The position numbers and the translations under genes were made by a program. From Holdemanella porci (lineage in GTDB: Bacteria > Bacillota_I > Bacilli_A > Erysipelotrichales > Erysipelotrichaceae), in assembly GCF_019052655.1 (NCBI RefSeq), contig NZ_JAHQVB010000015.1:1-35858 (forward strand): DNA of 35,858 bases, read 5' to 3'. This document shows, one piece after another, positions 1 through 35,858 of this stretch. Numbering within the stretch: position 1 is the first letter of the stretch; the number at the start of each line of letters is the position of its first letter. The notes under the pieces were generated by a model, which had not been told where the DNA came from, searched no databases, and saw only the letters and a program-made list of their open reading frames with translations.

Positions 1-1
1 T

Positions 2-763
2 TTAGAAGAACGCAAAAAGGTAAAATACGCCTGTTCAGACATGTATGAAGTATATCGAGATGTCGTACATAAAGTGTTTCCCGAGTCAAAACATTTGTTA
101 GATTATTTTCATCTTTCACAAGATTTTCACAAAAAAATGAACGAAGTACGTATTAAAGTCATGAAAGGATACAAAGACAACAAGGCTTCAGATGAATATT
201 ATCTTCTCAAGAAATTCAACTGGCTTTTATTCAAAAATCCAGAAGATGAAGATAAATATGGAAGACTGTTTGATGTAGAACGTGAGCGTAAATACAACTC
301 TCATTTTAAAAGTTATATGAACTACTACGATTTAAGAAAGAAAATACTCGAAATCAATAATGACTTAACTATTTGTTACTCATTAAAACTAGAACTTGTA
401 GACTTCTATTCAAAATCTACTATCGATAATGCGCAAGTGAATCTGGAACATCTGATTCGCAGCTTCATTGATACAAACATTGAAGAAATGATCAAATTCT
501 CCAATAATCTTATTAACTGGAAACAGGAGATTATCAATTCATTTACGATTGTAGGTACTGAATATAAAGTTGAAGCAGACAAAGGCCAGGTGGTGGTCTG
601 CAATAAAAAAGTGAATAATGCGATCATTGAGAATCGAAACAAGATTATCAAGTGTATCAAGAACAACGCCAATGGCTACACCAACTGGCTTCGCTTCCGC
701 AATCGCGTAATGTATGTACTCGACCCAAATGCAACATTCAGCCTGGAGCCAAGGGAGAAATGA
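2..763 (+). CDS. ISL3-family transposase, C-terminal part (5' end outside window)
   Basis: The frame is open from the window edge, so the N-terminal zinc-finger/HTH part and the first catalytic Asp lie outside. What is visible matches the C-terminal half of ISL3-type DDE transposases (IS204/IS1001/IS1096/IS1165 group). An Asp-Tyr-Phe-His motif (DYFH, near nt 100) fits the second catalytic Asp region (usually D-x-FH). A late NNAIIENRNKIIKCIKNNA stretch followed by GYTNWLRFRNRVMYVL fits the conserved third-acidic-residue region (usually N-x-x-x-E-x-x-N-x-x-IK). The enzyme would cut and join the ends of its own IS. No internal stop is seen, so the visible part looks intact. Its stop codon overlaps the start region of the next small ORF. 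Family call is firm; whether the full element is active cannot be judged here. Confidence 0.85.
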   Translation, partial: LEERKKVKYACSDMYEVYRDVVHKVFPESKHLLDYFHLSQDFHKKMNEVRIKVMKGYKDNKASDEYYLLKKFNWLLFKNPEDEDKYGRLFDVERERKYNSHFKSYMNYYDLRKKILEINNDLTICYSLKLELVDFYSKSTIDNAQVNLEHLIRSFIDTNIEEMIKFSNNLINWKQEIINSFTIVGTEYKVEADKGQVVVCNKKVNNAIIENRNKIIKCIKNNANGYTNWLRFRNRVMYVLDPNATFSLEPREK

Positions 764-765
764 TC

Positions 766-942
766 ATGGATGCACAAGATATTATCGAATTGATCGAATA
801 CTTCAGAAATCTTCAAAACAATGAAATGAAATTTGAAATTGAAGAACTACGAGGATACATTGACATAAGATTCGAAGAATTATATGACAAGTTAACTGAA
901 TACATTGATTCCAATCATTCAGATTCAAATCACCCATTATAA
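766..942 (+). CDS. Small ORF coupled to the ISL3 transposase, 58 aa, unknown function
   Basis: The ORF begins at the transposase stop. An ATG at 760 overlaps that stop (ATGA) and a second ATG lies at 766. The AGGGAG at 752-757 is only 2 nt from the first but 8 nt from the second, so 766 is preferred. The product is short, acidic and mostly helical (DIIELIEYFRNLQ, then FEIEELRGYIDIRFEELYDKL) and ends in an Asn/Ser/His tail. It could form a coiled coil. I do not recognise it. The position suggests a passenger or accessory protein of the IS, made by translational coupling. It could also be a chance ORF, but the spacing and ribosome binding site argue for translation. Confidence 0.5.
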   Translation: MDAQDIIELIEYFRNLQNNEMKFEIEELRGYIDIRFEELYDKLTEYIDSNHSDSNHPL

Positions 943-973
943 AAAGAGCAGAGATTTCACAATATCTCTGCTC
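941..973 (-). terminator. Rho-independent terminator, minus strand
   Basis: A perfect 10-bp inverted repeat, GAGCAGAGAT (946-955) and ATCTCTGCTC (964-973), has an 8-nt loop. Read on the minus strand it is followed directly by TTTTT (945-941), so it would end transcription coming from the LRR gene. On the plus strand it has no T-run. Confidence 0.7.
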
Positions 974-1087
974 CCTAGTTAATAATCCTTTAAACACTCA
1001 TAGGGTTTTCAACCCTACAATTTTTAAAGCCAACTTTTAGTCAACCCTATCTAATTGCGGATTACCCTTTAAACAAGGGGCTTTATG

Positions 1088-2530
1088 TTAGTTCGTAAAT
1101 TTTTCGTAGAACTCCATACTCTCAAGTACGCTTGTATCCTGGATTGGATTATCATCCAAACGTAAAGCTTCTAATAATTCTAGATCTTTTAATGGAGTTA
1201 CATCTGTAATGTAGTTTGCCTTCAAAGTTAGTGAACGTAAATATTTAAGTTTAGATAATGGAGTTAAATCTGTAATCGCATTGTGATCCAAACGCAAATA
1301 AGAAATAAACTCTAAATGTTCTAATGGTGTTAAATCCTCAATGACATTGTTGTATAGATCCACATCGCAAAGGTTTGTTAATTCTTTTAATGGTGTCAAA
1401 TCTTTAACATTATTGTTTTCCAAAGAAATGATTTCCAATTGTTTCATATCCTTTAAACAATTAATATCCTTAATATTATTACGACCCACATTCAAATACA
1501 CCATGTCTTTGGCATCCTTTAAAATACGTATATCCTTGATGCGGTTTGTGAATAAATTTAAATGCTTCAATTGATTCGCATTCTTTAAAAAATTGATCTC
1601 TGTTAATTGACAGAACTTCGCATCTACACTTTCCAAATGCTCAACATTTGCAAATTTTTCTAAACTCTTCAAGCGGTTTTTTGAAACATTCAATTCTTTT
1701 AAATCACCCAAGTTATTCAATAAAGACATGTCCTTAAATCCAGTCTGCTCCATAGACAAAGATTCTAAATGATTTAATTCCTTCAAGAATGTAAAGTGTT
1801 CTGGTTCATTATAAGAAATATTCAAAGATTTAAGATTTGAAAATTCCTTGAGCATAGAATAATCCTTTAAATATGGACAGTTAGAAACATTCAATTTCTT
1901 TAAATTTTTCATTGACAACAATGGACTTAGATCCGACATTAAGTTTGTGTTTAAATCCAATTCTTCAACATTAGAAAGATATGTTAAATCTTCAATATTG
2001 AATAAACGCATACCACCCATATCCAATTTCTTTAATTTTTTAAGCACACCTAAGATGGCATAACTAAAAGGACCATTTTCAGTATTGATATGAACCTCTT
2101 CTAACTTCTTACAGTGCTCTAAATAAATCAAACTATCAACTTTCGCCTTGGAAAGATTCAATACTTCCAAATCAATCATAGCAGCAATACTTGAAATATC
2201 CATTGTATATAAATTGTTTCTTGAGATATTTAATTTTTTTAGTTGCCTAAAACCATGTAAAGCCTGCAAATCTCTTAATTGGTTTCGAGAAACATTTAAA
2301 CAAACTAAATTATGTAAATCTTTGATTGGATCCAATGTCTGCAACTTATTATTGCTCGCATTTAAAGTTTCTAGATTTTCCGCATACTGCAAACCTTCTA
2401 GATTCTCTATTTCATGATCTTGTACTTCTAAATGGATCAATTCCTTCATCAAACTTTCGTTTAGTTCTTCTTCTTTAACACGCAAAGTACGCGCAATTAC
2501 ACTACGTAACGCATCATCTTGAATAAGCAT
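1088..2530 (-). CDS. SDS22/internalin-type leucine-rich repeat protein, 480 aa
   Basis: After about 35 N-terminal residues the whole protein is a tandem array of roughly 18-20 LRRs of about 22 residues, with the pattern L-x-x-L-x-x-L-x-x-L-x-x-N-x-I-x-D-(L/I)-x-x-L. The last six keep the classic DLTPLxxL form. This is a protein-binding solenoid. No signal peptide, membrane segment or LPXTG anchor is seen, so it is probably cytoplasmic, unlike secreted internalins. The start at MLIQDD is chosen because AAAGGAGG lies 12 nt upstream; a longer in-frame start at 2578 lacks this. A TATAAT -10-like box lies at 2558-2563 on the minus strand. The gene ends against the IS border. The partner and role are unknown. 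Confidence 0.85.
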   Translation of the reverse strand: MLIQDDALRSVIARTLRVKEEELNESLMKELIHLEVQDHEIENLEGLQYAENLETLNASNNKLQTLDPIKDLHNLVCLNVSRNQLRDLQALHGFRQLKKLNISRNNLYTMDISSIAAMIDLEVLNLSKAKVDSLIYLEHCKKLEEVHINTENGPFSYAILGVLKKLKKLDMGGMRLFNIEDLTYLSNVEELDLNTNLMSDLSPLLSMKNLKKLNVSNCPYLKDYSMLKEFSNLKSLNISYNEPEHFTFLKELNHLESLSMEQTGFKDMSLLNNLGDLKELNVSKNRLKSLEKFANVEHLESVDAKFCQLTEINFLKNANQLKHLNLFTNRIKDIRILKDAKDMVYLNVGRNNIKDINCLKDMKQLEIISLENNNVKDLTPLKELTNLCDVDLYNNVIEDLTPLEHLEFISYLRLDHNAITDLTPLSKLKYLRSLTLKANYITDVTPLKDLELLEALRLDDNPIQDTSVLESMEFYEKFTN

Positions 2531-2605
2531 AAAACAAATGCCCTCCTTTATATATTCATTATAATCAAAATATAACATAATAACTATATAAAAATAGTTT
2601 TTTTA

Positions 2606-2634
2606 ATGACAATGTTGTTAGAAAATGCTAAAAT
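2606..2634 (+). promoter_or_regulatory. Promoter of the cold-shock gene with a long 5' leader
   Basis: The -35 is ATGACA (2606-2611), the spacer is exactly 17 nt, and the -10 is TAAAAT (2629-2634). Each box has one mismatch to the sigma-A consensus. Transcription would start near 2641, leaving a leader of about 105 nt before the ATG at 2746. Long structured leaders are typical of cold-shock mRNAs. Confidence 0.6.
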
Positions 2635-2745
2635 GAAAGCAGTTAAGGATTAGACTCGTATTCTGATTGTGATAAATGCTATTGTATGCAAATACTTTCT
2701 ATTTTAACGGTCAAAGGATATTGGCTTAGTCCAGGAGGTATAGGC

Positions 2746-2958
2746 ATGAGCACAGGTAAAGTAAAATGGTTTAACGCTGAAAAGGGTTATGGATTCATTA
2801 CCAGTGAAGATGGAAAAGATGTATTCGTACACTACTCATCAATTAATTCTGAAGGATTTAAAACTTTAGAAGAAGGACAAACTGTTACTTATGACGTTGT
2901 TGAAAGCAATCGTGGACAACAGGCTAACAATGTCACAGTTGTAGATACAGCTGCGTAG
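2746..2958 (+). CDS. csp: Cold-shock protein (CspA/CspB family), 70 aa
   Basis: Full-length single cold-shock domain. It starts [18 protein letters not shown] (RNP1-type KGYGFI, residues about 14-19), carries the RNP2-type VFVHYSSI, and ends in the usual NV-T-V strand. The protein binds single-stranded RNA and DNA and acts as an RNA chaperone in the cytoplasm. The start at 2746 follows AGGAGG (2733-2738); an upstream in-frame ATG at 2686 would add 20 residues not found in the family and has no ribosome binding site. The gene has its own promoter, a long leader and a terminator just downstream, so it is monocistronic. Confidence 0.95.
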
Positions 2959-2974
2959 AAATTTGTTCGAATCA

Positions 2975-2996
2975 AGCGCACAATGTGCGCTTTTTT
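2975..2996 (+). terminator. Rho-independent terminator after the cold-shock gene
   Basis: A 7-bp GC-rich stem AGCGCAC / GTGCGCT with loop AAT is followed by TTTTTT (2991-2996). It lies 16 nt after the csp stop and upstream of the HD-domain gene. Confidence 0.9.
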
Positions 2997-3015
2997 CATG
3001 AAAGAGAGGGATTTT

Positions 3016-3486
3016 ATGTTAGAGCGATATGAAAAAGTAAAAGAATATGTATATTCTCAATATGCCAAAATTTATAATGAAGATTTAAAAGTATCCGCCC
3101 TTACCCATACAGCTAGTGTGGACCTTTCCATTACATTTATTGCCATGGCAAGAGGCACAAATCTAGAACGAGCTAAAGTAGCTGCTCTATTTCATGACTA
3201 CGCTCAATTTATTGATAACTGCCCACATTCTCAACATGCTAAATTATCAAGTCTTCACGCCTATAAGTACTTAAAAGAAAGTGGCTTATTTAAAACTACA
3301 GAAATAGATGATATTACTTATGCGATTCGTCAACATTCCAAAAAAGAATCTTTTGACTCACCACTTTGTGAAGCCTTAAAAGACGCTGACGTATTAGCTC
3401 GTTTCTTAGAAAATCCCGAAAAAGAAATCACAGGAATGAAAAGACAGCGCCTGCTTAACGCTTGCGCTGACATTCAAAGTCATTAA
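3016..3486 (+). CDS. HD-domain phosphohydrolase-like protein, 156 aa
   Basis: A small metal-dependent HD-superfamily protein. His is followed by HDY in ALFHDYAQ (about residues 57-64), with later H in AIRQHS and Asp in LKDADVLARF, matching the H...HD...D metal-binding pattern. Members cleave phosphate esters of nucleotides or other metabolites; the substrate cannot be told from the sequence. The start at 3016 is chosen for the AGAGAGGG just upstream; an earlier ATG at 2983 falls inside the csp terminator. It resembles the size of YqeK-type proteins, but I would not assign it there. Its stop overlaps the stop of the convergent gene. Confidence 0.8.
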   Translation: MLERYEKVKEYVYSQYAKIYNEDLKVSALTHTASVDLSITFIAMARGTNLERAKVAALFHDYAQFIDNCPHSQHAKLSSLHAYKYLKESGLFKTTEIDDITYAIRQHSKKESFDSPLCEALKDADVLARFLENPEKEITGMKRQRLLNACADIQSH

Positions 3487-4526
3487 AATTTTTGATAATA
3501 CAGTTCGACACTCGCATCGAGCTGTTTTTTTAATTGGTTAAACACCTTCATAAATACGTCTTTATCATACACAATCCAGTCAATATAGGAAAAGCTCTTA
3601 CCAATAGCTCCCCCAACCACTTTACCTGCATGCACCTTAGAAATAGTTTCATCCAATTGTTTCGATAATTTCTGACGATACAAAGCATCTTCTTTATTAT
3701 GGAAAGGATTCGAATAATACACATAGCCAAACTCACCATCTTTACTCGATAGATCTGCAAGCACTTCTTCCTTTTCCTCAATCGTTTGTTCCACCAATAA
3801 AGGATGCGTAGTAAAAATAAGCTTCATATCTTTTCTTAAGGCATCGTGCGCAAAATCCTGAATTGGCTGATATACCGAATAAATATCAATTGGCTTATCA
3901 TACACTTTCCAATGATTCTTCTCAACAAGAGCCATAATCACTTCATAAAAATCAATCATTTGACAGAACTTCATATCTGAGTCTGGCGTATCGATAAAAT
4001 CAACACGACAAATATATGCCTCATACGCAAGCTGGCCAATCGCAAGCTCCATGAGATACATACTCATTTCTTTTTTATTTTCCGGATTACCAATCAAATT
4101 AAATCCAGGACAATATACTTTACAATCCAACATATCATTTTCAATTTGATAGAATACATGAAAATCTGCTAAAGTATATTCCTCATTTTTGATTTGAACC
4201 ATGGCCTGAATCGCCTTTTGCGACATAGGCGGTAAAGTCGCATTCATGATCCACTTTTGTTTCACACTCTTAGGTGCAATGTCACAAAGCATCTGACACA
4301 AATATTGCGTTGTCTTATTTGGACCTGTGTCAAAGGTCATCTCAAAAGAATCATAAAAGCTTTCGACAAAGAAATGGGCACCACTAATTTCCATTACCTC
4401 TTCATCCAATTCTTGAATCAATTCGTTTAATTCCTCATATTGTTCGGCCTTTAAACAATTAATAATTGCACCCTGTTTTTCTTCAAAATGCTTCCATAAC
4501 GCTAAACCATTTGTATAAGCACTCAT
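3483..4526 (-). CDS. Conserved-looking hypothetical protein, 347 aa
   Basis: Not recognised. The product is soluble and acidic, with no signal peptide or membrane segment. The N-terminal 50 residues are helical (WKHFEEKQGAIINCL, then ELNELIQELDEEVMEI). The middle has alternating strands, such as DMLDCKVYCPGFNLIG. The C-terminal part ends in a helix (FMKVFNQLKKQLDASVELYY). The start has AAGGGAG 9 nt upstream. It lies 15 nt downstream of the broken SGNH hydrolase gene and is the last gene of the suf-led operon, so it is probably co-transcribed, but nothing links it to Fe-S assembly. Codon use looks like its neighbours, which supports a real gene. Confidence 0.75.
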   Translation of the reverse strand: MSAYTNGLALWKHFEEKQGAIINCLKAEQYEELNELIQELDEEVMEISGAHFFVESFYDSFEMTFDTGPNKTTQYLCQMLCDIAPKSVKQKWIMNATLPPMSQKAIQAMVQIKNEEYTLADFHVFYQIENDMLDCKVYCPGFNLIGNPENKKEMSMYLMELAIGQLAYEAYICRVDFIDTPDSDMKFCQMIDFYEVIMALVEKNHWKVYDKPIDIYSVYQPIQDFAHDALRKDMKLIFTTHPLLVEQTIEEKEEVLADLSSKDGEFGYVYYSNPFHNKEDALYRQKLSKQLDETISKVHAGKVVGGAIGKSFSYIDWIVYDKDVFMKVFNQLKKQLDASVELYYQKF

Positions 4527-4541
4527 TGATGATCTCCCTTC

Positions 4542-5161
4542 TTATAATTCTTTAATCATAGATATCAAGGCATCCGCCACAAGTTTATGACCCTTCTCAT
4601 CCATATGGATTCCATCCAAGCTTCCAGCTACAGCACTCGTATCAATCACTTCTACATTCAAACCAGAACAACCTTTTTCTAAGTATGGCTTTGTATTCGC
4701 TAAGATATCAAATCCAGCTTGACCAAAATTACTAACTGTTCTTTCATTCTTTAAGCCATCCACATTCATTTTAGGTGGACACACCACAAAAAATTTAGGT
4801 AGTTTAGATCCATCACGATAGTTTTCCGGATTTAAAGCTCTATACATCAAAGTACGAATCCCTTTCTCTAAAGAAATGGAATTCGTTGAAAATTGACACT
4901 TCGCATCATTCGTTCCCAACATAATAAACACAACATCAATGGGAGCATGCGTTTTTAAAACCATCGAAATCATTTTAGCTCCATTACGATCTGCATCATA
5001 CGGATCATCCAAGCACAATGTTCGACCACATAAGCCTTCCTCAATAATTTCATGTTCACTAAATACCTTTTTAACAAGCTGCGTAAAACGATTTGGTTGT
5101 CTAGACGCATTTTTGGTATCATAGCCCCACGTATTACTATCCCCAAAAATAATATCTTCAT
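4542..5161 (-). pseudogene. SGNH/GDSL-family hydrolase, broken by a one-base frameshift
   Basis: From 5135 down to 4542 the frame encodes an SGNH hydrolase: block III GTND (in MLGTNDAKC) and block V D-x-x-H (DGIHMDEKGH) are clear. Upstream, the start ATG (5159-5161) reads MKILFLG and then shifts frame in a GGGG run (plus-strand CCCC, 5141-5144). Adding one G restores MKILFLGDSNTWGYD, the block I nucleophile motif. As written the catalytic Ser is lost, and no alternative start exists in the downstream frame. Restored length is about 206 aa, typical for small acyl/GDSL esterases. The ATG overlaps the stop of the cyclo-ligase gene (ATGA), showing operon coupling. It could be a real mutation or a homopolymer error in the sequence. 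Confidence 0.8.
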
Positions 5162-5664
5162 CGTAATATCCTCGATTCTGTAATGATCATATCTAACTTT
5201 ACATCGGTTGGTTTTACATCAAATTCCATTTCCTGCACATCAAATGCTACCCCAATCTTCAATGCAGAACTTTTACTTAAATACCGATCATAATAGCCTT
5301 TTCCATACCCCATTCGATACGTACCAAAGAATCCAACGAGCGGTACTAGAATCACATCTAAATCTTTTACCTCATGCATCCCAATGGGTTCAATTGTTGA
5401 AAATGGACCCTTACTTTTTTCTTCGTAATCCGAATAAAAGGCAATCGTAGTATCATCTAACGTCTTAGGTATATATAAATCAAATTCATCACGAAACTTT
5501 GCATATACATCCACTTCATTTCGAATTGGAATATATGTTCCTATTTTTCCTTTTAAAAAAGGCAAAACACAATTAGTGATTGCCTTTTCCTTTTCAAATC
5601 TTTTTGAATTTGATAATGAACTACGCCTTTGAATGCACAACTTTCGCTTATCCAATGCTGTCAC
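5158..5664 (-). CDS. fau: 5-formyltetrahydrofolate cyclo-ligase, 168 aa
   Basis: It converts 5-formyltetrahydrofolate with ATP to 5,10-methenyltetrahydrofolate in folate one-carbon metabolism. The signature is the C-terminal phosphate-binding stretch [12 protein letters not shown] (about residues 120-131), preceded by [12 protein letters not shown]. The N-terminal [12 protein letters not shown] matches the basic start of the family. Length is normal, slightly short. It starts with GTG at 5664 inside the sufB 3' end (a TGA lies directly upstream in frame, so no longer start exists) and ends in an ATGA overlap with the SGNH gene. The overlaps show that it belongs to the suf operon transcript. 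Confidence 0.92.
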
Positions 5665-7051
5665 TCATATCCAGTTTCAACATTTGATTCAATTCAACCG
5701 CATATTCCATTGGAAGTTCACGCGTAAATGGTTCTAAGAATCCCATAACGATCATTTCCGTAGCTTGAGAACGAGTTAAACCACGAGACATTAAATAGAA
5801 CAATTGTTCTTCACTAATGTTTGAAACTGTCGCCTCATGTTCAATTTGAGACGTATCATTATAAGATACATTCATCGGAACTGTATCACTACGTGATTTC
5901 TTATCTAAAATCAGAGTATCACATTCTACTTTACTCTTGGCATATGCTGCATTTTTAGAATGTGTTACCCAACCACGATAGTTTACTTCACCACCATTAC
6001 GTGCAATAGATTTAGAAATAATTGTACTAGAAGTATGAGGAGCTAAATGAATCATTTTACTTCCTGCATCCTGAATCTGGTTTTCACCGGCTACCGCAAT
6101 CGAAATCGTTGTTCCCTTTGCGTATGGCTCAGCCAAAATACAAGCTGGATACTTCATATTTACATGGGAACCAACATTTCCATCAATCCATTCCATGTGT
6201 CCATTTTCAAATACTTTTGCACGCTTAGTCACTAAGTTCAAGATATTGCTTGACCAGTTTTGTACCGTTGAATAACGACACTTCGCATTCCTATGTACAT
6301 AAATTTCTACAACTGCCGCATGTAAAGAATCTTTTGAATACGTTGGCGCAGTACATCCTTCTACATAATGTACATCAGCACCCTCATCTACAATGATCAA
6401 CGTTCTTTCAAACTGTCCCATCTGCATGGAGTTGATACGGAAATAGGATTGAAGTGGTTTTTCCAACCTCACACCCTTCGGTACATAAATAAAGGATCCA
6501 CCAGACCATACTGCTGTATTTAAAGCTGCATATTTATTGTCTGTATAAGGAACAAGTTTACCAAAATATTCCTTTAATAAATCTGGACATGCCTTTAATG
6601 CAGAATCCGTATCCAAGAAGATAACACCCTTCTCTTCCACTTCCTCTAACATATTGTGATATACAACTTCACTCTCATATTGTGTAGATACACCGGCCAA
6701 GAATTTTTGTTCCGCTTCCGGAATTCCTAGCTTATCAAACGTATTACGAATCGTATCTGGAACTTCATCCCATGACTTTTCCTGCTTATCACTTGGTTTG
6801 ATGTAGTATGTATAGTCATCAAAGTTGATTTCACTTAAATCTGGACCCCAATTTGGATTTTGTTGCTTTTCAAAAGAATGGTATGCATCAAGTCTTAGCT
6901 GCAACATCCATTCAGGCTCATTTTTGATTTTAGAGATCGTACGAACTGTTTCTTCATTCAATCCCTTTTGGGTTTTATAAACACTGACATCTTCATCATG
7001 AAAACCATATTCATATTCACTAGAAAGTGTGATATCTTTTTCGTTACTCAT
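5648..7051 (-). CDS. sufB: Fe-S cluster assembly scaffold protein SufB, 467 aa
   Basis: Core subunit of the SufBCD scaffold that builds Fe-S clusters from persulphide delivered by SufS/SufU. The typical SufB blocks are present: [19 protein letters not shown] near the N-terminus, [24 protein letters not shown], the beta-helix core with [14 protein letters not shown], and the C-terminal [21 protein letters not shown]. Length agrees with the family (about 465). The start is taken at MSNEKD (7051), whose ATG follows the sufU 3' end by overlap; a GTG at 7066 in the same frame is possible. It is the last suf gene of the operon. Confidence 0.97.
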
Positions 7052-7490
7052 CTTTTCCATCCTCACTTTCCTTAATCATTTCACGCATAGCCTTCCATCC
7101 AATTGTGGCACAATTGATACGATTGGCTTGTTTTCCAACATTTTGAAACGCTATGGCCTCATCTAAAGCATCTTCATCATATTCTTTTTGATCAATCATT
7201 TTGAAATAATTGTCCATGATTTCTTTTGCTTCTTCTGTTGTCTTTCCTATTAATAGTTCAGACATAATTGAAGTCGAAGCTGTTGAAATTGTACAGGCAA
7301 CCCCATCAAAACGAATATCATCAATTTTTCCATCTGAAATTTTTGTCTGCACCGTAATATCATCAATACAAGAATCACTCGCCATATGACGTGACATGTA
7401 ACCATTGTCTTTTGTCAATTCTTTATTACGAGGATAGTCATAATGATCCATAATAATCTGGCGCATCAACATTGGATCAATATTTGACAT
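7044..7490 (-). CDS. sufU: SufU, zinc-dependent sulphur transfer protein, 148 aa
   Basis: The Gram-positive SufU accepts the persulphide from SufS. Zinc-ligand positions are visible: Cys41 and Asp43 in SCIDD, Cys66 in GVACTIS, and Cys127 in RINCATIGW. They match the three Cys plus one Asp described for Bacillus SufU. It keeps the insertion typical of SufU that separates it from IscU. It sits 15 nt after sufS and overlaps sufB by a few bases. The start ATG at 7490 follows GGAAGG. The function is well supported by family and context. Confidence 0.96.
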
Positions 7491-7505
7491 AATTAAGCTT
7501 CCTTC

Positions 7506-8747
7506 CTAAAAGAAAATGCTGACACAGTTTTCCACTGTCGCATTCTTCAAAGCATCAATCAATTGATCGACTTCTTCTTTTGTGTTGTACAAATAGAAAC
7601 TTGCACGACAAGTACCCGGAGTCTTCAACACTTCCGGAAGTAATTTAGCACAATGCTGTCCTGAACGAACGGCAATGCCAAATGTATTTAAATAGCTAGC
7701 GACATCTTGTGCAAAAATCATTTGATCTTTATCCTTCACATTAAATGTCACAATTCCACTCTTCGCATTTTCGTTATATACAACAATATTCCCTAAAGCT
7801 TCTGCTTTTTTTAAGAAATATTCCTTTAATTCTACTTCATGCGCATGAATATTCTCTTTTCCAATCGCATCCAAATAATCCATGGCAGCTGCCATACCAA
7901 TTACACCTTCAATTGGTTGTGTTCCAGATTCAAACTTTAATGGCGTTTCCCTTAAAGTTAATGAACAAGACTTGTCAAAGCGCGCATTACTTTCACCACC
8001 ATAGAAAATTGGTTCTAGTTGATCCAACCATTTTTTCTTGCCATATAAAGCACCTACGCCTGTAGGACCACACATCTTGTGAGCACTAAACGCATAGAAA
8101 TCACAATCTAAATCCTGCACATCAATATTTAAATGAGGAGTACTCTGCGCTCCATCAATCACTAACAAAATGCCTCGTTCATGACAGATCTTGGCGATTT
8201 CCTTAACGGGAGCCACAAAACCCAAAACATTAGAAACCATCGCCATCGCAACAACTTTAACTTGATCAGTTAAGACACGTTTAAAGTTTTCAACTGTAAT
8301 CTTACCCTCTTCATCCAAAGGAATGTAATCGATTTTAGTCCCTTTTTTCTTTCCCGCCTGCATCCAAGGCAAGATACTTGAGGCATGTTCACTTTCGTCA
8401 CTTAAAATGATATCACCTTCATGTAAAAGCTGTTCTGTAACCATCATAGCTACAAGATTCAAGCCTTCACTCGAGCCTGAAGTAAAAACGATTTCTTCTT
8501 TGTGTTTCGCATTTAAGAATTTTTGAGTACGAACACGAGCCCCTTCAAAAGCCGCATCGACCTGTGCACTCATTTCATAATCACCACGGTGAGCATTAGC
8601 ACCAAGGTATGTATAATAATTCACTACGGCATCAATCACGGGTTGAGGCTTTAATGTCGTAGCCCCATTATCTAAATACACTAGAGGTTTATCAGACATC
8701 TTACGCGTTAAAATCGGAAAATCTTTACGAATTTTACTGATGTCCAT
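7506..8747 (-). CDS. sufS: Cysteine desulphurase SufS (class V aminotransferase), 413 aa
   Basis: A PLP enzyme that removes sulphur from cysteine and holds it as a persulphide. The PLP lysine is in FSAHKMCGP (Lys224), the active-site cysteine is in RSGQHCAKLL (Cys366), and the N-terminal YLDNGATTLKP and ANAHRG blocks are standard. The start is set at the ATG at 8747 (MDISKIRKDFP), with AAGG 9 nt upstream; a TTG three codons earlier is less likely. The gene overlaps the sufD 3' end by 14 nt. Length is normal for type II desulphurases. Confidence 0.97.
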   Translation of the reverse strand: MDISKIRKDFPILTRKMSDKPLVYLDNGATTLKPQPVIDAVVNYYTYLGANAHRGDYEMSAQVDAAFEGARVRTQKFLNAKHKEEIVFTSGSSEGLNLVAMMVTEQLLHEGDIILSDESEHASSILPWMQAGKKKGTKIDYIPLDEEGKITVENFKRVLTDQVKVVAMAMVSNVLGFVAPVKEIAKICHERGILLVIDGAQSTPHLNIDVQDLDCDFYAFSAHKMCGPTGVGALYGKKKWLDQLEPIFYGGESNARFDKSCSLTLRETPLKFESGTQPIEGVIGMAAAMDYLDAIGKENIHAHEVELKEYFLKKAEALGNIVVYNENAKSGIVTFNVKDKDQMIFAQDVASYLNTFGIAVRSGQHCAKLLPEVLKTPGTCRASFYLYNTKEEVDQLIDALKNATVENCVSIFF

Positions 8748-9507
8748 ATAATCCAACCTTACTTTCCATTTCTTGACGAAGACTATCTTTCAATTCTTCA
8801 TCTTCTACTAAATCAATAACTGGCAAGAAATAACCAACACTTAACAATCCAACAGCTTGTTTTGTGCTCAATCCACGAGACTGTAGATAATATAGCTGAT
8901 CAGCATCTGGCTGTCCAATTGTTAGAGCGTGGCTTGCCTTTACATCATTTTCATCAATTAATAACAGTGGAATAACTTTTGTCTTATGTCCCTGACCCAA
9001 AGTTAATACACGCGTTGCCTGATGAGACTGAGCATCGAAACATCCTTTTTTGATATTTCCATTGGCAACCATTTGATATTGTCCATGATCAAATAAAACG
9101 GCAAAGTTTTTCATTTGACCATTTGTATGAGGCGCATTATGTCTTACTTCCATATCGCATACTTTTTCGATGTGTTCCTGACATAATTGACCACTTAAAA
9201 TTTCATATTCAGCCCCCTGCTCTTTTAGATCCACATAGTGATTCCATTTCAATGGGCTTTTTTCTAGATCCAAGACACCCATTTGGCAGTTGGCATCTTG
9301 TTTAAGTACCATATTAATGTTTAATTCGCACGCACTTTCAGCATGGTTTAAAATAAAGAATTTTGAAAAAGAATTTTCTAAACACTCCACATTCAAATCA
9401 AATTTTGTACAATCTTTACTCAATTCAATTAAATATGATTTTTGATCATGACGATCAATTTGAATGTTTAAAGTTTCGCTATTGTGTACTTCCTTGCGAT
9501 TAAGCAT
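8734..9507 (-). CDS. sufD: SufD-like scaffold protein, short form, 257 aa
   Basis: Partner of SufB and SufC in the scaffold. The SufD/SufB C-terminal block is clear: IDENDVKASHALTIGQ with QLYYLQSRGLSTKQAVGLLSVGYF. The conserved region begins late, and the protein lacks most of the N-terminal helical domain and part of the beta-helix of standard SufD (about 420-440 aa). No frameshift is visible, and the upstream sequence is the sufC coding end, so it is a naturally short form. The ATG at 9507 is chosen because GGAG lies 9 nt upstream; a GTG at 9522 is the alternative. Confidence 0.88.
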   Translation of the reverse strand: MLNRKEVHNSETLNIQIDRHDQKSYLIELSKDCTKFDLNVECLENSFSKFFILNHAESACELNINMVLKQDANCQMGVLDLEKSPLKWNHYVDLKEQGAEYEILSGQLCQEHIEKVCDMEVRHNAPHTNGQMKNFAVLFDHGQYQMVANGNIKKGCFDAQSHQATRVLTLGQGHKTKVIPLLLIDENDVKASHALTIGQPDADQLYYLQSRGLSTKQAVGLLSVGYFLPVIDLVEDEELKDSLRQEMESKVGLYGHQ

Positions 9508-10315
9508 ATTTTTTAGCTCCACAAGAACCTAAAGAAATAGGTTGTTTATCTTCTTCTTTATTTGCGGTTACGTGGTACTCTTTTTCAATCCATTCATATC
9601 CATCCTGGTCAACTTTTTCAACTAAACTTGCATCACCAGATACAACAATTTGTCCATCCATTAATACGTGAGCATGTGTTGGCTGTAAATATTCATAGAA
9701 ACGTGCATAGTGAGATACGATTAATAAACCAAGATCTGTTTGTTGCTGACATTGGTTGATGGCATCAGAAACAATACGCAATGCATCGACATCAAGTCCA
9801 GAGTCAATTTCATCCAACATCGCAATTGCCGGTTTTAACATCATCATTTGAACGATTTCATTACGTTTCTTTTCACCACCACTAAAACCATCATTTAAGA
9901 AACGATGAGCCAAGTCTGGTTTCATTTCTAATTGTTCAATAGCTTTATCCATTTCTTTGATAAATTTAAATAATGAGATTGGTTTTTCTAAACGCGCATT
10001 GATTGCACTTCTTAAAAAGTCAGAGTTTGTAACACCAGAAACAACACTAGGATATTGCATACCCAAGAAAAGTCCTGCCTTACTTCTTTCATCGACTGAC
10101 ATTTGTAGTACATCCTTTCCATCTAATGTAATCGAACCAGATGTAACTGTATATTTTGGATTACCCATAATGGCTGCAAGCAATGTAGACTTACCATTTC
10201 CATTAGGTCCCATTAGAGCATGACGCTCACCTGATTTTACAGTTAAGCTCAACCCTTTTAAAATTTCTTTATTCTCCACGGATACATGAAGATCCTTAAT
10301 GACCAAATCTGCCAT
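9500..10315 (-). CDS. sufC: Fe-S assembly ATPase SufC, 271 aa
   Basis: ABC-type ATPase of the SufBCD complex. Walker A GPNGNGKST (36-44), signature FSGGEKKR (144-151), Walker B AIAMLDEIDSGLD (about 163-175) and the H-loop SHYARF are all intact. The C-terminal tail carries two SGN-like extras (SLGSCGAKKYA) beyond the usual 250 aa. It is the first gene of the operon. The start ATG at 10315 follows AGAAGG, and a strong promoter lies just upstream. The product acts in the cytoplasm. Confidence 0.97.
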   Translation of the reverse strand: MADLVIKDLHVSVENKEILKGLSLTVKSGERHALMGPNGNGKSTLLAAIMGNPKYTVTSGSITLDGKDVLQMSVDERSKAGLFLGMQYPSVVSGVTNSDFLRSAINARLEKPISLFKFIKEMDKAIEQLEMKPDLAHRFLNDGFSGGEKKRNEIVQMMMLKPAIAMLDEIDSGLDVDALRIVSDAINQCQQQTDLGLLIVSHYARFYEYLQPTHAHVLMDGQIVVSGDASLVEKVDQDGYEWIEKEYHVTANKEEDKQPISLGSCGAKKYA

Positions 10316-10340
10316 ACCTTCTACCTCTTTTCACTGCAAT

Positions 10341-10369
10341 ATAATACCAAATAATTATTAAAATCTCAA
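10341..10369 (-). promoter_or_regulatory. Promoter of the suf operon
   Basis: On the minus strand, the -35 is TTGAGA (10364-10369), the spacer 17 nt, and the -10 TATTAT (10341-10346). It lies about 26 nt upstream of the sufC start. No IscR- or Rrf2-type operator could be recognised by eye. Confidence 0.7.
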
Positions 10370-10390
10370 TTAATACATCTCGAGCCTTCA

Positions 10391-10419
10391 TTGCAATTTA
10401 AAAAGATATCTCGTATAAT
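10391..10419 (+). promoter_or_regulatory. Promoter of the foldase pair
   Basis: The -35 is TTGCAA (10391-10396), the spacer 17 nt, and the -10 TATAAT (10414-10419). It is divergent from the suf promoter. A strong AAGGAGG (10435-10441) precedes the ATG at 10448. Confidence 0.75.
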
Positions 10420-10447
10420 TGAAAAGACATTCTCAAGGAGGTTAATT

Positions 10448-11473
10448 ATGACTGATATTTTACGAAATAACTGGTTTGTTGTACTTATTGCCATCATCAT
10501 TATTGGTTTTATTGGCTACTTCATCTACGACACCAATAAAGATAATGTTTCCGCAAAAACAACCAACAATGAACAAGTTATTGCTTCTATTAATAAGGAT
10601 GACATTACCGCTGATGATTTATATGATGAATCCACACCTTATGATGGCTCTACTATCTACAATATGTATAAAAATGCCGTTATCGATCAATCTATCAAAA
10701 CTACAAAAGATTTAAAGAAACAGGCAAGCACATTAGAGTCTAATATTAAATCTAACGCATCTAGTCAAAGTGATGACTATGAATCTACACTAACAACAGA
10801 GCTTGCCAAATATGGTTATGCATCCTATGAAGAACTTAATGATTATTGCTTAACAAGTGTAAAAGAAAAAGAAATGAATAAAAAATATATCACTAAACAT
10901 TTTGATGAAGTGAAAAAAGCTTGGGAAGATAAAAGCCCAAGAACCGTATCCATTATTAAAATGGATGTTAGTGATGCCGATAATCTAACAGAAACAGAAA
11001 CTAAAAAGAAAAGTAATATTGATAAGGCTTTAGAAAAAGAAAGCTTTGCGGATGTCGCTAAAGCCTTCTCTGAAGATTCAAATACCGCTAATAAAAATGG
11101 ATTTGCAGGATATGTAGATTCAAACTCAACAAGTTCAGGCTCAAATTCAACATCAACTGTTCCTGCTGATGTAGTGACAGCTGCAATCGGCCTTAAAAAA
11201 GGTGAAACAAGTGACTGGATCACAGTTACAAGTTCAAGTGGAACAAGCTTATATAAGGTATATGTAAAAGAAACAAATTCAAAGAAGATTTTTAACGCAA
11301 AAAGTGACACCGTTTCAAACCAAGCATTGTATGCCATCTTAAACAGCGATTCTTCTCTTTCATACAAGATTTTAGATTCGTATGCAAAAAAATTAGATAT
11401 TAAATTCAACGATAAAGACACAAAGAAAAAATTCGACAGCTATGTAAAAACAACTTATGGAGGTGATCAATAA
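10448..11473 (+). CDS. Membrane-anchored parvulin-like peptidyl-prolyl isomerase, 341 aa
   Basis: One N-terminal membrane segment (about residues 9-27, WFVVLIAIIIIGFIGYFIY) anchors the protein, with the rest outside the cell. A helical chaperone-like region with an SurA/PrsA-type layout follows. A parvulin (rotamase) domain then runs from PRTVSIIKMDV through FADVAKAFSEDS to WITV...LYKVYVKE. An Asn/Ser/Thr-rich linker interrupts the parvulin domain near residue 230. It probably helps secreted proteins fold. The start is set at the ATG at 10448 by the AAGGAGG. It is co-transcribed with the lipoprotein gene that follows, with a TAATG overlap. Confidence 0.85.
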   Translation: MTDILRNNWFVVLIAIIIIGFIGYFIYDTNKDNVSAKTTNNEQVIASINKDDITADDLYDESTPYDGSTIYNMYKNAVIDQSIKTTKDLKKQASTLESNIKSNASSQSDDYESTLTTELAKYGYASYEELNDYCLTSVKEKEMNKKYITKHFDEVKKAWEDKSPRTVSIIKMDVSDADNLTETETKKKSNIDKALEKESFADVAKAFSEDSNTANKNGFAGYVDSNSTSSGSNSTSTVPADVVTAAIGLKKGETSDWITVTSSSGTSLYKVYVKETNSKKIFNAKSDTVSNQALYAILNSDSSLSYKILDSYAKKLDIKFNDKDTKKKFDSYVKTTYGGDQ

Positions 11474-12372
11474 TGAAAAAGACACCTATATTATTCGTAT
11501 GTGCTGCCATGATGTTGACAGGATGCTCTGGAGCAACCGCAACTATTAAGGATAAAGATGAAACAATTATGACTATTGGTGACACAAAATACACTAAGGG
11601 TGATGAATATGATTTGTTAAAAATATCTACTGGTACAGATCTTACAATGGAACTTGTAAAACAGGCTATCTACAAACAAGAAGTCAAAGTTACAAAGGAA
11701 ATGAAGGAAAAAGCACAAGAACAAGTTAACAACTACAAAGAAAACATGGAAAACTTTGATGAACAAATTCAATCATTGGGATATAAAAACAGCACACAAT
11801 ATATGAATAAAGTTCTAATCCCAAGTTTACAAGCAAGTGAATTAACCGAAAAATACTTCACAGACGCAAAGAAAGACATCCAAAAAACATATAAACCAAG
11901 TAAAGCTCGTATCATTCAATGTGAGAATAAGGCAACTGCTAAAAAAGCTTTGAAGGCATTAAAGAACGGAACAGATCCAGAAGAAGTAGCTCAACAATAC
12001 ATGGTTGATTCTGCAAAATATTCTGGAAAAGAAACATTGGTAACGACAAAGACAACGGATTTATCAACTCGTTTGATCAATACATTGTCAAAGACAAAAA
12101 AAGCCGGAGTCATTGACGAAGTCTTCACAAACGAAAGCAGTGGAACAACATATGCATATGTTGCCGTATTAGTATCTAATACATATAAAGACATTAAAGA
12201 TGATGTATATACAACATTGAGCAGTGATGATGACGTCACAAAAGCTTGTCTTGTTTATTATTTAAAGAAATATAATTTTGAAGTACACGATCAAGATGTA
12301 TTCAATAATTTAAAGGCAAACAATCCTGAATATCTAGTTTCTAGACCAGATTTATCTGAATCAGACGACTAA
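11473..12372 (+). CDS. PrsA-like foldase lipoprotein, 299 aa
   Basis: A lipoprotein signal peptide ends in LTGC (lipobox, Cys at about residue 18). A helical SurA/PrsA-type N-region follows, with Lys-rich helices (VTKEMKEKAQEQVNNYKENM). A degenerate parvulin-like core runs from SKARIIQCENKATAKKALKAL onward. It likely works with the preceding isomerase at the outer face of the membrane. A perfect GGAGGTGAT ribosome binding site lies inside the end of the upstream gene, and the start overlaps its stop. A terminator follows. Catalytic isomerase residues cannot be confirmed by eye, so chaperone-only activity is possible. Confidence 0.8.
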   Translation: MKKTPILFVCAAMMLTGCSGATATIKDKDETIMTIGDTKYTKGDEYDLLKISTGTDLTMELVKQAIYKQEVKVTKEMKEKAQEQVNNYKENMENFDEQIQSLGYKNSTQYMNKVLIPSLQASELTEKYFTDAKKDIQKTYKPSKARIIQCENKATAKKALKALKNGTDPEEVAQQYMVDSAKYSGKETLVTTKTTDLSTRLINTLSKTKKAGVIDEVFTNESSGTTYAYVAVLVSNTYKDIKDDVYTTLSSDDDVTKACLVYYLKKYNFEVHDQDVFNNLKANNPEYLVSRPDLSESDD

Positions 12373-12378
12373 ATAAAA

Positions 12379-12413
12379 GGCCATTAGACAATAGTCTAGT
12401 GGCCCATTTTTTT
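12379..12413. terminator. Two-way rho-independent terminator
   Basis: The stem GGCCATTAGAC (12379-12389) / GTCTAGTGGCC (12394-12404) has loop AATA. T-rich sequence follows on the plus strand and AAAA on the left side. It serves the foldase pair (+) and the T7SS operon (-), whose last stop codon lies inside the stem. Confidence 0.8.
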
Positions 12414-12668
12414 CATCATTTCATCCAGTTCAAATCGAAAATTAAATTCTTCTATATCCTGTAACCCTATGTAAAATAAACAATCTATATCCTCATGATC
12501 AAATACGTAACAATGCTCCTTATCCATATAGCCTTCTGGCCATAAACATCCCGCATAATCATAGAGTTTTTTTGTCTTCATATTTTGTTGAAGACGCCCC
12601 ATGATCATTAACTTCTTTGTCCCCTCTTTTAAAGTGACAACACTGCCAATCGGTAATAAATCTTTCAT
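12396..12668 (-). CDS. DUF4176-domain protein, 90 aa, T7SS-associated
   Basis: The sequence KDLLPIGSVVTLKEGTKKLMIMGRLQ, then YDYAGCLWPEG and FDHEDIDCLFYIG, matches the DUF4176 family as I remember it. These are small proteins found beside WXG100/LXG genes in Bacillota type VII loci. The biochemical role is not known; an accessory or chaperone role for a secreted substrate is the usual guess. It is the last gene of the operon, starts 13 nt after the beta-rich candidate effector, with AAAGGAG 7 nt upstream, and ends inside the terminator. Confidence 0.85.
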   Translation of the reverse strand: MKDLLPIGSVVTLKEGTKKLMIMGRLQQNMKTKKLYDYAGCLWPEGYMDKEHCYVFDHEDIDCLFYIGLQDIEEFNFRFELDEMMKKMGH

Positions 12669-12680
12669 GCCGACTCCTTT

Positions 12681-13475
12681 CTAATAACTTACGTTGATTT
12701 TAAAGCCCAGTCCCGCAATAAAGCCAAGTTTTGAGCCGATTTCCCACTCCCTGCTAGAAAAATGATAAGAGAAATTGGCCTCTGCACTACCTACACTTCC
12801 TTGTGCTGTTAAAGTGACTTTCGCCCCAAGAATGTTCAATACACAACGTGTTTCGCCTCGTAAGGCTGCAACACCAACTCCAGCTTCAAACGACTGTTCT
12901 TTCCTAGAAAAAGCAGCTTTACAAGTCGCATACGCAACACCAACTTGCCCTGTTGCTCGAGCGCTCGCATAGACTTTTGAATTTCCAATACGCGCATTTA
13001 CTGTAGAAGATAATAACGCTAGACTTGACTCTGCATTTAATACTATACGCGGATCAAATTTCTTGTTCTTCCATATTCTTGCACTGATACTCGATTTAAT
13101 TTCTCCATCAAGAAGTGTGGCATTGGCCCCTACATGGAAATAAGGCTTTGTGTAATTTTTATTCCATTCTTTAAATGACTTTGTATAACGAATCGAACCA
13201 TACGAATAGCGACTCTGTTTTGTCAATTGTGAAACTAAATTCAAGTTTGTATACTTGATCAAATTCACCTTTCCAGGTTTCCAAGCACTTTGTTTGTGCT
13301 CGCAAGACTCAATTAAAGATGCGCTCTTCGATAAATAATTCGCAATATCCATTATTTCTTTTGCGATGCGATATTGCCTTTCATTAATTGTCGGATCTTT
13401 TGAAGATAGAGGCCTAGAAGCGAGCGCCTTATATTCAAGACTTAGATTTTGACAAGCTATACTATCGCCGTTCAC
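12681..13475 (-). CDS. Candidate T7SS effector with beta-rich Ala/Ser/Gly-repeat C-terminal region, 264 aa
   Basis: Not matched to a named family. Residues 1-65 are helical with a Lys/Glu pattern. From about residue 110 the protein becomes a series of short amphipathic strands rich in Ala, Ser, Gly and Val (SSISARIW, KVYASARATGQVGVAYA, FEAGVGVAALRGETR, KVTLTAQGSVGSAEANFSY), ending GFIAGLGFKINVSY. From memory, similar ASA-x-A-x-VG stretches occur in Bacillota proteins near WXG100/LXG genes. A beta-sheet or pore-like fold is possible. The start is GTG at 13475 with GGGG 10 nt upstream and a TGA two codons before it, so it is not fused to the 57-aa ORF it overlaps. No signal peptide; export through T7SS is inferred from position. 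Confidence 0.6.
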   Translation of the reverse strand: MNGDSIACQNLSLEYKALASRPLSSKDPTINERQYRIAKEIMDIANYLSKSASLIESCEHKQSAWKPGKVNLIKYTNLNLVSQLTKQSRYSYGSIRYTKSFKEWNKNYTKPYFHVGANATLLDGEIKSSISARIWKNKKFDPRIVLNAESSLALLSSTVNARIGNSKVYASARATGQVGVAYATCKAAFSRKEQSFEAGVGVAALRGETRCVLNILGAKVTLTAQGSVGSAEANFSYHFSSREWEIGSKLGFIAGLGFKINVSY

Positions 13476-13635
13476 GATTCATAATCCCCTGCATCTGAAT
13501 TTGAATTAAATATTGAATTCGACTGACCTTTTGATTCACATAGACAAACTCTTCATTCGATACAATATTTTTTGTCTGATTTAACAACGCATTTAAATCA
13601 CTAGACAAGGCATTGTAGAAATTTATCTCATTCAT
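13462..13635 (-). CDS. Small helical protein of the T7SS operon, 57 aa
   Basis: An ATG at 13635 directly follows the WXG100 stop (its TGA is at 13630-13628), and the ORF reads MNEINFYNALSSDLNALLNQ onward to a TAG at 13464-13462. It overlaps the GTG start of the next gene by 14 nt. The product is strongly helical with heptad-like Leu/Ile spacing (residues 36-50, KVSRIQYLIQIQMQ). It sits where LXG-effector operons often carry small helical targeting proteins, which suggests a chaperone or partner of the next gene product. Support is coupling and frame only; no family is recognised. Confidence 0.55.
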   Translation of the reverse strand: MNEINFYNALSSDLNALLNQTKNIVSNEEFVYVNQKVSRIQYLIQIQMQGIMNRERR

Positions 13636-13912
13636 AACGCATCAAAGATTGTTCGTTTTCCTGATATAGATTTGCGGTTTGATGTAAATACGTAGAAAAG
13701 CGTGCTAACGTATCTAAATACGACATCATTGCTGGATTCAACGTTTGAAATTGTTCCATAAAGTATTTCGAAGCTGGAGATTGCCAAATAGATTCCACAT
13801 AATACATTCTGGATTCAATTTCGTTAAATACAGTTCGAATCTCATTGGCATACGTATCCACCTGCTTAGAATATGCCATTACATCTTCACTTGATATTTG
13901 AATTTGTGCCAT
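13628..13912 (-). CDS. WXG100-family protein, WxS variant, 94 aa
   Basis: EsxA-like helical hairpin of about 95 aa. The turn motif is W-Q-S (IWQSPAS, about residues 43-49) instead of W-x-G. A C-terminal YxxxE (YQENE, in ANLYQENEQ) matches the T7SS secretion signal. Proteins of this family are secreted as helical dimers by EssC. AGAAGGAG lies 9 nt upstream of the ATG at 13912. It follows the other WXG100 gene by 12 nt; the two may form a heterodimer, like EsxA/EsxB. Confidence 0.88.
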   Translation of the reverse strand: MAQIQISSEDVMAYSKQVDTYANEIRTVFNEIESRMYYVESIWQSPASKYFMEQFQTLNPAMMSYLDTLARFSTYLHQTANLYQENEQSLMRYE

Positions 13913-13924
13913 ACTTTTCTCCTT

Positions 13925-14218
13925 CTACAACAACAATCTAGCTTGTGCAACACGATCTTGTTGAAGCTGTTCGTAAACCGAAGCTGTCTGCTTCAATACA
14001 TTGCTGTATTCTAGAATTACTTGATACATTTCATTTAATGAAGGTCTAAATTCTTCTAGCTGATTTTGAAAAGCTAAATGATCCACCCCCTGCCAGATAC
14101 TTTGCATCTGCTCCACTTTTTTATAAAGATTCTGAATTAGATCATTATAGCTATCCGCTTTGTTTTTCACATAGACACTTGCCTGATATACTTCGGAATA
14201 ATCCACTGATATTTTCAT
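13925..14218 (-). CDS. WXG100-family protein, 97 aa
   Basis: Helical hairpin with the standard turn motif W-Q-G (SIWQGVDH, about residues 42-49) and flanking amphipathic helices (YNDLIQNLYKKVEQMQ; YQVILEYSNVLKQTASVYEQLQ). The C-terminal signal is YEQLQ, lacking the D/E at position five, so it may rely on its partner for export. GGGAGGT lies 6 nt before the ATG at 14218, and the EsaB-like gene ends just upstream. Likely a structural or chaperone substrate of the T7SS. Confidence 0.9.
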   Translation of the reverse strand: MKISVDYSEVYQASVYVKNKADSYNDLIQNLYKKVEQMQSIWQGVDHLAFQNQLEEFRPSLNEMYQVILEYSNVLKQTASVYEQLQQDRVAQARLLL

Positions 14219-14220
14219 TT

Positions 14221-14427
14221 TTACCTCCCGTAGATTAAGATATCGCCATAAGCGATTTGATTTTCTTGAAACGTTTTATTTAAATCTAAAAAATAATTTC
14301 CTGTCACATTAAACACATACTGTATTTCATAACCTAAAAACTCATTCAAAAACATTTTTACAACATACAATTGAGATACATATACCATTCTTAGATCAAG
14401 TGACAAATATATACCAACCTCATTCAC
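14221..14427 (-). CDS. EsaB/YukD-like small ubiquitin-fold protein, 68 aa (GTG start)
   Basis: A short protein VNEVGIYLSLDLRMVYV ... NKTFQENQIAYGDILIYG, with alternating strands and the ending N-x-x-F-x-x-x-x-I-x-x-GD-x-L that YukD/EsaB proteins share. It has the size (about 70-80 aa) and locus position (next to EssC and WXG100 genes) of EsaB. These are cytosolic regulators or components of T7SSb. The GTG at 14427 is chosen because AAGGGG lies 9 nt upstream; it overlaps the EssC stop by 8 nt. An ATG at 14445 is a weaker alternative. The fold is inferred, not proven. Confidence 0.6.
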   Translation of the reverse strand: MNEVGIYLSLDLRMVYVSQLYVVKMFLNEFLGYEIQYVFNVTGNYFLDLNKTFQENQIAYGDILIYGR

Positions 14428-17400
14428 AAATACCAACCCCTTCATTTTGATCTTTAAAAAAGACACAATCAAAATGTTCATATGGAAGCTTTCGCTTTAA
14501 CATATATCCATATTCTTTTAAACCATAACCAACCCATACAATTTGAGCATTGTATAGTTTCTTTTGAAATGCATCCTCATTCAATAAACTCACATCTACA
14601 CACACGACATATACATCACTCTCTTGATGCCAATCACTCGTAATTTTTAAATGTGCTAAACTCTCACATATACAATTTACTACATGCACATAATCCGTAT
14701 GCATATATAAAATGAATAACTTTTTTGTTTCATCCATAAAAACCGGTCGATCGCCTTTACATTCAAAACCAATACAATTTTTATCCTTATTAAATATCAT
14801 CGATTTTGTAGCTCTTGTTTTAAGATCTGTTTCTTTTATCTTTCGATATAAAATTTCAACATATGCATTGTGATACAGCGTCATATTTAGATACGAAGGC
14901 AGATGGTAGGTGTCAAAGAATATCCGTTTATCATCTAAACTCTCTATATCAAATACATACTTATTTAAGATCCATTTCAAATTTGTGGTTTCATTATTCG
15001 TAACCACAAACGAAATTACATGTTCATCCAATTCAGAAAGATCCAAATTCTCATCTTCGAAAATGATACAAACACCTTCATGAATCTTTGAAAAATAGCG
15101 AGATTGAAAGAAACTAAAATCTACATAGGAATCCAACATATTTGTTCCATAGACATAGATCGTTTCATTTTCAAAATATTTGATCAAACGATATACAATA
15201 TCTAGACTTTTTGTATAAAACAACTGTATTGACATAAATTCAATTTCACATTGTCTTTGTTCAAAAGGAAGATCTAACACACCAAATACATATTCAGGAA
15301 TATCTTTAGGCAACAACACCCATTCTCTTGCTTCCTTTAAATCATGAATTTGATCCTTTAATACATCCATGACACGCTTACCCGCATGATGTTTTGAATG
15401 CAGTACTTCTTTTTTCTCATTGATTTCACGCCAACATATTTCATCTATTGAACTTTGTAAATAAAAACTTCGACAAGATTGATTCTTTTGTTGGTGCTGA
15501 AGAATCATATCTCCTGGATTTTTTAAATGATACGCCATTTCATTTTGAAGTATTTCCCGACTATCTTGTACACTACTCACATGAAAACAGGCCCGCCAAG
15601 TTGTATTGGACCAAACTTGATCATCAATGATACCAGAAGGTTTTTGTGTGCTTAAAACCAAATGGATGCCTAGTGATCTTCCAATTCGTGCAATTTCCTG
15701 CAGTTGTGACATAAATTGTGGAAATCGCATTTTCAATTGGGCAAATTCATCCACAAAGATCCATAAATGTGACATTGTACAGATCTTATTGTAGGAATGA
15801 ATATCCGATACTTTTTCTTTTAAGAACAAGCGCTGTCTTTTCTCCAATTCATAATTCATGCTCTGAAAAAAACGTTCCATAGATTGTGCATCTAAATTGG
15901 TCACAATTCCTGCACAATGCGCAAATTCATAAAAGGGTTGTCCAAAAGCACCGCCCTTAAAATCAATCAATACATATTGAAATTGTTGAGGTGTATTATG
16001 CCATATCAGCATCATCAAAAGAAAACTAATAAATTCACTCTTGCCAAAACCTGTCATTCCTGCAACTAAGCCATGAGGCCCATACTCTTGAAAATCCATA
16101 ACAACAATTTGTTGGGACTCATCAATACCTACTGGAACTTTCATTACATACTCAGATTTTCGAACAGGACCTATTTTGATTAGTTGATCATAGAAATTTG
16201 AATCTTCATTCCGCAATACAAATCGTTTTCGATCCAAGCCTAATTCTGTTATCGCAATTGTTTCAATTTGGTAGTCATAATGGAAAGATGGTTTTTGTTT
16301 TCCCACATAAATCAAACAATAATACGACTTAGGAAGATATTTTCCTTCTATATCAACGACTATTGTATCGGCATCGATTTTTTCACAAATAGCACAATAG
16401 GGATTTAAAAGAATTTGTTTCATTCCATCAAACTCCTGAAGCCATACCCATTTACGTTTTTGTTTGGAATACCACAAATAATTTTCAAATAAAATAACAC
16501 TTGACTTCACATCTCCTTGAATCCAACAAGCTTCGCCTTGTCTTAAAAATATAGGAAATTGTACAAATTGATTTAAGTTTGAGATTAACTGTTCTCTTTT
16601 TTGCATCAACTCATCAAGTGCATATTCATACGAAACTTCACGATAACTTATTTTGCACCATGCATTGTATGCACACCCTACATAAATCACATCTCTGTTT
16701 TCGTGTTGGTATGTATCGATATATTTAGTAATATATTCATCCATCTGTTTTTTAAATGTACCTTTAGATATAACACCCTTTTCATACATCTTCTCTATGT
16801 AGGCATTATACATATCGATACTTTTTTTGCTCTCTTTTACACTTAATTTGTATTGATAATTCCGGTTGTAAAGGCCATACACCATAAAAGTAAATGCCAT
16901 TGTCAAAGAGCTGATCATACTTGTGAAGAGTGATTCTATTCTTTGTTTTTGAAGATATCCAATCAAAATGGAGGAGACAAAACCAGAACTTGCGATCATA
17001 CAACTCGGTCCTATCGCACTAAATAGACTTTGTTTTTGAACTGTACGCATAATTTGTGGCATCTGAATATCAAATTTTTGAACCTTTGGCATTTCAATAT
17101 TTAAACAGTACGGATAATATGTTGCATTTTTACGATCTAGCTCTACATTACTATAAGGATTGTTGACCATATCCAAAAGTACATAATCTTTAAAATAAAT
17201 CATGCGAATGTTCGCAAACACAATCTCATCCTGCATACAAAGGCTGCATCTTTTAACTCGTTTCGAATTGACATACGTACCGTTTAAACTATCAAAATCC
17301 TGTAATACACCTTCTTCAATTTGAAAATGATACCTGGACACTCCATTCGTACATAATTGAATATCACATGCTTCACTTCTTCCAACCTTTATCTTTTTAG

Positions 17401-17620
17401 AAATTGGAAAATGGCACATTGTACTTTCTATTTCTTCTAAATAAAATAAAACTTCATCTAGAATACACGATTCGCCATATCTCAATATTTTTTTAGATTG
17501 GTTCCATACAATACACACACCATTCCTTCTTTTTTCAAAGAAGTACTTTGAAAATGACTTTGTGCAGTTCAAGTCAAAGTAGTGGCAGGATTTGTCTGTG
17601 TATAGCCATAGTTTGATCAT
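14420..17620 (-). CDS. essC: EssC-type FtsK/SpoIIIE ATPase of the type VII secretion system, 1066 aa
   Basis: Motor of T7SSb. An N-terminal FHA domain has GRS (80-82), SRYH (95-98) and NGTYVN (113-118). Two membrane segments follow (about 203-222 and 238-253). The first ATPase domain is intact: Walker A GMTGFGKS (521-528) and Walker B IFVDEF (621-626). The C-terminal 400 residues hold degenerate ATPase-like domains without a second clear Walker A. EssC/YukB proteins usually reach about 1450-1500 aa, so this one is short, probably lacking one full ATPase module. The start overlaps the upstream stop (ATGA) with no Shine-Dalgarno, so translation is coupled. It drives export of WXG100 proteins. 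Confidence 0.93.
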   Translation of the reverse strand: MIKLWLYTDKSCHYFDLNCTKSFSKYFFEKRRNGVCIVWNQSKKILRYGESCILDEVLFYLEEIESTMCHFPISKKIKVGRSEACDIQLCTNGVSRYHFQIEEGVLQDFDSLNGTYVNSKRVKRCSLCMQDEIVFANIRMIYFKDYVLLDMVNNPYSNVELDRKNATYYPYCLNIEMPKVQKFDIQMPQIMRTVQKQSLFSAIGPSCMIASSGFVSSILIGYLQKQRIESLFTSMISSLTMAFTFMVYGLYNRNYQYKLSVKESKKSIDMYNAYIEKMYEKGVISKGTFKKQMDEYITKYIDTYQHENRDVIYVGCAYNAWCKISYREVSYEYALDELMQKREQLISNLNQFVQFPIFLRQGEACWIQGDVKSSVILFENYLWYSKQKRKWVWLQEFDGMKQILLNPYCAICEKIDADTIVVDIEGKYLPKSYYCLIYVGKQKPSFHYDYQIETIAITELGLDRKRFVLRNEDSNFYDQLIKIGPVRKSEYVMKVPVGIDESQQIVVMDFQEYGPHGLVAGMTGFGKSEFISFLLMMLIWHNTPQQFQYVLIDFKGGAFGQPFYEFAHCAGIVTNLDAQSMERFFQSMNYELEKRQRLFLKEKVSDIHSYNKICTMSHLWIFVDEFAQLKMRFPQFMSQLQEIARIGRSLGIHLVLSTQKPSGIIDDQVWSNTTWRACFHVSSVQDSREILQNEMAYHLKNPGDMILQHQQKNQSCRSFYLQSSIDEICWREINEKKEVLHSKHHAGKRVMDVLKDQIHDLKEAREWVLLPKDIPEYVFGVLDLPFEQRQCEIEFMSIQLFYTKSLDIVYRLIKYFENETIYVYGTNMLDSYVDFSFFQSRYFSKIHEGVCIIFEDENLDLSELDEHVISFVVTNNETTNLKWILNKYVFDIESLDDKRIFFDTYHLPSYLNMTLYHNAYVEILYRKIKETDLKTRATKSMIFNKDKNCIGFECKGDRPVFMDETKKLFILYMHTDYVHVVNCICESLAHLKITSDWHQESDVYVVCVDVSLLNEDAFQKKLYNAQIVWVGYGLKEYGYMLKRKLPYEHFDCVFFKDQNEGVGICE

Positions 17621-19368
17621 AATTTAAAGATTTGTTTGAGCCACATTCTTATTTTCTGTATAGAGGTGATTCTCACAGCTGACCTTTTGATTTCTTCTTT
17701 TTTTAATACTTTGCGATGCTTTGTCTTTACCTCAATTGAGGTCTTTTTCTTTTTTAATGAAATCTCGACAAAATCATGTCCCATCACATCTTTTTCAATC
17801 TGTACACGCTTACCATTGACTAAAACATACTCGATCTTATCTTCAGACCATATTTGTACCTTATTCTTTTTACGCGTATAGTGAATTTTGGGCTTAGAAA
17901 CCTTTTGAATATGTTTCTTATTCTTTTTTAAGACCACTTCATTATCGTCATTTACAACCCAGACACGTTCAAATTCAACCACTTCATCTTTTTCTAGAAC
18001 TTGTTCACTTTTTGAAACCATTTCAATCTCTTTATCGGGACTAAATACAAATTCATATTCTTTCTTTTCTAGGTTCATCAGCACATCATTTGTATATGTC
18101 ACAATTTTTAATACATCATCTTTGACCATACGATTAAAGACTTTCTCAAAATCCATATCCATGAAAGTATCATTTAAATAGTATTCCACCCGCATATACG
18201 CATTTGAAGCATCATACTTGTATTCTAGGCTGGGGCGTTTCTTTATATTCATGCGATCCACAACCCTTTCATTATTCATAAACAACTGACTTGAAGGGGC
18301 TTTTTTATCGATTTGAACATAAATTTGATCACTTACCTCATGTCCATATATATCTTTGGCATACGCACTCACACAATAGATGACATCCTGATTATGTATG
18401 GCCGGTAAATGAATCGTTTCATTGAGCGCATAGCGCGTTTTAATACCATTGAGATCCACATCTATATATCCTATTTCTAATTTAGATACATTACGGATTG
18501 CTTTCACAATGACATCCTCATTAGATAGCTTACTTGAAGGAGTTAATGTGATTATTGGCAAAATATTGGAATATTCAATAGAGCCTTCGATACTTTTTTT
18601 AAATTGTGGATACTCTTTATGTTCTAACTCAAATGTATACTTTCCATTTTTTGAATGATCAATCAACACTTGATTTTTGTCTTCTAAATCAAGTGAATAG
18701 TAATATATACCATCACAATACACATGCAGGTTAAAAGCCTGTTTACATACAGATTCAAATTGCATGTTAGAATGATTTTCTTTTGTGTACACGACAGAAT
18801 TTAATAAACATTCAGGATATTTAATAGGTAAAATTTTAATTTCTCTTTCCAACTTATTTTGTGCAATATCTGTACAGATTATTCGTAATGATTGATTTTT
18901 GGATGTAACATCCACATCAAATTCAAGTTCTTCACAATCCATTTGTTCATCATCTAAATAAACTTCAATACTTTTCAAATTTTGTTCGAATATCTTTACA
19001 TGAACGGTTTCTTTATCTTCTAAAGGAAGTACATCCAGAATCTTTTGATTATTTGTATTAAATACAATATCTGGCATTGTCGTATCTAATAGAATTGTCT
19101 TTTCACCTTCCTGTAACGCATAGCCATCTACATCTTTTAAAATATATACAAGCTGTGTGATTCCTTCTTTTTGAATATCGATAAAAGTATGTTCGTTGTT
19201 TAAATCAATTTCTTTGCCATCATAAATAACTAAACTGGAATCTCGATCCACTTTTTCATCAAAGAACAACTCAATATTCCCTGTCGCAGAGGCCACACCA
19301 TTTATAAAGTTTTCTGTTTCCTGCCAATATATAAAATCTGTATATTCAACATCTTGTAGAGAAATCAT
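17617..19368 (-). CDS. Ig-like-repeat protein of the T7SS operon, 583 aa, unknown role
   Basis: Not recognised. The N-terminal ISLQDVEYTDFIYWQETENF has no signal peptide. The body is a series of beta-rich segments of about 80-90 residues with strand-turn boundaries such as LLDTTMPDIVF and QIDKKAPSSQLF, the look of bacterial Ig-like or cadherin-like repeats. The last 130 residues are very Lys-rich (KIHYTRKKNKVQIW, KKKKTSIEVK) and end in a basic amphipathic helix (KIRMWLKQIFKL) that could touch the membrane. The ATG at 19368 has GGAGG 5 nt upstream and overlaps the kinase-like stop; it overlaps EssC at the 3' end. Between EssB-like and EssC genes, it is probably a structural T7SS component. Confidence 0.75.
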   Translation of the reverse strand: MISLQDVEYTDFIYWQETENFINGVASATGNIELFFDEKVDRDSSLVIYDGKEIDLNNEHTFIDIQKEGITQLVYILKDVDGYALQEGEKTILLDTTMPDIVFNTNNQKILDVLPLEDKETVHVKIFEQNLKSIEVYLDDEQMDCEELEFDVDVTSKNQSLRIICTDIAQNKLEREIKILPIKYPECLLNSVVYTKENHSNMQFESVCKQAFNLHVYCDGIYYYSLDLEDKNQVLIDHSKNGKYTFELEHKEYPQFKKSIEGSIEYSNILPIITLTPSSKLSNEDVIVKAIRNVSKLEIGYIDVDLNGIKTRYALNETIHLPAIHNQDVIYCVSAYAKDIYGHEVSDQIYVQIDKKAPSSQLFMNNERVVDRMNIKKRPSLEYKYDASNAYMRVEYYLNDTFMDMDFEKVFNRMVKDDVLKIVTYTNDVLMNLEKKEYEFVFSPDKEIEMVSKSEQVLEKDEVVEFERVWVVNDDNEVVLKKNKKHIQKVSKPKIHYTRKKNKVQIWSEDKIEYVLVNGKRVQIEKDVMGHDFVEISLKKKKTSIEVKTKHRKVLKKEEIKRSAVRITSIQKIRMWLKQIFKL

Positions 19369-20699
19369 AAACTCCTCCAAAATTCATAAAGATCTTTCCA
19401 TCTTTCACTTTTTAAATTGTCAATAAAAACCACTGGAATTTCCATATTTTCACTCTCCTTATTTCGTAATAAAAGTACATATTCCAAGTAATTACATCCT
19501 AGATTTTCAAATTCGGCTTGATACGTTTTTAATGTCTCTGGACTTATACTTTCAATCCAGTCTTTAATCGGTTGAATCGAAATTTTGATTTCTTTATGTA
19601 GACCAAACTGAAGACATTGATTTAACACGTTCAATTTATCTTTTAGAAGCAAGTTATTTGAATTAACCAGCTTAACACACGTATCAATATGTGCGGCATC
19701 CGGATTTAAATACACCAGCACAAGTGCTTGAAGCTCTGGCCATTTATTTAAAGAAACACGATCATATACATATCGAATCAAAGTAGCATCTTTTGTCGCT
19801 ATTGCCTCCTCCATTAAAAATAAAGATGCTTGTTCATTGACATATACTTCATCCAAGATCCATCCATTAGAGATCCACGTATATAAACGATCTTGTTTAT
19901 CAGACTCTTTATACGCTTTTTCAAATAAGGCAATTTGATGATGGGTGTAGTACGCATCAAAGACACTTTTTGGACTTGTACTGAAGACAGACAGAATACA
20001 TATAGAAAGTACAAGCAAGATTCGAATGATGATATGTATAAAGATCAAGTTCTTAAATGTAGATAATCGAGATATTCTTCGCTCTTGTTTTTGATGACAC
20101 AAAAGAACTATGGGCATCATACTTATGCCGAAAAGTTCTTGAATCAAAGAACCAAGTGCATAGATATCACAACGAATATCCTTTTCACTCAATGTTAATA
20201 ATTCAGGTGCACAATTAGATTTTGAAGCCATCACTGCCACATGTGAGTGATTTTCAATACATGCGTTAAAATCAATTAAATAAAAATGGTTCTGATAATA
20301 AATAATATTTTCAAGTTTTAAATCAATATAGAGATAGCCAATCTGATGCAGGTCTTGCAAGACTTTTAAAACATCAATTAGCAAACGATACTTTTTGAAT
20401 AAACAACGATGGTTTTGAAAGTATTGTCTTGCGTTGATTCCTGGAATATACGTTTCGACAAAATATTGTGCAAAGTCTTCTTCAAAACAAGTGATCAAGC
20501 TAGGGACATGGATCGAATTTAAGTTAGAGAGCACATTGATCTCTGTTTTAAATTGATGTTTATATCGTTCTGTTTCATAATCTGGACAGATTTTTAAAAT
20601 ATAAACACATGTACTAAATTCATCCATAACACGATAAACATTGGCATTATAGGTATGTACGACCTTATATCTATTGTTCTTTAAATTCACACACGACAT
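19365..20699 (-). CDS. EssB/YukC-like membrane protein with a Ser/Thr-kinase domain, 444 aa
   Basis: The N-terminal kinase fold runs from about residue 10 to 190. The ATP Lys is in YILKI (Lys36), the alpha-C Glu in KTEI (Glu53), the catalytic loop is YIDLKLEN (Asp126, Asn131), the metal Asp is in IDFNA (Asp143), and an APE is at 164-166. The Gly-rich loop is not conserved. A membrane helix follows (about 217-239), then a helical extracytoplasmic region to 444. This order is that of EssB/YukC, whose kinase domain is normally an inactive pseudokinase; here most catalytic residues are kept. It overlaps both neighbours. An alternative start at GTG 20687 is possible. Confidence 0.75.
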   Translation of the reverse strand: MSCVNLKNNRYKVVHTYNANVYRVMDEFSTCVYILKICPDYETERYKHQFKTEINVLSNLNSIHVPSLITCFEEDFAQYFVETYIPGINARQYFQNHRCLFKKYRLLIDVLKVLQDLHQIGYLYIDLKLENIIYYQNHFYLIDFNACIENHSHVAVMASKSNCAPELLTLSEKDIRCDIYALGSLIQELFGISMMPIVLLCHQKQERRISRLSTFKNLIFIHIIIRILLVLSICILSVFSTSPKSVFDAYYTHHQIALFEKAYKESDKQDRLYTWISNGWILDEVYVNEQASLFLMEEAIATKDATLIRYVYDRVSLNKWPELQALVLVYLNPDAAHIDTCVKLVNSNNLLLKDKLNVLNQCLQFGLHKEIKISIQPIKDWIESISPETLKTYQAEFENLGCNYLEYVLLLRNKESENMEIPVVFIDNLKSERWKDLYEFWRSL

Positions 20700-21627
20700 C
20701 ACCAAATCTTATCGTCATTCCATCTTTTAATCGCATCTTGCGTTTCACTTCTTTTTCGTTCAGATACGTCTTATTCGTACTCTTTAGATCTTGTATATAG
20801 TACCGATCATTTTCACATACGATCTTGGCATGTTTTAAAGATATACTCGCATCCTGTATACGGACATCACATACCATCGCTCTTCCTACTAGATTGATTT
20901 CATTGCACAATGCATATTTTTCCTGATCGCATAATAGGTAGGCATAAAAATCTATTTTTACTTGTAAAAGCTGTGTTTTTTCTTCCAAAACAGATTCAAC
21001 AGGCTTCTCTTTATGGAAAGCTTGTATGGGTTCTTTGACTTTAAATGTCTGCATTCTCTTGTTTTTAAAGAAAAATAACTTTTTCGGATAATATAAATTT
21101 CGTATATTATCCAGACCTAAGACAAGATTGGGTAAACTAAACTCAGCACTCTTTAAAAACTTCAATAAAAATCCAGGAATTTCAAAAGCGGTTGTAGTCT
21201 GCATCGTTTTTGCGATATACTCCACCCATTTTTCTGACATATCCTTTTGAAACATCCAGTTCGATATTTGAATGGGCACCACGACAAACGCAAAGCGATC
21301 TCCAAAACTAGAGACAAATACGTAGTCTGGATCAAATAGAACTGGTTTATTGCGATTGGATGCGATGGCTTGTTCAAATAACTGATGCAAGAATATATAG
21401 CCTTCTTCTTTTTCAAACACATACTGACTTAAAAAATCATGTAAAGGAATATAGCCTTCTATCGCATACACCATCGATGCCGTTTTTTCGTTTGTCAACA
21501 TACAAGGCAGACAAAAATCATCGTTCGATAATCGATCAAAAATGGATAGGTCGAGTAATTCTGGATTTTTCAAATGAACATACAAGTGATTATCATCCAT
21601 GTGATCTTGTTCAATCCATTCGGACAT
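20671..21627 (-). CDS. DUF6382-like plus FHA-domain protein of the T7SS operon, 318 aa
   Basis: The N-terminal 150 residues match the general layout of DUF6382 (PLHDFLSQYVFEKEEGYIFL, LFDPDYVFV), a domain often joined to FHA in Bacillota. The C-terminal FHA domain (about 236-315) has GR (248-249), S-x-x-H (SLKH, 263-266) and a variant NKTYLN (285-290) in place of NGTYVN, so phosphothreonine binding is plausible. T218 in EEKTQLL, between the domains, resembles Thr sites that FHA proteins use when phosphorylated. It is the first gene of the operon, with GGAGGTGATGAG before the ATG. Likely a scaffold linking the kinase-like protein with the apparatus. Confidence 0.8.
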   Translation of the reverse strand: MSEWIEQDHMDDNHLYVHLKNPELLDLSIFDRLSNDDFCLPCMLTNEKTASMVYAIEGYIPLHDFLSQYVFEKEEGYIFLHQLFEQAIASNRNKPVLFDPDYVFVSSFGDRFAFVVVPIQISNWMFQKDMSEKWVEYIAKTMQTTTAFEIPGFLLKFLKSAEFSLPNLVLGLDNIRNLYYPKKLFFFKNKRMQTFKVKEPIQAFHKEKPVESVLEEKTQLLQVKIDFYAYLLCDQEKYALCNEINLVGRAMVCDVRIQDASISLKHAKIVCENDRYYIQDLKSTNKTYLNEKEVKRKMRLKDGMTIRFGDVVCEFKEQ

Positions 21628-21692
21628 CTCATCACCTCCATACTCTTAAACGTTTTTTTTAATACTTTTTCCAGAAAACTTTCATTATTTTT

Positions 21693-21721
21693 TTGATTTT
21701 TTGAGTTTTTTTGTCTAAAAT
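21693..21721 (+). promoter_or_regulatory. Promoter giving a probable leaderless mRNA
   Basis: The -35 is TTGATT (21693-21698), the spacer 17 nt, and the -10 TAAAAT (21716-21721). The next ATG is at 21728, where transcription should start, and no Shine-Dalgarno is present. Confidence 0.55.
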
Positions 21722-21727
21722 GAAACA

Positions 21728-22243
21728 ATGATGAAATTTATAACATATATTCACGTTTATTTAATTCAAACCATCCTGAATTTCCTTCCATTTTGCTGGA
21801 TTGACATCTTCTATGACAATCAGACGTATATAGGAAATCAACTACATCACCCCATATATTTATTTCTATGGGCGTTTAGTTCGGCAATTGGATTTTATTA
21901 TTATTCAAAAAAAATATGGGAAAAATATAACGTAAATTACAATAAAAAAAATCATGTCTTAATCTGTTTAGGCATGATTCTTTCATGTAGTATTCCCTAT
22001 AACGATATAACACTTTTAAAAGACCTTCACGTATGGCTTTCCATTCTTTTTGTAGCCTGTTTTATCCTTGAATGGTTTCTTTATATTCCGGTTCACTTAA
22101 ATAAAAACTCAATCCTGTTTTTTATCAACATTGGATTGAGTTTTGTGTTCACATTTATGTTTGGCCACATTACTGGCTTTTGCGAAATCTATTTTTCATT
22201 TACTACGAATATTCTACTTCATCACTGGATGTTTCAGGATTGA
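21728..22243 (+). CDS. Small integral membrane protein, 171 aa, unknown function
   Basis: Not recognised. Four or five hydrophobic helices are visible (about residues 8-24, 42-59, 78-93, 99-121 and 127-150), joined by short Lys/Asn-rich loops. There is no enzyme motif. It runs divergently from the T7SS operon and its 3' end overlaps the 3' end of the convergent TPR gene by 41 nt. The start has no Shine-Dalgarno but sits at the predicted transcription start. A T7SS link is possible from position only. Hydrophobic composition could arise by chance on the AT-rich strand, but the clean promoter supports a gene. Confidence 0.6.
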   Translation: MMKFITYIHVYLIQTILNFLPFCWIDIFYDNQTYIGNQLHHPIYLFLWAFSSAIGFYYYSKKIWEKYNVNYNKKNHVLICLGMILSCSIPYNDITLLKDLHVWLSILFVACFILEWFLYIPVHLNKNSILFFINIGLSFVFTFMFGHITGFCEIYFSFTTNILLHHWMFQD

Positions 22244-23510
22244 TCTTTTCAATCTTATCTAAGTAGTTTTTCGCTTTTTTCACAAAATACATACGATTTC
22301 CAAGCTCAAGTACTTTTTCAAAATATAAGCGAGCCAATTTATAATCTTCTTCTACAAAGGAGATCAAAGCAATATAGTAACATGAATCTACTTGCTGGAA
22401 AGGAAAATTCGCTCTTTGTAGACCTTGTAAATAATATTTCTTACAAGTATTCAAATCCCCATCCATAAGATGAATCTTATTTTCAATGGCCGCCATTTCT
22501 TCACTTTGAATCATGACACCAGCACGTCCATAATGAAGACGAATATTTTGCGCCTCTTCTTTACAACGAGATAAAGCCTCTTCATCCTTCAACATATAAT
22601 AAATATACGACATCAATGACCAATATTGTAAAGAACTCGCAGCATCCTTACGCGGATAACTGATCAATACATCTTGAGCAAGTTCAGCATCATTTAAATA
22701 AATCAAGCATTGTGCAAGCAATGTATGCTGGCTCAAGCGCGTATGTCCCTTTGAATTTGTGCAATAGTAAATAATGGCACTCGCACAAGCCTCAGGATTA
22801 CAATCTTCATATAATAATTTTGTGATTGGTAAAAGGGATACAGCACGATAACGTAACACTAAATTAAACGCAAATAAGTAGAACATCAATAATACAGCTA
22901 GAAGCATCATATTATTTACGGCAATTAAAATTGCAAATAAGGCAACAATGCCTAACGCATAGATACCTGTTAATTTACGAACATTTTTACGACAAGTCTT
23001 TGCAAGATCCTTATAAGACTCATCCAATTCATGATGAATCTTATATATACGAACCAATTCATCATCGCTTGTAAAATTAAATTCGCGACGTTCTTTCGAA
23101 ATGCTTTTGCGCAAACTTAACATTCCATAAATACATACAACAAATGCAGGCACAACCAAAATGGCACCAATATAGATCATGTATTCAGGTAAAAAGAAAA
23201 TCAAACACATAACGATCCATGGGCTAATGTTGAATCGCGCTGTTACATATTGTCCAATATAAATGATATTGATGATTCCTGAAATCAATAAGGCATCACC
23301 TACATATAAGATCCACATATTATTTTGCAGATACGTTAAAACCTGTTTCAGTGATTCTGTATCTACACCTGGTACAGAACTTAATGAACTCGACAACATA
23401 TCCGAACTCATATCGATACCACTCGCAAATACAACCGCACATAAGCAAAGTCCAACTAAAAAAGCTACAACTAAAGCTATTAAATGGGATTTACAACGAT
23501 ATTTCCACAT
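22203..23510 (-). CDS. Membrane protein with C-terminal TPR-like repeats, 435 aa
   Basis: Not assigned to a named family. Several membrane helices lie at about 9-30, 65-90, 97-113, 115-133 and a pair at 183-220. The long C-terminal half (about 230-425) is helical with TPR-like features (LAQCLIYLNDAELAQDVLI, YYIALISFVEEDYKLARLYFEKVLELG). It probably holds protein contacts on the inner face of the membrane. It starts 8 nt after cysE, with AGGTGG formed at the cysE stop, so the two are co-transcribed. Its place next to the T7SS operon makes an assembly role conceivable but unproven. Confidence 0.75.
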   Translation of the reverse strand: MWKYRCKSHLIALVVAFLVGLCLCAVVFASGIDMSSDMLSSSLSSVPGVDTESLKQVLTYLQNNMWILYVGDALLISGIINIIYIGQYVTARFNISPWIVMCLIFFLPEYMIYIGAILVVPAFVVCIYGMLSLRKSISKERREFNFTSDDELVRIYKIHHELDESYKDLAKTCRKNVRKLTGIYALGIVALFAILIAVNNMMLLAVLLMFYLFAFNLVLRYRAVSLLPITKLLYEDCNPEACASAIIYYCTNSKGHTRLSQHTLLAQCLIYLNDAELAQDVLISYPRKDAASSLQYWSLMSYIYYMLKDEEALSRCKEEAQNIRLHYGRAGVMIQSEEMAAIENKIHLMDGDLNTCKKYYLQGLQRANFPFQQVDSCYYIALISFVEEDYKLARLYFEKVLELGNRMYFVKKAKNYLDKIEKINPETSSDEVEYS

Positions 23511-23518
23511 ACAACCAC

Positions 23519-24058
23519 CTATTTCTTCTCTATAATTCTTGCAGGAATTCCTACTGCAGTTGCCCCTTCAGGAACATCTTCTAAGACGACCGCATTTGCC
23601 CCTACACGACATCCCTTTTTCAAAGTGATATTTCCTAAACATTTTGCTCCACAGCCAATATATACACCATCCTCTAAAGTTGGATGTCTTTTGACATGTT
23701 GCTTTCCTGTACCACCAAGTGTGACACCATGATAAAGCTGACAATCATCCCCGATAATTGCCGTTTCACCAATCACAACTCCGATACCATGATCAATCAT
23801 CAAACCACGACCAATCACAGCACCAGGGTGAATTTCAATTCCTGTCCAATGCCTTGCTCGATTACTTACCCAACGCGCAATAAATGTATGATTACGCACC
23901 CAAAACCAATGGGCAATACGATGTAAACCAATTGCCTTAATATGTGGATACAACCAAAACACTTCCCATTTTGAATGTGCTGCTGGGTCTAACTGCATTG
24001 TTCTTTCTATGTTATATAATCCATCACGGATAAAAGATTTCTTGTTTCTTTCTGACAT
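23519..24058 (-). CDS. cysE: Serine O-acetyltransferase, 179 aa
   Basis: It transfers acetyl from acetyl-CoA to serine, the first step of cysteine synthesis. The left-handed beta-helix hexapeptide repeats are clear (IEIHPGAVIGRGLMIDHGIG, VVIGETAIIGDDCQLYHGV, VTLGGTGKQHVKRHPTLED, IPARII), with catalytic His in DHG and YHGV. Length is normal for the short Gram-positive form (EpsC type). No Shine-Dalgarno precedes the ATG; a promoter ends 6 nt upstream of it, so the mRNA is probably leaderless. Cysteine from this pathway could feed the SufS reaction. Confidence 0.95.
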   Translation of the reverse strand: MSERNKKSFIRDGLYNIERTMQLDPAAHSKWEVFWLYPHIKAIGLHRIAHWFWVRNHTFIARWVSNRARHWTGIEIHPGAVIGRGLMIDHGIGVVIGETAIIGDDCQLYHGVTLGGTGKQHVKRHPTLEDGVYIGCGAKCLGNITLKKGCRVGANAVVLEDVPEGATAVGIPARIIEKK

Positions 24059-24064
24059 GATAAA

Positions 24065-24093
24065 ATTTTAGTTTATTTATGTCTAAATTTCAA
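24065..24093 (-). promoter_or_regulatory. Promoter of cysE, probable leaderless start
   Basis: Minus strand: -35 TTGAAA (24088-24093), spacer 17 nt, -10 TAAAAT (24065-24070). The predicted start nucleotide is the A of the ATG at 24058. Confidence 0.6.
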
Positions 24094-24102
24094 GTTTAGT
24101 GT

Positions 24103-24837
24103 TTATTTCACATAAACTTCACATAGTGAATCATCTAAAACCTTACCAATCGAATCATGAATAACAAGATCCGCCTTTGAATCCATATTTGTACTGTCTT
24201 TATTGATCAAAACCAAATGTTTGCCATGAAAATAGTTAATTAAACCAGCCGCAGGATATACGACAAGACTTGTACCACCTACAATTAAAAGATCTGCCTG
24301 CTCAATCGCATGAATAGCCGAATACAATGTATATTCATCTAAGCCTTCTTCATACAAAACAACATCTGGCTTAATGATGGCACCACACTTGCTACATCTA
24401 GGAATACCTTCATTATCTCTTAGTTTCATCATATCCTCTAGAGAATATTTTGTTTGACAATGCGTACAAGTATTTCTTAAAACACTTCCATGCAATTCAT
24501 AGACCTTTTTAGAACCTGCCATCTGATGTAAGCCATCAATATTCTGTGTCACAATCCCTTTTAGCTTTCCCATTTTTTCAAGCTTTGAAAGAGCATGATG
24601 CGCCTTATTAGGTTGGGCATCTGGATAAATCATCTGATTAAAATAAAAATCAAAGAATTCTTTAGGATGACTTAAATAAAAACTATGTGACAACATAATC
24701 TCAGCCGGATATGGATACTTCTTTTTATATAATCCATTATCACTACGAAAATCTGGAATGTTACTTTCTGTAGACACACCAGCACCACCAAAAAATACTA
24801 TATTATGACTTTCTTGAATCCAATCTTTTAAAGACAT
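24103..24837 (-). CDS. cobB: Sir2-family NAD-dependent protein deacylase, 244 aa
   Basis: It removes acyl groups from lysine using NAD. The motifs are intact: FFGGAGVSTESNIPDFRS (about 15-32), TQNIDGLHQMAGS with the NAD-binding Asn/Asp, catalytic His in ELHGS, two zinc Cys pairs (CTHC and CSKC), and the GGTSLVVYPAAGL block. Length is standard for bacterial sirtuins. The ATG at 24837 is the only plausible start, but no close Shine-Dalgarno is seen; a hairpin (GTCGAG/CTCGAC) lies directly before it. A group II intron sits just upstream, so its transcription may depend on intron read-through or splicing. Confidence 0.92.
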   Translation of the reverse strand: MSLKDWIQESHNIVFFGGAGVSTESNIPDFRSDNGLYKKKYPYPAEIMLSHSFYLSHPKEFFDFYFNQMIYPDAQPNKAHHALSKLEKMGKLKGIVTQNIDGLHQMAGSKKVYELHGSVLRNTCTHCQTKYSLEDMMKLRDNEGIPRCSKCGAIIKPDVVLYEEGLDEYTLYSAIHAIEQADLLIVGGTSLVVYPAAGLINYFHGKHLVLINKDSTNMDSKADLVIHDSIGKVLDDSLCEVYVK

Positions 24838-24932
24838 AACATCGTCGAGTAGACTTTGTCTCGACCTTCACCCCTTTCATCAATATAAAATAATTTCGCG
24901 ATGAGAGGTTCAAGTCTCAAAAGCCCCTCACA

Positions 24933-24965
24933 GAACCGCACGTGCCCTATTAAGGCATACGGCTC
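24933..24965 (-). ncRNA. Group II intron domain V
   Basis: A 33-nt hairpin begins GAGCCG, with the AGC catalytic triad, and closes in CGGTTC. Domain VI follows directly, with an unpaired A in its 3' arm as branch-point candidate. This is the most conserved part of the ribozyme. Confidence 0.85.
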
Positions 24966-24982
24966 TTCAACAAATTATTCAC

Positions 24983-26248
24983 CTAATAAGCACTATTTAA
25001 ATATATCTTAGGACACTCCAGTAGATGTATCTTTAGGATATTTATATATTTATTCCAAGTTAACCAGTTAGTCTGGTCTCTGCGTCTCTTGCTTTTACGC
25101 AATTCTACTAGAACATATTTATAGAACTTTAGTAGACCGACATAGTTACCATAAATTCCATAATATCTGTAATGTCCTGTTAATCTCACATTCAACGCTT
25201 CAATGGTATCCTTAATGCTTTCGTGCATATGTTCCCATAACCATCTCTTAATGGCTTCTCTTTTCATTTTCAACTTCTTCTTGCTTGTTCTATGCAGTAC
25301 ACAATATTTGCCCCAATGACTTTTCGCATTGTAATGTGTAAATCCAAGAAAATCAAAGGATTCCTTTGTTCCCTTGTATCTGCCAAAGGGTAGTATTCTG
25401 CTTTTATCTTCTGCAATTTCAAGACCAAACTTCTTTAGTCTCTCTATTAAAAGCTGATAAAACTTTTGCGCTTCATTCTCGTATTGAAACAGACATACAA
25501 AATCATCTGCATAGCGTACCATATACATTTCGCCCCTGAATTCACGTTTCTTTACATAATCGAACCATGTATCAAGTACATAATGTAGATACACATTTCC
25601 AGTACTGGTGATATTAATCCTCCCTGTACTTTTCCTGAATCTGTAGCCAGTCGTTTTACCATCTTCCATAACTCCACCAATCAGAAATCGTTTGATGTAT
25701 CTGATAAAATTCTTGTCTGCTATGTCATGCTCTAAAAAATTTATCATCCAATCATGGTCGATGTTGTCGAAGAATCCTTTAATATCTGCGTCTAAGATGT
25801 AATTAACCTTATTAGCCATGATATGTTTGTTCACTCTCTGTATTGCATCGTGACAACTCCTGTTTGGACGAAACCCAAAAGAGAAATCTTTGAATTTGGG
25901 TTCATAGATTGCCTCTAGAATCTCCTTGAAGACTCCTTGCACAACTTTATCCTCAAATGATGGAATGCCTAGTCCGCGCATTTTCCCATTTCCTTTCGGT
26001 ATAAAGGCTCTGCACACTGGATAAGGCCTATAAGAAAATTTCTTCATTCTGATTAACAGATTTTCAATATTTTCGTCTATGTTTTCTCCATATTGCTCCT
26101 TGGTTACCCCGTCAACTCCAACCGCTTTTCCTTTCGGTTGCTTTTTGTAGGATTCCTTGAGTGTGTCATTGTTTACATATTTCATTAACGACTGTACTCT
26201 GTCATATCTTGCTACGAGATTGGCTATTTCTGCTTTCTCTTTTTCCAT
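24983..26248 (-). CDS. ltrA: Group II intron reverse transcriptase/maturase, 421 aa, with internal compensated frameshift
   Basis: RT blocks are clear: FIPKGNGKMRGLGIPSFEDK, GFRPNRSCHDAI, DADIKGFFDNIDHD and the catalytic YADDF, then the maturase thumb (GHYRYYG). No endonuclease domain is present. Between MEDGK and NVYLHY the frame reads an unrelated 19-residue stretch. In the +1 frame the same DNA gives RLATDSGKVQGGLISPVLG, the expected QGG-x-x-SP block. One extra base in TTTT (25654-25657, plus strand) and one missing in CC (25599-25600) account for this. As written the protein lacks a motif needed by RTs, so it is probably inactive. AGGAGGC precedes the ATG. Confidence 0.85.
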   Translation of the reverse strand: MEKEKAEIANLVARYDRVQSLMKYVNNDTLKESYKKQPKGKAVGVDGVTKEQYGENIDENIENLLIRMKKFSYRPYPVCRAFIPKGNGKMRGLGIPSFEDKVVQGVFKEILEAIYEPKFKDFSFGFRPNRSCHDAIQRVNKHIMANKVNYILDADIKGFFDNIDHDWMINFLEHDIADKNFIRYIKRFLIGGVMEDGKTTGYRFRKSTGRINITSTGNVYLHYVLDTWFDYVKKREFRGEMYMVRYADDFVCLFQYENEAQKFYQLLIERLKKFGLEIAEDKSRILPFGRYKGTKESFDFLGFTHYNAKSHWGKYCVLHRTSKKKLKMKREAIKRWLWEHMHESIKDTIEALNVRLTGHYRYYGIYGNYVGLLKFYKYVLVELRKSKRRRDQTNWLTWNKYINILKIHLLECPKIYLNSAY

Positions 26249-26775
26249 AGATTACTTGCCTCCTGTGCTTTCTATGTTTTGATTGCAAAAGCAACTTATT
26301 GTCCGTCCCTTCCCTCTAGCGTCATTACTGCTTTCCATGGTACTATAGACGAATCCGACTCCTCAATGGTCTTCGTTCATACTCATCATTGCATTGACCG
26401 ATACTCCCTACTGTCTCATGTACAGAACCATCCAGGCCTCCCAGGTATTTCAAATATAACAATATCAGGTATGCCGTGCTCTAGGACTCCGGTGTGTTTT
26501 CATAGTCTCGCTTTAGCGACTAATCCTTGTTGGTGACCCAAGAAAGTAGTAGACCACCCCACACAATCGATAATTCTAACGGAGCTCAATCACTTCACGC
26601 TTACGCATTACGGCGTTCCTGTTTCCTGTCCTACGCTTAAACACCGTTGTTAGCCTTTGGTGCTCCAAGGACTTGGTACTGGCAACTTGCTAGGTTTTAC
26701 CAGACTGGATTCCCACCAGTTATATATTTGGCACCGAACTGGCGCACACTTCCTGAAACTATTATACCTCTAAAT

Positions 26776-26810
26776 AAGAAAAGAAAGGAAGATAATTCAC
26801 TATCTTCCTT
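26776..26810 (-). terminator. Terminator of clpB
   Basis: A perfect 10-bp stem AAGGAAGATA (26785-26794) / TATCTTCCTT (26801-26810), 6-nt loop, is followed on the minus strand by TTTCTTTTC. The clpB stop codon lies at its start. A TATAAT box (26761-26766) just beyond it could serve the sirtuin gene, interrupted by the intron. Confidence 0.75.
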
Positions 26811-29352
26811 GAATATCAAATGTATACTCGCCATTTTGACAATCTACATGGATTACATCCCCTTGCATAGCGCCAGTCTTAATCATTTCCTTGGCAATCT
26901 GTGTCTCAAGATTTCTTTGGATATAACGCTTCATAGGACGAGCACCATATACAGGATCTACCCCCATCTTTGCGATCTGATTGTATACAGCATCACTTAC
27001 ATTCAATGTAATGTCACGTTCAGCCAAACGTTTTTGTAGCAAGCCGACAAACTTGTGGGCAATCTTAATAAAGGCCGAATCATCTAATGCGTTGAACACA
27101 ATAATTTCATCGATACGGTTAATGAATTCTGGTTTAAAGTGACGCTTTACTTCTTCCATATATTTATCATGTACATCACCAGATTCAAAGGCATATTGGC
27201 TACCTAAGTTAGATGTTAAGATAATAATTGTATTCTTAAAATCTACCGTAACACCTTTCGAGTCTGTAATACGACCATCATCAAGAATTTGAAGTAACAC
27301 ATTGAATACATCTGGATGCGCCTTTTCGATTTCATCAAACAAGACAATACTATATGGATTACGACGAACAGCTTCCGTTAATTGACCTCCCTCATCGTAT
27401 CCTACATATCCAGGAGGTGCACCAATTAATCGTGCCACACTGTGTTTTTCCATGTATTCACTCATATCAATACGCACAATATGTCTTTCATCGTCAAATA
27501 ACTGTTCAGCCAAAGCCTTGGCAACCTCCGTTTTACCAACACCAGTTGGACCTAAGAACATGAACGATCCAATTGGACGATTCTCATCTTGAATCTGTGC
27601 TTTAGAACGCAAGATTGCATCTGTTACAAGTTCTAGAGCTTCATTTTGACCAACAACACGTTTTTCAAGTTCTTCCTTCAAATTCAATAATTTATCTCTT
27701 TCAGAGGCAACCAAACGAGTCACTTCAACGCCTGTCCATCTAGAAACGATTTTCGCAATCAATTCTTCATTGACCGTTTCTTGAATCAAAGCATCCTCTT
27801 TTTGACTTGCCTGCTCTTTTTGAATACGAGCCTCTAATTCTGGAATCGTGCCATATTGAAGTTTAGCAGCATCTTCGTAACGAGCTTCATTACGCGCTTG
27901 CTCTAAATCCAAACGAGCTTTCTCCAAACGTTGTTTATCCTCTTTTTCATTAGCCAAGCCATGTTTTTCGTCTTCCCACTTAGAATGCATTTCATCACGC
28001 TTTGATTGTAAAGAAGCTAATTCACTTTCAATTTCTTCACGACGCTCAATAGCCCTTTTATCTTCTTCTTTTTGTAGAGAAGTCTTTTCAATTTGAAGTT
28101 GTAAAATCTTACGCTGTAATTCATCCAACTCTTGAGGCATACTTTCCATTTCAACCTTTAACGTAGCACAAGCCTCATCCACTAAGTCAATTGCCTTATC
28201 TGGTAAGAAACGATCCGTGATATAACGATCGGACATAGTAGCTGCCGCAATTAAAGCTTCATCCAAAATACGTACACCATGATAACTTTCAAAACGATCT
28301 TTTAATCCACGCAAAATACTGATTGTATCCTCTACACTTGGCTGAGCAACTTGTACTTTTTGGAAACGACGCTCTAAAGCGGCATCCTTTTCAATATATT
28401 TACGATATTCATTGAAAGTTGTTGCACCAATACAATGTAGTTCACCACGCGCTAACATTGGCTTTAATAAGTTAGCCGCATCCATACTACCTTCGGTTTT
28501 ACCTGCACCAACCAAGTTATGAATTTCATCAATAAACAAGATGATTTGTCCATCCGATTTTTTAACTTCATCCAAAATGGATTTTAAACGCTCCTCAAAT
28601 TCACCACGATACTTAGCACCGGCAATCAAAGATCCCATATCCAATTCAATCAAGCGTTTCTCTTTTAATGACTCAGGCACATCCCCCTTCATAATACGCC
28701 ATGCGATCCCTTCAACAACAGCTGTCTTACCAACACCAGGTTCACCAATCAAAACAGGGTTGTTCTTTGTCTTACGAGATAAAATCTGCATAACACGTCG
28801 AATTTCATCATCACGTCCAATAATTGGATCAATCTTACCATCACGCACATCCTGAACTAGATCACGACCATATTTCTTTAAAGCTTCTACATTCTCTTCT
28901 GAATTTGGCGTATCAAATTTTTTACCATTACGACGCTCTAATTCAGCTTTGTAGCAAGCATCCTTATTCAAGTTAAAAGTTCTTACCAATTCTTTAGAAA
29001 TATAAGAACGATTAAACAATAGAGCTAAGAATACACTAGCTACTGAAAGATAAGTTTCATCATGTTGACTCGCCCAGTTTTGCGCATCTTCAAACGATTT
29101 CTGCACTTCATTGGATAAATTTATATTACTTGTTGAGCTCTTTGCGACACGATTAGATTCTTGTTGAGCCATCTGTAAAGCACGACCTTTATCCAAGCCA
29201 ATACGCTCAAACAAGCCGTCCAATACATCATCCTTAAAAATCGTTTCCAACATATCCACAGTATCTACACTTGGATGTTGGTTGGATTTTGCCAAATTAA
29301 TGGCATCCATTAAAATCTTCTGCAAACGCTCTGACATTTGATCGATATTCAT
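26800..29352 (-). CDS. clpB: ClpB disaggregase, 850 aa
   Basis: AAA+ chaperone that pulls proteins out of aggregates together with DnaK. An N-terminal Clp-N repeat domain comes first; then NBD1 with Walker A GEPGVGKT and Walker B LFIDEIHN, a long coiled-coil middle domain rich in Glu/Lys/Gln (about 400-520), and NBD2 with GPTGVGKT and VLFDEIEKA. There is no ClpP-binding loop. The start ATG at 29352 has AAGGAGGTGC upstream; an earlier in-frame ATG at 29379 falls in the operator. Control is by HrcA through the CIRCE element. Length is normal. Confidence 0.97.
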
Positions 29353-29372
29353 AAATAAGCACCTCCTTGCGC

Positions 29373-29399
29373 TTAGCACTCACTCTTTGTGATTGCTAA
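29373..29399 (-). promoter_or_regulatory. CIRCE operator (HrcA binding site) of clpB
   Basis: TTAGCACTC - 9 nt - GATTGCTAA differs from the consensus TTAGCACTC-N9-GAGTGCTAA by one base. It lies between the promoter and the clpB ribosome binding site, so HrcA would block transcription until heat stress. Confidence 0.9.
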
Positions 29400-29403
29400 T
29401 GAT

Positions 29404-29445
29404 AGTATAACACCATTTTTGGCACTGTCAACACTTAAGTGCTAA
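29404..29445 (-). promoter_or_regulatory. clpB promoter with a second palindrome
   Basis: The -35 is TTGACA (29426-29431), a perfect match, the spacer 16 nt, and the -10 TATACT (29404-29409). Directly upstream of the -35 is the palindrome CACTTAAGTG (29432-29441), with AGTGCTAA (29438-29445) equal to a CIRCE half-site. Confidence 0.7.
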
Positions 29446-29454
29446 TTATTTTTT

Positions 29455-29483
29455 AAAAAGAAAAGTAGATTTCTCTACTTTTC
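29455..29483 (-). terminator. Terminator of the transaldolase-like gene
   Basis: The stem GAAAAGTAGA / TCTACTTTTC has a 4-nt loop (29460-29483) and is followed by TTTTT on the minus strand. The stop codon lies inside the stem. Confidence 0.8.
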
Positions 29484-30143
29484 CAATGTATTACGATTAT
29501 AAGCTCTTTGCCAATTTACGCTAAATTCACCCACCGCAATCTTTGTTCCTGGATGATCAATCATTTGATATAAAACATCACAAGGAACAGTTACAGCTTG
29601 AATTCCAGCCTTGATCAATTCATGTACTTGATATGTATTTTTAAAGCTTGCCGCAATCACTTTAGCCGGCATATGATTCACTCTCAACATTTCAATCAAG
29701 TCTTTTACATTCTGAACACCATCTCCATAATTACACATTCGATTTGTATAAGGTGCTAAATATTCAGCTCCATCCATTGCAGCTAAAAAAGCCTGATCCG
29801 CTGTATAAATGGCAGTAGCCAATGTGTGAATTCCTAACTTTTTACATTCTTTAATAGCTCTTAAGCCCTCATGTGTAACCGGAATCTTTACATACATATT
29901 TTTATTACGAATGGAAGAAATCATTTTTGCCTCTTCCATAATACCTTCAAAAGAGGTCTGTACCGTTTGAATAAACAACAATTGATCTTCGCTCAACACC
30001 TCACAAAGATCTTTTACTACATCCATTGCTTCTCTATTCGATTTTGTTAATATTGTAGGGTTTGTCGTAACACCCGTAATTGTTAATAACTCATTTAGTT
30101 CTTTAATTTGTTCAATATTTGATGAATCGATAATTAATTCCAT
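29475..30143 (-). CDS. Transaldolase-like / fructose-6-phosphate aldolase family protein, 222 aa
   Basis: A TIM-barrel aldolase of the TalC/FSA group. The Schiff-base Lys is in YVKIPVT (Lys86). GVTTNPTIL (about 24-32) and AVTVPCDVL match the family, and the length (about 215-222) is that of the short TalC/FSA proteins. These cleave or form fructose-6-phosphate, or act as transaldolase; which one cannot be read from the sequence. AAGGAGGATC precedes the ATG, and a promoter lies upstream. It is divergent from a DeoR regulator, so it is the likely regulated target. Confidence 0.88.
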   Translation of the reverse strand: MELIIDSSNIEQIKELNELLTITGVTTNPTILTKSNREAMDVVKDLCEVLSEDQLLFIQTVQTSFEGIMEEAKMISSIRNKNMYVKIPVTHEGLRAIKECKKLGIHTLATAIYTADQAFLAAMDGAEYLAPYTNRMCNYGDGVQNVKDLIEMLRVNHMPAKVIAASFKNTYQVHELIKAGIQAVTVPCDVLYQMIDHPGTKIAVGEFSVNWQRAYNRNTLEK

Positions 30144-30169
30144 AATAGATCCTCCTTAAGTTCATCTGT

Positions 30170-30198
30170 ATACTAACACCAGAAAAATTTTGATTCAA
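30170..30198 (-). promoter_or_regulatory. Promoter of the transaldolase-like gene
   Basis: Minus strand: -35 TTGAAT (30193-30198), spacer 17 nt, -10 TAGTAT (30170-30175). The -10 has two mismatches, so strength may be modest. Confidence 0.45.
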
Positions 30199-30283
30199 TA
30201 ACCTTTTCACATCAAACAATTTATTTCAAAAGAACACAAATAAACATGTTCCCTTCTGTTTCTTTTTGTGCTTTAATAGAATC

Positions 30284-31027
30284 ATGAACACAACACAAAG
30301 AAGATATGAAATCTATGAAAAACTAAAAAAAGATAAAACCGTACAAGTAAGTGAACTCGCAAAAGTATACTCCGTTTCCTTAATGACCATACGAAGAGAT
30401 TTAGATAGTCTAGAAAACCAAGGACTCGCCACAAAGCGCTATGGAGGAGCCACACTCAATGAGTCTAGTTCAACTGAGCCTTCCTTTGAAATCAAAGAAG
30501 GTATATCACAATCGGATAAAAAAGAAATCGCGATTTATGCTAGTACACTCATTCAAGATGGAGATTCTATCTATTTGGATTGTGGTACAACCTGCCTTGA
30601 GCTCTTTAAACGTATACACCATAAAAAAATCACAATCTTTACAAATTTCTGGAAGATTCTTCACTATGTAGATCGAAATACCAAGGCGAAAATCATTATG
30701 GCTCCAGGCACCTATAATCCTGTAACTCAGGCAGCTCTATCTGAAAGCACCATTCAATTCTTTCAAAACTATTATATCGATAAAGCCTTTATTTCCGTAT
30801 TAGGCCTTGACTTAGACTATGGCGTATCCATTCCCAGCATGAGTGATGCTTTAGTTAAAAAAGCGATTCTTGATTCTTCCAATAAAAAAATTTGTATGGC
30901 AGACCATACAAAATTCCATAAGAAGTATATGTCAAAAATAGCCAATATTGATGATTTTGACATGATTATCACCGATAATAAACTAGATGATACTATAAAA
31001 CACGAAAACATAATAAAAGCACATTAA
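30284..31027 (+). CDS. DeoR-family transcriptional regulator, 247 aa
   Basis: The N-terminal winged HTH is VQVSELAKVYSVSLMTIRRD followed by LENQGLATKRYGGA, the DeoR signature. The C-terminal effector domain (DeoRC) has DCGTTCLELFKRI for sugar-phosphate binding. It probably represses the divergent aldolase gene, and perhaps nagA downstream, in response to a phosphorylated sugar. The ATG at 30284 gives the normal N-terminus; the longer frame starting with TTG at 30266 does not fit the family. No Shine-Dalgarno is visible, and a TTTAAT -10-like box ends 6 nt before the ATG. The 8-bp palindrome AACATGTT near 30243-30250 is a possible operator part. Confidence 0.88.
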   Translation: MNTTQRRYEIYEKLKKDKTVQVSELAKVYSVSLMTIRRDLDSLENQGLATKRYGGATLNESSSTEPSFEIKEGISQSDKKEIAIYASTLIQDGDSIYLDCGTTCLELFKRIHHKKITIFTNFWKILHYVDRNTKAKIIMAPGTYNPVTQAALSESTIQFFQNYYIDKAFISVLGLDLDYGVSIPSMSDALVKKAILDSSNKKICMADHTKFHKKYMSKIANIDDFDMIITDNKLDDTIKHENIIKAH

Positions 31028-31041
31028 ATGTGCTTTTATTA
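31011..31041. terminator. Two-way terminator between deoR-type gene and nagA
   Basis: A perfect 14-bp inverted repeat TAATAAAAGCACAT / ATGTGCTTTTATTA has a 3-nt loop, which is the TAA stop of the regulator. T-rich sequence on both strands fits convergent genes. Confidence 0.8.
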
Positions 31042-31043
31042 TA

Positions 31044-32183
31044 TTAGAATGCTTTTTGACCTTTTACATATGTCATTTCAACAGAATAGTCATCATTTAA
31101 TACAACTAAATCTGCATCTTTTCCAGTTTGAATCGATCCTTTACGATCATCTACATTCAACATACGAGCCGGGTTCAATGTACAAGCATTGATAGCTGTT
31201 TGCCAAGGAACCATTGCTTTTTCTACTAAAATACGAAGTCCATCGTTGACATGCAATGTAGATCCCGCAAGACCTTTCGTATCTGTTAAGTGTGCACTTC
31301 CATCTGGATATAATTCGATTTCATTTCCACCAAACAATACTTTTGTACCAACAGGTAGTCCCTTAACCATTAATGAGTCAGTGATCATAATACAGTGGTT
31401 TGCTCCTTTAGCTGTAAAGAAGTCGTTTAATGCTTCATAAGTTGAGTGGTTTCCATCACAGATGATTTCACCATATACATCTCTATAACGCATTGCAGCA
31501 CCAACTAATCCTGGTTCACGGTGATGGAATTTAGTCATACCATTGAATACGTGAGTCATTGAGTTTGCACCATTCGCAATGGCTAAACGAGCCTGTTCAA
31601 AAGTGGCTCCTGAGTGACCTTGACTACACACAATTCCATTTGCGCGTAAGAATTTAGTTAATTCATAGTTATCATCGTGTTCACAAGCCATAGTCACGAT
31701 TTTAATTAAATTATTAGAAGCTGCCAAGTAACGTTTGAATTGTTCAAGATCTGGTTTTACACAATACTGTTCAGGTTGTGCTCCCTTATATACTTGATCC
31801 AAATAAGGTCCTTCAAAGTGAATACCTAAAATTTCTGCACCTTCATACCCTTCTTCAACAACTTTCGCAACATTTTTAACCGCATTTGTCAAAACTTCTT
31901 CAGACTGTGTGATTGTTGTTGGAAGAATACCTGTAACCCCTTCTTTAACAATATTTTTCATCCAGTTACGAAGGCCTTCTTCATTCGCATCATTAGTATC
32001 AAATCCATAAGCACCATGTGTGTGTACATCGATAAATCCTGGGATAATTCGTTTATCTCCATAATCCTCATCCACTTCTTTTTCGCCATATGGATAGATA
32101 TTAACAATCTTTCCTTCTTCTACTTCAACTTGGGCTGCCAACCATGTATTTACGACCCAAATTCTTTTACTTTGAATAATCAT
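31044..32183 (-). CDS. nagA: N-acetylglucosamine-6-phosphate deacetylase, 379 aa
   Basis: An amidohydrolase that removes acetate from GlcNAc-6-phosphate in amino-sugar and cell-wall recycling. Motifs in order: PGFIDVHTHG (metal H-x-H), HFEGPYLD (Glu ligand), CSQGHSGAT, THVFNGMTKFHHREPG, and catalytic Asp in MITDS. Length is standard. AGGAGG lies 13 nt before the ATG. It is the only gene of its transcript that can be seen here, as nagB is not adjacent. A TATAAT lies about 25 nt upstream of the ribosome binding site. Product GlcN-6-P would feed glycolysis, with the aldolase gene as a possible partner. Confidence 0.96.
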   Translation of the reverse strand: MIIQSKRIWVVNTWLAAQVEVEEGKIVNIYPYGEKEVDEDYGDKRIIPGFIDVHTHGAYGFDTNDANEEGLRNWMKNIVKEGVTGILPTTITQSEEVLTNAVKNVAKVVEEGYEGAEILGIHFEGPYLDQVYKGAQPEQYCVKPDLEQFKRYLAASNNLIKIVTMACEHDDNYELTKFLRANGIVCSQGHSGATFEQARLAIANGANSMTHVFNGMTKFHHREPGLVGAAMRYRDVYGEIICDGNHSTYEALNDFFTAKGANHCIMITDSLMVKGLPVGTKVLFGGNEIELYPDGSAHLTDTKGLAGSTLHVNDGLRILVEKAMVPWQTAINACTLNPARMLNVDDRKGSIQTGKDADLVVLNDDYSVEMTYVKGQKAF

Positions 32184-32251
32184 ATCGACAATTCCTCCTA
32201 ACTATTATTATACTCTTTATAAAAGAAAACACTTACACTTTTTAGTTGACT

Positions 32252-32281
32252 TTTTATATTTTTTATTCAAAAAATATAAAA
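32252..32281. repeat. AT-rich inverted repeat between nagA and the flavodiiron gene
   Basis: A perfect 13-bp inverted repeat TTTTATATTTTTT / AAAAAATATAAAA has loop ATTC. It lies in the 160-nt divergent gap, outside the predicted promoter boxes. It may be an operator or a cruciform-prone site; no known binding protein is recognised. Confidence 0.5.
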
Positions 32282-32293
32282 GATGCAAATGAA

Positions 32294-32322
32294 TAGACAT
32301 ATTCTCTAAATAATTATACAAT
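32294..32322 (+). promoter_or_regulatory. Promoter of the flavodiiron gene
   Basis: -35 TAGACA (32294-32299), spacer 17 nt, -10 TACAAT (32317-32322). It precedes the AAGAGGTG ribosome binding site and ATG at 32344. Confidence 0.6.
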
Positions 32323-32343
32323 AAAAAGAAGAGGTGAACAAAA

Positions 32344-33537
32344 ATGAAAAGAGCTAAAAAAATTATAGATAACGTGTACTGGGTTGGGGTTAGAGACTTA
32401 AATAACCGCCACTTCCATGGTGATTTATATCCAATTGATGAAGGTTGTACATATAATGCCTACTTAGTTGTAGATGATGAAGTCACACTTTTTGATACAG
32501 TCGAAGAAGAATTCACAGAAGAACTATTGGAAAGAGTTGAATCTGTACTTCAAGGAAGAGAAATTGACAATATTGTTGTTCAACATACAGAACCAGATCA
32601 TTCGGGTGGATTTAAAAAAGTATATGCCAAATATCCAAACGCAAAAGTTTACGCATCTATTTCTGGAAAGAAGAATATGATTGAACAATACTTTGATCAA
32701 GTTCCATATCAGGTCGTAAAGACAAATGATACAATCAACACAGGAAAATATGACTTTGTCTTTGTCGAAATGCAAATGATTCACTGGCCAGACAACATGT
32801 TGACATATTGTCCACAGTTAAAAACAGTATTCTCAAACGATGCCTTTGGACAGCACATTGTAAACTTTAATCTAACCGATGAAGGATTGGATAAAGCATA
32901 TTGTTTAAAACAAGCCAAAGAATACTTTGCGAATATTGTTTTACCATATACAACACCAGTGCAGGCTAAATTAAATCTAATTCTAGGCATGAATTTAGAC
33001 ATTGAATATATCATGCCGGCACATGGTATTATCTGGAAAGATTATATTGCAGATATTATTGAAACATATAAAGATATCGCAACACAAAAAGCCGCAAACA
33101 AAGCTGTTATTGTATATGAATCCGTATGGAAACATACGCAACAGATTGCTGAAAGCTTAGCCGAAGGATTCAGCGATGCTGATATGGATGTAAAAGTCTA
33201 TCAATTATCGGATACAAAATCTAGTATTGTGATGCGCGAAATCATGGATGCCAAAGTTGTATGTATTGGATCTGGAACCTACAACAATGTCATGGCACCA
33301 AGTGTAGCCGCTTTCCTTGAACACATTCGTCCATGTAAATTTAAGAACAAAAAAGGGTTGGCCTTTGCTGCATACGGATGGTTTAACCAAGTTGCCAAAG
33401 AAATCGATACAAGAATGCAACAATCTGGAATCGAATCATGTCACGATGTGATCAATCAATGTTACACACCAAGTGACGATCAATTAGAAGACTATTTTAA
33501 TGTCGCAAAAGAAATCGCAAAAAAATGCCAGGAATAA
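32344..33537 (+). CDS. fprA: Flavodiiron protein (A-type flavoprotein), 397 aa
   Basis: It reduces oxygen to water, or nitric oxide to nitrous oxide, in the cytoplasm, protecting an anaerobe. The N-terminal metallo-beta-lactamase-like domain carries the diiron ligands in HTEPDH (81-86, H-x-E-x-D-H), further ligands in IHW, SNDAFGQH and PAHG. The C-terminal flavodoxin domain (about 250-397) binds FMN (VYESVWKHTQQIAE, GSGTYNN, AAYGWFNQ). No rubredoxin tail is fused, so this is the two-domain class A form. Electron donors would be separate proteins. It is monocistronic, with its own promoter and terminator. Useful to protect oxygen-labile Fe-S clusters built by the SUF system. Confidence 0.95.
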   Translation: MKRAKKIIDNVYWVGVRDLNNRHFHGDLYPIDEGCTYNAYLVVDDEVTLFDTVEEEFTEELLERVESVLQGREIDNIVVQHTEPDHSGGFKKVYAKYPNAKVYASISGKKNMIEQYFDQVPYQVVKTNDTINTGKYDFVFVEMQMIHWPDNMLTYCPQLKTVFSNDAFGQHIVNFNLTDEGLDKAYCLKQAKEYFANIVLPYTTPVQAKLNLILGMNLDIEYIMPAHGIIWKDYIADIIETYKDIATQKAANKAVIVYESVWKHTQQIAESLAEGFSDADMDVKVYQLSDTKSSIVMREIMDAKVVCIGSGTYNNVMAPSVAAFLEHIRPCKFKNKKGLAFAAYGWFNQVAKEIDTRMQQSGIESCHDVINQCYTPSDDQLEDYFNVAKEIAKKCQE

Positions 33538-33551
33538 ATTTCCTGGCATTT
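33523..33551. terminator. Two-way terminator between fprA and rsmF
   Basis: A 12-bp stem AAATGCCAGGAA / TTCCTGGCATTT has loop TAAAT, with T's on the plus side and A's on the minus side. It contains the fprA stop and abuts the rsmF stop. Confidence 0.85.
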
Positions 33552-34859
33552 TTAGTCTATATTTACACGTGAATTTGGCAATAAACGAAGTCCTTTAGGA
33601 ATCTTGTTTTTAATTTGTTTTCCATCACTCTTGCCAAAGCCAAACGGATGTCCCTTAAAACATACAGCCACATACCCTTTTTCGCATTCCTTTTGTAAAA
33701 CTTCACCATGCATAAAAAGGTCCATTTCTTCTAGAGTTACATCCACTTTTCTTTTATAGTCAAAATCTGCAACCATATAAAAAGAATGACATGGCTCAAA
33801 ACGATTCTTAATGACATCCCCTAAATATACGCCTTGACGTAATACTTTTATCTTTTTAAAATCCACAAACGGAACATCCATACCATATACTCTATCCTTA
33901 TCTATATAGTAATAGTTTGGTAATGTATTCAATTGTTCCTTTAAAAATTTCTGAGTCACATTATCTATTTTTTTTAATTTTAGAACTGGAAGTTTACCTG
34001 CAACACCTGATTGTTTCTTGAATTTCGCAATGAAATGACCCTCACCACCATCCATCGGAAAGATACGACGCACATTCAAGTCTTTTAACCCTTTTCTTCC
34101 CCACGAAACTTCAGGATCCATCAAGACCATATCCTCATGTTTTTCTAAAAAATCTATGACAACATCTTCATCTTCTTCTAAAGCATATGTACAGGTTGAA
34201 TACACCAAAGTACCGCCCGGTTTCAACATGGAATAGGCATGTTCTAATATTTCTTTTTGACGAGTCGCACAAAGTTCAATATTTTCAATGCTCCAATTAT
34301 TTAGGGCAATATCATGCTTTTTGATCATCCCCTCACCACTACAAGGGGCGTCCACTAAAATCTTGTCAAAACAAGCATCAAACACCTTCGTAAGCTTATC
34401 TACACTTGTATTAGTTACTGCCACATTTTTCACACCCATACGCTCTATATTAGACAAAAGGATCTGGGCACGCTTCGCATCAATTTCATTTGATACTAAA
34501 TAGCCACTTTTTAAATGTGATGCGATCTGCGTACTCTTTCCCCCTGGTGCTGCACATAAATCCAATACATAATCATCTTCTTGTACATCTAAAATTTCAA
34601 CAGCACTTGAAGCACTTGGTTCTTGCAGATAAAAACAGCCACAAATATGGAAAGGATGATTTCCCAACGGCTTATCTACATAATAGCTTTCCTTACAGAA
34701 CTGACTCGGATTATCCAAATAATCAAATTCATTCAATTCTGCCTTCTTTAAATTAATACGCATACCACGATATAAAGGTTTCGATAAAGATTCAATATAG
34801 GCATTATATTCATCTTTTAATAATTCTTGCATGCGAGAAAAATACATTTCTTGACTCAT
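33552..34859 (-). CDS. rsmF: 16S rRNA m5C methyltransferase, RsmF type (NOL1/NOP2/Sun family), 435 aa
   Basis: It methylates a cytosine of 16S rRNA using S-adenosylmethionine. The SAM-binding motif is DLCAAPGGKS (about 100-109), the substrate-binding Cys motif DAPCSGEG, and the catalytic Cys is in STCTY. The N-terminal RGMRINLKKA is typical, and the C-terminal 150 residues form the PUA-like domain (PFGFGKSDGKQIKNKIPKGLRLL) that marks RsmF/YebU rather than RsmB. Its start overlaps the stop of the M23 peptidase gene, so they are co-transcribed. Confidence 0.92.
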   Translation of the reverse strand: MSQEMYFSRMQELLKDEYNAYIESLSKPLYRGMRINLKKAELNEFDYLDNPSQFCKESYYVDKPLGNHPFHICGCFYLQEPSASSAVEILDVQEDDYVLDLCAAPGGKSTQIASHLKSGYLVSNEIDAKRAQILLSNIERMGVKNVAVTNTSVDKLTKVFDACFDKILVDAPCSGEGMIKKHDIALNNWSIENIELCATRQKEILEHAYSMLKPGGTLVYSTCTYALEEDEDVVIDFLEKHEDMVLMDPEVSWGRKGLKDLNVRRIFPMDGGEGHFIAKFKKQSGVAGKLPVLKLKKIDNVTQKFLKEQLNTLPNYYYIDKDRVYGMDVPFVDFKKIKVLRQGVYLGDVIKNRFEPCHSFYMVADFDYKRKVDVTLEEMDLFMHGEVLQKECEKGYVAVCFKGHPFGFGKSDGKQIKNKIPKGLRLLPNSRVNID

Positions 34860-35858
34860 ACACCCTCCAAAACGGTCTCAGGATCAATGCGACAAGCATA
34901 GCCTGAGCATGTTGCAGCCTCACTATAGCCACATCCAAAAGAAAAATCAGCACCGCTGTTTCTAAAATATTCTACGATTGAATTGAGATCCTGTTTTAAT
35001 TCAAATACCTCTACATGCGTATGAGGCCCCGTTGAATTGCCACTGTTCCCACTTTTCGCTATAACTGTACCTTGACTGACTTGCTGGCCACTTGTCACAT
35101 AGATTTCATTGGATAAATGCGCATAACTAATCGCATAAAGTCTATCATTTACGGCAACCACCATACAAATGGTATTTCCACCACCATTTGGCCATCCACA
35201 CCAGTTTCCTAAATATCCATTGTTCGAATCCACTGGTGCATGGGCATACAATATGATACCATTGGCAACCGCTAACACATCACTATACATGGCACTTGCG
35301 ATATCCAAACCTAAATGAAGACCTCCATCCGGATAGGACCAGCATCCAGCACTGATTGTACCATTTTCAACCGGATTTTGCCAAAAAGAACTATATGAAT
35401 CAATTTCATAATTTCCATCCACCAAACAAGACATACCATTTTGTTGCCACGATTCATAACCACCAAAATCTGGCAATTGCTCAGTTCCTGAAATCATAGA
35501 ATCTTCATTATGTTGCCCAGATTCATTGATTTGTGCTAAATGTGAAAATCGTTTTAATAAACGACTTTGACAATTCGATAATCTTTCAAGATATTCATCA
35601 TATAACAATAACGTATTTTGATTCTTATCGAACTGTTTTTTATGTTTCAAATATTCTAATTCAACATTTCTATATTCATCAAAGTACAACGTCAAATTCT
35701 TTTGAATCTTATATGGATACAAGATAGAGTTGTTTCTTTGAATCGCTTGTAATTCCAAGCCATATTCCATTTTTTTCAATTCATAATAATTCTTTTTTTG
35801 TTTGGCTCTGTCACAACAAATGGTTGATTTTTGACGAGAAATAGCGTATAATAATAGT
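34856..35858 (-). CDS. M23-family zinc peptidase, N-terminus cut by the window edge (at least 307 aa)
   Basis: LytM-type endopeptidase that cuts peptidoglycan cross-links. The zinc-binding H-x-x-x-D is GLHLGLDIA, and the H-x-H is HTHVEV near the end; the glycine-rich SGNSGNSTGPHTH block is standard. N-terminal to this is a helical region (about 80 residues, Leu/Lys/Glu heptads) like the coiled coil of division-linked PcsB/EnvC-type hydrolases. The frame stays open to the edge (upstream of TTG 35779 it reads YYELKKMEYG), so the true start and signal peptide lie outside. Four late cysteines (CGYSEAATCSGYAC) are unusual and could form disulphides. It leads into rsmF. Confidence 0.85.
   Translation of the reverse strand, partial: LLLYAISRQKSTICCDRAKQKKNYYELKKMEYGLELQAIQRNNSILYPYKIQKNLTLYFDEYRNVELEYLKHKKQFDKNQNTLLLYDEYLERLSNCQSRLLKRFSHLAQINESGQHNEDSMISGTEQLPDFGGYESWQQNGMSCLVDGNYEIDSYSSFWQNPVENGTISAGCWSYPDGGLHLGLDIASAMYSDVLAVANGIILYAHAPVDSNNGYLGNWCGWPNGGGNTICMVVAVNDRLYAISYAHLSNEIYVTSGQQVSQGTVIAKSGNSGNSTGPHTHVEVFELKQDLNSIVEYFRNSGADFSFGCGYSEAATCSGYACRIDPETVLEGV

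Follow-up and report, generated by a model that had tools for sequence, protein, structure and literature searches.

The question raised by this locus is whether a kinase-like membrane protein encoded in a type VII secretion (T7SS) operon phosphorylates its neighbours and so gates secretion, or serves as a scaffold in the manner of EssB/YukC. A sequence-only reading of the window, i.e., of the whole stretch of 35,858 nucleotides that was analysed, favoured phosphorylation-gated secretion. Garrett, Higginson and Palmer described the systems T7SSc-j in 2024 and suggested that some T7SS are controlled by kinases; in their main text this phosphorylation control is proposed from the presence of kinases together with FHA domains (PMC11217815). 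The central idea of the sequence-only reading was therefore already published as a possibility.

The gene at 19365-20699 belongs to a compact type VII secretion operon that resembles T7SSe/T7SSj, and it encodes the membrane kinase of this operon. Its reading frame yields 444 aa from an ATG and 446 aa from an upstream TTG. The Pkinase profile (PF00069) matches residues 21-192 with an E-value of 1.6e-18 (67.5 bits vs. a cut-off of 31.7), far beyond chance; the match breaks off at position 191 of the 263 in the profile. As modelled by AlphaFold2 (mean pLDDT 89.5, pTM 0.53), the protein comprises the kinase domain, a helix at residues 212-239 with a hydropathy of 2.95, and a helical outer part at residues 246-443; with a pTM of 0.53, the relative placing of the domains is unsure. 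Model and hydropathy agree with the layout read earlier from the sequence, namely a kinase fold, one membrane helix and a helical outer part. The outer part is predicted to form a helical repeat, for which no solved structure gave a confident match. A defence-system reading was also considered, as the kinase is matched by 24 PADLOC families, of which PD-T4-6 scores best (E=3.1e-20) and Stk2 is another. Since these matches sit in or near the kinase domain, they were taken as generic and the reading was rejected. No near-identical plasmid copies were found. Holdemanella is a gut genus of the Erysipelotrichaceae, and in one genome scan the nearest named relatives of the protein came from Holdemanella porci (93% over residues 1-275) and H. 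biformis DSM 3989 (69%).

The minus-strand genes from 21627 down to 12396 overlap or are closely spaced and are taken as one operon, the genes of the adjacent FHA protein (FhaJ), the kinase, the protein at the Ig-protein position and the ATPase overlapping end to end, with no room for a further gene among them (Table 1). Pfam confirms the two FHA domains that had been noted in the operon, one in FhaJ and the other in the ATPase. The DUF6382 match of FhaJ reaches 16.9 bits, under the cut-off of 26.7. The Ig-position protein shows no Pfam match and no hydropathy peak of at least 1.6, so it has no membrane helix by hydropathy. The ATPase matches TIGR03928 with an E-value of 2.4e-76 and 257 bits, under the cut-off of that family (778). 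No Pfam or NCBIfam match was obtained for the 86-aa ORF, and both PF06013 matches of the WXG100 proteins exceed the cut-off. The 264-aa protein is a possible candidate secretion substrate. A hairpin resembling a terminator was found at 12379-12404 when the plus strand was scored (5 such sites vs. 3.6 expected). A small ORF of about 57 aa (13462-13635, minus strand) is placed between the genes of WXG100 protein 2 and the 264-aa protein, and ORFs of 60-64 aa occupy the equivalent place in L024, L025, L026, L028, L029, L032 and L035.

Table 1. Features of the type VII secretion operon in the window, with positions, strand and supporting evidence or conservation (reps, representatives).
Feature	Position	Strand	Evidence or conservation
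TseJ-like FHA protein (FhaJ), 318 aa: weak DUF6382 part, linker, C-terminal FHA	20671..21627	-	FHA E=7.3e-20
Thr218 codon, candidate phosphoacceptor (E-K-T-Q-L-L)	20974..20976	-	22/24 loci
FHA domain of FhaJ (residues 246-309)	20701..20892	-	GR, SxxH, N all kept
TseD-like membrane Ser/Thr kinase, 444 aa	19365..20699	-	Pfam PF00069, model, hydropathy
Kinase domain	~20067-20678	-	
K36 codon (VAIK lysine)	20592..20594	-	27/28 reps
E53 codon (helix C glutamate)	20541..20543	-	27/28 reps
D126 codon (catalytic Asp, Y-I-D-L-K)	20322..20324	-	29/29 reps
N131 codon (catalytic-loop Asn)	20307..20309	-	28/29 reps; H in L031
D143 codon (DFN motif)	20271..20273	-	28/29 reps; exception P0072, a partial match
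Membrane helix of kinase	~19983-20066	-	
Outer helical part of kinase	~19368-19982	-	
Protein of ~583 aa at TseI (Ig-protein) position	17617..19368	-	position, relatives by phmmer
EssC/TsxC ATPase, 1066 aa	14420..17620	-	one FtsK match E=2.6e-24, one FHA match E=5e-11
ATPase FHA domain (residues 77-135)	17216..17392	-	phosphothreonine-site residues present
Sole Walker A motif found in ATPase (GMTGFGKS)	16037..16060	-	
86-aa ORF at EsaB/TsxB position	14221..14481	-	position alone
WXG100 protein 1	13925..14218	-	PF06013 E=7.2e-16
WXG100 protein 2	13628..13912	-	PF06013 E=2.5e-13
Conserved 264-aa protein	12681..13475	-	14/16 clade loci
DUF4176 protein, final operon gene	12396..12668	-	PF13780 E=3.7e-30; 13/16 clade loci

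K36, E53, D126, N131 and D143 turned out to be present exactly as numbered in the sequence-only reading, and they are kept in 27-29 of 28-29 non-redundant relatives. That reading erred in regarding the Gly-rich loop as the sole degenerate part: DFG has become DFN (28 of the 29 kinase representatives), and HRD is replaced by Y-I-D, which makes the window kinase a non-RD kinase. The Gly-rich loop is missing both here and in all 27 representatives that cover the region, and L031, L034 and L035 have an eroded activation segment. Relatives L045, L046, L047 and L053 carry a canonical Gly-rich loop and DFG. In a further locus (L037 of genome G053, 5436-7113) the kinase gene is split across two frames, with a Gly-rich loop and DFG present, unlike in the window clade. 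What the alignment adds to the earlier picture is an apparently lopsided decay of the clade kinase, the Gly-rich loop and the DFG glycine being lost and the phosphotransfer residues kept. Judged by these residues, the protein is probably a working Ser/Thr kinase of minimal design; the loss of the Gly-rich loop, the DFN motif and the eroded activation segment of three relatives speak against activity.

The best-surviving alternative is that the protein acts as an EssB-like assembly scaffold, its kinase domain binding the FHA region of the ATPase without phosphorylation and its catalytic residues binding ATP for stability. The window kinase does share with EssB/YukC a cytoplasmic kinase-like domain, one membrane helix (near 212-239 here vs. 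220-243 in YukC), a helical outer domain and a similar length, and the lost Gly-rich loop and DFG glycine suit such a role. Contact between YukC and the FHA region of YukB, held to be phosphorylation-independent, was seen in E. coli, as described in PMC9600267. However, EssB is described as degraded in all three catalytic motifs (PMC12599244), whereas here all five residues (Lys, Glu, catalytic Asp, Asn and metal Asp) are still in place; likewise, the phosphothreonine sites of the FHA domains are retained in this operon but lost in T7SSb according to PMC11217815 and PMC9600267. We regard the scaffold as unlikely.

The likeness to EssB/YukC drawn in the sequence-only reading does not extend to detectable sequence kinship. 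The PF10140 profile gives no match to the window kinase at E<=0.05, and hhalign of the kinase against one YukC of the same family returns a probability of 0.8%. EssB orthology was rejected: the same profile does find YukC in genome G006 and in the B. subtilis control, with G006 being the single genome of the 115 family genomes in which it matches, and the window protein is not matched. A protein search with the YukC of G006 retrieved only 2 proteins, too few for a strong profile. The EssB/YukC structures were not among the best 50 matches listed per structure search, an absence which is no evidence against a relationship. In G006 the YukC gene (locus L054; PF10140 E=1.1e-54) adjoins that of a 1099-aa ATPase with two Walker A motifs; a T7SSb-type locus is thus also present in the family.

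The gene order proved to be shared by related genomes, as a check proposed with the sequence-only reading had asked: FhaJ, kinase, Ig-position protein and ATPase recur in 16/16 clade loci. The sample, taken evenly from a larger group, comprised 115 family genomes. Some kinase match at E<=0.001 occurs in 109 of them, mostly a weak one to the kinase domain alone. Seventeen loci were fetched with their surroundings. An ATPase tree of 25 rows, rooted at the midpoint and with some long branches, joins 15 of these and the window in a clade of 16, supported at 100/100. The fetched stretch of L022 holds no ATPase. WXG100 genes come next in 15/16 clade loci; the exception, L033, ends near the contig end. 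The ATPase has 1048-1153 aa in 15/16 loci and 816 aa in L033, where its ORF ends 25 bases from the contig end. One Walker A motif is found per ATPase in the clade. As a clade hallmark it was rejected, since a single motif is likewise seen in L037, L045, L046, L049 and L053. In 10/16 clade loci, though not in the window, the Ig-position protein has a C-terminal hydropathy peak.

Within the clade, a PP2C gene lies in the fetched stretch of L034 and L035 only, and none is seen in 14/16 clade loci, some of whose stretches are short. The window gave no PP2C match among 35 of its 56 ORFs of at least 80 aa; the other 21 are shorter than 110 aa or, in the case of 10843-11421 and 26647-27039, antisense to other genes. 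A PP2C is encoded somewhere in 17/17 genomes checked, within 1 kb of a listed kinase match in 13/17. In 7/17 there are at least two PP2Cs, so that no particular phosphatase can be singled out. By comparison, L045 and L046 encode, besides FhaJ and a PP2C, a kinase of 580-593 aa that has a Gly-rich loop and DFG, and one small protein with a single helix. Their long protein has a hydrophobic N-terminus and, at its C-terminus, a membrane helix, and in L045 it contains Big_13 repeats (E=1.8e-32); the ATPase measures 1304-1313 aa, and a pair of WXG100-like proteins and further operon members complete the set. In recognisable components these loci appear to fit T7SSe or T7SSj of PMC11217815. In L053 the FhaJ and kinase genes have no gene between them. 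Finally, L048 and L049 show neither a kinase nor an Ig-position protein in the fetched 20 kb; they retain FhaJ with an intact FHA site, the ATPase, two WXG100-like proteins, the 264-type protein and DUF4176, and their genomes have just weak kinase matches elsewhere. The compact clade, the lack of a phosphatase gene in most of its loci and the relatives without a kinase in the locus are added here to the known range of these systems.

Several other genes near the operon deserve a description. A 171-aa membrane protein (21728-22243, plus strand) without a Pfam match is transcribed away from FhaJ; 15/18 candidate neighbours at the equivalent place match it at E<1e-3, including those of L048 and L049, where the locus has no kinase. 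It may be an unrecognised accessory component. Upstream of FhaJ, a 435-aa protein (22203-23510, minus strand) has several hydropathy peaks, weak TPR matches and a match in 10/17 fetched loci. A group II intron at 24844-26713 (minus strand) is placed between SIR2 and ClpB-like genes, with Rfam RF02005 (26477-26713) and RF00029 (24844-24967) flanking a reverse transcriptase ORF (24983-26248). The SIR2 ORF of the window has 244 aa; L022 has two overlapping ORFs of 275 and 859 aa, whose assignment as SIR2 and ClpB-like genes is based solely on size and place.

The best candidate substrate of the kinase would be Thr218 in the linker of FhaJ. A Thr in T-x-[ILVMF]-[ILVM] located 28-33 residues before the FHA Gly-Arg is found in 22/24 loci vs. 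2.4 expected from shuffled stretches, and in 30/30 FHA-bearing FhaJ representatives vs. 3.5 expected, among the matches listed; the loci and representatives are related, so that shuffling overstates their independence. The 33 representatives (<80% identity) come from a set made up of the window plus 120 listed out of 363 homologues, and three representatives have no FHA domain. Linker length is very variable, FhaJ having 316-347 aa in most clade loci, 556 in L036 and 625 in L033. The two misses are L047, with T-x-PHI-PHI motifs elsewhere, further upstream in the linker, and L049, which reads K-T-C-Q-L. The kinase-less L048 retains the motif, so the absence of the kinase is an equivocal test: the motif is kept in one such locus and altered in the other. 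According to PMC8786283, FHA domains bind pTxx[I/L/V] or pTxx[E/D], and T218 thus fits as an FHA ligand. No mention of the Thr motif was found in the main text of PMC11217815, and a named TQXI motif did not occur among the literature matches listed. The motif and its near-fixed spacing in the FhaJ linker are new here.

Conserved threonines were also sought across eight operon protein families (leaving aside the 86-aa and small ORFs), with Thr kept in 80% of 13-16 rows. T218 scores 0.88 in this operon-wide alignment, two long-linker rows being aligned elsewhere. Beyond it, the scan picked out only T287 (FHA domain), three residues of the ATPase core (T523, T574 and T658), T79 of one WXG100 protein, and an N-terminal position of the 264-aa protein that is Ser in the window. 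None appeared in the kinase or the Ig-position protein at 80% of rows. That T218 is the main target of the kinase has slightly less than an even chance in our estimate.

From the predicted fold, the residues and their conservation, the operon, and the motif with its spacing, we infer how activity, substrate, direction of control and phosphatase might fit together. The kinase, its activity set by its outer helical part or by partners in the secretion complex, would phosphorylate Thr218 of FhaJ. Once phosphorylated, Thr218 would be the ligand of an FHA domain, either that of a second FhaJ molecule or that of the EssC-type ATPase, and this would dock or oligomerise FhaJ on the ATPase, so that secretion is promoted or permitted. 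The phosphate may be removed by a PP2C encoded elsewhere, most simply that beside the general kinase; we place it elsewhere because 14/16 clade loci show no phosphatase gene in the fetched stretch. The full proposal (an active kinase, T218 as its main substrate, FHA docking or oligomerisation, and secretion promoted or permitted) has a probability of about 0.5. L048 and L049, with FhaJ and the ATPase but no kinase in the locus, count against it.

The same two loci bear on another explanation, in which the kinase is active but mainly acts on something else (the ATPase, the small membrane proteins of fuller systems, or substrates), and Thr218 is phosphorylated by a housekeeping kinase. This would account for the retention of FhaJ and its FHA site in the two kinase-less loci, and of the Thr motif in L048, and a similar motif does occur in the tails of the small single-helix proteins of L045 and L046 (K-T-Q-L-L and T-A-V-L-L; two cases only). 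However, the ATPase offers only core sites in the scan, and neither the kinase nor the Ig-position protein has a Thr kept at that level; we consider this explanation quite unlikely. Some divergent kinase-like enzymes transfer groups other than phosphate, e.g., AMP, and the unusual yet fixed DFN and Y-I-D without a Gly-rich loop would suit such an enzyme, but the retained residues and their spacing are those of protein kinases and relatives L045, L046, L047 and L053 have canonical DFG and Gly-rich loops, which leaves this reading very improbable. Returning to control through T218, the kept residues and FHA sites partly support phosphorylation-gated secretion, which stays tentative, somewhat below an even chance. 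It is doubtful that the broadest version holds, i.e., that the T7SS is gated by its own non-RD, Gly-loop-free DFN kinase via T218, read by the FHA domains of FhaJ or the ATPase so as to assemble the secretion complex, with the motif being a general T7SSe/T7SSj phosphoacceptor also present on small membrane proteins.

With a conserved candidate phosphosite at near-fixed spacing, the suggested phosphorylation control becomes a test on one residue. The loci also form a natural series: in L045 and L046 the kinase comes with a phosphatase, most loci of the window clade have the kinase but no phosphatase, and those of L048 and L049 have no kinase. Such a series might reveal how a secretion kinase degenerates or can be dispensed with, as presumably happened to EssB.

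Among other kinase-FHA systems, the PpkA-Fha threonine phosphorylation pathway of T6SS, described in PMC3953482 with TssL as the phosphorylated protein in A. tumefaciens, likewise ties a Ser/Thr kinase and an FHA protein to a secretion machine. The machine is, however, unrelated, and the candidate phosphoprotein here is the FHA protein itself rather than TssL. In the PknG-OdhI/GarA switch, as presented in PMC8546545, the kinase target is a Thr N-terminal to the FHA domain. The candidate Thr of FhaJ lies on the same side, whereas that switch is a metabolic regulator whose kinase lies outside a secretion operon. The Thr-to-FHA spacing of the switch is probably longer than in FhaJ.

The closest comparison is with T7SSe and T7SSj. 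According to the main text of PMC11217815, these have the ubiquitin-like TsxB, the kinase TseD/TsjD, TseJ (DUF6382 and FHA), the PPM phosphatase TseF/TsjF, the small single-helix TseK (plus TseH in T7SSe), four NTPase domains in TsxC, and the Ig-like TseI with a signal peptide and a C-terminal membrane helix. No other description of T7SSe/T7SSj or DUF6382 was found in the literature searched beyond that paper, and none of type VII secretion with WXG100 proteins in Erysipelotrichaceae. The one paper found there to mention both Holdemanella and type VII secretion concerns colorectal cancer, judging by its title. The window differs in that no PPM phosphatase gene was found in it and no small single-helix TseH/TseK gene in its operon; the ATPase has just 1066 aa, with one Walker A found, the Ig-position protein is short and without a signal peptide or membrane helix by hydropathy, and the kinase has no Gly-rich loop and a DFN. 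As the phosphatase, the small single-helix protein, and the signal peptide and membrane helix of the Ig-position protein are defining features, the operon was filed as neither T7SSe nor T7SSj. It shares with T7SSe a WXG100 pair, and with both types an FtsK-type ATPase with a phosphothreonine-competent FHA domain, a kinase at the locus with a helical outer part, an FHA protein with a weak, sub-cut-off DUF6382 match, and a protein at the Ig-protein position. In general, the window operon looks like a reduced relative of T7SSe/T7SSj that works alike.
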